From positions 1 through 41,904 of IMG/VR virus record IMGVR_UViG_3300046517_000498: a stretch of 41,904 nucleotides of DNA; one strand, written 5' to 3'. The position numbers and the translations under genes were made by a program. The notes under the pieces are model-generated. The model worked only from the letters and a program-made list of their open reading frames with translations, did no database searches and was not told where the DNA came from. Shown here one piece after another: positions 1-41,904 of this stretch (its first letter is position 1; every line of letters starts with the position of its first letter). The stretch comes from a virus.

Positions 1-63
1 ATATGGCCGAGAGGCGAAAGGGGCGAACCCGGAACCCGACAGCCGATGGAATGGTAATCATGG

Positions 64-258
64 TCATTTCGTGGCCTGCACGAGCTTGGCCATCGCCGCC
101 AGTGCGTCTTTGGCCAAGGACTCATAGGCGTCCGCGCGAGCGACTTCCCTTAAATACACAGAACGCGGGATGAGGTAGCCCGTCACCATCAGTCCAGCGG
201 TGACGACCAACGCGCCGAACGTCTTGAGCATCGTCAGGATCTGCGTGATATCAACCAT
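64..258 (-). CDS. Small single-span membrane protein, end of late operon
   Basis: This 64-residue protein has one hydrophobic segment at about residues 11-30 (from FGALVVTAGL to GYLIP), followed by a charged, probably cytoplasmic helix ending in lysine. The ATG at 258 lacks a clear Shine-Dalgarno site, so the start is less certain than for its neighbours. It is the last minus-strand gene at this end of the window. Small one-helix proteins at the end of late operons are often holins or lysis accessories, but nothing here proves that. If the genome is circular, the protease gene at 41066-41896 would be the next gene downstream on the same strand. Function unknown; holin-like is a guess. Confidence 0.6.
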   Translation of the reverse strand: MVDITQILTMLKTFGALVVTAGLMVTGYLIPRSVYLREVARADAYESLAKDALAAMAKLVQATK

Positions 259-285
259 TGGGGAGACTCACTCACGCGATACAAT
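258..285 (+). promoter_or_regulatory. Possible promoter for the HNH gene
   Basis: TACAAT at 280-285 matches five of six bases of the sigma-70 -10 box. A weak -35 (TTGGGG, 258-263) lies 16 bases upstream. It would let the plus-strand HNH gene be transcribed on its own inside a minus-strand operon. The -35 is poor, so this is tentative. Confidence 0.25.
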
Positions 286-291
286 AAGCGA

Positions 292-322
292 GGCCGGACG
301 TGGCATTAATCCACGCGCGGCC
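292..322. other. Strong hairpin in the HNH leader
   Basis: GGCCG (292-296) pairs with CGGCC (318-322) and CGTGG (299-303) pairs with CCACG (311-315). A 2x2 mismatch separates the two stems and the loop is CATTAAT. No U-run follows on the plus strand. It lies just downstream of the possible -10 box and upstream of the HNH ribosome site. It could be a leader structure controlling HNH expression, or a processing or termination site for minus-strand late mRNA. Confidence 0.4.
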
Positions 323-358
323 TCTTGCCATCACGTCCGCACTGGAGGTGCGAGCGCC

Positions 359-925
359 ATGACCGAGCACGATTCTACGATAGAAATTTGGAAGCCAGTC
401 GTCGGATGGGAAGGCCGTTACGAGGTCAGTAACTTCGGCCGAGTAAAACGGTTGGCCGGAGCCTTCAAATACAAGCCATCCGAACACATCTTGACGACTC
501 GCGTCCTGAGCGCTCGCATTGCCGGATATCCAGTCGTTACCTTGTCTGGGGGACGTGGCAAGGATCAGCAGAGCGTGCAGTGCATTCACCGCCTTGTTGT
601 GGCCGCGTTTGTCGCGCCTGTTCCAAGGGGCTTGACGGTCAACCACATTGATGGCGTTAAGACGAACAACCGACTTGATAATCTTGAGATCGCCAGTCAA
701 AAACGCCAATACGCTCACAGCATCGCACTTGGATTGTGGACCCCGGCGAAAGGATCTCAGAAGTCCAAGATAGGACTGAGCGAAGCGCTTGTGGCCCACA
801 TCCGCGCTCGCTACGTGCGAGGTTGCGACAAAAACGGAGTGACCGCCATGGCTAAAGAACTGGGCATCAACCGTGCCACGCTGTTCTCCATCGTTCACCG
901 TAGAAGTTGGAAGCACGTTCCTTAA
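359..925 (+). CDS. NUMOD4-HNH homing-type endonuclease
   Basis: A 188-residue free-standing HNH endonuclease. The N-terminus carries a NUMOD4-like segment (EIWKPVVGWEGRYEVSNFGRV). Next comes the HNH nuclease core, with IHRLVVAAF, VNHIDGVKTNNRLDNLE and a following SQKRQ. The C-terminus looks like a helix-turn-helix (MAKELGINRATLFSIVHRRSW) that would help bind DNA. The ATG at 359 is chosen because GGAGGTG lies about nine bases upstream; the longer open frame from 200 has no such support. It is antisense to the surrounding late operon and its stop overlaps the end of the convergent gene by 4 bases. This placement is typical of mobile homing endonuclease genes. Confidence 0.88.
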   Translation: MTEHDSTIEIWKPVVGWEGRYEVSNFGRVKRLAGAFKYKPSEHILTTRVLSARIAGYPVVTLSGGRGKDQQSVQCIHRLVVAAFVAPVPRGLTVNHIDGVKTNNRLDNLEIASQKRQYAHSIALGLWTPAKGSQKSKIGLSEALVAHIRARYVRGCDKNGVTAMAKELGINRATLFSIVHRRSWKHVP

Positions 926-1233
926 CTGCCGCCGTTGCCGCAATCGCACGAGAGACCAGGCCACGAGCAGGTAAAGAACTTCGCGCTTTGCCAAATTGGG
1001 CCAAAATTAGACATAAACCACGCGTCGGCATCAGGGCCACAACAGAACGAACAATCGATCACAACATCGCCCGGATCGTCTTCAGCGCGAAGCGTCTCCC
1101 GCTGCTGGACGAGTTCCAGCGACCGCTCGAGCACCTTCGGCAAGTGCTGCAGATGCTGATCGAACGTGCGGCGTTCCTCGGGCGTGAGATGGGTAATCTT
1201 CGCGAGGTAGAGCGTGACGTTGGGAAGCACCAT
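922..1233 (-). CDS. Hypothetical late protein with Cys cluster
   Basis: About 103 residues. The N-terminal half is helical and charged (ITHLTPEERRTFDQHLQHL). The C-terminal half holds a cysteine group (CSFCCG, then CSW and CDCG) that might bind zinc. The start could be ATG 1233 or GTG 1236, three bases upstream; AAGGA lies upstream of both. It is downstream of the fibre-like gene in the late operon and collides tail-to-tail with the HNH gene. I do not recognise the family. Confidence 0.55.
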   Translation of the reverse strand: MVLPNVTLYLAKITHLTPEERRTFDQHLQHLPKVLERSLELVQQRETLRAEDDPGDVVIDCSFCCGPDADAWFMSNFGPIWQSAKFFTCSWPGLSCDCGNGGS

Positions 1234-1258
1234 CACCAGATCCTTTCAGCGAGACAAG

Positions 1259-1903
1259 TCATGGCGTGACGAACGCGGTCGCCGCCACGAGGTAGCCGCC
1301 AGACGCCGGAAACGGCAGCAACGTGATGGCCGGCAGCTTCGGCGCCGCCGTCGCGACCTGGAGCACGAAGGCGCTCGCCACGCCGTTGATGTTCTCGGCG
1401 CCGTTCGGCGTGACCGCCGTCATCACCGTCGTGCTCGTGTTCTGAATGATGAGTTGCTGCGTGCGGTCATTCACCGGCTGGAGCAGCACCGTGCCGCCGG
1501 CGATCGAGATGAAGTTGTCGTTCGCCGTGACCGTGTAGGGCGACGTGGCCGACTTCTGCCCCGTCGACAGGAACTCGCCCAGGTCAGACAAGAACGCCGC
1601 ACCGACGTCTTCGATGTTGTCCTGCGTGTAGATGACGTTGGAATCGACGTCGAGGATCTTCAGCTTATAGCCGGTCGGACTGAGATACACGCCGGTCGGC
1701 GCCATCCCGTCTGACGGCTGCCCTGACGCATTGAGCGCGACGACCGCGCCGAGCGAGGTCATCCCGTCCGAGTCGCCAAAGACCGGCAGCGGCGTGACGG
1801 TGCCGGCCTCGAAGAACTCGAGCGATCCGAGCGCCAGTTGCGCGCCATCAGCGTCGACGAACGTGACCCAGGAACCGAACAGGAGCGTGAGCGGTAGCGC
1901 CAT
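1259..1903 (-). CDS. Phage tail fibre/spike-like protein
   Basis: 214 residues. The first half resembles the N-terminal module shared by many phage fibre and spike proteins (DADG..LALGSLEFFEAGTVTPLPVFGDSDG...LNASGQP), which joins a receptor-binding protein to the virion. The rest is Thr/Val/Ala-rich and looks like beta structure (TVTANDNFISIAGGTVLL). It lies at the end of the virion block, where P22-like phages keep their tailspike. It is short for a complete spike and no enzymatic depolymerase region is visible, so it may be a fibre base or a reduced fibre. Confidence 0.6.
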   Translation of the reverse strand: MALPLTLLFGSWVTFVDADGAQLALGSLEFFEAGTVTPLPVFGDSDGMTSLGAVVALNASGQPSDGMAPTGVYLSPTGYKLKILDVDSNVIYTQDNIEDVGAAFLSDLGEFLSTGQKSATSPYTVTANDNFISIAGGTVLLQPVNDRTQQLIIQNTSTTVMTAVTPNGAENINGVASAFVLQVATAAPKLPAITLLPFPASGGYLVAATAFVTP

Positions 1904-1905
1904 GC

Positions 1906-3534
1906 CTACGAACCCCCAACTTTGACCGCTTGACCTGTGTTGACGACCGGATTCGGCAAGCCCGCGAGTGACTGATTGAGCACGGGAACCTGCGTGCCGG
2001 TCGCCGCCGCAATGGCCGCCACCGACCGAAACAACTTGGCCGTGTTGCCCGTCTTGATCGCATCTGACAAGTCGGACAGCCCGCGCGCCACGGCGACCTT
2101 GGTCGTCACGCCGGCATCCTGCGCCATCTTCAATGCCCCGCCGATGAACCCACCAATCTCTGCACCGCCAGGAATCCCCGTGGCCGCTCCGGCGCCGCCG
2201 CCAAGGAGAATGGGCGTGATTTTCGAGACGACGGCGTAGGTGCCCCCCTTCGCCTGCGTCCGATTGAGTTCATCAGCCGCAGCGACGACATCTTGGGCGT
2301 TCTTCCAGATGGAGAACTGCGCGTTCTTCTTGGCCAGATTCGGATCGTCTTTCGCCAAGGCATCCCGAATCGCGCCGGCCGCGCCAGAATTGCCGGCCGA
2401 GTTCTGCTGCGACGTGACTTTTTCTTCGGGCGTCGAGAGCGGAGACGGTTTGTAATCCGCGCCTAAATCGTAGCCCTGTCGCAGTGTCCGCAAGTCGTCG
2501 TAGCGAGCAATGGGACCCAGTTGCTTGAGCCGCGTAATCGCGTCTTGCAGCACCGCCCGCTGCGCGTCCGTGTTCGGCTTCGGCACGTCCTTGCCAATCG
2601 GTTCCGCTTTCAGCGTCGTGGTCTGAATCGGTTGCGCCGAGGCTTCGCGTCCTACGGCCGTTGGCGCGAGGATGGACGATGTCGTCGTGACTGGGGTCCG
2701 TTGGACCTGTGAACCCTCAATCGGATGCGCGGTAATCGCATCCAGTTTCTTCTGCAACTCAACAATGATCGGCGCGGTCGGCAACGAACTGCCCTTGAAG
2801 CGAGCGTCCTCGGCCGTTTCCCACGCCTGCGACGAGTTCGTGAACTGCTTGGTCACGAAGTCGGCCAGCGCCCCTCGAGACAACGTCGTCACTGGAGGCT
2901 TCGCCGCCAGCACATCTGGCGCGGCCTCTTGGGCCATCTGAAAGAACTGTTTGCCTGCGCCTGACTTGCCCCAGTTGCCCATCGGCGCCATCGACTCGGC
3001 CACGTTCGACACGGCCCGAGATTCTGCCGCACGCGCTATCGCCGGAGCCGCCGCTTCTCCCGCCGCGCTCGCGCCACCCGACACCGCGGCCGGTGCCGCG
3101 AGCGCCGCCATCGACCCCAAGGCCCGCGCCGTGCCTTCCTCGTCTCGGTTCCGAACAGAAGTCATCAACTGATCGAACACTGGTCCGACGACTGGAATCG
3201 AACCGACGAAGTGCGCGGTCGCTGCCGCGTGGTCGCCGTTCTTCATGGCCTCCACGCCAGCCTTCGCGTGTTCGGCTGAAGACTGGCCGACGGCCGAGAG
3301 CACCGCGCCGATAGGATTGCCAGGATTGGTCGCGATGATTCGAGCGAGCGCGAGAGGGTTAGAATCAGCGAAGAACTGACCGACGCCAGCAGCAATAGCC
3401 GGATGCGCCGAGGCAGATGCGCTCGGAAGTGTGGTCGGCTTGTTCGGGTCGAATCCAGACGGATGCACGTCCGTGGGCTTGGACGGGTCGAACCCGGACG
3501 CCTGCTGCTGGTCATCCATTTCTGGATCAGCCAC
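1906..3534 (-). CDS. Putative internal virion / DNA ejection protein (C)
   Basis: 542 residues, Ala/Ser/Pro-rich. The N-terminus repeats the motif SGFDPxKPT (two near-identical copies in the first 35 residues). It is followed by long amphipathic Ala-rich stretches and a glycine-rich hydrophobic segment near residues 440-470 (ILLGGGAGAATGIPGGAEIGG). The start is GTG at 3534, with GGAGGA close upstream and 8 bases of overlap with the preceding gene. It is third in a row of large low-complexity late proteins, the position of P22 gp16. The ejection role is inferred from gene order, length and composition; there is no diagnostic motif. Confidence 0.55.
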   Translation of the reverse strand: MADPEMDDQQQASGFDPSKPTDVHPSGFDPNKPTTLPSASASAHPAIAAGVGQFFADSNPLALARIIATNPGNPIGAVLSAVGQSSAEHAKAGVEAMKNGDHAAATAHFVGSIPVVGPVFDQLMTSVRNRDEEGTARALGSMAALAAPAAVSGGASAAGEAAAPAIARAAESRAVSNVAESMAPMGNWGKSGAGKQFFQMAQEAAPDVLAAKPPVTTLSRGALADFVTKQFTNSSQAWETAEDARFKGSSLPTAPIIVELQKKLDAITAHPIEGSQVQRTPVTTTSSILAPTAVGREASAQPIQTTTLKAEPIGKDVPKPNTDAQRAVLQDAITRLKQLGPIARYDDLRTLRQGYDLGADYKPSPLSTPEEKVTSQQNSAGNSGAAGAIRDALAKDDPNLAKKNAQFSIWKNAQDVVAAADELNRTQAKGGTYAVVSKITPILLGGGAGAATGIPGGAEIGGFIGGALKMAQDAGVTTKVAVARGLSDLSDAIKTGNTAKLFRSVAAIAAATGTQVPVLNQSLAGLPNPVVNTGQAVKVGGS

Positions 3535-5146
3535 CAGATCCTCCCACCACCGCCGATGTTATCTTGCCGTTGGCGTCGATGCTGATCTTGTAGTTCTTGC
3601 CGCCCTGGCTCACCACTTGCCCATCCGTGTAGGTTTCGCCGTTCGGGGCCTTGGCCGTGCGTGGCTTTCCTGCGTCTGACGTGGCGGTGTTGGCCTTGCC
3701 AGGCTTCAGGTCCGCATAGCCTTGCATGACCGCCCGAGCGCCTTCGATGCTGCCGAGATACGTTTGCAGATCCTTGCCTTTCGGATCCAGTCGTTCCCGC
3801 ATCATGTTCACGGCGTCGCCCGAGGCTCGAGCGCCGAAGTGCGTCATCGCCACGCCAGACGAGAGCAAGTCGGCCTGGGTCACGAACTTGCCGATGAGGG
3901 TGCGCTGATCCGGCGTGAGTCCAGCGATGTCCGCCGGCGTCGATTCTTTAGAGGCCAAGTCCCTGAACCGGCCCGCGAAGGTGCCCATGAGGCCCTGCCG
4001 GTCAATCTCCTTGGCCATCGCCTCCACGGCATCGATCTGTGGCATCTGCGCTTGCGCGAACTCGACGCGCGCTTCGACCTGGGCCGTGAGCGGCCGAGTC
4101 ATATCGAATTTCATGGAGCGCATGAACGCTTCGACCTGATTCCGCATCCCGCCAGCCGCAGGTACGCCCATGATCGTGATGTTGCCATGCACGAGATCGT
4201 CGGCGTATTGCTTGACGGCCTCACTCGGTGCGCCGTCTGGCGTCAGTTGTCCGTTCGCCTTGAGCCGTTCAATCGCTTCCTGCTCGACGTTGTGCCGATG
4301 CGTTTCGGCCGCCACCGCTTCGGCGTCTTTCCGCTGCTGCGCCGCATTGGCCGCGTTCGACTTCTGTTCCGGCGTCAGCGCGAACTGATTCAGCACCTCG
4401 GGCGTGGCCCCAAGCAGTGGCTCGAACGTCTGCTGAAGCGCCTGCCGCGTCTGATAGTCCGGCACGAGCGCCAGTGCGGCCTTGAGCGTGTCGCCACGCT
4501 GGTCTATCGGTGTCTCGGCCAGCTCGCCCGCGAGGTTTGGCTGATACTCGCCCTTGAGGAACCCCTGCACGTACTTGTCGCGCCGGTCGAGCCGATCCTT
4601 CATCGACAGCGACAGGTTGCCCAACCGATCCACGATGCCGGAAATCTCTGACGGATCGGGATTCTGAGGCAACATCTGGCCGAGCGCCTGACGCACCTTC
4701 GGATCGGTGATGAGCCCGCCGAGCGCCGTGTATCCCGCCTGATAATGCTGCGGCGAGTCGCCCATCGTGCCGATGATCTTCGTCGCCATGTCGAGTTGGG
4801 CCGAGGACGCCTTGCCTTCCGCATCGACCGCGTCTGCGATGCCCTTCCGCTTCTTGGCATCCGCGTCGTAAAGCGTCTGACCGAGCGTGCCCATGCCAGC
4901 CTTGGTTAGACTGTCGCCCGCGCCGAGGAGATCGCCGTTCGAGTCCTGAAGCGCGGCGTTGATGGCCGCCGTGTCCTTCGCCTTCTGAATGAGCGCCTGC
5001 GTCTGCTGCTGGCGTTGTTCCGCGAGCGCCTGACGCTGTTCTTGCAGCCCCTTCAGGTTCTCCAACTGCGCCATCGTGGCGAGCGGATCAACCGGCTTGA
5101 ACTGCGGGATGTTGAGTTGGCCGACGATCCCAGGATCAATCGCCAC
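3527..5146 (-). CDS. Putative internal virion / DNA ejection protein (B)
   Basis: 539 residues beginning with GTG at 5146. Residues of about 20-60 form a Gln/Leu-rich coiled coil (LENLKGLQEQRQALAEQR), and most of the chain is predicted helical. It follows the DPGYQFARDQG protein and precedes the 542-residue protein, matching the P22 gp7-gp20-gp16 order. Those P22 proteins leave the virion with the DNA and build a conduit through the cell envelope. A role like gp20 is inferred from context only. The C-terminal 50 residues (APNGETYTDGQVVSQGGKNYKI) may be a separate small beta domain. Confidence 0.55.
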   Translation of the reverse strand: MAIDPGIVGQLNIPQFKPVDPLATMAQLENLKGLQEQRQALAEQRQQQTQALIQKAKDTAAINAALQDSNGDLLGAGDSLTKAGMGTLGQTLYDADAKKRKGIADAVDAEGKASSAQLDMATKIIGTMGDSPQHYQAGYTALGGLITDPKVRQALGQMLPQNPDPSEISGIVDRLGNLSLSMKDRLDRRDKYVQGFLKGEYQPNLAGELAETPIDQRGDTLKAALALVPDYQTRQALQQTFEPLLGATPEVLNQFALTPEQKSNAANAAQQRKDAEAVAAETHRHNVEQEAIERLKANGQLTPDGAPSEAVKQYADDLVHGNITIMGVPAAGGMRNQVEAFMRSMKFDMTRPLTAQVEARVEFAQAQMPQIDAVEAMAKEIDRQGLMGTFAGRFRDLASKESTPADIAGLTPDQRTLIGKFVTQADLLSSGVAMTHFGARASGDAVNMMRERLDPKGKDLQTYLGSIEGARAVMQGYADLKPGKANTATSDAGKPRTAKAPNGETYTDGQVVSQGGKNYKISIDANGKITSAVVGGSGG

Positions 5147-5148
5147 GG

Positions 5149-5979
5149 CTATGGATTCCCGCCCTGATAGGGCGTGACAGTAGTGTATGGGTCGGCGTTG
5201 AAAGGCTTTTGAGTCGGCGTTGCCTGAGGTCCGAATTGTTTGTACAGGGCAAAGTTCTGCGCCGCGTTCGACACGCCGCCGAGCGCCCCGGTAAAGGCGT
5301 TCGCCCCGCCAACCGTGCCGGCCGCCTGCGCGTTGGCCGCCTGCGTGCCGTAGTTGCCCTGCTGCTGCGCGGCGTTCGAGCCGGTGTTCACCAGCGAGCC
5401 GAGGTTGTTGAAGTTCGTCTGGAAGCCAGCGAGGTGCTGATTGAACAGTTGGTTCTCGCCCTGGTAGGCAGCGCCAGCGCCGTAGTTGGCCAAGTCCTTC
5501 ATTGTGCCGCTGCCGAGGAGCGTGCCCTTCGCGGCGGCTGACGACTGGATGGCGTTGAGGCCCTGATCGCGTGCGAACTGGTAGCCGGGGTCGTTGGCGA
5601 CCTGAGACGGGTCGAAGCTAAATCCGCCCTGACCGCCGTAGCCCGCGCCGCCCTGATCGCCGCCACCGTTGCCGCCGTAGTTGGCCGGATTCGTGACGTG
5701 CGACTGCCAGTAGGCGACGTTGTCTGGGGTCAGACCGCCGCCGTTGGCGATGATCTGGTTGATGTAGTAGTCGCGCGCTTCGCCGCTCTTGATCTTGGGG
5801 TCCGCGCCAGGCAGCGTGCCGAGGTAGTCGACGTACTGGCCGACCGCCGTGCGATCAGTCGGACTCACGCCCTGCGGAATCTGGTAGCCGCCGCTTTGAG
5901 CCGCCTGTTGCGGAGCCTGATACCCAGACTGCGGCTGCACCTGGGTGTTCGGGTCGGTTCCGTCGTCCATCGGCAACAT
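5149..5979 (-). CDS. DNA ejection-type virion protein (gp7-like)
   Basis: 276 residues. A Gln/Pro/Gly-rich N-terminus is followed by DPGYQFARDQGLNAIQSSAA and KGTLLGSGTMKDLANYG. This DPGYxFRxxQGxxAxxxSAAAxG signature is common in podovirus virion proteins annotated as DNA transfer or ejection proteins. ATG 5979 is preceded by GGAGGA and overlaps the upstream stop as TGATG. A glycine-rich linker lies near residues 98-118. Together with the next two genes it probably forms the set of proteins injected into the host. Confidence 0.65.
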   Translation of the reverse strand: MLPMDDGTDPNTQVQPQSGYQAPQQAAQSGGYQIPQGVSPTDRTAVGQYVDYLGTLPGADPKIKSGEARDYYINQIIANGGGLTPDNVAYWQSHVTNPANYGGNGGGDQGGAGYGGQGGFSFDPSQVANDPGYQFARDQGLNAIQSSAAAKGTLLGSGTMKDLANYGAGAAYQGENQLFNQHLAGFQTNFNNLGSLVNTGSNAAQQQGNYGTQAANAQAAGTVGGANAFTGALGGVSNAAQNFALYKQFGPQATPTQKPFNADPYTTVTPYQGGNP

Positions 5980-6380
5980 CAGATCCTCCCCGGCCGGTAA
6001 CTGCTACCACCAGGCCCGTTCTGAATCGTCTGCGCGGTCGGGGACGGAATGAGCGACCCAAGCGAGTAGCCCTGCGGCATCTGGACCGCGCCCTGCTGCG
6101 GCGGCGTCGAACTCATGCCGTAAGGACCGCCGCCGGCCGCGGCCACCGGATTGACCGGAGGCGCCTGCATCGGCGCGGAGTTGGCCGGCAGTTGGATCCC
6201 GTACATCGCCAACTGCTTCTGGTAGGCCGGAGCCATGCCCGCCGCGATGGGCGCGAACGGAGCCCCAGCCGCAGTCGCCGCCGTCGCCTGCGTCTTCGAG
6301 GCGTCCGAGGCGGCCTTGTGGTTGATGATGCCGCCCACGATCGACGTCGCGGCCCCGATCAGCGGAATGGCTACTGGCAT
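5979..6380 (-). CDS. Small virion protein with hydrophobic N-terminus
   Basis: 133 residues. The N-terminus is hydrophobic and glycine-rich (VAIPLIGAATSIVGGIINHKAA), followed by an Ala-rich helix and a Pro/Gly/Gln-rich tail. This layout resembles the short proteins preceding gp7-like ejection proteins in podoviruses. The ATG at 6380 has GGAG eight bases upstream and overlaps the end of the acetyltransferase-like gene by 10 bases. Its role is inferred from position only. Confidence 0.55.
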   Translation of the reverse strand: MPVAIPLIGAATSIVGGIINHKAASDASKTQATAATAAGAPFAPIAAGMAPAYQKQLAMYGIQLPANSAPMQAPPVNPVAAAGGGPYGMSSTPPQQGAVQMPQGYSLGSLIPSPTAQTIQNGPGGSSYRPGRI

Positions 6381-6763
6381 AAAATTGACTCCGATTCTAC
6401 TCTTGTTTTTCCCACCGGAAGACTGTAAAGGTCCGGCCAGCGTTCGGCACCCAACTTCTCAAGGATCCCGCGCACCAGGTCGCTTTCCGCGCCCGTGACG
6501 ACCGTCGTGATGCCGAGTTCGTCGGCCAAAGAGTTCATGCCCGCGAGGAGCCTCCGTGCGACCACCGTCTTGCCGCGATACGCCGGCGCGATCTCGACCC
6601 CCTCGGCGTGGAGCCAACTGATCAGACCCCAGCAGCCAACGATCTGGCCATCGTCTTCGACCACAATCGGCCAGACCGATCCCGCCGGCGCGTCCTTGAT
6701 GAGCGCGTAGAGCGCGAAGCCTTCAAGGCGCGGCCACTCGGCGTGGGGGAGCACTCGCGTCAT
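6371..6763 (-). CDS. GNAT-like N-acetyltransferase
   Basis: 130 residues with a GNAT-fold pattern. A beta strand pair (WPIVVEDDGQIVGCWGLISW) is followed by VEIAPAYRGKTVVARRLLAGM, which resembles the acetyl-CoA-binding motif A (RGxG/A then a helix), and by the C-terminal FxxLGAE-like segment (ILEKLGAERWPDLYSLPV). ATG 6763 shares one base with the stop of the 34-residue gene upstream. A longer frame from a TTG at 6877 is rejected because that region encodes the small gene in another frame. Acetyltransferase-like genes occur in phage tail regions and may modify virion or host proteins; the substrate is unknown. Confidence 0.65.
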   Translation of the reverse strand: MTRVLPHAEWPRLEGFALYALIKDAPAGSVWPIVVEDDGQIVGCWGLISWLHAEGVEIAPAYRGKTVVARRLLAGMNSLADELGITTVVTGAESDLVRGILEKLGAERWPDLYSLPVGKTRVESESILCQ

Positions 6764-6867
6764 CACTTGAGCGCCGTCCGAATCGCGTTGATGATGACCC
6801 ACCGCAATGCCACCAGAAACAGCACTCCGGCAATCGTCCAACGTGTCCAGTAAGCCGTTGGCGTCAT
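6763..6867 (-). CDS. 34-residue membrane microprotein
   Basis: A 34-residue ORF too short for usual gene callers. It starts with ATG 6867, overlapping the upstream stop as ATGA, and ends with TGA sharing one base with the acetyltransferase ATG. It therefore fills exactly the gap between two real genes. It encodes one hydrophobic segment (IAGVLFLVALRWVIINAI) flanked by Arg/Trp before and Arg/Lys after. This is a typical single-span membrane protein. The tight coupling at both ends is the main support. Function unknown. Confidence 0.65.
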   Translation of the reverse strand: MTPTAYWTRWTIAGVLFLVALRWVIINAIRTALK

Positions 6868-7643
6868 ATCGCCTCAATCACGTAGTAGATCTTCACCTTG
6901 AGCGTGTTCGAGGCATTCCCGCCCGTGAGATTCCCCGATCCGTTGTTGTCGATGTTCATCATCAGCGGCTTGTTGCCGAGTTGCCCAGTGCCGGCTTGAC
7001 TCACCTGCTGCACGTAACCCTGCGTCGTCGCGGATGCGCCCACGGCGGCCAGATTGGGCTGCCCGATCTCTTGCACCAGATCCGCCACGGTTGTCAGGAG
7101 CGCGGTCACATTCGTCAACGCTGGCGTCGTCGTGGAATCGTCCACGGGTCCGTAACTGACGTAATACGTGTCGAGCGTCTGGTGAAAGTCCACATAGGTG
7201 GCGTTGAGATTCGTGTAGGCGCCGACGACGTGCGTCTGATAGGTGACAGCGAGCGGCTTGATCCAGAACCCCGCGCCAGGCGTGGCCACGAGTTGGACGG
7301 GCGTCGTGGGCAGCGCCTTAACCTGAGCGTCTGTCAGCGTCGTCAGGGAGTGCAGGAGCACGACCGAGTTCGCCGCGACGGTGATGGCGCTTCCGCCCGC
7401 ACCGACAACGACCAGACCAGATGTCAGGCCGGTTCCAGTGACGCCCGTGCCAGCGACCGACGCCACGGCTACCCATGCGGCCGAGGTCGTGTCGTAGGCG
7501 AACATCTGTTGGAGCGTGTGATCCCAAAAATAGTAGCCGAGCGGACTGCCACTGGCCGGCGTCGGAGGCGTCGGCGTGAAGGCCAACCGCTGCGTGGTCG
7601 TGCCTTGGGCGACAAATGCGTTAAGCGTTGAGTCTGCGGACAT
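6864..7643 (-). CDS. Tail/fibre-associated structural protein
   Basis: 259 residues, Thr/Val/Ala/Gly-rich and largely beta-like. A short aromatic stretch near residues 35-60 (GYYFWDHTLQQMFAYDTTSAAWVAV) resembles modules found in phage fibre proteins that describe a text-like strand-turn repeat. The stop overlaps the next small gene (ATGA) and the start overlaps the previous gene (TAATG). It lies between the split tail-hub genes and the ejection proteins. Probably a virion protein; exact role unknown. Confidence 0.5.
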   Translation of the reverse strand: MSADSTLNAFVAQGTTTQRLAFTPTPPTPASGSPLGYYFWDHTLQQMFAYDTTSAAWVAVASVAGTGVTGTGLTSGLVVVGAGGSAITVAANSVVLLHSLTTLTDAQVKALPTTPVQLVATPGAGFWIKPLAVTYQTHVVGAYTNLNATYVDFHQTLDTYYVSYGPVDDSTTTPALTNVTALLTTVADLVQEIGQPNLAAVGASATTQGYVQQVSQAGTGQLGNKPLMMNIDNNGSGNLTGGNASNTLKVKIYYVIEAI

Positions 7644-8068
7644 TAGGCTGCAGGCACCAGGATGAGATGGCCGTCGCCATCGCTAACAAGGACCGGCGGT
7701 TCAGCGCCAGTCACCAAGGGAATCAATGAGCCGAATCCGGTCGAGGTAATGGTAATACCGTGGGGTCCGTTCGTCACGGTGATGCCAGTGCCAGCCGTGA
7801 GCGTGGCCGGCGTGACCGTGCCGTCCGACGTCGCCCCGATCATCACTTGGCCGTCAGTCAAAGCCACGGCGCGAATGTCTGTTCCGCCGTTACCGACTAG
7901 TGTGCGGTTCAGCGTCAGCACGCCGACCGCGTTCACATCCCCGGACGAGTTCGTGCGATCCGAGACGGAGTTGAGCGCGTCGTACCACGTCGGCGTGACC
8001 TTGCCGGTCTTCAGATCCGCAATCGGATGCTCGTAGATGCCGGTGTAGGACTTGGGTCGAGTCGCCAT
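7643..8068 (-). CDS. Fibre-like structural protein
   Basis: 141 residues. The central part (LTDGQVMIGATSDGTVTPATL, then TAGTGITVTNGPHGITI) closely matches a beta-strand module seen repeatedly in phage tail fibres. The N-terminus (YTGIYEHPIADLKTGKVTPTWYDAL) probably anchors it. Translational coupling is tight on both sides (TGATG at the start, TAATG at the end). It is likely a short fibre or tail appendage component. Confidence 0.55.
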   Translation of the reverse strand: MATRPKSYTGIYEHPIADLKTGKVTPTWYDALNSVSDRTNSSGDVNAVGVLTLNRTLVGNGGTDIRAVALTDGQVMIGATSDGTVTPATLTAGTGITVTNGPHGITITSTGFGSLIPLVTGAEPPVLVSDGDGHLILVPAA

Positions 8069-9333
8069 CAGTGCGCCGACTCCGTGATCCAGACCGAGCA
8101 GCCCGTCATGATCGGCAGAAACGTGTCCGACGTCACGATGCGAACGACCGGATAGCGGCCCTGACCGACGATGTTCACATACGCCCGAGTGAGATAGCGC
8201 CCTTCACGTCCAGCGTTCATCAGGCGCTCGTTGCTCCACGTCTTCCCGTGGTCCCAGCTCACCTGGAGCATGAACTTCGGTTCACCGAGCGGATCGTCCA
8301 CGATGCCCGTTCCGGGTTGGAACTGGACTTCGAGCCGAGAGATCGTCTGGCGCTCATTGCCGGTGCTGACCGGAATCGGCACGGTGCGCTCGCGGCGAAT
8401 CGGCATCGTCGCGGCTGTGCCGACGAAGACGTTCTGGTCTGGTGCTCCGCTCCATGCGAAGAATGGACACGAGAACGGCACTTCAGATGGAGACCCCGAA
8501 TCGGTCGGGATAGTGAAGGAGTCGAGCAGCGCCCCGCTCGCCACATCGAACTGCCAGAACTTGGTCGTCGCGCTCGTGATGTCGTTGAACGTTCTGGCCC
8601 AAAACACACTTGACGAGGCCAGATCGATAGCTAACCGCGTCGGACTCGCCTCGTGCGTGATGCCTGTGAGCACGTAGGACTTCAGCAGCGTCCCAGATTC
8701 ATCGTAGCGGCGCACGGTGAACACAGGGCCAGCTGTCTGCGCGATGATGATGAACTGGTTCGTGCCAGGCAACCGGAGCATATCTTGGCCCCAGTCCGTT
8801 CCGGCCACGCCGGCGATGAGCGTGCCGCCAGCCGTGTCGCTGCCCAGGTTCCACTTGCTAATGGCCTGAGCGCCGAGATTGTAAGTCGAATAGAAGAATG
8901 TCGATCCATCCTCAGACAGACACAGAATGAGTGGAGCACCGTTCGTAATGTGCCACGTGGTTCCACCCGTCACTCCGGTATCAGAAAACGACCGGACATC
9001 CGTATTGACACCATTCGGAACGCTGGCGTAGAACGTCGAGACGTAATCCGACGTCATGCCCTGCCGCACGCTCCACGCCGAACTCGGCGTGAACGGCACG
9101 GCCGTGCCTCGGAGCGACAGCGACGGGTTGTAGATCGGAATCGACGTGATGTGGGTCGTGATGCCCTTGTCGCCCACACAGAAGATGCCGTTGGATAGAA
9201 TCGCGCCGACTTCGCCAGTGCCGAGCGTGAGTCCTCCGGCGATGAACGCTCCATCAGTCGAGCTAATGGTCGCTCCGCCGTTGGTATCCGTCTCGTTCGG
9301 CACGATGATGACGCCGGGGCCGAAGGACGCCAT
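8068..9333 (-). CDS. Tail-hub C-terminal module with inserted N-terminal domain
   Basis: 421 residues in two parts. Residues 1-310 have strand-rich, propeller-like repeats (FTVRRYDESGTLLKSYVL; KFWQFDVASGALLDSF) that I do not assign to a family. Residues 311-421 (PIRRERTVPIP, MLQVSWDHGKTWSNERLM, GRYLTRA, VVRIVTSD) match the C-terminal domain of P22 gp10-like packaged-DNA stabilisation/tail-hub proteins. That domain is missing from the gene upstream, which ends where it should begin. The two genes overlap by one base (TAATG). The gp10 equivalent is therefore probably made of two chains. Confidence 0.7.
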   Translation of the reverse strand: MASFGPGVIIVPNETDTNGGATISSTDGAFIAGGLTLGTGEVGAILSNGIFCVGDKGITTHITSIPIYNPSLSLRGTAVPFTPSSAWSVRQGMTSDYVSTFYASVPNGVNTDVRSFSDTGVTGGTTWHITNGAPLILCLSEDGSTFFYSTYNLGAQAISKWNLGSDTAGGTLIAGVAGTDWGQDMLRLPGTNQFIIIAQTAGPVFTVRRYDESGTLLKSYVLTGITHEASPTRLAIDLASSSVFWARTFNDITSATTKFWQFDVASGALLDSFTIPTDSGSPSEVPFSCPFFAWSGAPDQNVFVGTAATMPIRRERTVPIPVSTGNERQTISRLEVQFQPGTGIVDDPLGEPKFMLQVSWDHGKTWSNERLMNAGREGRYLTRAYVNIVGQGRYPVVRIVTSDTFLPIMTGCSVWITESAH

Positions 9334-10472
9334 TATGGGTTCACGTCCGTCAGAATCACGTCCATCTCGTACTGGTCGAGCGACATTTCGTAAATCGCGC
9401 CGCTTTGCCGGTCCTGCACGAGGTGCTTGCCGAAGGCGTAGGCGTGCGCCACGCCGAGGTCAGGAACGTAGCGCATGTACTTCTGGTCGTACAGGCCGCG
9501 CTCGTGCCAGAGGTCGGTCGTGACGTCGTAGACCGGCGTCGTTTCCAGACCGGGCACGTAGAGGAGATAGAAGGCGTGGCCTTGTTGCGAGTAGGCCCAG
9601 GCTCGAGCGCCGGCGACCGAAGGCGCACGACGCAGAAGATTCGAGATCGACGGCGTGGATACCACTCTCCAGTCGTAGCCGTCCGCGCGGATGACTTCAA
9701 GTGACCCGTCATCGTTGGAGCCGACGCACATGAGGGCGTTGTCGATCGCCGCGAGCGAGTAGACGGCCGCCGTGCCCCAGCGTGGCAGCGTGCCTGGAAT
9801 CGGCGCGAGCGGGAAGTCTGCCGCGCCGATGTCGGCCCAGACTTCCGTATTCTTCGAGCCGACGAACCAGACCTTGCCGTTGATGGCCGCGCCGTTCTGG
9901 ATGTCGTCCACGGTGAGCGAGAGCTGCTGCGTGCCGCCCTGTAAGATGTTCCACAAGGTGCCGTCAAAGAGGTTCGACAGCGAGAACTGCGGCGAGTTCT
10001 GCCGGATGGCTCCGAAGTAGCCATCGAGGTAGAAGCACGACACGGCCGGAAATGGGAACTCCGGCTGGCTCGAGACGTCCGTGAAGGCCGAAGTGATGAG
10101 GTCAAGGATGTAGCCAGACCCACCCGAGACGGCCATCAGTTGATGGCCCTGCTCGTTGCCGTTCGAGGCCATGCTGCCAGGATTCGCGTCCACGTTCACG
10201 ACGCCACGCACCGTAAACGTCTGCTGCGGGAACACTTCACACAGGAGCGGACCCGACATCGCCCAGCAGCGTCCGTCCTGCGCGAAGATGCCACGCCCTG
10301 GCCCGCTGGGGAGATCGAGCCAGAGTTTGTAGCCGGGCGTGTTGATGAGTGAGGCGACCGAGCCCGTGCGCTGCGCGGCTTCGGGATACAGATTGATCGC
10401 CCGATACAACCCCTGCACGTTCGCATACGGCGGAAACGACCCGCCCACGAAGTTCGGAATCGGCGCGGCCAT
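9333..10472 (-). CDS. P22 gp10-like tail hub protein, N-terminal portion
   Basis: 379 residues from ATG 10472, which overlaps the connector gene stop as TAATG; an open frame continues upstream but is not used. Motifs fit gp10-like packaged-DNA stabilisation proteins: an early YRAINLYPE...TPGYKLW, then FSLSNLFDGTLWN, GKVWFVGSKNTEVW, and near the end VTTDLWHERGLYD and GKHLVQDRQSGAIYEMSLDQY. Such proteins extend the portal channel below the gp4-like connector. The chain stops soon after IYEMSLDQY, about 100 residues short of P22 gp10 (472 residues). The missing C-terminal module is on the next gene. Confidence 0.8.
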   Translation of the reverse strand: MAAPIPNFVGGSFPPYANVQGLYRAINLYPEAAQRTGSVASLINTPGYKLWLDLPSGPGRGIFAQDGRCWAMSGPLLCEVFPQQTFTVRGVVNVDANPGSMASNGNEQGHQLMAVSGGSGYILDLITSAFTDVSSQPEFPFPAVSCFYLDGYFGAIRQNSPQFSLSNLFDGTLWNILQGGTQQLSLTVDDIQNGAAINGKVWFVGSKNTEVWADIGAADFPLAPIPGTLPRWGTAAVYSLAAIDNALMCVGSNDDGSLEVIRADGYDWRVVSTPSISNLLRRAPSVAGARAWAYSQQGHAFYLLYVPGLETTPVYDVTTDLWHERGLYDQKYMRYVPDLGVAHAYAFGKHLVQDRQSGAIYEMSLDQYEMDVILTDVNP

Positions 10473-11233
10473 TACGGCTGGAACAGGCCCGACCGATAGT
10501 TGTAGGTCGTCTGGTTGAAGGACCGATTGACCGGCATGCCACTGTCGCGCGTGACGAGCCGCGGCGTGGCGTAGTTGTTCGCGAAGATGCGGTGCCTCGC
10601 TTCGAGCGCCTTCTTCATGAGCCGAGGATCCGGCGGCTTGCCGTAGATGCCCTGCAAGTCCTCCGCGAGCGTCAGCGTCATCGCGTCTTGGTAGCCTGGC
10701 GGCATCGAGAACGTCGAGTTCAGCGTCAGGTTCGCGAGAACAATTGGGGCTTCGATCTCGAAGCCATACGACACGCTCGGCACCGGCCACAAGTTCACGA
10801 CGCCATTCGGCCATGCCGGCGAGTAGTAGAGGTCTGTCGGAAACGTCGTGTTGATGCCGCGGATCGGATTGGCGAGCCACCACTGGTCGTCGCGGATATT
10901 CACCGGGACGCGCACAGTTGGGCTCACGTTGTTCAGGACGACGTTCGCGCCCAGGATGATGTTGGGCCGCTGCGTGATGGGGGCGCTGGTGATGACATCG
11001 ACCGCCCAATCCCCGCTCGGTCCAATCGTCGGACTGCCATTGCTGGGAATGAGGATGAAGTTCAGAAAGTCGACGTTGAAGACGGCTTCGCGCTCGGCGT
11101 TGAAGTTGTCGATGAGGCGGCCAAGCTTGCCGATGACGATCGCCGCGTCGTCCGCGCCAATCGTATCGACGCCACTGAGCGCCCCAATCTCAAGCAGCGC
11201 GTCCCGACAGAGCGTGCGTCCGGTAATCGCCAT
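10472..11233 (-). CDS. P22 gp4-like head-tail connector / tail accessory factor
   Basis: 253 residues. The start (MAITGRTLCRDALLEIGAL, then LGRLIDNFNAEREAVFNVDF), the central IGPSGDW segment, and the C-terminal PPGYQDAMTLTLAEDLQGIYG all follow the gp4-like tail accessory family. That protein binds the portal after DNA packaging and receives the tail hub. It is longer than P22 gp4 (166 residues) but typical of the wider family. It directly precedes the gp10-like gene with a one-base overlap, the same order as in P22. Confidence 0.75.
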   Translation of the reverse strand: MAITGRTLCRDALLEIGALSGVDTIGADDAAIVIGKLGRLIDNFNAEREAVFNVDFLNFILIPSNGSPTIGPSGDWAVDVITSAPITQRPNIILGANVVLNNVSPTVRVPVNIRDDQWWLANPIRGINTTFPTDLYYSPAWPNGVVNLWPVPSVSYGFEIEAPIVLANLTLNSTFSMPPGYQDAMTLTLAEDLQGIYGKPPDPRLMKKALEARHRIFANNYATPRLVTRDSGMPVNRSFNQTTYNYRSGLFQP

Positions 11234-11234
11234 G

Positions 11235-12401
11235 TTAGAGCCCCATGACCGCGATGTTCATGCACTGCGGGAACCCAGAGGTCGCCCCGCTCCAGATGAG
11301 CCGTGTCCGCGTTCCGGTGACAGTATACGCGCCTGATCCGGCCGTGAGGGTGTAGGCCGTGACATCCTCGGACCCGAGCGTCAGGAATGTCGACGCAGGC
11401 ACTTGGTTGTTGTATTCCGACGTGATCCAATCCGTTGATCGCAGGACGTTCGAGACTTTGACTTCGTCCAGCAACCCAGCATACAAGCCGAACACACCCA
11501 CATTCCCCGCGTCATTGCCAGCAGTGAGCGCAATGGATGAGGACCCCCCAAAGGCCCCGAGCGCCGTGCCGACCGCCGCCAAGGTGGCGTCCAGATACAA
11601 CGTCGGAACCTGCGTGCCGCTATTCCACGTGCCGACCAACTGGTGCCATTGGCCGTCGGCCACGCTGACGAAGTAATGCGCTTGAACACTGGCGCCGTTC
11701 ACGCCCCAAAAGAGGCCGTCGCCACCGAAGTGGGTCTGGGTGAGTTCAAACGCGAAGGTGCCGACGCCGTTGTTGATGCCGATGATGAAGCCATCCGCAT
11801 CGACGGAGACTTTGATCCAACAGGAGGCCGTGAACGACCCGGCAAAGTTCCAATCGGCACTCGCCCCGAAGCTGAGTTTGTTGGTGCCCGTGCCTGAAAA
11901 ACTGGCCGCGCCATCGGTGTTGCCGACCGACGGCGTGGGCCCGCTGATCGCCCCATCATGGGCATTGGCCGTTGAATCCTTCGCGGCGAGCGTCGTGCCA
12001 TTCGGCAGATGCCAGACGCCTTTGAAGGCGCTGTTCCAGGTGCCATTCACGTCGCCTTGGAACGTCGTGACCGAGGCATCGCCGTAGGCGAGATAGAACA
12101 CCGTATCGGCCGTGTGCGACAGCGTCGGAATCTTCACCCACGCGACGAGTGACCCCGTCGTGCCGTCGTAGGATTCGACTTCCCAACTGAGCGCCGTCGA
12201 GAGCACCGCATTGCTGAAGAAGGCGAGATCGGCCGGAACAGTCTGGCCATTGGAGGTCGTCGTGTTGTTAACGTGACCGCCACTGGAGACGAGCGCCAAG
12301 GTCGCATTCGTCACGCGCACGAGCACGGGGAAGTCCGTCGAGTTCGTGGACCCACATTGCGCGTGATCCACGGTCAGCGAACGTTTGTAGAGATACGCCA
12401 T
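11235..12401 (-). CDS. DUF2341/LamG lectin-like virion protein
   Basis: 388 residues from ATG 12401 (TAATG overlap with the gene upstream). Residues of about 20-110 resemble DUF2341 (TDFPVLVRV...ADLAFF...WEVESYDGTTGSLVAWVKIP). Residues of about 130-330 form a LamG/concanavalin-A-like lectin domain (GVWHLPNG, FTASCWIKV, WHQLVGTWN, LLDEVKVSN). The last 40 residues (TLTAGSGAYTVTGTR, then FPQCMNIAVMGL) closely match the C-terminus of the gene just upstream. A sugar-binding virion decoration or host adhesion protein is likely. Confidence 0.75.
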   Translation of the reverse strand: MAYLYKRSLTVDHAQCGSTNSTDFPVLVRVTNATLALVSSGGHVNNTTTSNGQTVPADLAFFSNAVLSTALSWEVESYDGTTGSLVAWVKIPTLSHTADTVFYLAYGDASVTTFQGDVNGTWNSAFKGVWHLPNGTTLAAKDSTANAHDGAISGPTPSVGNTDGAASFSGTGTNKLSFGASADWNFAGSFTASCWIKVSVDADGFIIGINNGVGTFAFELTQTHFGGDGLFWGVNGASVQAHYFVSVADGQWHQLVGTWNSGTQVPTLYLDATLAAVGTALGAFGGSSSIALTAGNDAGNVGVFGLYAGLLDEVKVSNVLRSTDWITSEYNNQVPASTFLTLGSEDVTAYTLTAGSGAYTVTGTRTRLIWSGATSGFPQCMNIAVMGL

Positions 12402-13273
12402 TACAGACCCATCACCGCGATGTTCAAGCACTGGGGGAAGTTACCGGTCACGGGCGGAGCGCCGCTCCAGCGAAGTGTGGCCCGTGTGCCAGTGATGAGA
12501 TACGACCCCGAGAGCGCCGTGATCGTGTAGTGCGTATGGATCGCCGCTGTCAGCGTGGCTGCGGTGCCGGTGACGAGATACGATCCGCTATCCGCGGTGA
12601 TCTTGCGCGTGACCGGGAAGGTCACCGCCGTGCCGGTCACGGCGTAAGACCCCGCGTCAGCCGTCAGCGTGTAGGCCGTGCCCCCGCCGCCGCCCTTGAA
12701 CACCGCGTTGCAGATGCCAGACGCCGCAGTTGAAAAACCCGACCAGATCGGGTTTTGCGCCGTGGCCGAGGCTTGGATGAGATACGCCAGTCCTGATCCG
12801 AAGTTCGAGCCGCCCGCAACCGCCACTTGGTCACTAATGGTGTAGCCGCTGCCAATCGTCAGTCCATTAGGGCCTCCGCCAATCCCGCTAATCATCAGGT
12901 TGGCCGCAGTCGAGGGCGTCAGTGACCCGCCACTGCCTCCACTCCCCGTATCAGCCACGTTCGACGCGCCCGTCTCCACGTCGAAGGCGGAGAACGAATC
13001 GTGCGCCTCAATACAGGCCGACGACAGATTCGCTCCGCCCGAATCCTGAAAGGTGTGGAGGGTGCCGACAATAGGATTGGACACATACCAGATCGCCTGC
13101 GAGCTACCGAATTGCCCCGTCTGCGGTGTGAGTTGCGTCCACGTATTGCTCTTGCTGTCCTGCATGCCCGTGCCGGTGGTGAGCACCGCCACGAGCAACG
13201 TCGCGCCGCTGGTGTTGACCGCAGCAGAGACGTTCCCGGCCCCCGCGAACGAGGTGTGGGCAATCAGGGCCAT
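12401..13273 (-). CDS. Beta-repeat virion protein with shared C-terminal tag
   Basis: 290 residues. Residues 1-195 form a strand-rich domain with DSKSNTWTQLTP and AIWYVSNPIVGTLHTF, of a type common in phage and metagenome proteins of unknown role. A glycine stretch (194-198) leads to three tandem repeats of about 25 residues built on xxTAxxGSYxVTGTxxT (201-220, 224-241, 249-267). The chain ends with RWSGAPPVTGNFPQCLNIAVMGL. The neighbour at 11235-12401 ends in the same way, so the C-terminal unit is probably a docking or assembly tag. Confidence 0.65.
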   Translation of the reverse strand: MALIAHTSFAGAGNVSAAVNTSGATLLVAVLTTGTGMQDSKSNTWTQLTPQTGQFGSSQAIWYVSNPIVGTLHTFQDSGGANLSSACIEAHDSFSAFDVETGASNVADTGSGGSGGSLTPSTAANLMISGIGGGPNGLTIGSGYTISDQVAVAGGSNFGSGLAYLIQASATAQNPIWSGFSTAASGICNAVFKGGGGGTAYTLTADAGSYAVTGTAVTFPVTRKITADSGSYLVTGTAATLTAAIHTHYTITALSGSYLITGTRATLRWSGAPPVTGNFPQCLNIAVMGL

Positions 13274-13293
13274 ACGCTGAGACCGTCAGGCGT

Positions 13294-13617
13294 TCAAATC
13301 TTGAGCTTCGCGCACGCTTGCTCAATCGCCGTGCTGACGTGATCGACACTCGCATCGGTCGTGATCTTCCCGTTAAGCGAGTTCAACTCGTCATAGATGC
13401 CACGCGCCGTCGCCGCGTTCGGTGCCCCCACGGCCGACTGGATGATCGCGTAATCGGCATCCTGCGAGCCGTCGCCGCCCGTGCCGATGATCATCTGCTG
13501 GAAGGTGAGGAGAAGATCGGCCAGTGCGCTCTTTCCGCCTTTGATCCCGGTGATGGCCGACTGAATGAACTTGCCATGCGTGCTCGTGCTCGGGTTGTAC
13601 TGGAGATAGCCGTTCAT
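13294..13617 (-). CDS. Small virion-region protein, hypothetical
   Basis: 107 residues, mostly helical (GKSALADLLLTFQQMIIGTGG; AIEQACAKLKI at the end). GGAGGA lies about seven bases upstream of ATG 13617. It sits in the row of small virion proteins between the coat gene and the tail genes. I do not recognise the family; a head or neck accessory is plausible from position only. Confidence 0.55.
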   Translation of the reverse strand: MNGYLQYNPSTSTHGKFIQSAITGIKGGKSALADLLLTFQQMIIGTGGDGSQDADYAIIQSAVGAPNAATARGIYDELNSLNGKITTDASVDHVSTAIEQACAKLKI

Positions 13618-13700
13618 CGGACGATCCTCCGTGAAAAGACACCACGGACGATCGCCGAGGTGTTGGTCAGAGTGAGTGAGGCGCTGAAGGCGGACGCCAT
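13614..13700 (-). CDS. Possible 28-residue microprotein
   Basis: ATG 13700 begins a 28-residue ORF (MASAFSASLTLTNTSAIVRG...) whose TGA overlaps the next ATG as ATGA. It starts 7 bases after the preceding stop. No clear ribosome site is seen, and the region also carries the ribosome site of the next gene. It may be only an intercistronic spacer. Confidence 0.3.
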   Translation of the reverse strand: MASAFSASLTLTNTSAIVRGVFSRRIVR

Positions 13701-13707
13701 CAGCGGA

Positions 13708-14142
13708 CTATGCGAGCGTGAACAGGCTGGTCGAGAAGTCTACCGTGAAGGTGTCCCCGTCCTGCAATGTGATGGACGACCCGTAATCCCAGTAGGCGAT
13801 GAGCGGCCCACCGGACGCGGTCGAATCGTAGAGCACCGCGTATTGCAGCGGCCCAATCGTGCCGCCCGAGGCCGTGAACACGATGTCGGTGCCGACGACC
13901 GTGAGGGTGCCGCCTGACGCCGTGCCGACGTTCGTGGCCGACGCGCCGCCCGCCGAATAGCCGTTGTGCGCGGTAATCTCGGTGATGTCAGCCAAGACCG
14001 TGTTCGTCGCCACGTTCGGGGCCGTGTTCGTCAGCGCCACCTTGAGCGTGTCAGCCGTGGACCCGGCCGTGCCGAGGATGTCCACGATCTTGCCGCCGAG
14101 CGTCCCGGCGAAGCTCTGATACTTGACGTAAGCGGAGGACAT
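13708..14142 (-). CDS. Conserved small phage structural protein
   Basis: 144 residues. The pattern of DTLKVALTNTAPNVATNTVLADITEI, NGYSAGGASA, IGPLQYAVLYDSTASGGPLIAYWDYGSSITL and DGDTFTVDF is shared by a very common family of small phage virion-region proteins of unknown exact position. They usually sit between capsid and tail genes, as here. ATG 14142 is preceded by AAGGGG. Likely a decoration or minor structural protein. Confidence 0.7.
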   Translation of the reverse strand: MSSAYVKYQSFAGTLGGKIVDILGTAGSTADTLKVALTNTAPNVATNTVLADITEITAHNGYSAGGASATNVGTASGGTLTVVGTDIVFTASGGTIGPLQYAVLYDSTASGGPLIAYWDYGSSITLQDGDTFTVDFSTSLFTLA

Positions 14143-14151
14143 GCAGGCCCC

Positions 14152-14415
14152 TTAGACGCTGTAGAGCGCAACTAGATCAGTGGCGCTCGTGCTGCCAGAG
14201 TTCACACGCATGGCCGCGACTGGGATGATGGTGCCGGCGATGGCGCCGATGAGCGTGAACGTGTTGCCGTTCTGGCCGACGATGACGATGTCGCCGCCAC
14301 CGCCCACATAGATCGCGTCACAGAGCACTCGGCCGTCAGGACCGACAAAGTTCACCGTGTCCGATTTGGTGATGGGAACCCCAATGTTGTAACTGGGGTT
14401 GGAGGACATCGCCAT
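14152..14415 (-). CDS. Spike-base-like small structural protein
   Basis: 87 residues. The layout CDAIYVGGGGDIVIVGQNG, TFTLIGAIAGTIIPVAAMRV and STSATDLVALY matches small beta proteins annotated as spike base proteins in phages and gene transfer agents (Rcc01079-like). They are thought to form bases for head or tail spikes. A second ATG two codons in (14409) is an alternative start. Confidence in the family is moderate; no structure check was possible. Confidence 0.6.
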   Translation of the reverse strand: MAMSSNPSYNIGVPITKSDTVNFVGPDGRVLCDAIYVGGGGDIVIVGQNGNTFTLIGAIAGTIIPVAAMRVNSGSTSATDLVALYSV

Positions 14416-14419
14416 CGGA

Positions 14420-14812
14420 TTAGCTCACCGAAATGGCGGTGACGATTCCGTTCACCACCGTAATCGACGCGATGGTCGAGCCCGTTCCACTCGCGCCTGC
14501 GGTTGCGCCCACGTGATACGTCGCGGCGCGGCAGTCGCCCGAGAGGTTAACGCTCGTACCCGTTGCGACACCGAGCACCGGGGTCGTGAGCGACACAGAT
14601 GCCTTGATGGCGGTGACGCCGGTGTTGCCGATGGTCACGTCGCCCGTGATGGCCGTGTCGGTCGCGACGTTCCCGGAATTGCCGACGAGGAGATGGGCAC
14701 TCGTCAGTGTGCCGACCGGAGCGCCGGCATAGAGTTCCGTGAAGTTCGCGTTGAGCGCCAGGCGCGTGTCTTCAGTGAGCGCGCCGTCCTGTGTGATCGT
14801 CTGCTTGGCCAT
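14420..14812 (-). CDS. Fibre-like repeat protein
   Basis: 130 residues. An N-terminal helix (TEDTRLALNANFTELYAG) is followed by short strand repeats (TLTSAHLLVGNSGNVATDTAITGDVTIGN). These are typical of phage fibre or head-fibre proteins that trimerise. AGGAG lies eight bases upstream of ATG 14812. Since it lies among capsid-proximal genes, a head fibre or decoration role is possible. Confidence 0.6.
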   Translation of the reverse strand: MAKQTITQDGALTEDTRLALNANFTELYAGAPVGTLTSAHLLVGNSGNVATDTAITGDVTIGNTGVTAIKASVSLTTPVLGVATGTSVNLSGDCRAATYHVGATAGASGTGSTIASITVVNGIVTAISVS

Positions 14813-14820
14813 GATGACTC

Positions 14821-15033
14821 CTACGTCTTGCGCGGTCGGCCCGGCTTGCGCTTCACAGGCTCCGCATCGGTTTCTGGTTCAATCACGACGTCCGCAGACG
14901 CCGACTCAGGCTCCGGCAGAGCAACATGCCCTGCCGGAGTGAGCACATACCATCCATCCTTGAGCGCAGCGGCGACGTCTGTGTCCTCGAAGACCCGATG
15001 GACGCCGACGCCGCGGTAGAGGATGGCTGCCAT
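14821..15033 (-). CDS. Small protein with C-terminal AT-hook-like motif
   Basis: 70 residues. The N-terminus (ILYRGVGVHRVFEDTDVAAALKDGWYV) resembles short virion-region proteins of many phages. The middle is acidic. The last residues, VKRKPGRPRKT, match the AT-hook core (GRP flanked by basic residues), which binds the minor groove of AT-rich DNA. It overlaps the preceding gene as TAATG. A DNA-contacting capsid protein is possible, but the basic tail could also bind other partners. Confidence 0.6.
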   Translation of the reverse strand: MAAILYRGVGVHRVFEDTDVAAALKDGWYVLTPAGHVALPEPESASADVVIEPETDAEPVKRKPGRPRKT

Positions 15034-15506
15034 TAGAACGTGAACGCGCCGAGCGAGTAGACCGTGTAGGCCGCCGTGCCGCCCTTGATGTCCACGTTCG
15101 TCAACTGCACCAGGAAGCGCCGGCCGGTGTTCTGGGCCAGCGTGTAGGTGCCGGTCGCCGGCGAGTACGTGAAGAGCGTCCCGCCCGTGCCTGCCACGAC
15201 CGTGATGATCTCGCTCGCATCCGCGATGTTCACGAGATCCCAGTAGAACGACTGGCCCACCGCCGCGCCCGGCATGGCCGCGACGAGGTTGTTGGCCGTG
15301 TCGAGCGTGTCGTTGGAGGCGCCGGTCGGATCGTGCAGCACGAGGCCGCCGAGCATCTGCGCGGCCGTGATCGTCTTGGTCGTGCCGGCCACGACCGTCG
15401 TGACGGTCGTCGTGGGCAGCGGAATGCCGCCCATCGTGGGTTCGCCGCGGAGCGGGCTGAAGCCCGTGCCGAAGGGGGTTGCGGTTGCGCTGGACTGAGT
15501 CGCCAT
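15033..15506 (-). CDS. Small capsid-proximal structural protein
   Basis: 157 residues directly downstream of the coat gene, with GAGGAG eight bases before ATG 15506. It is beta-rich, with GGLVLHDPTGASNDTLDTANNLVAAMPGAAVGQSFYWDLVN followed by a strand-rich end. The pattern is common in small phage proteins after the coat gene and suggests a decoration protein. No experimental family is assigned. Confidence 0.6.
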   Translation of the reverse strand: MATQSSATATPFGTGFSPLRGEPTMGGIPLPTTTVTTVVAGTTKTITAAQMLGGLVLHDPTGASNDTLDTANNLVAAMPGAAVGQSFYWDLVNIADASEIITVVAGTGGTLFTYSPATGTYTLAQNTGRRFLVQLTNVDIKGGTAAYTVYSLGAFTF

Positions 15507-15519
15507 GTCTGATTCTCCT

Positions 15520-16779
15520 CTAGGCGCAGAGCAGGCGGACAGCGCAGTTGTCGCTGTACAAGTTGCCGAAGCCCATGCAGACGTCGAAGCGGTTGATCAT
15601 CTTGCGCTGCTGGGGATCGAACATCCGCACGAAGGCGACGTAGATGCCCGTGTCCGGATCCTTCTGCTGCGACGACATTTCGCACGCCTTCGGAATCTCG
15701 AGCTTGACGCCGACGATGCCGAACGCATCCTTGGCGAGCGCGAGCGCCTGCTTGCCTGCCTTGCCGTTGGGCGAGGACGTGCCGGGGAACAAGGTCAGCG
15801 CCGCGTTCGCGAGCGGCAGCGCCGAGACGTTCTGGTAGGGCGAGCCAGGGCCGTAGATCGTCGGCGAGATGTTGATCGTCGCCGTCGAGGCCGTGGCCGT
15901 CACCGACTGGTCATTGCCGTTGGCGTCGGTCGGGATGACGAACGTCTTCAGCGTGGCCGAGGTCGTGCGGCGCCGCGTCATCGGGTTGACCGCGTAGACG
16001 GCGTCGATCGAGAACACATCGCCCGTCTTGAACGTGTCGCCCGAGGTGCAGTTGACGACGAGCGTGGACGCCCCGTCGACCGACGTCGTGTTGACCGTCA
16101 CCGCATTCTGCCAGGTGCCCGCCGTGTGGTCGTAGAGCGACATCGACTCGTAGAAGTCGAAGCCCGCGTACTCCCCGAGGGCGCCCGTCTTGTAGGTCCG
16201 CGCCACATCCGACGCCGGATTGAAGAAGCCCTGCTGCGCCGGCACGAGGGACGTGTTGACCTGCGGCGGAATCGCGAACACCCGTTCGCCGCCAGGGGGA
16301 CACGCCAGTTCGAGCATCCGCTGACGCGCCTGATTGATCGTGCTCAGACTGGTCGGGTCGGTGCCCAGCACGCCGACGATGTTGTTCGAGTTCTTGTAGG
16401 CCCACGACGCCGCTCGCGAGTCGATCTCCTGAGCAATCTGCGCCATCGCCGGTTCGATGTAGATGTCGCGGAAGCGGTCACGGCCGCGCTCCACTTCCAA
16501 CGCCGCCTGCACCGAGTCCCATTCGAAGTCGTACCCGAAGACCTGGTTGCAGTTGACGGTCGTGTAGAGGCGGTTGATCGTGTTCGGGTTGTACCCGAGC
16601 CCGTTGCGGATGAAGCCGCGGTTCGGCAGCGGCACGCGCACGGATTCGCCAATGGCGAACTCGCGCTCGAACTCCTGCGTCCACGACGTGTTGAAGTAGC
16701 CTGCGATGGTGAGCTTGTTGACGAGAAGGCGCAGGGCCTCCATCGACAACCAGTCGACAAACTGAAATACCTGCGGCAT
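15520..16779 (-). CDS. Major capsid protein, P22 coat-like
   Basis: 419 residues, close to P22 coat (430). The N-terminus (VFQFVDWLSMEALRLLVNKL, then FEREFAIGESVRVPLPNRG) and the helix carrying FRDIYIEPAMAQIAQEIDSRAA match the P22 coat family, which uses the HK97 fold with an extra inserted domain. It lies immediately after the scaffold gene and two genes after portal, as in P22. It forms the icosahedral head shell. The strong synteny supports the call. Confidence 0.85.
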   Translation of the reverse strand: MPQVFQFVDWLSMEALRLLVNKLTIAGYFNTSWTQEFEREFAIGESVRVPLPNRGFIRNGLGYNPNTINRLYTTVNCNQVFGYDFEWDSVQAALEVERGRDRFRDIYIEPAMAQIAQEIDSRAASWAYKNSNNIVGVLGTDPTSLSTINQARQRMLELACPPGGERVFAIPPQVNTSLVPAQQGFFNPASDVARTYKTGALGEYAGFDFYESMSLYDHTAGTWQNAVTVNTTSVDGASTLVVNCTSGDTFKTGDVFSIDAVYAVNPMTRRRTTSATLKTFVIPTDANGNDQSVTATASTATINISPTIYGPGSPYQNVSALPLANAALTLFPGTSSPNGKAGKQALALAKDAFGIVGVKLEIPKACEMSSQQKDPDTGIYVAFVRMFDPQQRKMINRFDVCMGFGNLYSDNCAVRLLCA

Positions 16780-16809
16780 GGCCGGAACACTCCGGCCGGT
16801 GTCAGGACG

Positions 16810-17835
16810 TTACCGAGTGCCTCGGCGCGCGAGGGCCTTACGGTTCTGTTCGTCCATGTACCGGCGCACATCCCCGTCAGAGACGGCCGCGAGCGACGCA
16901 TCGGCGGGAGCGGCATTGCGCCGTCCGAGCGAGGTCGTGGGGGCCGGCGCCGACGAGATCCCCTTCGTGGGGGTCGGTGGCGTGGACGTCGAGGGCGAGA
17001 CGCGGGCTTCGAGACGCGCCATTTCACGAATCACTGCTCCAGCGTCAGGCAGTGCCGACAACCGATCGAACTCCTTCGGATGATCCGCGAGGTGTTGGAG
17101 CATCTCCGCTCCACGCTCGGAATCCTGAATCTCGCGCGCCACGAAGTCGAGCGGCCCTGAGCCTTGCCGGATGACCGGATTGGCGTCGATGAACGCTTGC
17201 GGCAGTTTGGCCCGGATCTCCGGGTCGCTTTCTTCCGCCTTCGTGTAATGCCCGAGATACTTCTGGCGTCCTGTTTCCAGGGTCGCCGTCCGCGACTGGT
17301 TCGCCTGATACTCCAGTTGGTCGTAGCGGCTTTGATACCGCGTGAACTGGCCCAAGGTCGCGTTCGGGTAGGCCGTGAAGAACTCGGCCTCATCCATTGG
17401 CGGCTTGGTGACATCAGGGCGAGTCAGGAGTTCGGCCGGCGGTCGTCCCTCAGTGGCCGGCGGTGAATCGGCCTTCTTGTCACCTGCACTCGAGGGCGTG
17501 ACCGGCGCGGTGCGACCCAGTTCTTCCCGCAGTTGGGCACGGAGCTTCAGTTTGTCTTGAAGATCCTTGATCTCCGTGTCCAGTTCCGCGTTCCGAGTGG
17601 CCGCGTTCCCACGTTTCTTGCTCGACGGCGCGGGTTCCGAGTCCGCTGGGGTCTTCGCCGCGATTTCGGCGGCCGGAGCGTCCGGCTCGGAGGGGGACGA
17701 ATCCTCTTTGGGCGTCCGTTCGGCAGGCGGAGCCTTGTCAGGCAGTTCGCCGGTCATTTTCCAATGGTCACGCGCCTGGCTATCGAGGCTGGCGACCGCT
17801 TCCGACAAGAGAGCTGGAGACGAGTCAGCGTTCAT
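16810..17835 (-). CDS. Scaffolding protein, P22 gp8-like
   Basis: 341 residues between portal and coat, the scaffold position. The N-terminal 150 residues are Pro/Ala/Ser/Glu-rich and probably disordered, with one coiled coil (NAELDTEIKDLQDKLKLRAQL). A helical middle and a short basic helix at the end (RRYMDEQNRKALARRGTR) follow. P22 scaffold also binds coat through a basic C-terminal helix-turn-helix. It would direct procapsid assembly and then leave. TATACT (17854-17849) lies just upstream of ATG 17835, but no matching -35 box is present. Confidence 0.75.
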   Translation of the reverse strand: MNADSSPALLSEAVASLDSQARDHWKMTGELPDKAPPAERTPKEDSSPSEPDAPAAEIAAKTPADSEPAPSSKKRGNAATRNAELDTEIKDLQDKLKLRAQLREELGRTAPVTPSSAGDKKADSPPATEGRPPAELLTRPDVTKPPMDEAEFFTAYPNATLGQFTRYQSRYDQLEYQANQSRTATLETGRQKYLGHYTKAEESDPEIRAKLPQAFIDANPVIRQGSGPLDFVAREIQDSERGAEMLQHLADHPKEFDRLSALPDAGAVIREMARLEARVSPSTSTPPTPTKGISSAPAPTTSLGRRNAAPADASLAAVSDGDVRRYMDEQNRKALARRGTR

Positions 17836-17864
17836 GCGTCAGTCCGAGAGTATACGCCAAGTTG

Positions 17865-20147
17865 TCAAGCGCCCGTGCCGTTCACGCTCGGTTCGGCCGG
17901 CGGCGGGGTGAGCGCGGCCGTCTTTTCCAGGATCGCGTGCTCGTGGGCGTGGTCAAGCGCCTTGCCTAGAATCTCGTGCGAGTGCTTGTCCTGCTGGAGC
18001 GCCGACTTGTTGATGTGCTCGCGGAGCGCCTTGGCCAGGTGCAACTGCTTTTCGATGCCCTGCTCGAGCGAATCGACGTAGGACCGGAAGTTCTCGGCAT
18101 CGACCTTGACTTGCGCGTTCGACATCGAGGCCGCAGCCGTGATCATCGTGCGACGAGTCGCCGCATCCTGCTCGAGTTCGGTCTGCTGCGTCTCGATCTG
18201 ACCCTTGATCTGCGCGATCGACGCATCGACGGCACCCTTGGCCTGAATCTTTGCCGTTTCGGTCTGGAGTTGCGTCTTCAGCGCCTGATTCTCGCTCTGG
18301 AGCTGCTGAATCATGCCCTGCACTTGCGGCGGGAGCGCCCCAGTGTCCGGCGGCGAGATGATCTCGGCCATTTCGTCGCCAATCGGGCCGAGGTTGCGGA
18401 GCTTGATCGTCCGAGACAGGATCTTCGCCGCCGCCGGCTGGCCGATGACGCCGACGAGCGACTGAATGTTCTCGACCAGGTCAGACGCGAACTCATCGGC
18501 CGCCACGCGCTCGGACTGGTAACTTGGCCCGGTCGAGAGCGTCACGTCGTGGTCGGTGTCTTCCACGGGAACAGACGTCGCGTCAGGCGTCGGCACGTCA
18601 TTGATGCGTTGCTGCATGACCTGGCCGTTGACCTTGCGCACGGCGACCGTGCGCGGCGTGTCGTAGAAGTGCGGAATCAGTTCTTCGAGCAAGACACCCG
18701 TGCGCGTGATGGCGGCTTCGTAGTGATCCACGAAGTGATACGTGCCGTGCTGCGTGGAATCGCGAATCTTGTCGAGCGCGACCCCTGACTTCTCGTTGTT
18801 CCGTTGCGCTTGGGTCGGGAGCGCCATCGAGCCCATCGCGGCCTGAATCGCACGCCGTGCGGATTCGGCGCCCATTTCGAGCGCCTGAATCGGAGGCTCA
18901 TAGGGCTGACGCACAGGGAACTCTGGCGGCGTGGCCGAGCCGTCTGACACGGCGTTCACCTGGATGACGGCGATCGGCTGCGAGAGAGACGCCTGCAAGT
19001 TGTCGAGTTCGTCCGGATCGAGCGAGCCGCGGCGAATAAAGTACGGGAACTTCGGCGTCATGCCGACCAGTTCCGCTTCGCAGGTCCGGTAGTAGCAGTA
19101 GAGCATGTAGGGGTCGCGTGCGAGCCGCACGAGACTCAGGATCTTCCGCTTCGGGCCGCCGCCTTCATCGACGTAGAGGATCTTGCCAAAGCAGCCGATG
19201 AGGGGAATGGACGAGCCGGGCCAGTCGGTTTCTTCCAGAATCTCAAGGCCGTTGGTCAGATACTTCTTGACCTTCGGCGTCTCGACGACGCGCGACTTGG
19301 CGCCCTTGGGCGCTTTGCCTTCGTGCATCGTGATCGTGCCGTCCTCGGCCGTCTCGGCCCAGACGGTCGTCTTCTCGTGCTCGATCGTCCAGTACTCTGC
19401 CAGCTGAATCGACTCGGGCTTGAACCAGCCCGGATACTGCTTCACGAGTTCGGGATAGGCGTCCCGAATCTCGGCGTCCGGAAAGCGGCGCTGGTAGTCC
19501 TTCACCGGCCACCGCTCGTAGACGAACGCCCACTTGATGTCCGACATGTCCGGGCGCTGGAAGTCTGGATCCGGCAGCACCAGGTCGGGATTGGGAATCG
19601 GGTCGATCATTAACTGCTGATCAAGGAGACTCGGACTCAGTTGGCCGGTCGTCGCATCGGGCGTCACGCGATTGGTGACGTACTTGGCCGTGATGCGCCA
19701 GTAGCCGTAGCTCCGCTGGACGGCGTTCTCGAAGCCGGCCGTGTAGGCGTCCTGCGCTTTCGACTGGTACTCGATCTGCCGAATCAGATCCTGTCGAAAC
19801 TGCGCGGTCTGGTCGTTGGCGCCGTCGCCGAGAGGCGTAACCTTGATGGCTCGCTCGTGCTCGCGGACGTCATTAACCAGTTGATTGACGTACTGGCCCA
19901 CCTCGTCCAATGTGAGGGCGGGGCGGCCGGCGTCAATCCGCTGACGCTTGTCTTTCGGATCCCACGGGTCGCCGGCGACGACCTTGATGTCTTCCTTGCC
20001 TTCTTCGCGGACTTCCCGCCATTCGTCTTGGGCATACGTGAACCGCTTCCGCATCTCCGCGAGAATCGGATCGGACTCATAGTCCTTCGCGGCGATCACA
20101 TTCGCGTTGGTGTTATCCACGCTAGTAGGCCGCGCCTGGCGTGCCAC
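17865..20147 (-). CDS. Portal protein, P22 gp1-like
   Basis: 760 residues (P22 portal has 725). The N-terminus (RFTYAQDEWREVREEGKEDIKVVAGDPWD, RPALTLDEVGQYVNQLVNDVREH) is characteristic of the P22-type portal family. A long helical C-terminus from about residue 600 (LQSENQALKTQLQ, IKGQIETQQTELEQDAATRR) probably forms the barrel seen in P22. The portal is the dodecameric DNA gate at one capsid vertex. The start is uncertain: GTG 20147 overlaps the upstream gene by 26 bases, and GTG 20120 (751 residues) would begin just after its stop. Confidence 0.85.
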   Translation of the reverse strand: MARQARPTSVDNTNANVIAAKDYESDPILAEMRKRFTYAQDEWREVREEGKEDIKVVAGDPWDPKDKRQRIDAGRPALTLDEVGQYVNQLVNDVREHERAIKVTPLGDGANDQTAQFRQDLIRQIEYQSKAQDAYTAGFENAVQRSYGYWRITAKYVTNRVTPDATTGQLSPSLLDQQLMIDPIPNPDLVLPDPDFQRPDMSDIKWAFVYERWPVKDYQRRFPDAEIRDAYPELVKQYPGWFKPESIQLAEYWTIEHEKTTVWAETAEDGTITMHEGKAPKGAKSRVVETPKVKKYLTNGLEILEETDWPGSSIPLIGCFGKILYVDEGGGPKRKILSLVRLARDPYMLYCYYRTCEAELVGMTPKFPYFIRRGSLDPDELDNLQASLSQPIAVIQVNAVSDGSATPPEFPVRQPYEPPIQALEMGAESARRAIQAAMGSMALPTQAQRNNEKSGVALDKIRDSTQHGTYHFVDHYEAAITRTGVLLEELIPHFYDTPRTVAVRKVNGQVMQQRINDVPTPDATSVPVEDTDHDVTLSTGPSYQSERVAADEFASDLVENIQSLVGVIGQPAAAKILSRTIKLRNLGPIGDEMAEIISPPDTGALPPQVQGMIQQLQSENQALKTQLQTETAKIQAKGAVDASIAQIKGQIETQQTELEQDAATRRTMITAAASMSNAQVKVDAENFRSYVDSLEQGIEKQLHLAKALREHINKSALQQDKHSHEILGKALDHAHEHAILEKTAALTPPPAEPSVNGTGA

Positions 20148-20391
20148 GCTTCAGGTTGTTGCGGCTCCTGAAGTTGTAGGCGTGCGACTCGCCCGTGTAG
20201 GACGACGTCTCGGCTTTCTTCGCGTCCTTCTCGTGCTTCTTGGCCATCCGCGCGCCCTTGGCGGTTTCCTTGTTCCCGTGCATCGCGCCCATGTTGTTCA
20301 TCGCGCCGTAGACGTAGCGCGCGGCGGCGCGGCCGGTCTTGCCCTTTTTCGCCGCTTCCTTCTCCAACGCGACTTCTAAGAACTTGGGCAT
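20122..20391 (-). CDS. Small basic protein upstream of portal
   Basis: 89 residues, Lys/Ala-rich. It includes EKEAAKKGKTGRAAARYVYGAMNNMGAMHGNK and a helical lysine-rich stretch. The end (SSYTGESHAYNFRSRNNLKRG) resembles the tail of the gene at 20589-20813 (ESHAYDFRRKV). Similar small basic proteins precede portal genes in other podoviruses. Function unknown; binding to DNA or to virion proteins is possible from charge only. Confidence 0.65.
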   Translation of the reverse strand: MPKFLEVALEKEAAKKGKTGRAAARYVYGAMNNMGAMHGNKETAKGARMAKKHEKDAKKAETSSYTGESHAYNFRSRNNLKRGTPGAAY

Positions 20392-20592
20392 TTAGGTGTT
20401 CCTCAAGGCGTCGGAGAGCGTGTGAATCACGGGTTGGAGAAACAGCGCGAGCGATTCGCGATCGATGGCGACTGACCGCGGAATCTCGATCGTCACTGTC
20501 TCGTCGTTGTAGGACTCGGTCGGCTTCGGCGCCTCGGCCGACACGGTAGACTCGACCACGCGAATCTGCACGGTGTAGGTCGGGGCCTTCAT
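20392..20592 (-). CDS. Hypothetical small protein
   Basis: 66 residues with a strand-like N-terminal half (TYTVQIRVVESTV; ETVTIEIPRS) and a C-terminal helix (ESLALFLQPVIHTLSDALRN). ATG 20592 overlaps the preceding stop (ATGA), so it is translated with its neighbours. I do not recognise it. Confidence 0.6.
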   Translation of the reverse strand: MKAPTYTVQIRVVESTVSAEAPKPTESYNDETVTIEIPRSVAIDRESLALFLQPVIHTLSDALRNT

Positions 20593-20813
20593 GCGTTCAC
20601 CTTGCGGCGAAAGTCGTAGGCGTGCGATTCGCTCTTGCCGATGTCCGGATACTTCGCGTGGACCTTGCGGCGAATCGCGGCGGGATTCTTCGCGAAGTGA
20701 GCGCGAGCCAGCGCGTTCCGCGCGTGACTCTTGTCCTCGATCGGGAAGGACCGATCCGGACCCGCGAACTCGGACGTCGGAATCGCCTTGCGCGCCTTGG
20801 CTGTGAGTTTCAT
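20589..20813 (-). CDS. DUF6582-like small protein
   Basis: 74 residues from ATG 20813 (TGATG coupling with the preceding gene). The sequence LTAKARKAIPTSEFAGPDRSF, PIEDKSHARNALARAHF and VHAKYPDIGK fits the short phage domain often called DUF6582, found alone or attached to larger phage proteins. Its role is unknown. The end ESHAYDFRRKV recurs in the gene at 20122-20391. An open frame extends upstream but has no better start. Confidence 0.65.
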   Translation of the reverse strand: MKLTAKARKAIPTSEFAGPDRSFPIEDKSHARNALARAHFAKNPAAIRRKVHAKYPDIGKSESHAYDFRRKVNA

Positions 20814-21001
20814 CAGTTCACCAGGTCCGTGACGATAAGAGAGGGCGGCTCGGATGGCGCGGCATGCGGGAGGAGCTGCTGCACGGCCTTGGCGATGCGC
20901 GCCCCAAGAGACAGGTCGTAGGCGACGTTCGGATCGATGTCGACGTCCACGCAGAGACGCTTGCCGTCCTGACCCTCGACGCTCATCTGCATCAGGATCA
21001 T
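20813..21001 (-). CDS. Hypothetical small protein
   Basis: 62 residues with an acidic strand segment (CVDVDIDPNVAYDLSLGARI) and a C-terminal hydrophobic end. It overlaps the next gene by one base (TGATG) and the previous one as ATGA. The arrangement supports a real, translated gene. Family not recognised. Confidence 0.55.
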   Translation of the reverse strand: MILMQMSVEGQDGKRLCVDVDIDPNVAYDLSLGARIAKAVQQLLPHAAPSEPPSLIVTDLVN

Positions 21002-21201
21002 ACGACCCGCCGAATCGACACGCCGTCAAAGGCATAGAGGCGCCCGCGGCGGTCGCGATACGTGTCGAGGACCGGACGCGCGGACGGCGACATCCCGAGA
21101 GCAGCCTTGAACGGCTCGGACTTCAAGACGGGCGGATGGAACGCTTGCGCCTCACGCGAGACGGCGACCTTTGTCAACTGCCGCGTGCGCTCAGTGGACA
21201 T
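20998..21201 (-). CDS. Hypothetical small protein
   Basis: 67 residues, basic, ending DTYRDRRGRLYAFDGVSIRRVV, which looks like a short beta hairpin. ATG 21201 lies inside the end of the 50-residue zinc-finger gene (11-base overlap). It is part of the row of small genes between terminase and portal. Function unknown. Confidence 0.55.
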   Translation of the reverse strand: MSTERTRQLTKVAVSREAQAFHPPVLKSEPFKAALGMSPSARPVLDTYRDRRGRLYAFDGVSIRRVV

Positions 21202-21343
21202 CGACGTTCGCCGGCGCCGGCTTCGACGCGGCGATCCGATCCGCCTCGTCCTGTAACCGGATGTACATGTGCGGACAGCGCTCGGAGTGCAGGCGCGGAT
21301 CGAACGCCTTCAGGCACTTCGGGCAGACGGAGAACAGCGGCAT
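21191..21343 (-). CDS. 50-residue zinc-finger-like protein
   Basis: This ORF of 50 residues starts at ATG 21343 with GGGAG nine bases upstream. It holds CPKC (7-10), then H19, C23 and H25 (SERCPHMYIR), a plausible zinc-binding set. A helix follows (LQDEADRIAA). It is short enough to be missed by common gene callers. It lies just downstream of the terminase gene. Small zinc proteins are abundant across this genome; their targets are unknown. Confidence 0.65.
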   Translation of the reverse strand: MPLFSVCPKCLKAFDPRLHSERCPHMYIRLQDEADRIAASKPAPANVDVH

Positions 21344-21418
21344 CTAGAACGACTCCCGGCGTCGGTCGTGATACGCAACCGAAGAGTGGCCGGCCGTCAT
21401 GGCGGGAAAGGATAGCAT
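21344..21418 (-). CDS. Possible 24-residue microprotein
   Basis: ATG 21418 opens a 24-residue ORF (MLSFPAMTAGHSSVAYHDRR...) that ends with TAG immediately before the zinc-finger ATG. It fills the gap after terminase. It has no clear ribosome site (only a possible coupling to the terminase stop), so it may be just spacer. Confidence 0.25.
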   Translation of the reverse strand: MLSFPAMTAGHSSVAYHDRRRESF

Positions 21419-21420
21419 GA

Positions 21421-22911
21421 CTACGTCCCCATCCACGTGCCGATGCGCCGGACCATCGACGGGGCCTTGATGGTGGAGGTCGCACGCACCGGGCTCGCGA
21501 AGGTCAGGGCCAGGGCGTCGGCATCATCCGGAGAATCAAGTCCCCGGTTCCGCATCGACCGCTTATCCTCGAGCCACACCCGCTGCTGCTGGTCGCTCCG
21601 CACGCCCGGACCCACCAGGTCGGATTCGAGTTCCGCACTCCCGTCAATCGCGCCGGCCGCCAACCACTCCTTCATCTTCTGCCACATGTAGTCCCGCATG
21701 AACCGACATTGGGCATCGGGCGAATCGGCGCCGAAGTTCACTTCCTGCACGTTCCGGTGCCCTAGCATCCGCAACCGCTGGCCAATGGGGCCGGCAATGC
21801 CGGCGCTGTCCAGGAAAAGCGTGTGGACCTTCCGGCCCTCGTAGAGCGTCGTTAGGACCTCGGCCAGCCGCGTCGTGAGGACCGCCGGATCGCGCGTGAA
21901 CTCGCCCTTCACCCGAATCGGCGGAATCGTCCGCGCATCATTCCCGCGCCGAAACCGAATCACATTGTCGTCCCCGCCGCCCCACGCCAAGTCGCAGCCG
22001 ACGACCAGCGGCTCGTCCGGCATGACGTAGACCTTCCGCGCCTGCGCCTGCAGCACCCGCTCCTGATCAATGAACTGCGCGTCAGAGGCCCGTGGCGGCA
22101 ACCCCCGCACACGCACCCGGAAGAAGTCCGAGTCCTCCCCGTACTGCGCCGCCCACTCCGCAATCGTCTCCTTGTTCGTGAACCGCGACGTCCGCGAATC
22201 CACCACCACCGACTCCCATTTGTTCCGTTCGTTCCCGAAGACCGCCCGATGAAACTGCCCCGTCAACCGCGTCGGGTTCCCGCAGAGGAAAATCATCGGC
22301 TCCCCGTCCGTCAACCCGCCCTCCGCCACCGTGTGAATCTGATCCGGCACCGCCGAATCCTCATCGAAGATGTAAAACGACGTCGAGTCCCGCGCATGCT
22401 GACCCGCGAACGACTCGCTGTTCTCCTCCCGGCACGTCTGCGGCGTCACAAACCACGACTCCTTGTGCCCCTTCTCATACATCCGCGCCGTGTTGATCTC
22501 AAACCGATGCGCGGTGAGGCACAACTTCGTCCACCGCGTAATCGCCGGCCACGTCTTCGTCTCGAGCTGAATCGACGTGTTCGCCGTCACCACGCCCTGC
22601 GCGTGCGGACGGGTCGACATAATCCAATCGACCAGCCAGGCGACCAGCACGCTCTTGCCCACGCCGTGACCCGACGACACCGCCATCCGAATCGGCGCCA
22701 CCGGATCCTGCCCGTTGAACGCATTCCGCCGCACCCGCAGCCCCAGCTTCGTCAGAAACTCGACCTGCCACGCATCAGGGCCAGCCTCGAGCGACAGACT
22801 CCCGCCGCTCTCCCCCCACGGATACGCCCCACGCACAAACGCCAGCGGATCGTAGTACCACTCCACGAGCAGCTCGTCTAACCGACTCTCCTGCTCGCTT
22901 GCCGCTGCCAT
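21421..22911 (-). CDS. Terminase large subunit
   Basis: 496 residues. The ATPase half has Walker A SGHGVGKS (80-87), Walker B ending in DED (183-185) and coupling motif CGNPT (210-214). The nuclease half has the RNase H-like acidic positions: GCDLAWGGGDD (D307), LFLDSAG, and DDADALALTF near the C-terminus. The protein drives DNA into the procapsid and cuts it. The start ATG 22911 shares a base with the upstream stop (TAATG). Length and motif order are normal for the family. Confidence 0.93.
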   Translation of the reverse strand: MAAASEQESRLDELLVEWYYDPLAFVRGAYPWGESGGSLSLEAGPDAWQVEFLTKLGLRVRRNAFNGQDPVAPIRMAVSSGHGVGKSVLVAWLVDWIMSTRPHAQGVVTANTSIQLETKTWPAITRWTKLCLTAHRFEINTARMYEKGHKESWFVTPQTCREENSESFAGQHARDSTSFYIFDEDSAVPDQIHTVAEGGLTDGEPMIFLCGNPTRLTGQFHRAVFGNERNKWESVVVDSRTSRFTNKETIAEWAAQYGEDSDFFRVRVRGLPPRASDAQFIDQERVLQAQARKVYVMPDEPLVVGCDLAWGGGDDNVIRFRRGNDARTIPPIRVKGEFTRDPAVLTTRLAEVLTTLYEGRKVHTLFLDSAGIAGPIGQRLRMLGHRNVQEVNFGADSPDAQCRFMRDYMWQKMKEWLAAGAIDGSAELESDLVGPGVRSDQQQRVWLEDKRSMRNRGLDSPDDADALALTFASPVRATSTIKAPSMVRRIGTWMGT

Positions 22912-23114
22912 TATTTTGACCCCTCGCGCATCATCCAGACAGGAGGCGACGGATCGACACGTGGAGGCACGCCATCAGTCCAATCCAAGGCGTGCGGGTC
23001 GTCCTTCAGGATGGCCGCGCACGCCTCACATTCGCCACACTCGCGGCAATAGCCTTCATGCCACCGATGCACGCCCTGCCGACACTTCCACGCCCGAAAC
23101 CGCGACCGCCTCAC
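22911..23114 (-). CDS. Cys-rich zinc-binding small protein
   Basis: 67 residues starting with GTG 23114, which overlaps the upstream stop (GTGA). The N-terminal half is basic and carries C11 and then CRECGECEAC (four cysteines with spacing two), enough for one or two zinc sites. The C-terminal half is Pro/Asp-rich. It lies between the candidate small terminase and the large terminase. Its role is unknown; a packaging accessory is conceivable. Confidence 0.6.
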   Translation of the reverse strand: MRRSRFRAWKCRQGVHRWHEGYCRECGECEACAAILKDDPHALDWTDGVPPRVDPSPPVWMMREGSK

Positions 23115-23590
23115 GACTTGTCACCGTCTCCCGTCACCCGCGCAATGACGACGCCAGAAACGGACTTGGCCGCCGACACACGAGCGCGAGCCGCGTCAAT
23201 CCGACTCTTCAGGTCCCCGTCACGCACCGTCACCTCCACCTGCTCGCTCGGCTTCTTCGGATGATCGAGAGCGTAGGCCAGGAGGAGAGCGGCCGCCGCA
23301 TTGTTCGGATCTCGGACGGCGAGGTGATAGTGGGTCCCATCCGCCATGTTCGGGTCGTTCAGGACGGATTCGATCTCTTCGGGGTCGTCGAGGCGCTCCC
23401 ACTTGCCACTCAGGGGATTCCGCTTCATGAAGTGGACCAGGCCCACGGCCGATCGGATCTGCGCTTCAATGATGTCGCGGCGCCTGGCGTAGACCTGCTG
23501 CCTTGTGGCCTCGAGCTCGCGCCGGCGCACGGTTTCGGGATCGTGGGGTTGGACGTCTTCAGTGGGAGGCGACACGGCGCGGAGTGCCAT
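23111..23590 (-). CDS. Candidate terminase small subunit
   Basis: 159 residues, about the length of P22 gp3 (162). It has helical segments (ETVRRRELEATRQQVYARRRDIIEAQIRSA), a mid region with KWERLDDPEEIESVL and a C-terminal basic helix (LKSRIDAARARVSAAK). The position, one small gene upstream of the large terminase, is the main argument for calling it the DNA-recognition subunit. No helix-turn-helix is obvious by eye. ATG 23590 has no clear ribosome site; a structured element lies directly upstream. Confidence 0.45.
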   Translation of the reverse strand: MALRAVSPPTEDVQPHDPETVRRRELEATRQQVYARRRDIIEAQIRSAVGLVHFMKRNPLSGKWERLDDPEEIESVLNDPNMADGTHYHLAVRDPNNAAAALLLAYALDHPKKPSEQVEVTVRDGDLKSRIDAARARVSAAKSVSGVVIARVTGDGDKS

Positions 23591-23600
23591 GCGGCATTGT

Positions 23601-23680
23601 AAAGCAAACGGCCGATGGGAGAGCCTGGCGGCTCTACCCTCTCGGCCGATCGTGCGCTCGAGCGTTGGCTACTTTGCTTT
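23601..23680. other. 80-base folded element upstream of candidate TerS
   Basis: AAAGCAAA (23601-23608) is an exact inverted repeat of TTTGCTTT (23673-23680). Inside it CGGCCGA/TCGGCCG, GGG/CCC and AGAGCC/GGCTCT form a long hairpin (about 23609-23648, loop TGGC), and CGCTCGAGCG forms a second palindrome. The whole folds like a three-way junction on either strand. It lies in the late leader, just before the candidate TerS gene. It may be a regulatory RNA, a packaging site or a processing site. It does not fit a tRNA. Confidence 0.45.
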
Positions 23681-23836
23681 GCCGAACGTGACAACCGTTA
23701 CTTCAACGTTCGGCAAGGTGCGAACTTCAACGATCGCCGGCCCGCTATGTTCCGTGTGTCTGAAGGCGCCGCAGTGGCACGTTTCGACCGTGGCGCTAGG
23801 CTTGGACCTTGTGAATGTGTGAATGTGCGGCGTCAC
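23669..23836 (-). CDS. Small His/Cys zinc-binding protein
   Basis: 55 residues starting at GTG 23836, which overlaps the previous stop (GTGA). It contains HIHTF, then ETCHCGAFRHTEH. This HxH ... CxCGxxR layout is common in tiny phage proteins and can bind one zinc. The ribosome site is weak, so translation would depend on coupling. Its stop falls inside the folded element at 23601-23680. Function unknown. Confidence 0.5.
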   Translation of the reverse strand: MTPHIHTFTRSKPSATVETCHCGAFRHTEHSGPAIVEVRTLPNVEVTVVTFGKAK

Positions 23837-23982
23837 AGCTTCACCGCGACGGCGCCATAGACCTGGCGCGCGATACGTTCGCCCCGCGGCGATCGGAGCA
23901 TGTCGCACAGCGAACGGAGCTCGTGCGCGGCTACCGGCGAGTCTTCAATGCGATATGTGAACCCGTTATGCGTAACAAACAT
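23833..23982 (-). CDS. First small gene of the late operon
   Basis: 49 residues from ATG 23982, chosen because AGGAGGTT lies six bases upstream, the best ribosome site nearby. It has a short strand pair (MFVTHNGFTYRIED), then a helix (AAHELRSLCDMLRSPRGERIARQVYG). It is the first minus-strand gene after the control region, so it would be the first late-operon product. I do not recognise it; a small regulator is possible. Confidence 0.55.
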   Translation of the reverse strand: MFVTHNGFTYRIEDSPVAAHELRSLCDMLRSPRGERIARQVYGAVAVKL

Positions 23983-24094
23983 GAGCGGAACCTCCTGAGA
24001 TACGTCCGACAGGCTAGACACTAGAACACGTCATAGCTAAAGACTAGCATGTATACCGTTTCAAGCGCAAGCACAATCGTGCTAATCATTAACA

Positions 24095-24125
24095 GGAATT
24101 TTCCGCACTAGGTGGGGAATTTTCC
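24095..24125. promoter_or_regulatory. Tandem palindromic operator candidate
   Basis: GGAATTTTCC occurs at 24095-24104 and again at 24116-24125, exactly 21 bases apart, that is two turns of the helix. The second copy extends to GTGGGGAA-TT-TTCCCCAC (24112-24129). A perfect TTGACA follows at 24130-24135, though without a good -10 at normal spacing. Two symmetric sites on one DNA face suggest cooperative binding by a dimeric repressor. Confidence 0.5.
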
Positions 24126-24172
24126 CCACTTGACAGAATTGTCTTCAGGTAAACTTCGCTGTTTGTTCGCGT

Positions 24173-24193
24173 GGCACGATAATTGATCGTGCC
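24173..24193. promoter_or_regulatory. Perfect 8-5-8 inverted repeat
   Basis: GGCACGAT-AATTG-ATCGTGCC is a perfect inverted repeat of 8-base arms with a 5-base centre, 21 bases in all. A related short form, GCAC-AATC-GTGC, lies at 24071-24082. It has no U-run, so an operator is more likely than a terminator. Confidence 0.45.
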
Positions 24194-24203
24194 AAGCCTG
24201 GTA

Positions 24204-24535
24204 AGGTCTGGCGCGTCTGGCTGCGTCTGGACGCGAGCGCACCGATATACATTGGCTCTTCCATACTATCCATACCTTCCTTACCTTAAGAGAGAGATAA
24301 GAATAGTTATAAGTGTAGAGAATGTGAAAAGTGCCCCCCGTGGTATGGAAGGTCTGGCACGCCACTATAAGCTCTTATTTCCCAACAACTTCCAGCATCC
24401 ATACCTCGAGGTTTTTCAAGATCAGACGTCTGGCGAGGTCTGGCACGGAGACATTAGCTTGTCGTCTGTAAGTCTTACCCTAATGGCCTCTTACGGTTTC
24501 TTTTGGACCTAAAATCGAGGTCCTGAAGGTCTGGC
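24204..24535 (+). repeat. Iteron-like AGGTCTGGC repeats
   Basis: AGGTCTGGC occurs four times in the same orientation: 24204-24212, 24350-24358, 24436-24444 and 24527-24535. Three of the copies are AAGGTCTGGC. Three further GTCTGG cores lie at about 24215, 24225 and 24428. They sit in AT-richer noncoding DNA. Directly repeated short sites of this kind are typical of replication origins or regulator arrays; which applies here is not known. Confidence 0.45.
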
Positions 24536-24560
24536 GTTTGCTAGAGCAAGTCTTTTCCGC

Positions 24561-24589
24561 TTGACAAGAGCGCTCCACTGTTCTAATGT
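24561..24589 (+). promoter_or_regulatory. Sigma-70-type rightward promoter
   Basis: Perfect -35 TTGACA (24561-24566), 17-base spacer, -10 TAATGT (24584-24589). Transcription would start near 24596, before the ribosome site GGAGG of the gene at 24610. The stretch CTAATGTCTACA is shared with the promoter at 25765, which supports both. Confidence 0.65.
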
Positions 24590-24609
24590 CTACAGCGGAG
24601 GCTAGACAC

Positions 24610-24822
24610 ATGCGAAACCAGAAGGCAAAGACGTCAGACCTGAGGCGGGAGTGGCGTGAGATGTTGGCCGATGGCCGGGTCGTGCGCTGGGATGCGTATC
24701 GGATGACGGGGTATCCCACGCACGAGATGATGCGTGCGGCGCTCGTCGAGGCTGGCGTGCTGGCGTCGTTCGCTCGTGTGGTGAAGGTGTCGTTGGCCGA
24801 TCAGATGGCGGGAGCACGCTAA
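24610..24822 (+). CDS. First gene of rightward cassette, hypothetical
   Basis: 70 residues from ATG 24610, eight bases after GGAGG. The ATG at 24586 lies inside the -10 box and is not used. The protein is basic and helical (KTSDLRREWREMLADGRVVRWDAYRMTGYPTHEMMRAALVEAG), which could suit a small DNA-binding or regulator protein, but no family is recognised. It ends with a TAATG overlap into the next gene, so the three genes of this cassette are co-translated. Confidence 0.6.
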   Translation: MRNQKAKTSDLRREWREMLADGRVVRWDAYRMTGYPTHEMMRAALVEAGVLASFARVVKVSLADQMAGAR

Positions 24823-25343
24823 TGGCCTCCACCACTACCCAGCGTCCGCGCGAGCTCAACGTCTACCACGTGATCGGCCGCGGACTGTCTGGCTGGCACG
24901 GGAAGGGCATCAACGTATCCTCGAGCGGCGGCGGGCTCGAGGATGCCCCGTGGTGGGCCGGCGGGGTCCAATACGGCTACCTCGGGTCCGCGGTCGACGG
25001 CTGCCTCGTCTATGACGCCAGTGGCCCCGAGGTCGACGTCGACGCCTTCTGCAAGTTCATTATCAGCGGCCCCATGGTCGATCCCGCGCTCGCCCCTGGC
25101 GCCGTGTCCCGCTTCACTGATCGCGGCACGGCGGCCCGCATGGCCCCTGGCCTTGAAGGCGCCTTCGGCACGATCGCCGCGCTCGCGGCCAGTGAGTCTT
25201 ACGGCGGCCTGGACACGGTCGGCGTCGACGTCTACCGCGGCTTACTCCGGGCCGTCCCTGGCGTCAAGGTCGGCACCGTGCACGCCGGCGTGATCGCATG
25301 GGACGGTGGCGACGTGATTCGCCTCAGAAAGGCAGCACGCTAA
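24822..25343 (+). CDS. Hypothetical cassette protein
   Basis: 173 residues, Gly/Ala-rich, neither clearly membrane nor secreted. Visible segments include GLSGWHGKGINVSSSGGGLEDAPWW and GGVQYGYLGSAVDGCLVYD. The coding frame is bounded by TAATG overlaps at both ends. No known domain is seen. It belongs to the first promoter-terminator cassette (24561-25762). Confidence 0.6.
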   Translation: MASTTTQRPRELNVYHVIGRGLSGWHGKGINVSSSGGGLEDAPWWAGGVQYGYLGSAVDGCLVYDASGPEVDVDAFCKFIISGPMVDPALAPGAVSRFTDRGTAARMAPGLEGAFGTIAALAASESYGGLDTVGVDVYRGLLRAVPGVKVGTVHAGVIAWDGGDVIRLRKAAR

Positions 25344-25708
25344 TGTTCGCCCGCCACACTCGCCACGATTGGACGCTATCCGGCCCGCGCTGGGCACTCG
25401 CTCGGCATGCGATCGGACTCCATTTACGTGTGCGGGCCGTCGACCGAAGGCGGGGCCTTATGAGGACCTGGACGCGCCTCGAGGCGCCCTATACCTTCGA
25501 AGATCGCCCGCTCGCCTGGCAGCGCGCGGGCCTACAACAGACCGCGAGCGGCTACGGTCGACGTCTCACGTCGACGCGCGTCGTGCGTCTGCCGGACGGC
25601 CGGACGCGACGCGTCTACGTGACCTGCTTTAGCAACAGCGGCACCGCGTGGATCATCCTGGACGGCCAGACACGGATCGTCGACGACGCCGGCCAAGTCT
25701 ACGGCTAG
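25343..25708 (+). CDS. Hypothetical cassette protein, basic
   Basis: 121 residues from ATG 25343 (TAATG). It is Arg-rich with several strand-like segments (RRVYVTCFSNSGTAWIILDGQTRIVDDAGQVYG at the end). It is the last gene before the strong terminator at 25731. Not recognised. The start inside a longer open frame is chosen for the coupling to the upstream stop. Confidence 0.6.
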   Translation: MFARHTRHDWTLSGPRWALARHAIGLHLRVRAVDRRRGLMRTWTRLEAPYTFEDRPLAWQRAGLQQTASGYGRRLTSTRVVRLPDGRTRRVYVTCFSNSGTAWIILDGQTRIVDDAGQVYG

Positions 25709-25730
25709 CACGTTCCCGCTCGAGTTCGCC

Positions 25731-25762
25731 GGCCCGCCAGACGATCGGCGGGCCTTTTCTTT
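25731..25762 (+). terminator. Intrinsic terminator
   Basis: GGCCCGCC (25731-25738) and GGCGGGCC (25747-25754) form a perfect 8-pair stem with loop AGACGATC. TTTTCTTT follows. This is a textbook intrinsic terminator ending the first rightward cassette. It lies only 3 bases before the next promoter. Confidence 0.88.
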
Positions 25763-25764
25763 GC

Positions 25765-25794
25765 TTGACACACTCTCAAGACTTGCGCTAATAT
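25765..25794 (+). promoter_or_regulatory. Sigma-70-type promoter of second cassette
   Basis: Perfect -35 TTGACA (25765-25770), 18-base spacer, -10 TAATAT (25789-25794). Start of transcription is expected near 25801. CTAATATCTACA here matches CTAATGTCTACA at the promoter of the first cassette in all but one position. Confidence 0.7.
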
Positions 25795-25834
25795 CTACAC
25801 AAGGCAATCGGGCCTGACAAGAGAGGCGGGCGAT

Positions 25835-26227
25835 ATGAGTGCTGCGACGATGACCGATACTGAACTGTTTGCGTATTACCGCGCGCATAGCGTCGCGGGC
25901 GATTGCACGTTCGCCTTGCGGCCGGACACGACCATCCCGGAGGCCATCGCGGGCCACTGGCGCGGGCTGCAGGCGGCCGTGCGGGACACGAAAGAAACGG
26001 CGGGCCATCGGCGCGAGGCCGCGCGCCTGCGCACGCTCTGGCGCACCTGGACGGGTCTCAGGGCGGCGGGCCGTGAGACTGAGGCGGGCGATTACCTGGC
26101 GACCATTGCCGCGATTGCCTCGAGCGCACCCGTCAAGGCGCCGCGGGCCGTCGTCAACTGGCGGGCGAAATACGAGCAGGTCTCGGCCGAGCTCGCTGCG
26201 CTCCGCGCTCAGATGCGCGCCATCTAA
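25835..26227 (+). CDS. Hypothetical protein of second cassette
   Basis: 130 residues, mostly helical, Ala/Arg/Thr-rich. The N-terminus (MTDTELFAYYRAHSVAGDCTFALRPDTTIPEAIAGHW) is followed by long helices and a C-terminal coiled coil (RAKYEQVSAELAALRAQMRAI). The ribosome site is AGAGGCGGG upstream of ATG 25835. It is the first gene after the promoter at 25765. Not recognised. Confidence 0.6.
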   Translation: MSAATMTDTELFAYYRAHSVAGDCTFALRPDTTIPEAIAGHWRGLQAAVRDTKETAGHRREAARLRTLWRTWTGLRAAGRETEAGDYLATIAAIASSAPVKAPRAVVNWRAKYEQVSAELAALRAQMRAI

Positions 26228-26270
26228 CCACTTACGTTTCTGTCAATCACCTTTCGAGGAGGATCCGATC

Positions 26271-26639
26271 ATGGCGAAAGCAACGAAGGCACAAGAGGCG
26301 GCGCGGGCTGAAGCGATTACCTACCTGCACGAGTGGCTGAAACCGGGCGACACCGTCCACACGATCCTGGACCATGTGAGCGCGAGCGGGATGTCGCGCG
26401 ACATCCGCGTCGTGATTTTATCGTGCGCGGGCGATCGCGCCTTCGCCCTGCACCCCAATCATGCCGTGCGAACGGTGCTGGGCTTGCCGAAGGCCAAACG
26501 GGGCGACGGGATGCGCGTGGGCGGCGCCGGGATGGATATGGGTTTCCATCTCATCTACAACCTTGGCCGCGTCTTGTTTCCCGAAGGCACCGCCACGAAG
26601 GCGGATGGCGGCTACGCCCTGCGTCACGAATGGCTGTAA
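26271..26639 (+). CDS. Conserved phage/plasmid protein, unknown role
   Basis: 122 residues from ATG 26271 with AGGAGG nine bases upstream. The run DTVHTILDHVSASGMSRDIRV, then DGMRVGGAGMDMGFHLIYNL, is a signature I recognise from many short uncharacterised phage and plasmid proteins. Their function is unknown. A longer open frame beginning at 25869 is an artefact of overlap with the gene before it. This gene closes the second cassette, before the hairpin at 26665. Confidence 0.7.
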   Translation: MAKATKAQEAARAEAITYLHEWLKPGDTVHTILDHVSASGMSRDIRVVILSCAGDRAFALHPNHAVRTVLGLPKAKRGDGMRVGGAGMDMGFHLIYNLGRVLFPEGTATKADGGYALRHEWL

Positions 26640-26664
26640 CGGCCGCGGGCTCATCTGTCGCACG

Positions 26665-26690
26665 CGGGCCGGCAGACGAGCGCCGGCCCG
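26665..26690. terminator. Hairpin between converging genes
   Basis: CGGGCCGGC (26665-26673) pairs perfectly with GCCGGCCCG (26682-26690); the loop is AGACGAGC. It lies between a rightward gene end (26639) and a leftward gene end (26699). There is no strong U-run on either strand, so it may be a weak or factor-assisted bidirectional terminator. CAGACGA also occurs in the terminator at 25731. Confidence 0.6.
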
Positions 26691-26698
26691 TGGGGTCT

Positions 26699-26893
26699 CT
26701 AGTCGTCGACGGGCATGGGATCGAAAAATTCGCGCGGGAGCGGGGTATCTGGTGGCGCTTGGTAGAGTTTTAGCACCTGGCGCCGATACCAGTCTTTCTG
26801 CCGGGCCGTGGGAAATGGCGGCAGTTTCAGTCCGTACATCACCTCGGCGCGCAGAGCGATATAGATCGCGGCATCCGTCAACGTGTCTGGCAT
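26699..26893 (-). CDS. Hypothetical small protein after helicase
   Basis: 64 residues, helical with a proline-rich end (MYGLKLPPFPTARQKDWYRRQVLKLYQAPPDTPLPREFF). It begins 10 bases after the helicase stop and ends the leftward cluster. No family is recognised. Position suggests a helper of the replicative helicase, but this is only context. Confidence 0.55.
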   Translation of the reverse strand: MPDTLTDAAIYIALRAEVMYGLKLPPFPTARQKDWYRRQVLKLYQAPPDTPLPREFFDPMPVDD

Positions 26894-26903
26894 CGGGTTG
26901 TCT

Positions 26904-28241
26904 CTAGTCGTCGGCGGGCCAGGCGATCGGCACGTTCAGCCCCTCGCTAATCAGCTTGCGGGCCGTGGGCAATTCGGGCAGCAGGCAGAACCACTCGCGC
27001 CGGCCGCTGGCGGGGTTAATCCTCCGCTGTCGATACATCGCGGGCATTGTCTTATTGAGCAGGAATCCCAGCTCAGTTTCCCCGGAGCGCCGCGACATGG
27101 CGCGATTGGCCATCGCTTTCACATAGGACTCATAGATCGCGCCGGCGGTCAACTCGCGGCCAAACGGCACGCCGCTAATCTCCCCATCCATCGCGCATTC
27201 GACCAGCCAGGCCGCCGCGGGCGATAACGCGCGCATCTGTTGCTCGAGGTGGGCGGCGGTTTCTGGCGGGACAAACGGGTCGAAGTTCGAGAGGTCGTGG
27301 GCGAGGAGGTCATACAGAAGCGCCGCGGGCGCCCCGTTCATGACCGTGCGCCAGAGCGGGTCAAAATAGCTCTTGTTATGCCCCTTGTGCGTGTCCTTGA
27401 CGTCGAGGACGGCATAGCGCCGGTCCCCACCTTCCACGCGGGCCACATGATCCTCGTTCGAGTTCATCGCGAAATGCAGGCAGTTTTTCACCTGGATCAC
27501 CTCGTGGCCCTTGCGTTCAATGCCGATCGTGGGTTCGGTCATCAGGGCCTTGAGGTAGTTGGCCCCGACAATGTCGCCGCCCCAGACGACTTCGTCCGCA
27601 TGCAGGAACACGCAGCCCGCGAGCATCCCATTAAAGCGGGAGGACAGCGCGCTCGCGTGCGAGACGTGGACCGCGTGATTGCCGAAGATCTTGGCCAGAG
27701 CGGACCAGAGCGGGCCTTTACCGACCCCCTGTTTCCCGCGGAGCACGATCGCGACCCCCGCCGGGTCCCACGGCTGCTGGACCAGGCGGGCCATCCAGCC
27801 CATGAGGAACCCGAAGAGGTCGTCATTGGCGGCGCAGACAATCTCGTAGAGGTGGTCCTTCAGGCGCATCCAATCGCCTTCGGCGGGCTCGACCGCCAGC
27901 CCTTGCCACATGTTGAAGACGTGACCGGGCGTCGGGCCTTTCGGGTCGAAGGTGAGCTCACGGAAGACGGGCGCGCGCTTCAGCCAGAGGTCGGTGACGC
28001 CGGCGGTCCCGGCGGTCGTCGGGACGTCATACCCTCGAAAGCCTTCTCGAAAGGCGCCCACGGTCGACGTGCGCCACTCACGGCGCCCCAGTGCGACGTT
28101 TTCGCCACGGACCAGGATGTAGCTGCGGCCGTCGTAGAGCCGGAAGTAGTTCGCGTCGAGGAACGCGAGCATCTGGGCGATCTGGTCGGGGGTCAGCACG
28201 CCCTTGGGCGGCAAGGTCGGCGCGGGCGGTTTGGCGGCCAT
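26904..28241 (-). CDS. Primase-helicase family (DUF5906-like) helicase
   Basis: 445 residues. A superfamily 3-like/DUF5906 ATPase core is visible: Walker A GKQGVGKG (169-176), Walker B FLHADE (212-217), a sensor-type NCLHFAMNSNEDHV, and the arginine-bearing GGDRRYAVLDV. This matches the helicase part of NrS-1-type primase-polymerase proteins. The N-terminal 100 residues are too short for, and lack, the catalytic DxE-type signature of a primase-polymerase domain. It should unwind phage DNA at initiation, with priming supplied by another protein. ATG 28241 overlaps the preceding stop. Confidence 0.85.
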   Translation of the reverse strand: MAAKPPAPTLPPKGVLTPDQIAQMLAFLDANYFRLYDGRSYILVRGENVALGRREWRTSTVGAFREGFRGYDVPTTAGTAGVTDLWLKRAPVFRELTFDPKGPTPGHVFNMWQGLAVEPAEGDWMRLKDHLYEIVCAANDDLFGFLMGWMARLVQQPWDPAGVAIVLRGKQGVGKGPLWSALAKIFGNHAVHVSHASALSSRFNGMLAGCVFLHADEVVWGGDIVGANYLKALMTEPTIGIERKGHEVIQVKNCLHFAMNSNEDHVARVEGGDRRYAVLDVKDTHKGHNKSYFDPLWRTVMNGAPAALLYDLLAHDLSNFDPFVPPETAAHLEQQMRALSPAAAWLVECAMDGEISGVPFGRELTAGAIYESYVKAMANRAMSRRSGETELGFLLNKTMPAMYRQRRINPASGRREWFCLLPELPTARKLISEGLNVPIAWPADD

Positions 28242-28486
28242 CAGTGGGACGTCCCGCGGGCGGCGACCATCGCGACCATCTTCTCGGCGGTGGCCACGGC
28301 CATCTGCGCCTGTTCATGGGCGGGCTGGGCCGCGATCACGAAGACGAGGGCCTCGAGGAGCACATAGGAGAGCACGGCCGGGTGAATGCCGCGCTCGAGT
28401 TCCGCGATGACGTTCTCGGCCAGGTCCGCGCCGAAGTCATCAAGCGTGGACAGTTGGGCCAACCAGTCGGACAGATCGTGTGACAC
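28241..28486 (-). CDS. Hypothetical small helical protein
   Basis: 81 residues from GTG 28486, with GAGGAGG just upstream. Nearly all helix, with a hydrophobic middle (HPAVLSYVLLEALVFVIAAQPA) that is either a buried helix or one membrane segment. Its stop overlaps the helicase start, so the two are coupled. Not recognised. A 117-base gap without a gene lies upstream (28487-28603). Confidence 0.6.
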   Translation of the reverse strand: MSHDLSDWLAQLSTLDDFGADLAENVIAELERGIHPAVLSYVLLEALVFVIAAQPAHEQAQMAVATAEKMVAMVAARGTSH

Positions 28487-28603
28487 GGAGCCTCCTCGAA
28501 AGGCTGGTCAGAAGAAAAGGGCCGGCCGCGCCGACGTTCGAGGCGCAGACGCGGCAGTGTCAGATCGCGGCGGCGACCTCAAGGCCGGGCGAATACTACC
28601 GCA

Positions 28604-28840
28604 TCACGGCCGCCAGTGCCGATTTAATTCCTCGCGCACGACCAGCCGCACAGCCTCCACGATGCGCCGATCCCGGTTGCACTCGTCGCAATGGTCGAAC
28701 ATCTTCGGATACTGCTCAGGCGTCGGTTCGGTCGGCGGTTCAGGACCGCCCTGCAGCGACTCGACGTAAGCCCCGCACGTGTCGCAGTAGTTCGTCCAGA
28801 CGGGATAGCCTCGGCCTTCCCGCGTGAGTGTCAACGCCAT
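28604..28840 (-). CDS. Zinc-ribbon small protein
   Basis: 78 residues from ATG 28840, overlapping the preceding stop as TGATG (a GTG three bases earlier is possible). It contains CDTCGAY and HCDECNRDRR, two CxxC knuckles about 32 residues apart that can hold one zinc. An amphipathic C-terminal helix follows (IVEAVRLVVREELNRHW). One of several such proteins in this cluster. Function unknown. Confidence 0.65.
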   Translation of the reverse strand: MALTLTREGRGYPVWTNYCDTCGAYVESLQGGPEPPTEPTPEQYPKMFDHCDECNRDRRIVEAVRLVVREELNRHWRP

Positions 28841-29025
28841 CACGCCCCTCCGGTCCGCACGCGCCGAAAGTCCTCGAGCAGCCGCTCGTATCTCGCCTCG
28901 AGCGTGAGCCGCGTCTGGCGCTCCTCATAGAGCGTCCTGAGCGCCGACTGGAACAGCTCGCGGTAGTTCAGCGCGTCACCGCCAAGCGCCGAGATGAGCC
29001 GGTCGTCCTTCGTCATCAGAGCCAT
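28840..29025 (-). CDS. Hypothetical helical protein
   Basis: 61 residues, almost entirely charged helix (NYRELFQSALRTLYEERQTRLTLEARYERLLEDFRRV), probably a coiled coil. ATG 29025 lies within the last codons of the membrane protein gene upstream (10-base overlap). Family unknown. Confidence 0.55.
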   Translation of the reverse strand: MALMTKDDRLISALGGDALNYRELFQSALRTLYEERQTRLTLEARYERLLEDFRRVRTGGA

Positions 29026-29180
29026 CGGCCCACCTTGTCAAGAGCCCACGCGATCCCTATCGTCGCCATCGTAAAGAAGGCCAAGACCGCCAACATGCCA
29101 ACCGCCACAATGGCCACAGACGCCATGAACGCAAACGTGAAAATCACCAGAGCCTTCGCCGCGGCAATTACAAACGACAT
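29016..29180 (-). CDS. 54-residue two-helix membrane microprotein
   Basis: ATG 29180 is preceded by GGAGGAAC, a strong ribosome site, eight bases away. The 54 residues are hydrophobic throughout positions 10-47 (LVIFTFAFMASVAIVAVGML, then AVLAFFTMATIGIAWAL), enough for two short or one long membrane helix, and end with DKVGRWL. It overlaps its neighbours by 13 and 10 bases. It falls below common length cut-offs. Holin-like in size, but it lies in a replication cluster, so another membrane role is equally likely. Confidence 0.7.
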   Translation of the reverse strand: MSFVIAAAKALVIFTFAFMASVAIVAVGMLAVLAFFTMATIGIAWALDKVGRWL

Positions 29181-29380
29181 CGTCGGTTCCTCCGCGCGGC
29201 GTCGAGCCGGTCCAGCCGCGCCTCAATCACGTGCGCCGGCAGATCCATCGGCGCCGCCTGCCGGCTAATCCCGTGGCTCCGCTTGGCCGCTTCGTTCCGG
29301 TGCCGGAGCGTGCAGCGGTGGCAGCGGTGCGCCTTCGGGCGGAACACGGTCAGTTCGCAGTCTAAGCAACGGCGCGTCAC
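29168..29380 (-). CDS. Zinc-ribbon protein with basic tail
   Basis: 70 residues. CLDCELTVFRPKAHRCHRC forms two CxxC pairs separated by 12 residues, followed by LRHRNEAAKRSHG and an Arg-rich C-terminus. The high positive charge suggests nucleic acid binding. It overlaps its neighbours on both sides, consistent with coupled translation. Function unknown. Confidence 0.65.
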   Translation of the reverse strand: MTRRCLDCELTVFRPKAHRCHRCTLRHRNEAAKRSHGISRQAAPMDLPAHVIEARLDRLDAARRNRRCRL

Positions 29381-29604
29381 GGTTGGCCCCGCCGCATCAT
29401 GTCTTGCTCAAGGACCGCCACTTCCGAAAAGAGCGGCGCGAGCGCCGTCCGAAGCACGCGGTGCGCTTTGAGACAATCGACGCAGATGTCCGCACAATCA
29501 GGCACAGGGAAACCCTTCGTGGTGGGCTGGTTATAAATGCGGACGCTTGAATGGTCGTCTCGGATCGGCTTTTTGCAGACGTCGCAGTGTTGGATGTCGC
29601 TCAT
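29377..29604 (-). CDS. Zinc-ribbon protein, first gene of leftward cluster
   Basis: 75 residues from ATG 29604. CDVCKKPI near the N-terminus and CADICVDC in the middle form a zinc ribbon like those of ClpX or DNA-repair accessory proteins. A helix follows (KAHRVLRTALAPLFSEVAVLEQDMM). No ribosome site precedes the ATG; a -10-like TATCGT lies 8 bases upstream, so its mRNA may be leaderless. An extension upstream to 29631 has no better support. Confidence 0.65.
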   Translation of the reverse strand: MSDIQHCDVCKKPIRDDHSSVRIYNQPTTKGFPVPDCADICVDCLKAHRVLRTALAPLFSEVAVLEQDMMRRGQP

Positions 29605-29624
29605 AGCGATAGACGATAGCCCAC

Positions 29625-29653
29625 TTGACAAGCAGATGCAAGCGGATTATATT
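29625..29653 (+). promoter_or_regulatory. Strong promoter giving a leaderless transcript
   Basis: Perfect -35 TTGACA (29625-29630), 17-base spacer, -10 TATATT (29648-29653). Only seven bases separate the -10 from ATG 29661, so transcription should begin at or next to the A of the start codon. It drives the long rightward operon. Confidence 0.75.
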
Positions 29654-29660
29654 GACGCTC

Positions 29661-29831
29661 ATGACTGACACCAAGAACCCCGCCGCCGTGAAAATGGGCA
29701 AAGCACGGTGGAAAGGCAAGAGCCAGGCCGAACGTGACTCCCACGCGCAGATGATGGCCGACCGGCGCCGGGAACTGATGGAACTGGGCCGCCAGGCCGA
29801 GAAGCGCGGCGACAAGCTCGAGAAGGAGTAG
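29661..29831 (+). CDS. Small basic first protein of rightward operon
   Basis: 56 residues from ATG 29661. The longer frame from 29625 is excluded because it would begin inside the promoter. The protein is lysine-rich and helical (KNPAAVKMGKARWKGKSQAERDSHAQMMADRRRELMELGR), resembling short phage proteins of the KxGxARWxxxSxxER type. Leaderless translation is expected. It may be a small nucleic-acid-binding protein made early; this is inferred from charge and position. Confidence 0.65.
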   Translation: MTDTKNPAAVKMGKARWKGKSQAERDSHAQMMADRRRELMELGRQAEKRGDKLEKE

Positions 29832-29833
29832 CG

Positions 29834-30031
29834 ATGGCGCTCACCGATCCGCTCGACCCGTGCGAACCGACCGACGACCGCCCGCGGTGCGTCGACTGCG
29901 ACGTCGTGCTCCTCGCGACGGATCCTGACGACACCGACCGTTGCCGCCTCTGCTACGAGAACTGGGAGAGCGGCCAGGACGAAGACTTCAGCGGCGAAGA
30001 CTGGGCCGGCGGCATTGCGGAGAATCACTAA
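29834..30031 (+). CDS. Acidic zinc-ribbon protein
   Basis: 65 residues. CVDC and CRLC are separated by about 15 residues, a compact zinc ribbon, within a very acidic chain (the C-terminus is SGQDEDFSGEDW). GGAG lies seven bases before ATG 29834. The stop overlaps the next start as TAATG. Function unknown. Acidic zinc microproteins can act as inhibitors or DNA mimics, but there is no direct evidence here. Confidence 0.65.
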   Translation: MALTDPLDPCEPTDDRPRCVDCDVVLLATDPDDTDRCRLCYENWESGQDEDFSGEDWAGGIAENH

Positions 30032-30249
30032 TGCGCTGCCTCATCTGCAACACGTCGTTCTGCTGGACGTCGTTCGGCGGCCCTGCGGAACCTTGCGATT
30101 GTGGCTGTGAGTTCACGCGCGATGCGTGGCAGTCACCGGGAGGCGACGAACGCTACGCCGAACTCTCCGCGTGGTGGGCGCGTCTGGCCCGTATCGACGC
30201 CTACTTGGCCACCCGCGCTCGCCGTAATCCCCTCATGGAGGCCCGCTAA
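30031..30249 (+). CDS. Cys-rich small protein
   Basis: 72 residues from ATG 30031 (TAATG). The N-terminus has CLICNTSFC and then CDCGCEF, six cysteines that probably bind zinc. A helical tail follows (YAELSAWWARLARIDAYLATRARR). Longer frames upstream in the same phase overlap the previous gene and are not used. Confidence 0.6.
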   Translation: MRCLICNTSFCWTSFGGPAEPCDCGCEFTRDAWQSPGGDERYAELSAWWARLARIDAYLATRARRNPLMEAR

Positions 30250-30533
30250 TGGAACGCTACATCACGGTGAGTTTCTGCGGCGCTGAGTGCCGCTCGTTCG
30301 AGAACAAGATCTCCGCGCTAGATGGCGACACGATGACGATTGACCTTGGCGACACCATCGGCGACACGGCCATCATCATCGTCGTCCGCTGGGACAAAGA
30401 CGCCGAAGACTACCGCGAGCGCAAGATCACAATGGCGGATCTCAGGAGTTACCTCGAGCAGCGCGATGCCTATGTCGCCGCGTCCACCACCAGCCGTCTC
30501 GGCCAGTCCGCGCAGATTGAGGAGGTCAAGTGA
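30249..30533 (+). CDS. Hypothetical small protein
   Basis: 94 residues. A strand-rich first half (MERYITVSFCGAECRSFENK, TMTIDLGDTIGDTAIIIVVRWD) is followed by helices. Overlaps link it to both neighbours (TAATG, GTGA). No family recognised. Confidence 0.6.
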   Translation: MERYITVSFCGAECRSFENKISALDGDTMTIDLGDTIGDTAIIIVVRWDKDAEDYRERKITMADLRSYLEQRDAYVAASTTSRLGQSAQIEEVK

Positions 30534-30727
30534 GCGACCGCATTGACGATCTCGACGCCGAATATACGCGCTGGTCCCGTGAGGCGTTCATGCTTGAGTC
30601 GACCAATTCAAGTGGCCTGAAACTCAGCGAGATGCTGCGACTCAGCCGACGTCTCGCTTTCGCCAAATCCAACATGCTCAAGGCCAGAGAAGAACTCACG
30701 CGGCTGATCGAACAGGAGTCCCAATGA
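30530..30727 (+). CDS. Hypothetical coiled-coil protein
   Basis: 65 residues from GTG 30530 (GTGA). Mainly helix (LKLSEMLRLSRRLAFAKSNMLKAREELTRLIEQESQ), probably a coiled coil. It starts like its neighbours with MSDRxD. Function unknown. Confidence 0.55.
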   Translation: MSDRIDDLDAEYTRWSREAFMLESTNSSGLKLSEMLRLSRRLAFAKSNMLKAREELTRLIEQESQ

Positions 30728-30963
30728 GCGATCGCGCCGACTTGGTCTGGGCCGCGGCCTTCGCGCTCGAGTTCGGCAGCGCCTACACGCGCTGGCGCAG
30801 CATCGAACGCGACAGGGTCTACGGCGCGATGAGTGTCTCGCAGCAGGCGCGGCCCGATCTGTCGGCCTTCGCTGATGCTGACCGTGCGGCGCTGCGGGAA
30901 GCGTCCCGCGATGCGCGCGATATTGCTGATGCGGCCGTTCGAGCGTTGCAGGAGGCCAAGTGA
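30724..30963 (+). CDS. Hypothetical helical protein
   Basis: 79 residues, Ala/Arg/Asp-rich helices (ADRAALREASRDARDIADAAVRALQEAK). It overlaps the previous gene (ATGA) and the exonuclease gene (GTGA), so it is translated with the recombination protein. No family recognised. Confidence 0.55.
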   Translation: MSDRADLVWAAAFALEFGSAYTRWRSIERDRVYGAMSVSQQARPDLSAFADADRAALREASRDARDIADAAVRALQEAK

Positions 30964-32420
30964 GCGACCCGATTCTCCTCATCGACCTGTCGTCGCTGGT
31001 CCATCCGCTCTTTCACCTGAGCGGCGACCAGCCAGACGTGAACTGGACGTCGAATCAGGCCGTGGCGAAGGTCTACGCGCTAGCGAACGGCTCGCCGCAC
31101 GTCGCGATCTGCGCGGATCGTGGCCGGTCGTTTCGGCGCGAGTTGGACCCGACCTACAAGGCGAATCGGCCCGAGAAGGATGCCGCGCTGTTCGAGCAGT
31201 TGAACCGCACCGAGCGCGTCCTGAGCGATGACGGGTTCCCCATCTGGGCGGCCGATGGCTACGAAGCGGACGACGTCATCGCTACTGCTGTCTCCAAGGT
31301 AGGGAACTTACTCATAGCGGACATCCGCATCGCCTCCGCCGACAAAGACCTGTTGCAACTAGTGAACGACAAGGCGGGCGTCTCGGTCATCAGCCTCAAA
31401 ACGGGGCAACTCATCACCGAGCCTGCCGTGGTGGACAAGTTCAAGGTCACGCCGGCGCAGATGCGCGATTACCTGACCCTCGTGGGCGACAGCGCGGACA
31501 ACATCAAGGGGGCGCCTGGCATCGGCCCCGTGAAAGCCGCCGAGCTGCTGAAGACGTTCGGGTCGCTTGATAGCGTCATGGCGCACCTCGAGGACGTGAC
31601 GCCGCGCACGAAGCAGACGCTCACCGAGCACGGCCTTGCGCTCGAATGCGCCCGGATGCTCGTCACCCTCAAGACGGATGCGCCGATCGACGTGTCCGAA
31701 GTCTTCAAGCCCCGTGTGCCGAAACCGAAGGAGCGAGACGTCATGGCCGAGATGGTGGAGCAGATGGATCAGGAAGCCGATGTGAGCGAGACGAAGGGCG
31801 AGATTCGCGACAGTGGCATGCTGGCTGAACTGAAGAACTACGACGCCAAGCACGGCGTCAGCGCCACGGCCGATAATAACCAGATCGCTCGCGTCGAGAT
31901 TGAACCGTTCACCGGCGCCTGGTCCCGCGCGCTCGAACCGCGCAGCGCCCGCGACACGATGGCCATTGCCCGCGTGCTGTTCGATTCGCGGTTCTTTGCC
32001 GGCTACGGGAATCCGCAGGCGGTGGCCGCGATCATCTTCGCCGGCCGCGAGCTTGGCCTTGGCATGATGGCCAGTCTCCGAGGCTTTCACTCGGTGAAAG
32101 GCCGCGTGTGCATGGCCGCTGACCTGATGCGGGCGCTCGTCATGGCCTCGCCGGTCTGCGAATACTTCACCTGCACTGAGCGCAGCGCGACGAAGGCGAC
32201 TTGGGTCACGAAGCGCAAGGGCGACCCCACGTCCACGACGCTGACATACACCATCGAAGAAGCCAAGGCCGCTGGCCTGATCACGCCCGGATCTGGATGG
32301 GAAAAGCATATCTTTGATATGATAGCCAAAACCGCGAGCAGCAAGCTCGCGCGACTGGTGTATGCCGATGTCACCTTCGGGATCTACTCAGCAGAAGAAA
32401 TGGGCGAAAGCGACGTCTAG
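30960..32420 (+). CDS. 5'-3' exonuclease fused to annealase-like domain
   Basis: 486 residues from GTG 30960. Residues 1-255 are a FEN/Pol I-type 5' nuclease: D9, D53, YEADD (101-105), DKD (128-130), and GDSADNIKGAPGIGPVKAAELL (176-197) with its helix-hairpin-helix. After a charged linker (about 258-310), residues of about 330-486 carry MAIARVLF, AAIIFAGRELGLGMMASLRGFHSVKGR, WVTKRKGDP and ARLVYADVTFGIYSAEE. These resemble a widespread phage family linked to RecT/Redbeta-type recombination. Exonuclease and annealase usually are separate partners (Exo and beta of lambda). The second assignment is the weaker one. Confidence 0.78.
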   Translation: MSDPILLIDLSSLVHPLFHLSGDQPDVNWTSNQAVAKVYALANGSPHVAICADRGRSFRRELDPTYKANRPEKDAALFEQLNRTERVLSDDGFPIWAADGYEADDVIATAVSKVGNLLIADIRIASADKDLLQLVNDKAGVSVISLKTGQLITEPAVVDKFKVTPAQMRDYLTLVGDSADNIKGAPGIGPVKAAELLKTFGSLDSVMAHLEDVTPRTKQTLTEHGLALECARMLVTLKTDAPIDVSEVFKPRVPKPKERDVMAEMVEQMDQEADVSETKGEIRDSGMLAELKNYDAKHGVSATADNNQIARVEIEPFTGAWSRALEPRSARDTMAIARVLFDSRFFAGYGNPQAVAAIIFAGRELGLGMMASLRGFHSVKGRVCMAADLMRALVMASPVCEYFTCTERSATKATWVTKRKGDPTSTTLTYTIEEAKAAGLITPGSGWEKHIFDMIAKTASSKLARLVYADVTFGIYSAEEMGESDV

Positions 32421-32874
32421 GTTTTTCGCCAAGGTCGATAAGACGGATTCCTGCTGGCTATGGACGTCGTTCATTGAAGGCGGATACGGATTGTTCTGGT
32501 TCTTTGGCGCACCGAGGCGAGCACACCGCGTGTCTTGGATGATTGCAAACGGTGAGATTCCAGGCGGCCGAATGGTGCTTCATCACTGCGATGTGCGGCA
32601 TTGCGTGAACCCATCACATCTGTATCTTGGCAACGCGCTCGACAACTGCCGAGACATGTGGGCCAGAGGACGAGCAGGCGCTGGAAATACCACGCAGACA
32701 GCAGCGCACGGGAAGAACATACCGCACTCTAAACTGAACCCGCGAAGCGTGAGGGCGATCCGAAAAGCCATGACGACCGACGAATCTATTCGTTCAATCG
32801 GCAGACGCTTCGGCGTAGCCCACGGCACGATTCGCGCAGTGCGCGATGGTGTTACATGGAGCCGAGTCAAATGA
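32362..32874 (+). CDS. HNH endonuclease overlapping the recombination gene
   Basis: 170 residues. RFFAKVDKTDSCWLWTSF, then RRAHRVSWMIANGEIP and VLHHCDVRHCVNPSHLYLG, form a typical HNH_3-type nuclease with a zinc-like Cys/His set. The C-terminus (SIRSIGRRFGVAHGTIRAVRDG) is a helix-turn-helix. The frame begins at ATG 32362, inside the last 59 bases of the exonuclease gene; a later start is possible, since conserved residues begin about 18 codons in. Likely a mobile homing-type gene that joined the operon. Confidence 0.82.
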   Translation: MPMSPSGSTQQKKWAKATSRFFAKVDKTDSCWLWTSFIEGGYGLFWFFGAPRRAHRVSWMIANGEIPGGRMVLHHCDVRHCVNPSHLYLGNALDNCRDMWARGRAGAGNTTQTAAHGKNIPHSKLNPRSVRAIRKAMTTDESIRSIGRRFGVAHGTIRAVRDGVTWSRVK

Positions 32875-33059
32875 GCCGCTACCCGCCTCGCCAGCTCACG
32901 AAGCCGCAACGCCTGTCGTGGCGTAGACTTTTTTGCTTGCACACGAACTGGCTGCGTCACCGCGACGACGCCGGCCAATCCTGGCGGATCTGCGACCACT
33001 GCGGCGCGACGATTCCAGGTTGGGACGTGACGCCTAAGGCAGAGAAGGAGGAGCGGTGA
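32871..33059 (+). CDS. Small basic zinc-knuckle protein
   Basis: 62 residues from ATG 32871 (ATGA with the HNH stop). The N-terminus is Arg/Trp-rich (KPQRLSWRRLFCLHTNWLRH), followed by WRICDHCGATIPGW, a CxxC knuckle that may pair with C/H residues upstream. It ends with a lysine/glutamate tail. Function unknown. Confidence 0.6.
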   Translation: MSRYPPRQLTKPQRLSWRRLFCLHTNWLRHRDDAGQSWRICDHCGATIPGWDVTPKAEKEER

Positions 33060-33184
33060 AGCTGTTTGAACTCACCGCGCTCGTGCTGCTAGTCCTGATG
33101 CTTGGAGCCCTGATCAGCCTAGACCTGGCCGTGAGCCGCATCGAGACGAGCCTGACCACCGGCTGCGCGATGGTGGGCAAATGA
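33056..33184 (+). CDS. 42-residue membrane microprotein
   Basis: GTG 33056 overlaps the previous stop (GTGA) and has AGGAGGAG just upstream. The 42 residues form one hydrophobic helix (ELTALVLLVLMLGALISLDL) with a short polar C-terminus. The stop overlaps the next ATG (ATGA). It is below usual length cut-offs but fits perfectly into the operon. A small membrane effector of unknown role. Confidence 0.65.
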   Translation: MKLFELTALVLLVLMLGALISLDLAVSRIETSLTTGCAMVGK

Positions 33185-33465
33185 AGCCGAAGTTGTCGAA
33201 GGCCGACGTGAAGATTCTGGCCTTCATTCGCGGCCGAGCACGGGCGAAGGATGCTGATCCGTCCGTCAAAGCCGACCCGATGTATTGGCTGAACCGCATC
33301 AAGGACACGGGTGGCTTATCCGCGACCAGCAAAGCGTTATGGCGCGAGCGCATGAAGCTCGGCGGCAGTCCATCAGTCACGGCTGGCAGCCGACCGATGC
33401 CCATCGACTACGTTGAGCGATGCCCATCATGCGGTCGAGTGTTTAGTGTGTTGGTGAAGTCATGA
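33181..33465 (+). CDS. Hypothetical protein with CxxC
   Basis: 94 residues. A lysine-rich helical N-terminus (MKPKLSKADVKILAFIRGRARAKD) is followed by MYWLNRIKDTGGLSATSKALW and, near the end, RCPSCGRVFSVLV, a single CxxC knuckle. It might bind DNA, judging from charge. Overlaps on both sides (ATGA). Confidence 0.6.
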   Translation: MKPKLSKADVKILAFIRGRARAKDADPSVKADPMYWLNRIKDTGGLSATSKALWRERMKLGGSPSVTAGSRPMPIDYVERCPSCGRVFSVLVKS

Positions 33466-33551
33466 CCTCGCGCCAGCAGGCCGCCGTGGAGTTCGTGCTG
33501 CTCTGTTCCGGGATTGCGCTAGCCGTGTGCTGGCTGCTGAGGGCGGCATGA
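33462..33551 (+). CDS. 29-residue membrane microprotein
   Basis: ATG 33462 overlaps the stop before it and TGA 33549-33551 overlaps the next ATG, both as ATGA. The product is a single hydrophobic helix (VEFVLLCSGIALAVCWLL) with a basic end. Exact fit between two real genes supports it; its size makes it uncertain. Confidence 0.5.
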   Translation: MTSRQQAAVEFVLLCSGIALAVCWLLRAA

Positions 33552-33736
33552 TCTACGTCTTCGTCCACTGCTGCACCGGCCCGTGGCTGGCGGGGATGAT
33601 CGCCCCTGACCGCTGGTGGGCGACCTCCCCCGAGCGCGTGGCCAGTCAGGTCGAGTGCCCGCGCTGTCAGGGGAAGCCCAGTCTCTACGGCACGCTGGAG
33701 CCGCCACGAGTCGCGGAAGCGACGGAGGCGTCGTGA
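33548..33736 (+). CDS. Small Cys/Trp-rich protein
   Basis: 62 residues from ATG 33548. The start MIYVFVHCCTGPWLAGMIAPDRWW is hydrophobic, and VECPRCQGKPSLYG gives a CxxC knuckle that could bind zinc together with HCC. It overlaps the methyltransferase start (GTGA), so it may be its small partner or only a neighbour. Confidence 0.6.
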   Translation: MIYVFVHCCTGPWLAGMIAPDRWWATSPERVASQVECPRCQGKPSLYGTLEPPRVAEATEAS

Positions 33737-34377
33737 GACTGCTGGACTTATTCTGCGGCGCTGGCGGCGCGGCGATGGGCTACTCGCGCGCCGGATTCAC
33801 CGACATCGTCGGCGTCGATCTGGCCGACCCGCCGCGCTATCCATTTGAGTTCGTGCGCGGCGATGCGCTGAAGTTCGTTGCGCTGCACGGCCACCAGTTC
33901 GATGCGATTCACGCGAGTCCACCGTGCCAGGCACATTCGATGTTCAGCCGCAATATGGGGACAGCTCATCGGCATATCGATCTCATTCAGCCGACACGCG
34001 AGGCGCTGCAAAGACTCAATGTCCCATCCGTGATCGAAAACGTCGAAGGCGCTCCGCTCGAGAAGCCATTCCGCCTATGCGGCTCAAGTTTTGGGCTGCT
34101 TGTGCAGCGGCATCGATTGTTCGAGTCGCATCGGTTCGATGTCGGCTTAACACCGCCGTGCGCTCACGATTCGTCACGACTGACCGTCCCAGTCTACGGT
34201 CACGGCTCTCCCCAATGGCACCGCAAGAAGTGGGGTCGAAACGTTCGACTTGACGAGAAGAAGTCGGCGATGGGGATCGATTGGATGACCGGCTGGTCAC
34301 TCTCTCAGGCCATTCCGCCGGCGTATACCGAGTTCATCGGCCGACAACTCATGAGCCAGATAACGGAGGACCGCTAA
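33733..34377 (+). CDS. DNA (cytosine-5) methyltransferase
   Basis: 214 residues from GTG 33733. The classical C5 motifs are present in order: DLFCGAGG (5-12, cofactor), SPPCQ (62-66, catalytic cysteine 65), IENVEG (101-106) and QRHRLF (125-130), with motifs IX/X less clear. It is short, because the target-recognition domain is reduced, as in many phage enzymes. It would methylate phage DNA and shield it from restriction. The next gene is a nuclease coupled by TAATG, so a linked modification/nuclease pair is possible. Confidence 0.85.
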   Translation: MRLLDLFCGAGGAAMGYSRAGFTDIVGVDLADPPRYPFEFVRGDALKFVALHGHQFDAIHASPPCQAHSMFSRNMGTAHRHIDLIQPTREALQRLNVPSVIENVEGAPLEKPFRLCGSSFGLLVQRHRLFESHRFDVGLTPPCAHDSSRLTVPVYGHGSPQWHRKKWGRNVRLDEKKSAMGIDWMTGWSLSQAIPPAYTEFIGRQLMSQITEDR

Positions 34378-34805
34378 TGCCGCTCCGTCTCTCCCGCCGC
34401 TCGAAGGCGTTCACGGTCAAAGTCCCTCGCGCCAACGCGGCCGATGGGCTGATGACACAGATCGTGCAGATCGGATTGGAGCCGCCCGTGCGGGAGTTCA
34501 GATTCCATGAATCACGCAAGTGGCGATTTGATCTGGCGTGGCCGATGTATCGCATCGCCGTAGAAGTCGATGGCGGCGGATTCATCGCGGGTCGTCACGG
34601 TCGCGGCGCAGGCATGGAATCCGACCGCGAGAAGTTTGCAGAGGCCGCATGCCTTGGTTGGGTCGTGGTTGGCGTGACGCCGAAGCAGATTCGCAGCGGA
34701 CAGGCGATTGCGTGGATCGAACGGCTATTGGCAAAACAACATGCAGGTGTTTATACCGTGGTGCCTTGTCCCGAGCCGACGCCACGCCCACGGAGGCGAC
34801 GATGA
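34377..34805 (+). CDS. PD-(D/E)XK-like endonuclease
   Basis: 142 residues from ATG 34377. The core is FRFHESRKWRFDLAWPMYRIAVEVDGG followed by GRHGRGAGMESDREKFAEAACLGWVVVGVT. This is the pattern of small phage nucleases with a PD-(D/E)XK fold (D in RFDLAWP, E in VEVDGG). It is common in phages without a known target. Coupling to the C5 methyltransferase suggests a joint role; the alternatives are a resolvase-like or Vsr-like repair enzyme. Confidence 0.72.
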   Translation: MPLRLSRRSKAFTVKVPRANAADGLMTQIVQIGLEPPVREFRFHESRKWRFDLAWPMYRIAVEVDGGGFIAGRHGRGAGMESDREKFAEAACLGWVVVGVTPKQIRSGQAIAWIERLLAKQHAGVYTVVPCPEPTPRPRRRR

Positions 34806-36022
34806 GTGAGTGGACTGACGCGCCACGGCCGGACCTGACGGCGGCGGACTGGGCGGCGATGTTAGGGCGAGCGAACAAGTTGCCGCCGGTCTGGGAAATC
34901 GCTGACTTCGCAGACATGCTGAACCCTGACGGTAAGCGGTTCGCCAGCATCGCAGACTGCCGCCGTATCTCGGAAATGCTGGTCAAGTTTGCAGCGGCCC
35001 GCACCGATCTCCCGCTAGCCCTCGACGCCCTCGCGCGGCAGCAGGAGGCGAAAGATGCGGCCTACTTGGAGCGCAACCGTCTCGTGGCGCTGCTCTCGAA
35101 ACTGTGGCCGTCGCACTTGGCGCAGCATCCAGCCGACGACCTCGCGTGGTCGCGTGACTGGCTGACCATCGTGTGCATTCATGCACCGTTCGGCCAGATC
35201 ACGTGGCACCTGCACGATGCGCATGTGCCGCTGTTCGCGCACCTGACGATGGGCGAAAGCCACTGGGACGGCCACACGACCGAGGAGAAGTATCAGCGCA
35301 TCGCGGACGCGGAACTGGCCAGTCTGGACGAGCAGCAGGAGGCGAACGCGCGGCTGAGGGAGCAAATCGAAATCACACGCGCCGCAATGGAAGCGAATCT
35401 TGCGCTACCGCTCCACGAACACGCGACGGATGTGACGCGGCTCATCACGGAGTCCGCGTATGGCAACGGAACGCTCAGCATTGTCGGCGTGTGGGACATC
35501 GCATCATTGACGCCGGACAAGCTCGAACAACTGCGGGCGCGCGGCGAACGCGAGTTTGTCTACGCCCACGCCTTCGACGCCTTGCTCACGAATCAACCGG
35601 AGTGGACCGAAGCGTTCGGCGGCTTGACGGTGAACGACATCGCCCAGCACGTCAAGATGCAAACGGCCGAGCTAATCGAGGAACGCTATCAACGGAGTCG
35701 CGCCGAAGCCGAGAACGCGCGGCTGACGGCGGAAGTTGCGAGGATGGCGATGACCCAATCGTTTGAGCGTGACGGCACCTGCGTCTACTGCGGCCAAGAG
35801 ACGTCGTGCATTGCTGGCAATCCTGCTAAATGGCCGATGCGCTTTCCTGAGCCGGACGGAACAGGCATCTTACGCATCCACCACACAGGCTGTGTGCTAT
35901 CTCGGTTGGCCGCCCTCGCCGATCGAGACGCGACGATCGCGCGGCTGCAACACGAGGTCAGCGATTACCGGCGCATCGCCGAAGCGGCCCTGACGCCCGC
36001 GAAGGAGGCCGACCGTGGCTAA
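34802..36022 (+). CDS. Composite protein with coiled coil and zinc knuckle
   Basis: 406 residues from ATG 34802 (ATGA). Three parts are visible. A middle section with GQITWHLHDAHVPLFAHL and HWDGHTTEEKYQRI is a motif seen in many uncharacterised phage proteins. Two coiled-coil stretches appear near residues 170-200 and 310-330. Near residue 340 is CVYCGQETSC, a zinc-knuckle motif. It ends with another helix (DYRRIAEAALTPAKEA). It looks like several small phage modules joined in one chain. Function unknown. Confidence 0.65.
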   Translation: MSEWTDAPRPDLTAADWAAMLGRANKLPPVWEIADFADMLNPDGKRFASIADCRRISEMLVKFAAARTDLPLALDALARQQEAKDAAYLERNRLVALLSKLWPSHLAQHPADDLAWSRDWLTIVCIHAPFGQITWHLHDAHVPLFAHLTMGESHWDGHTTEEKYQRIADAELASLDEQQEANARLREQIEITRAAMEANLALPLHEHATDVTRLITESAYGNGTLSIVGVWDIASLTPDKLEQLRARGEREFVYAHAFDALLTNQPEWTEAFGGLTVNDIAQHVKMQTAELIEERYQRSRAEAENARLTAEVARMAMTQSFERDGTCVYCGQETSCIAGNPAKWPMRFPEPDGTGILRIHHTGCVLSRLAALADRDATIARLQHEVSDYRRIAEAALTPAKEADRG

Positions 36023-36284
36023 GCGAGACCTAAACTGGCTTCGCGAGATTGCTGAACTCGCGATGAATCACTGTGGATGCCCGGTTGTGGATGATACGAC
36101 GCCACACCACGACCGATGCCCAGCGCGGGCTGTCGATGAAGTGCAACGCTACATGGACGCCGATCAGGCGTTGATCGTCACGCTCCGTAACCATATTCAC
36201 CTGCTCCGGCAGCGACTCGATCAGTATGAAGACACCGACGAACAGACATTGGCCCAGTTCGTCAGAGAGCACGATGACCTCTAA
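36015..36284 (+). CDS. Hypothetical Cys/His protein
   Basis: 89 residues from GTG 36015, overlapping the preceding stop. HCGCPVVDDTTPHHDRCPA could be a zinc site. It is followed by a long helix (VDEVQRYMDADQALIVTLRNHIHLLRQRLDQYED), probably a coiled coil. Not recognised. Confidence 0.55.
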   Translation: MAKRDLNWLREIAELAMNHCGCPVVDDTTPHHDRCPARAVDEVQRYMDADQALIVTLRNHIHLLRQRLDQYEDTDEQTLAQFVREHDDL

Positions 36285-36325
36285 GTCATTTCTTGAGGCG
36301 GCCAGGCTCGCGGAGGAGACGGAAG

Positions 36326-36508
36326 ATGCCCAATAAGCCCGACGCGCAGACCGTGGCGCAGATGGCGGCGACGATTGCGAGTGGGTTGGTGGCGGTCGCG
36401 GAACATCACGAACTCACCGAGCGCGACATCGTGACCAGCGCCGTTCGCATCGCCCGCGCCATCGTCGCGGAAGTCGAGCGTGCCGAGCCGGAGGAGGAGA
36501 AACCATGA
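36326..36508 (+). CDS. Hypothetical small helical protein
   Basis: 60 residues from ATG 36326, with GGAGGAG upstream. Predicted helices (TVAQMAATIASGLVAVAEHH; IVTSAVRIARAIVAEVERAE) and an acidic end. The upstream gene stops at 36284, leaving a short gap in which only a 20-codon frame is seen. Function unknown. Confidence 0.55.
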   Translation: MPNKPDAQTVAQMAATIASGLVAVAEHHELTERDIVTSAVRIARAIVAEVERAEPEEEKP

Positions 36509-36603
36509 GCGCCTGTGAGAAATGCTGGCTAGATGCGAACTTCCGCATGCTAACCCTGGGCGGCTTTCATCCGACCGGCTCTCCCGAGGTGACGCATGAC
36601 TGA
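36505..36603 (+). CDS. 32-residue CxxC microprotein
   Basis: ATG 36505 overlaps the previous stop (ATGA), and the stop lies just after the next ATG. MSACEKCWLDANFRM contains the CEKCWxDAxxR motif seen at the N-terminus of larger small phage proteins. Here it is cut to 32 residues, so it may be a truncated relic or a functional mini form. Confidence 0.5.
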   Translation: MSACEKCWLDANFRMLTLGGFHPTGSPEVTHD

Positions 36604-36826
36604 CCGGACGCTCTCGGCGGCGGCGTTGGACGCGCTGGAGCAGATTGCGACTGACCCGACCACGAGTAAGCACCATGTCCAGCAGGCGCTACTGACGGTG
36701 ATCGCCCAAGCCCGACGCACCGAGGCGGCCGAGCGGAAGCTCCGGCACGTCGAAGCGTTGTGCGAAGGCCCGCTGGCATGGACGGTCAACCACAACGACA
36801 TCCGCCGTGCCCTCGCCGAGGACTGA
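36596..36826 (+). CDS. Hypothetical helical protein
   Basis: 76 residues, mainly helices (AALDALEQIATD; KHHVQQALLTVIAQARRTEAAERKLRHVEALCEG). The pattern resembles short uncharacterised phage proteins of the ALDALExIA type. It overlaps the preceding gene by 8 bases and closes the run of microproteins before the larger genes. Function unknown. Confidence 0.55.
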   Translation: MTDRTLSAAALDALEQIATDPTTSKHHVQQALLTVIAQARRTEAAERKLRHVEALCEGPLAWTVNHNDIRRALAED

Positions 36827-36842
36827 GGAGTAGAATCTGCCT

Positions 36843-37184
36843 ATGAACATCGACATCCTGATCGCCGTGACCCCATTCACGACCCGCAATGGACTGGTCA
36901 CGACCGACCAGACGCTTGTGCGGGGCGGCCTTGAACCGATTGGCGTGGCCTTCAACGGTCGCACGCTCTACAAGGGCATTTTCTCGGGGGGACTGGCGAC
37001 GGCCGATCCCCTGACCGGCGCGTTGAGCTTCCCCAATCCACCGCCGCCCATCAGCCGACTGAACTACATCCTCTACAGCCCCGGCGACGGCCGCATCCTG
37101 ATTCAACCGTCATTCAACTGGCCAGCCCCAGACGGCAAAGACGGCCCGGCATTCCTCTATCTGGCCTACCCCTACGGCGCCTAG
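36843..37184 (+). CDS. Hypothetical protein, possibly virion/lysis related
   Basis: 113 residues rich in Gly, Pro and aromatic residues (GGLATADPLTGALSFPNPPPPI; FLYLAYPYGA). GGAG is 13 bases upstream of ATG 36843, farther than usual. It ends directly before the 341-residue gene. The composition suggests a secreted or virion-type protein rather than an enzyme, but no domain is recognised. Confidence 0.5.
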   Translation: MNIDILIAVTPFTTRNGLVTTDQTLVRGGLEPIGVAFNGRTLYKGIFSGGLATADPLTGALSFPNPPPPISRLNYILYSPGDGRILIQPSFNWPAPDGKDGPAFLYLAYPYGA

Positions 37185-38210
37185 ATGAGCGTCCTGATTC
37201 TCGCCGCCGGGAGCGCCCGTCATAGTGGCCAGATGCCGCTGCCGACGCCGGTCCCTCGCGCCCCGCTACCGTCCTTCCAAGGCCCGGAGCCGCCAGATAA
37301 CCTTCCGGTCAACACCACACCGCCCAGTAACCTCGTCATCCCGCCACGGCCGAACCTGCGGTTCCACCGGGGCAGCATGTGCGACATGCGCGTGCCCGGA
37401 TTGCCCGCGGTGCCCGGTGGCGCGGCTGACGCTTCGCTGGTCTTGTCATGGTTCCTTGACCGTTACTCGGAAGCCGATCAGCAGCGCATTCTCACGGCAT
37501 GGGGTCAGGCTGGCTACTCGCATGTCTACCTGTCATGGCCGGATTCCCGCGGCTTCGGTCAGAGCGAAGCGCAGTTTGTCCAGACCTGCCAGCGGGTCAA
37601 GCAGCGCGGCTTCTACGTCGGTGTGTTCTTCGGGTCGAAGGATTACGACCCTGACGATGACCGCGTGAGCGGATGGCCAACGCGCTGCCTGCCAGTCATT
37701 CAACAGTTGACGGCCGCGAACGCCATCGACTTTGCGATTCCGGGTTGGGAATGGCCGAGCTTCAATACCCCCGGCATACCGACCTACGACATCTTCAACT
37801 TCTTCCACGACAGCCTGCCGACCGTTCCGCTCTACTACCACGGCACCGTGGGGAACATTTCATGGCAGCAGGACGGCACCGATACGGCGACCTTCTACAA
37901 CACGCTGATTGGCGTGGTGAGCGGCTGTCTCTATCAGGCCGATGTGGACTGGACGGCCGGGATGTTGCAAGCGCGAATCAACGATGTCACCGACCGCTTC
38001 GCGGGCAACTTCGGCTTCTCGCCCGATTCCGGCTTCGGCCATCCGTGGGATTGTGTGGCGTTTGAAATCAGCGCGACGGCGCAGTTCAACGGGAATATGA
38101 CTGAAGACTTCGGCGATCTGCGCGGACTGGAAGCGCTCTACACGCTCGGGCCGATTTGTGTTCAAGGTTTTGGAAACGGGTGTCGTCGCCCTGACGGCAC
38201 GGCCCTTTAG
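37185..38210 (+). CDS. TIM-barrel/glycoside-hydrolase-like phage protein
   Basis: 341 residues starting right after the preceding stop. The N-terminal 60 residues are Pro-rich. Then come LRFHRGSMCDMRVPGLPAVPGG, LVLSWFLDRYSEADQQRI, YSHVYLSWPDSRGFGQS, GFYVGVFFGSKDYDPDDD and DFAIPGWEWPSFN, and toward the end GFSPDSGFGHPWDCVAFEIS. Alternating strand-helix units with WPDS and GWEW at strand ends look like a TIM-barrel hydrolase. I recall similar uncharacterised phage proteins. It precedes a holin-like gene, so a cell-wall or capsule-degrading role is possible but unproven. Confidence 0.55.
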   Translation: MSVLILAAGSARHSGQMPLPTPVPRAPLPSFQGPEPPDNLPVNTTPPSNLVIPPRPNLRFHRGSMCDMRVPGLPAVPGGAADASLVLSWFLDRYSEADQQRILTAWGQAGYSHVYLSWPDSRGFGQSEAQFVQTCQRVKQRGFYVGVFFGSKDYDPDDDRVSGWPTRCLPVIQQLTAANAIDFAIPGWEWPSFNTPGIPTYDIFNFFHDSLPTVPLYYHGTVGNISWQQDGTDTATFYNTLIGVVSGCLYQADVDWTAGMLQARINDVTDRFAGNFGFSPDSGFGHPWDCVAFEISATAQFNGNMTEDFGDLRGLEALYTLGPICVQGFGNGCRRPDGTAL

Positions 38211-38218
38211 GAGGATTC

Positions 38219-38365
38219 ATGGTGACGATTCCGCTGCTATGTCTCATCGCGGCGTTGGCGTTGTCGGGCTACGAGGTCGTGTCAAGCCGCGCCAAGTCGC
38301 TGCTCGGCTGGGCGGTGTTCCTGCTGGCCGTGGCGATGATCTGGGATCGCTTGGCGTTGCGTTAG
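38219..38365 (+). CDS. 48-residue two-helix membrane protein, holin-like
   Basis: ATG 38219 follows AGGAGG by five bases, a very strong ribosome site. The 48 residues have two hydrophobic segments (IPLLCLIAALALSGY, 4-18; LLGWAVFLLAVAMIW, 28-42) joined by a short polar turn (EVVSSRAKS), with a basic C-terminus. This is the shape of small holins. Its place next to a possible hydrolase and a lipoprotein gene fits a lysis segment, but function is inferred from layout only. Confidence 0.6.
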   Translation: MVTIPLLCLIAALALSGYEVVSSRAKSLLGWAVFLLAVAMIWDRLALR

Positions 38366-38395
38366 ACTCTCTCAGCCGAACGGGAGGACACTGGG

Positions 38396-38424
38396 CGCTG
38401 TGGTTCCCCTAGACAGCGAGTTTT
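38396..38424 (+). terminator. Weak intrinsic terminator candidate
   Basis: CGCTGT (38396-38401) pairs with ACAGCG (38413-38418), followed by AGTTTT. The stem is only 6 pairs with an 11-base loop, so efficiency is doubtful. It lies 31 bases after the holin-like gene. Confidence 0.3.
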
Positions 38425-38478
38425 CCCGATTCGGCACGTTTTTCAGTTTGGCGCGGCAGTGAGGAGCCATGAAGTTGG

Positions 38479-38555
38479 GCGACATGGCCCCGGCTACACT
38501 AGCAGGCGACCGAGGGTAGTGGCCTTGGTTGCGGTTCGACTCCGCCCGCTGTCGC
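38479..38555 (+). other. tRNA-like 77-base element
   Basis: GCGACA (38479-38484) and TGTCGC (38550-38555) can form an outer stem. GCGG-TTCGACT-CCGC (38531-38545) is a near-perfect tRNA T-arm. D-arm and anticodon arm are not convincing and no CCA follows. It lies in the 218-base gene-free stretch 38366-38583. It could be a tRNA remnant, a tRNA-mimic RNA, or coincidence. Confidence 0.25.
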
Positions 38556-38583
38556 GTCAATTCGTTTTCAAGGAGTGCTCCCC

Positions 38584-38940
38584 ATGCTACGCAAGCGCCT
38601 CGCCCCCGTCGTCATCATCGCGCTGCTCATCGCCTCGGCGTGCAACGAAAAGCAGGCCGCGGCGGAAGCCCTGATCGGGCTGAGTCAGGCCGCCATCCTC
38701 GCCAACAGCACGCTCGACGCGAACGGCAAGCCGCTCTTGTCCACGGCCGATACCGGCGCGGTGCTGCAATACGCGAATCAAGGGCTGCAAGTCATTCAGG
38801 CATCGGCCAGCGGGTGGAAAGTGGCGCTCAAGACGGGCTGGTCGGCTGCCGTCGATGACATTCAGGCGAAGCATCCCAACGCCGGGACGACCTTGCGCGT
38901 GGCGCTGGCAGCGGTGACGGCCGCGATAGGGGCGCTGTGA
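38584..38940 (+). CDS. Putative phage lipoprotein
   Basis: 118 residues from ATG 38584, after AAGGAG. The N-terminus is a lipoprotein signal: basic LRKRL, a hydrophobic stretch VVIIALLIASA, and a cysteine at residue 20 as lipidation site. The mature part is Ala/Gln-rich helix with a hydrophobic end (LRVALAAVTAAIGAL). Phage lipoproteins serve as o-spanins or in superinfection exclusion. This one is not proline-rich as most o-spanins are, so exclusion or an envelope role remains open. Confidence 0.65.
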   Translation: MLRKRLAPVVIIALLIASACNEKQAAAEALIGLSQAAILANSTLDANGKPLLSTADTGAVLQYANQGLQVIQASASGWKVALKTGWSAAVDDIQAKHPNAGTTLRVALAAVTAAIGAL

Positions 38941-39230
38941 GCGTGTCCGTTGAGCAGAAGCAGGCATGGCGGTATTTCATCGCCACGAATGCTCTGCGAA
39001 GCGGCTCGTTCACCGGAGCACCGAAATATGTGGCCCGTGTGACCGTCATGGCGCGTCGGCCAATGACATTGCAGCAGGCGGCTGACATCGCCACTGCGTG
39101 CGGCGTGTATTCCACAAAAGAACTCATGCGCCAAGCCATCGTGCGAGCGAAGCGTCTCGTGCTTCGCAATGTTGACGAGCTTGGCATTCGTAGCGAAGTT
39201 GAACACATGATCGACGCTGGAGCCCACTAA
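38937..39230 (+). CDS. Hypothetical basic helical protein
   Basis: 97 residues from GTG 38937 (GTGA with the lipoprotein stop). Segments include KQAWRYFIATNALRSGSFTG and MTLQQAADIATACGVYSTKELMRQAI, which could be a helix-turn-helix-like fold. Positive overall charge. It ends with a TAATG overlap into the next gene. Not recognised. Confidence 0.55.
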   Translation: MSVSVEQKQAWRYFIATNALRSGSFTGAPKYVARVTVMARRPMTLQQAADIATACGVYSTKELMRQAIVRAKRLVLRNVDELGIRSEVEHMIDAGAH

Positions 39231-39409
39231 TGCCTGACATCACCCCGCAGGAAATCGAACTCGCCATCGCCTTGGCCGAGAAGGTGCTGTCGCTGTTGAA
39301 CGGCGGCAAGTCGGCGGCAGAAGTGGCCGGTGAGATCGAAGCGCAGATAACAGGTAACCAGAAATGGCTGAAAGACCACGGCTTCTTTCCACCGAACACG
39401 GGGGCGTAA
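39230..39409 (+). CDS. 59-residue hypothetical protein
   Basis: ATG 39230 overlaps the preceding stop (TAATG). The product is acidic with two helices (PQEIELAIALAEKVLSLLNG; SAAEVAGEIEAQITGNQKWL) and ends with GFFPPNTGA. Too short for many gene callers but fits the operon exactly. Family unknown. Confidence 0.6.
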   Translation: MPDITPQEIELAIALAEKVLSLLNGGKSAAEVAGEIEAQITGNQKWLKDHGFFPPNTGA

Positions 39410-39411
39410 CC

Positions 39412-39618
39412 GTGAACCTCTGGCGCGGGATTCGTCATCGGCTGCATCGAAAAGTCACGCCGAAGTATGCGGTCGATCCGATCCTTGGACACGTTTCTGT
39501 CGGCAGCGTGGGTTACAGCACGCTCACCGCGTCTAGCGTGGCAACGCTTGTCTACTGCATGGAGTTCTACACGCTTCCTGACTTCAATAGCGCATTTCGT
39601 GGCGGTGGTTGTGAGTAA
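39412..39618 (+). CDS. Hypothetical small protein
   Basis: 68 residues from GTG 39412, just after the preceding stop. A basic N-terminus (LWRGIRHRLHRKVTPKYAV) is followed by strand-like HVSVGSVGYSTLTASSVATLVYCM. Start choice is based on position. Not recognised. Confidence 0.45.
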   Translation: MNLWRGIRHRLHRKVTPKYAVDPILGHVSVGSVGYSTLTASSVATLVYCMEFYTLPDFNSAFRGGGCE

Positions 39619-39805
39619 CGACGCCGCCGATTACCAGACCGATCTGGCCCGCCGCGCCAGCCGCTACCATGACGCGCTGACCGAGATTGCCCAGAGGCCC
39701 ATCCCGAACTTCCCCGCGCCGCCCGGCGACACGTTCGGGCCGAAAGTGAAGCTCGCGGATGTGCAGGCGATGCGGGACGTGGCGCGGGACGCGTTGAAGG
39801 GGTAG
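39611..39805 (+). CDS. Hypothetical small protein
   Basis: 64 residues from GTG 39611, overlapping the previous gene by 8 bases. One helix (DYQTDLARRASRYHDALTEIAQ), a Pro-rich middle (RPIPNFPAPPGDTFG) and a second helix. Function unknown. Confidence 0.5.
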   Translation: MSNDAADYQTDLARRASRYHDALTEIAQRPIPNFPAPPGDTFGPKVKLADVQAMRDVARDALKG

Positions 39806-39807
39806 CG

Positions 39808-39936
39808 ATGGGGTTCTGGCGCGACACCAAAGTGCAGTGGCCGAATCCACCGGCCGAACCGCAGTATTACTACTACGAAGAAGCCACGATTAGACGATGG
39901 CTCCGAGCGATTCTCTGCTCACTTGGCGCGTGGTAA
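39808..39936 (+). CDS. 42-residue hypothetical protein
   Basis: ATG 39808 starts two bases after the previous stop. A Trp/Pro/Tyr-rich head (MGFWRDTKVQWPNPPAEPQ, then YYYYEE) is followed by a basic hydrophobic tail (RRWLRAILCSLGAW) that may touch the membrane. Small size makes it uncertain. Confidence 0.45.
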   Translation: MGFWRDTKVQWPNPPAEPQYYYYEEATIRRWLRAILCSLGAW

Positions 39937-40136
39937 CGTTGATCGACGCCGCCACGCTCTCCCCGCTCCTGCAACGCACGCTGAAGATGCTGCTCGCGCA
40001 CCGTGACGCGCTGGACGACTGCACCGAAAGCGTCGAAGTGCGGTGGGAGGCGGGGCGGATCGAATCGACCCTGGTCACGCCGAAACTGGCGAGGATCATC
40101 CACGAAGTCGCTAGCAGTATGCCGCACGACTCATGA
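39930..40136 (+). CDS. Hypothetical small protein before methyltransferase
   Basis: 68 residues from GTG 39930; an ATG at 39897 is an alternative. Helix-rich (AATLSPLLQRTLKMLLAHRDALDD), then strands (SVEVRWEAGRIESTLV). The stop overlaps the methyltransferase start (ATGA). Function unknown. Confidence 0.5.
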   Translation: MVTLIDAATLSPLLQRTLKMLLAHRDALDDCTESVEVRWEAGRIESTLVTPKLARIIHEVASSMPHDS

Positions 40137-40936
40137 CGCCTTACTACCAAGACGAGGCGGTCACGATTTACCACGGCGATTGTCGGGAGATCCTGCCGAC
40201 GATCCCAGCTTCGTCAATCGATCTGTGCGTCACGTCGCCCCCGTATGACAATCTGCGCGATTACGGTGGCTATTCATGGGATGTGAACGGTGTGGCTGTT
40301 CCGATGCTTTCAGCCTTAGTCGCTGGTGGTGTCGCGGTCTGGATCGTGAACGATGAAACCCAAGACGGCGACGAATCTGGTAGCAGTTTCCGTCAGGCAC
40401 TTGCATTCAAAGATATCGGATTTCGCCTGCACGACACGATGATATGGAACAAAGGCTGTTTTACAGCAGTCGGATCGGTGCAAGTGCGTTACGGCCCATC
40501 GTCAGAGTTCATGTTTGTGTTCTCTAAAGGCAAGCCAAAGACGTTTAATCCGATCAAGGATCGGCTAAACATTCAGGTTGGAACGATGGGCAAAGCGTCC
40601 ACGGTTCGCCAAATTAATGGCAGCCTCAAACGACAATCTCACGTCGGATTACCGTTAAACCCATACGGCATACGCTTCAACGTCTGGAACATCGCGCCTG
40701 AGATGAGCAACTCGAACCGTGTTCACCCCGGCCAATTCCCAGAGGCATTAGCGAACGATCACATCGTCAGCTGGTCGAATGTTGGCGATACGGTCCTTGA
40801 CCCATTCGCCGGATCTGGGACGACACTTAGAGCCGCGAAGGATGCCTGTCGCCGCGCCATCGGCATTGAGATTGAAGAACGCTACTGCGAGATTGCTGCC
40901 AAACGCTGCGCCCAAGGCGTCCTGAACTTCGCATGA
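40133..40936 (+). CDS. N4-cytosine/N6-adenine DNA methyltransferase
   Basis: 267 residues. The catalytic motif TSPPYD (34-39) lies near the N-terminus and the cofactor motif DPFAGSGTT (223-231) near the C-terminus. This is the beta-class order of amino-methyltransferases. SPPY is compatible with either cytosine-N4 or adenine-N6. Length is normal for a stand-alone enzyme. No cognate restriction enzyme adjoins it, so it is probably an orphan used for protection. It is a different chemistry from the C5 enzyme at 33733. Confidence 0.88.
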   Translation: MTPYYQDEAVTIYHGDCREILPTIPASSIDLCVTSPPYDNLRDYGGYSWDVNGVAVPMLSALVAGGVAVWIVNDETQDGDESGSSFRQALAFKDIGFRLHDTMIWNKGCFTAVGSVQVRYGPSSEFMFVFSKGKPKTFNPIKDRLNIQVGTMGKASTVRQINGSLKRQSHVGLPLNPYGIRFNVWNIAPEMSNSNRVHPGQFPEALANDHIVSWSNVGDTVLDPFAGSGTTLRAAKDACRRAIGIEIEERYCEIAAKRCAQGVLNFA

Positions 40937-41136
40937 CCTGCGGCTCGGTTGACCCGTGTCTGTGGTTTCGCGCCAGTTGCTTCGAACACGGCAAGTGCTG
41001 GAAGCACCACGCGATGGTCGGACGCGATTACGCTTGCGAGAGCTGGGAGCAGAAGGTGATCGTGGTCAGAGCCGCACCCACGTCGCCGCCAGCGCCAGCG
41101 CCGCCCCGGCCGCCCACAGAGACGCCGACCAGGTAA
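40933..41136 (+). CDS. Cys-rich small protein, end of operon
   Basis: 67 residues from ATG 40933 (ATGA). It has five cysteines and several histidines in the first 35 residues (CGSVDPCLW, CFEHGKCWKHH, YACESW), then a proline-rich tail. It probably binds zinc. The last 71 bases overlap the end of the convergent protease gene, an unusual antisense overlap for coding regions. Confidence 0.5.
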   Translation: MTCGSVDPCLWFRASCFEHGKCWKHHAMVGRDYACESWEQKVIVVRAAPTSPPAPAPPRPPTETPTR

Positions 41137-41896
41137 GCGGCTCCTGTTTCTCCGGCGCATCCTGCCAGCCAGCGAAGAACGTCACGACTGTCTGAGCACA
41201 GAGCAACGCCAGCCACGTGGACGACAAGAAGGCCATTCCAGCGGCGACATAAATCATCACCACAGAGGTGATCCTGGCCGCCTTGGGACTGATGCCGGTC
41301 AACACTGTGCCGCCATCAAAATGGCTGAATGGCAGTAAGTTCGCGAAGGTCAGCAGCGAACTCACCCATGCGCCGGCCACGACCGGATGCAGCATCATGC
41401 TCTGGCCGCCGGCCAGCCACGACATGTAGAGGGGCATCCCCCAACGGTTGAGATGGCCGCCCGTGGCGATGTGCTGCGACAACGGAACGGACCAACGAAT
41501 GCCCAACCATGCCAACGGCACCGAACAAACCAAGCCGGCCACTGGCCCAGCCGCCCCAGACACGATCATCGACATCCGAGAGGGATAAGGCGAATCTAGT
41601 CGGATGAACGCCCCGAGGGTGCCGGTCATGAACATCGGCAGCGGAATCGGGAAGGGGCCACGAAATTTCATGCCGAAGGCACGATAGGCCGTGACGTGGG
41701 CCATCTCATGGGCGAACATCGGCCCGAGCAGTCCAAGCGCGAACCAGAGACCGCCCCTGACGGTCTCAGCGCCCCACAGCGACGTCAACGTGCCTTGGGC
41801 ATAGCGATAGAGCACGGCATGCAGCATCCCCACGTAGAGGACGCTGGCGGCCGTGGCGACCGCTAGCGGAGCAATGAGTCCACGACGGCTCGGCAT
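41066..41896 (-). CDS. Site-2 protease-like membrane metalloprotease (M50)
   Basis: 276 residues with about six hydrophobic segments. HEMAH (63-67) lies in a membrane segment and matches the HExxH zinc motif of site-2 proteases. NLLPFSHFDGG (186-196) matches their second motif, with D194 as third ligand (usual form NLLPxxxxDGG). These enzymes cut membrane-bound substrates such as anti-sigma factors. It would be very unusual in a phage. The ATG at 41896 lies one base after AGAGG and the frame stays open to the window edge, so the true start may be outside or further in. Confidence 0.8.
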   Translation of the reverse strand: MPSRRGLIAPLAVATAASVLYVGMLHAVLYRYAQGTLTSLWGAETVRGGLWFALGLLGPMFAHEMAHVTAYRAFGMKFRGPFPIPLPMFMTGTLGAFIRLDSPYPSRMSMIVSGAAGPVAGLVCSVPLAWLGIRWSVPLSQHIATGGHLNRWGMPLYMSWLAGGQSMMLHPVVAGAWVSSLLTFANLLPFSHFDGGTVLTGISPKAARITSVVMIYVAAGMAFLSSTWLALLCAQTVVTFFAGWQDAPEKQEPLTWSASLWAAGAALALAATWVRL

Positions 41897-41904
41897 TCCT
41901 CTTT

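Follow-up and report, generated by a model that had tools for sequence, protein, structure and literature searches.

In a 41.9-kb virus record (IMG/VR IMGVR_UViG_3300046517_000498; 41,904 nucleotides, analyzed at full length and referred to here as the window), two adjacent genes share between them the parts of a P22 gp10-like tail hub, a type of protein that closes the phage head and gates the genome. Gene A encodes the part of the hub that we term hub-N, while gene B encodes the C-terminal module, hub-C, behind a predicted beta-propeller (Table 1). By sequence, a gp10-type hub has here been divided into two chains, each translated from its own gene, at the point where the propeller gives way to the C-terminal module. 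We think it fairly probable that the module of gene B completes the platform in trans and that the front domain of the same chain is displayed on the outside.

Gene A matched phrog_578 (head closure Hc3, P22 gp10-like, 486 columns) over columns 17-362 with an E-value of 9.7e-58. It has no C-terminal module, the last ~110 residues of a gp10-like hub being absent, and the end of the match at column 362 of 486 agrees with the preliminary description of the window, which had called the protein short of a full hub at its C-terminus. That description placed the end of the chain at IYEMSLDQY; the actual end is 11 residues later (...IYEMSLDQYEMDVILTDVNP), a correction that leaves the split unaffected. 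Among the solved hubs, phmmer matched gene A to 9vyg_M (E 1.7e-15) and 7eeq_1 (E 1.1e-6), and a family profile that includes gene A (A4) matched the greater part of the P22 gp10 chain (8tvr_S, E 1.4e-16) and of the Sf6 chain (7sg7_T, E 1.1e-14). The genome position is also that expected of a phrog_578 hub, since gene A lies in a P22-like structural module beside an adaptor-like gene, which it follows as its counterparts do in unsplit relatives. The adaptor-like product also gave a weak match to phrog_637, head-tail adaptor (E 0.031).

The missing module was recovered where it had first been placed, in residues 311-421 of gene B. When both proteins were aligned to the gp10-like family they matched phrog_578 in complementary columns, and hub-C alone did so with an E-value of 1.7e-12; it contains an Asp-box-like SWDHGKTW. 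Comparison by hhalign of hub-C from the split phages with the C-modules of unsplit relatives gave an E-value of 7.6e-22 over 109 columns, and the C-modules of the unsplit relatives matched residues 343-438 of 7eeq_1 (E 1.3e-15). The lengths agree as had been calculated: 379 + 111 = 490 residues, against 472 for P22 gp10 (chain 8tvr_S) and 461-491 for annotated unsplit relatives. The likeness to the hubs of P22 (gp10), Sf6 (gp8) and cyanophages Pam1 and Pan3 (PDB 8tvr, 8eap, 7sg7, 7eeq, 9vyg) lies in the alignment of the two halves together to phrog_578, whereas the solved hubs are single chains of 442-472 residues and the window has two chains and an extra propeller of ~300 residues. Both chains are under purifying selection, with pN/pS of 0.35-0.42 in the closest pairs (0.37 for gene A and its L014 counterpart) and dS near saturation.

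Table 1. Features of the window and its relatives relevant to the hub, with the make-up of the second chain at each split locus.
Locus	Feature	Coordinates	Strand	Match or remark
Window	DNA ejection protein	5149-5979
Window	Tail-fiber-like protein, downstream neighbor of gene B	7643..8068	minus	phrog_31660 tail fiber protein, E 4.1e-8
Window	Gene B, 421-aa second chain: hub-C behind propeller and linker	8068..9333	minus
Window	Gene B residues 311-421, hub-C (hub C-terminal module)	8071..8403	minus	phrog_578 columns 377-470
Window	Gene B residues 300-310, flexible linker (predicted)	8404..8436	minus	sole stretch with pLDDT < 50
Window	Gene B residues 1-299, predicted beta-propeller domain, undescribed family	8437..9333	minus	AlphaFold2 pLDDT mostly 80-95
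Window	Junction TAATG, gene A stop / gene B start, overlap of one base	9331..9335	minus
Window	Gene A, 379 aa, hub-N (N-terminal strands + propeller part of P22 gp10-like hub)	9333..10472	minus
Window	Adaptor-like protein (P22 gp4 position), upstream neighbor of gene A	10472..11233	minus	phrog_12985, E 1.4e-18
Window	Carriers of FPQCMNIAVMGL-type tail	11235-12431 and 12401-13273
Window	Major head protein	15520-16779
Window	Scaffold	16810-17835
Window	Portal	17865-20147
Window	Terminase	21421-22911
L002	Carrier of FPQCMNIAVMGL-type tail	4208-5545
L010	Carrier of FPQCMNIAVMGL-type tail	4766-5530
Window, L002, L015	Second chain			propeller + hub-C
L010, L011, L017, L119	Second chain			LamG-like + propeller + hub-C
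L116	Second chain			part of LamG-segment HMM + propeller + hub-C
L014	Second chain			proline-rich repeats + hub-C, 3.4 kb from hub-N

Several other features of these genomes were noted. In L014, as in the window, gene B is followed by a gene whose product has a similar N-terminus (YEHPI) to that of the tail-fiber-like protein. Upstream of the hub, otherwise different surface-like proteins end in a common C-terminal tail such as FPQCMNIAVMGL, which is possibly a common virion anchor; the first carrier in the window has LamG and DUF2341. Elsewhere in the window, a single 486-aa ORF (30960-32420) joins a 5'-3' exonuclease (PF02739 and PF01367) to a RecT domain (PF03837) and is a putative fused exonuclease-annealase.

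The one-base overlap of the two genes, already recorded in the preliminary description, was found at the TAATG junction. Both hub halves were seen in split form in nine phages, window included (L002, L010, L011, L014, L015/L016, L017, L116 and L119), and since the same kind of split occurs in these eight other phages, an assembly or sequencing error was ruled out. Junctions and frames vary among the relatives, from overlaps of 1 or 4 bases through abutting genes to a gap. L002, the first relative found, has the same two genes with the 4-base overlap; in L010 the genes share a reading frame and only one stop separates them; in L011 a gap of 132 bases divides them and an in-frame stop directly precedes the gene B start; and in L014 the hub halves are separated by several further genes (9140-12533). 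The first four hub-N chains compared all end at the same alignment column. The L018 contig ends after hub-N, and in it a small HNH-like ORF (4330-4575; phrog_740, E 0.0057) starts on the hub-N stop codon (ATGA), exactly at the split point, which may be a lead on how the hub gene was broken.

These junctions also bear on whether the split could be only apparent, with a frameshift or stop readthrough joining gene A and gene B into one long hub. In the window, the reading frame of gene B extends open into gene A for ~126 bases ahead of the gene B start, and the shared frame of L010 would likewise suit such recoding. However, the spacing and in-frame stop of L011 and the 3.4 kb between the halves in L014 refute it as a shared mechanism, and frames and junction types differ from one relative to the next. 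We therefore regard recoding as extremely improbable.

To place the split among related hubs, we collected relatives by alignment scans with hub-N, hub-C and the propeller and then ran hub-N and hub-C HMMs on every ORF; the result is a sample taken via conserved peptides and not a census. One ORF holds both hub-N and hub-C at 97 loci, where 1-40 residues (most often 5) separate the matches of the two HMMs; cultured Rhodoferax, Vibrio, Xanthomonas and Acetobacter phages are among them. The search via hub-C gave 80 loci, of which 78 were unsplit and the other two were cut by the contig end. Neither gene B nor the hub-N alignment retrieved a relative from genome contigs, and gene A retrieved none from plasmids. 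Among the relatives the unsplit form is the rule and the split hub rare. The preliminary description had pictured a one-chain hub that became two chains with a new domain inserted, and that part of the picture holds: the unsplit form prevails, the split recurs in nine phages and the added domain is a predicted propeller. The C-module aligns to phrog_578, and the hub-N chains of split relatives are not complete by themselves. No description of a split gp10-like hub was found in the literature searched, whose coverage excludes most subscription journals.

In a hub-N tree the split rows fall in one well-supported group of 16 that also includes six unsplit rows, and a single origin of the split for the ten rows of the main group was not rejected (AU p 0.475). 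A split of a different kind was found in L025, where chain A reaches phrog_578 column 399 and columns 402-471 are carried by a 154-aa protein after a 351-aa gene; L024 has the same split but is cut by the contig end. Here the split point is inside hub-C, elsewhere than in the main group. Because their sister L030 is unsplit and a branch with 100/99 support parts them from the main group, L024 and L025 represent a second, separate split event. At the same place, L008 carries about 40 inserted residues within a single chain. The sequences show that the hub was split at least twice, at two cut points.

Residues 1-310 of gene B matched no family in the profile search. An AlphaFold2 model of gene B, built on a 32-row alignment of propeller rows and hub-C rows, had a pLDDT of 86.2 and a pTM of 0.69, with one low stretch at residues 300-310 between the domains. 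In the model a flexible linker connects a beta-propeller to an all-beta module, both folds being predicted with good confidence. The N-terminal domain is modeled, at a pLDDT of about 90, as a circular array of four-stranded blades, and VIA-align aligned 260 of its ~300 residues to YWTD and TolB propellers at an rmsd of about 3.5 Å (Z 20.9 for LRP6 YWTD and 20.5 for TolB), so that the propeller-like domain suspected in front of the C-module is now predicted with high confidence. YWTD and TolB propellers are six-bladed, and the same is probably true of the gene B propeller. While YWTD (LRP6), TolB and Kelch propellers resemble this domain in fold (Z about 19-21), there was no sequence family match to them and no function is implied, as the propeller fold by itself indicates none. 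Family searches with the propeller found no carbohydrate-binding or receptor-binding family. Matches of gene B by phmmer to SAKe proteins in the PDB, which we take to be designed Kelch-type propellers, fell on one short stretch repeated in those chains and were disregarded. Hubs are absent from the VIA-align list for gene B because the propeller fills the list, and this is no evidence against hub-C.

A different view makes gene B an independent virion protein (an adhesin or decoration) that has borrowed a gp10 C-module as its anchor on the adaptor ring, with gene A a shortened hub that works despite lacking its own platform. In the prediction hub-C folds alone, with pLDDT block means of about 75-93, and because it folds well by itself the model is no proof that hub-C needs gene A. 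In Foldseek the best matches of chain B alone were complete gp10 hubs, in which a propeller likewise precedes the module (9vyg_M, E 6e-10, with an rmsd near 20 Å over the whole chain), as might be expected of an independent protein or a hub-like subunit of its own, and in L014 gene B lies far from hub-N behind other genes. However, every split contig with both halves has exactly one hub-N and one hub-C and no second hub-C, though the 97 unsplit relatives keep hub-C in the hub chain. The split also coincides with a domain border, and the unreplaced loss of the adaptor-contacting part of an essential protein is unlikely. On balance we consider an independent gene B protein unlikely, although it deserves serious attention.

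Homologues of the gene B propeller were found in L002, L010, L011, L015, L017 and L115-L123; those in L015, L010, L011 and L017 were detected by leave-out HMMs with E-values of 1e-5 to 1e-22 among 11,554 ORFs. In 50,697 phage records the propeller had no match, no cultured phage being found to carry the family, and the whole second chains of the relatives matched there only via hub-C. The propeller occurs without hub parts in L115, L117, L118, L120, L121/L122 and L123. In tail regions of long-tailed phages it is located downstream of a tape-measure gene in L122 and two genes before a phrog_376 tail protein in L118, and a further long-tailed case is L123, a 102-kb contig in which it forms the N-terminus of a 1270-aa protein (6626-10438). 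Short- and long-tailed phages therefore share the family. This distribution bears on the possibility that the domain is a duplicated and diverged hub propeller, gene B being a second hub paralogue and gene A a truncated copy. Gene B does follow gp10 in placing a propeller before the C-module, and gp10 hubs head its Foldseek list. Against this, hhalign found no profile relation between the gene B propeller and the hub's own propeller (probability 1.5%), long-tailed phages have the family with no hub attached, and unrelated modules replace the propeller in relatives. We consider a duplication improbable.

The front part of the second chain varies between the split loci (Table 1). The LamG-like domain before the propeller was seen in L010, where it falls below the curated cut-off, and in L011; in L119 the region separating the propeller from hub-C gave a weak Ig-like match. 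L014 shares 70% identity with the window in hub-N and 63% in hub-C but has proline-rich repeats instead of the propeller. L002 is near L010 in the hub (hub-N 71%, hub-C 57%) and not in the propeller (29%), whereas it is near the window in the propeller (70%) and less so in hub-N (44%) and hub-C (42%); because identities disagree between parts in this way, exchange of the front part has gone on independently of the hub. The propellers of the window and L002 are more alike than their hub parts, which would be unusual for a fast-changing receptor binder. A recent transfer of this propeller was unsupported, as its dS of 1.58 is not below that of the hub parts (1.21 and 1.88), all values being near saturation. 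The repeats of L014 (12533-13732) are proline- and tryptophan-rich, of the type WPVPRGPEYPxxLRTWTQ, and the unsplit L012 encodes repeats of a similar kind in a gene of their own (3-1772).

Returning to a hub completed in trans, we propose that the gene A chain would supply the N-terminal strands and a channel-lining propeller, and the gene B chain the C-terminal module behind a second, unrelated propeller. The two chains likely assemble together on the adaptor ring, where the C-module of gene B would join the N-terminal strands of gene A and so rebuild the platform. The single-chain nozzle protein gp12 of T7 offers a precedent: its C-terminal platform binds the adaptor and incorporates three strands contributed by the chain's first 45 residues, and a fiber dock on its outer surface joins the platform to the propeller (PMC6702177). 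If the platform is built as in T7 gp12, it always joined two distant segments of the chain, and a break would be tolerated because gene A keeps the N-terminal segment and gene B brings the rest. The order of propeller, outward domain and C-terminal platform on the adaptor would be common to both systems, but the fiber dock of T7 is a jelly roll and no sequence match was found; among the matches listed, by sequence or by Foldseek, no row was named T7 gp12, and the resemblance rests on the domain order reported in PMC6702177. By this analogy, the split point would correspond to the position of the fiber dock if gp10-type hubs are built like T7 gp12, and the display site would be the adaptor-nozzle level where fibers dock and not the portal itself. 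The muzzle protein gp44 of crAss001 also has a hub-type propeller with large inserted domains, but these lie within one chain and at other positions, namely inside blade 3 and between that blade and blade 2 (PMC10172136).

On its flexible linker, the front domain of gene B likely stands exposed on the outside where T7 has its fiber dock, and its most probable task would be host-surface contact or fiber docking; that it contacts the host we judge about evenly balanced. The LamG, Ig-like and repeat modules are in keeping with a surface role, as is the occurrence of the propeller near tail genes, and receptor binding, fiber docking and mere decoration are alike compatible with such a role. Because it occupies the free N-terminus of its own gene, the front domain can be replaced with no change to the hub, as has happened among the relatives. 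An essential hub plug has in this way probably been turned into a socket for swapping surface parts. More tentatively, and with slightly more doubt than confidence, we suggest that the hub of this podophage clade pairs a fixed part, the channel, with a plug-in part that snaps into it by the C-terminal module and bears freely exchanged N-terminal domains (propeller, LamG, Ig-like, proline-rich repeats) as a host-recognition or fiber-docking cassette, and that another lineage arrived at this separately with another cut point.

The protein is not categorically new but a split, domain-carrying variant of a known hub. It merits attention as an essential and so far single-chain plug that has been split at least twice and whose second chain is exchangeable. 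The two natural split points show where the hub protein tolerates a break, and the split is in line with a platform put together from the two ends of the chain. It further accounts for the way annotation would treat the pair, with gene A passing for a truncated hub and gene B for a protein of no known kind. The analysis adds a propeller family found in both short- and long-tailed phages, the split group itself consisting of uncultured short-tailed phages, and suggests a route besides tail fibers and tailspikes by which short-tailed phages may vary their host-facing parts.
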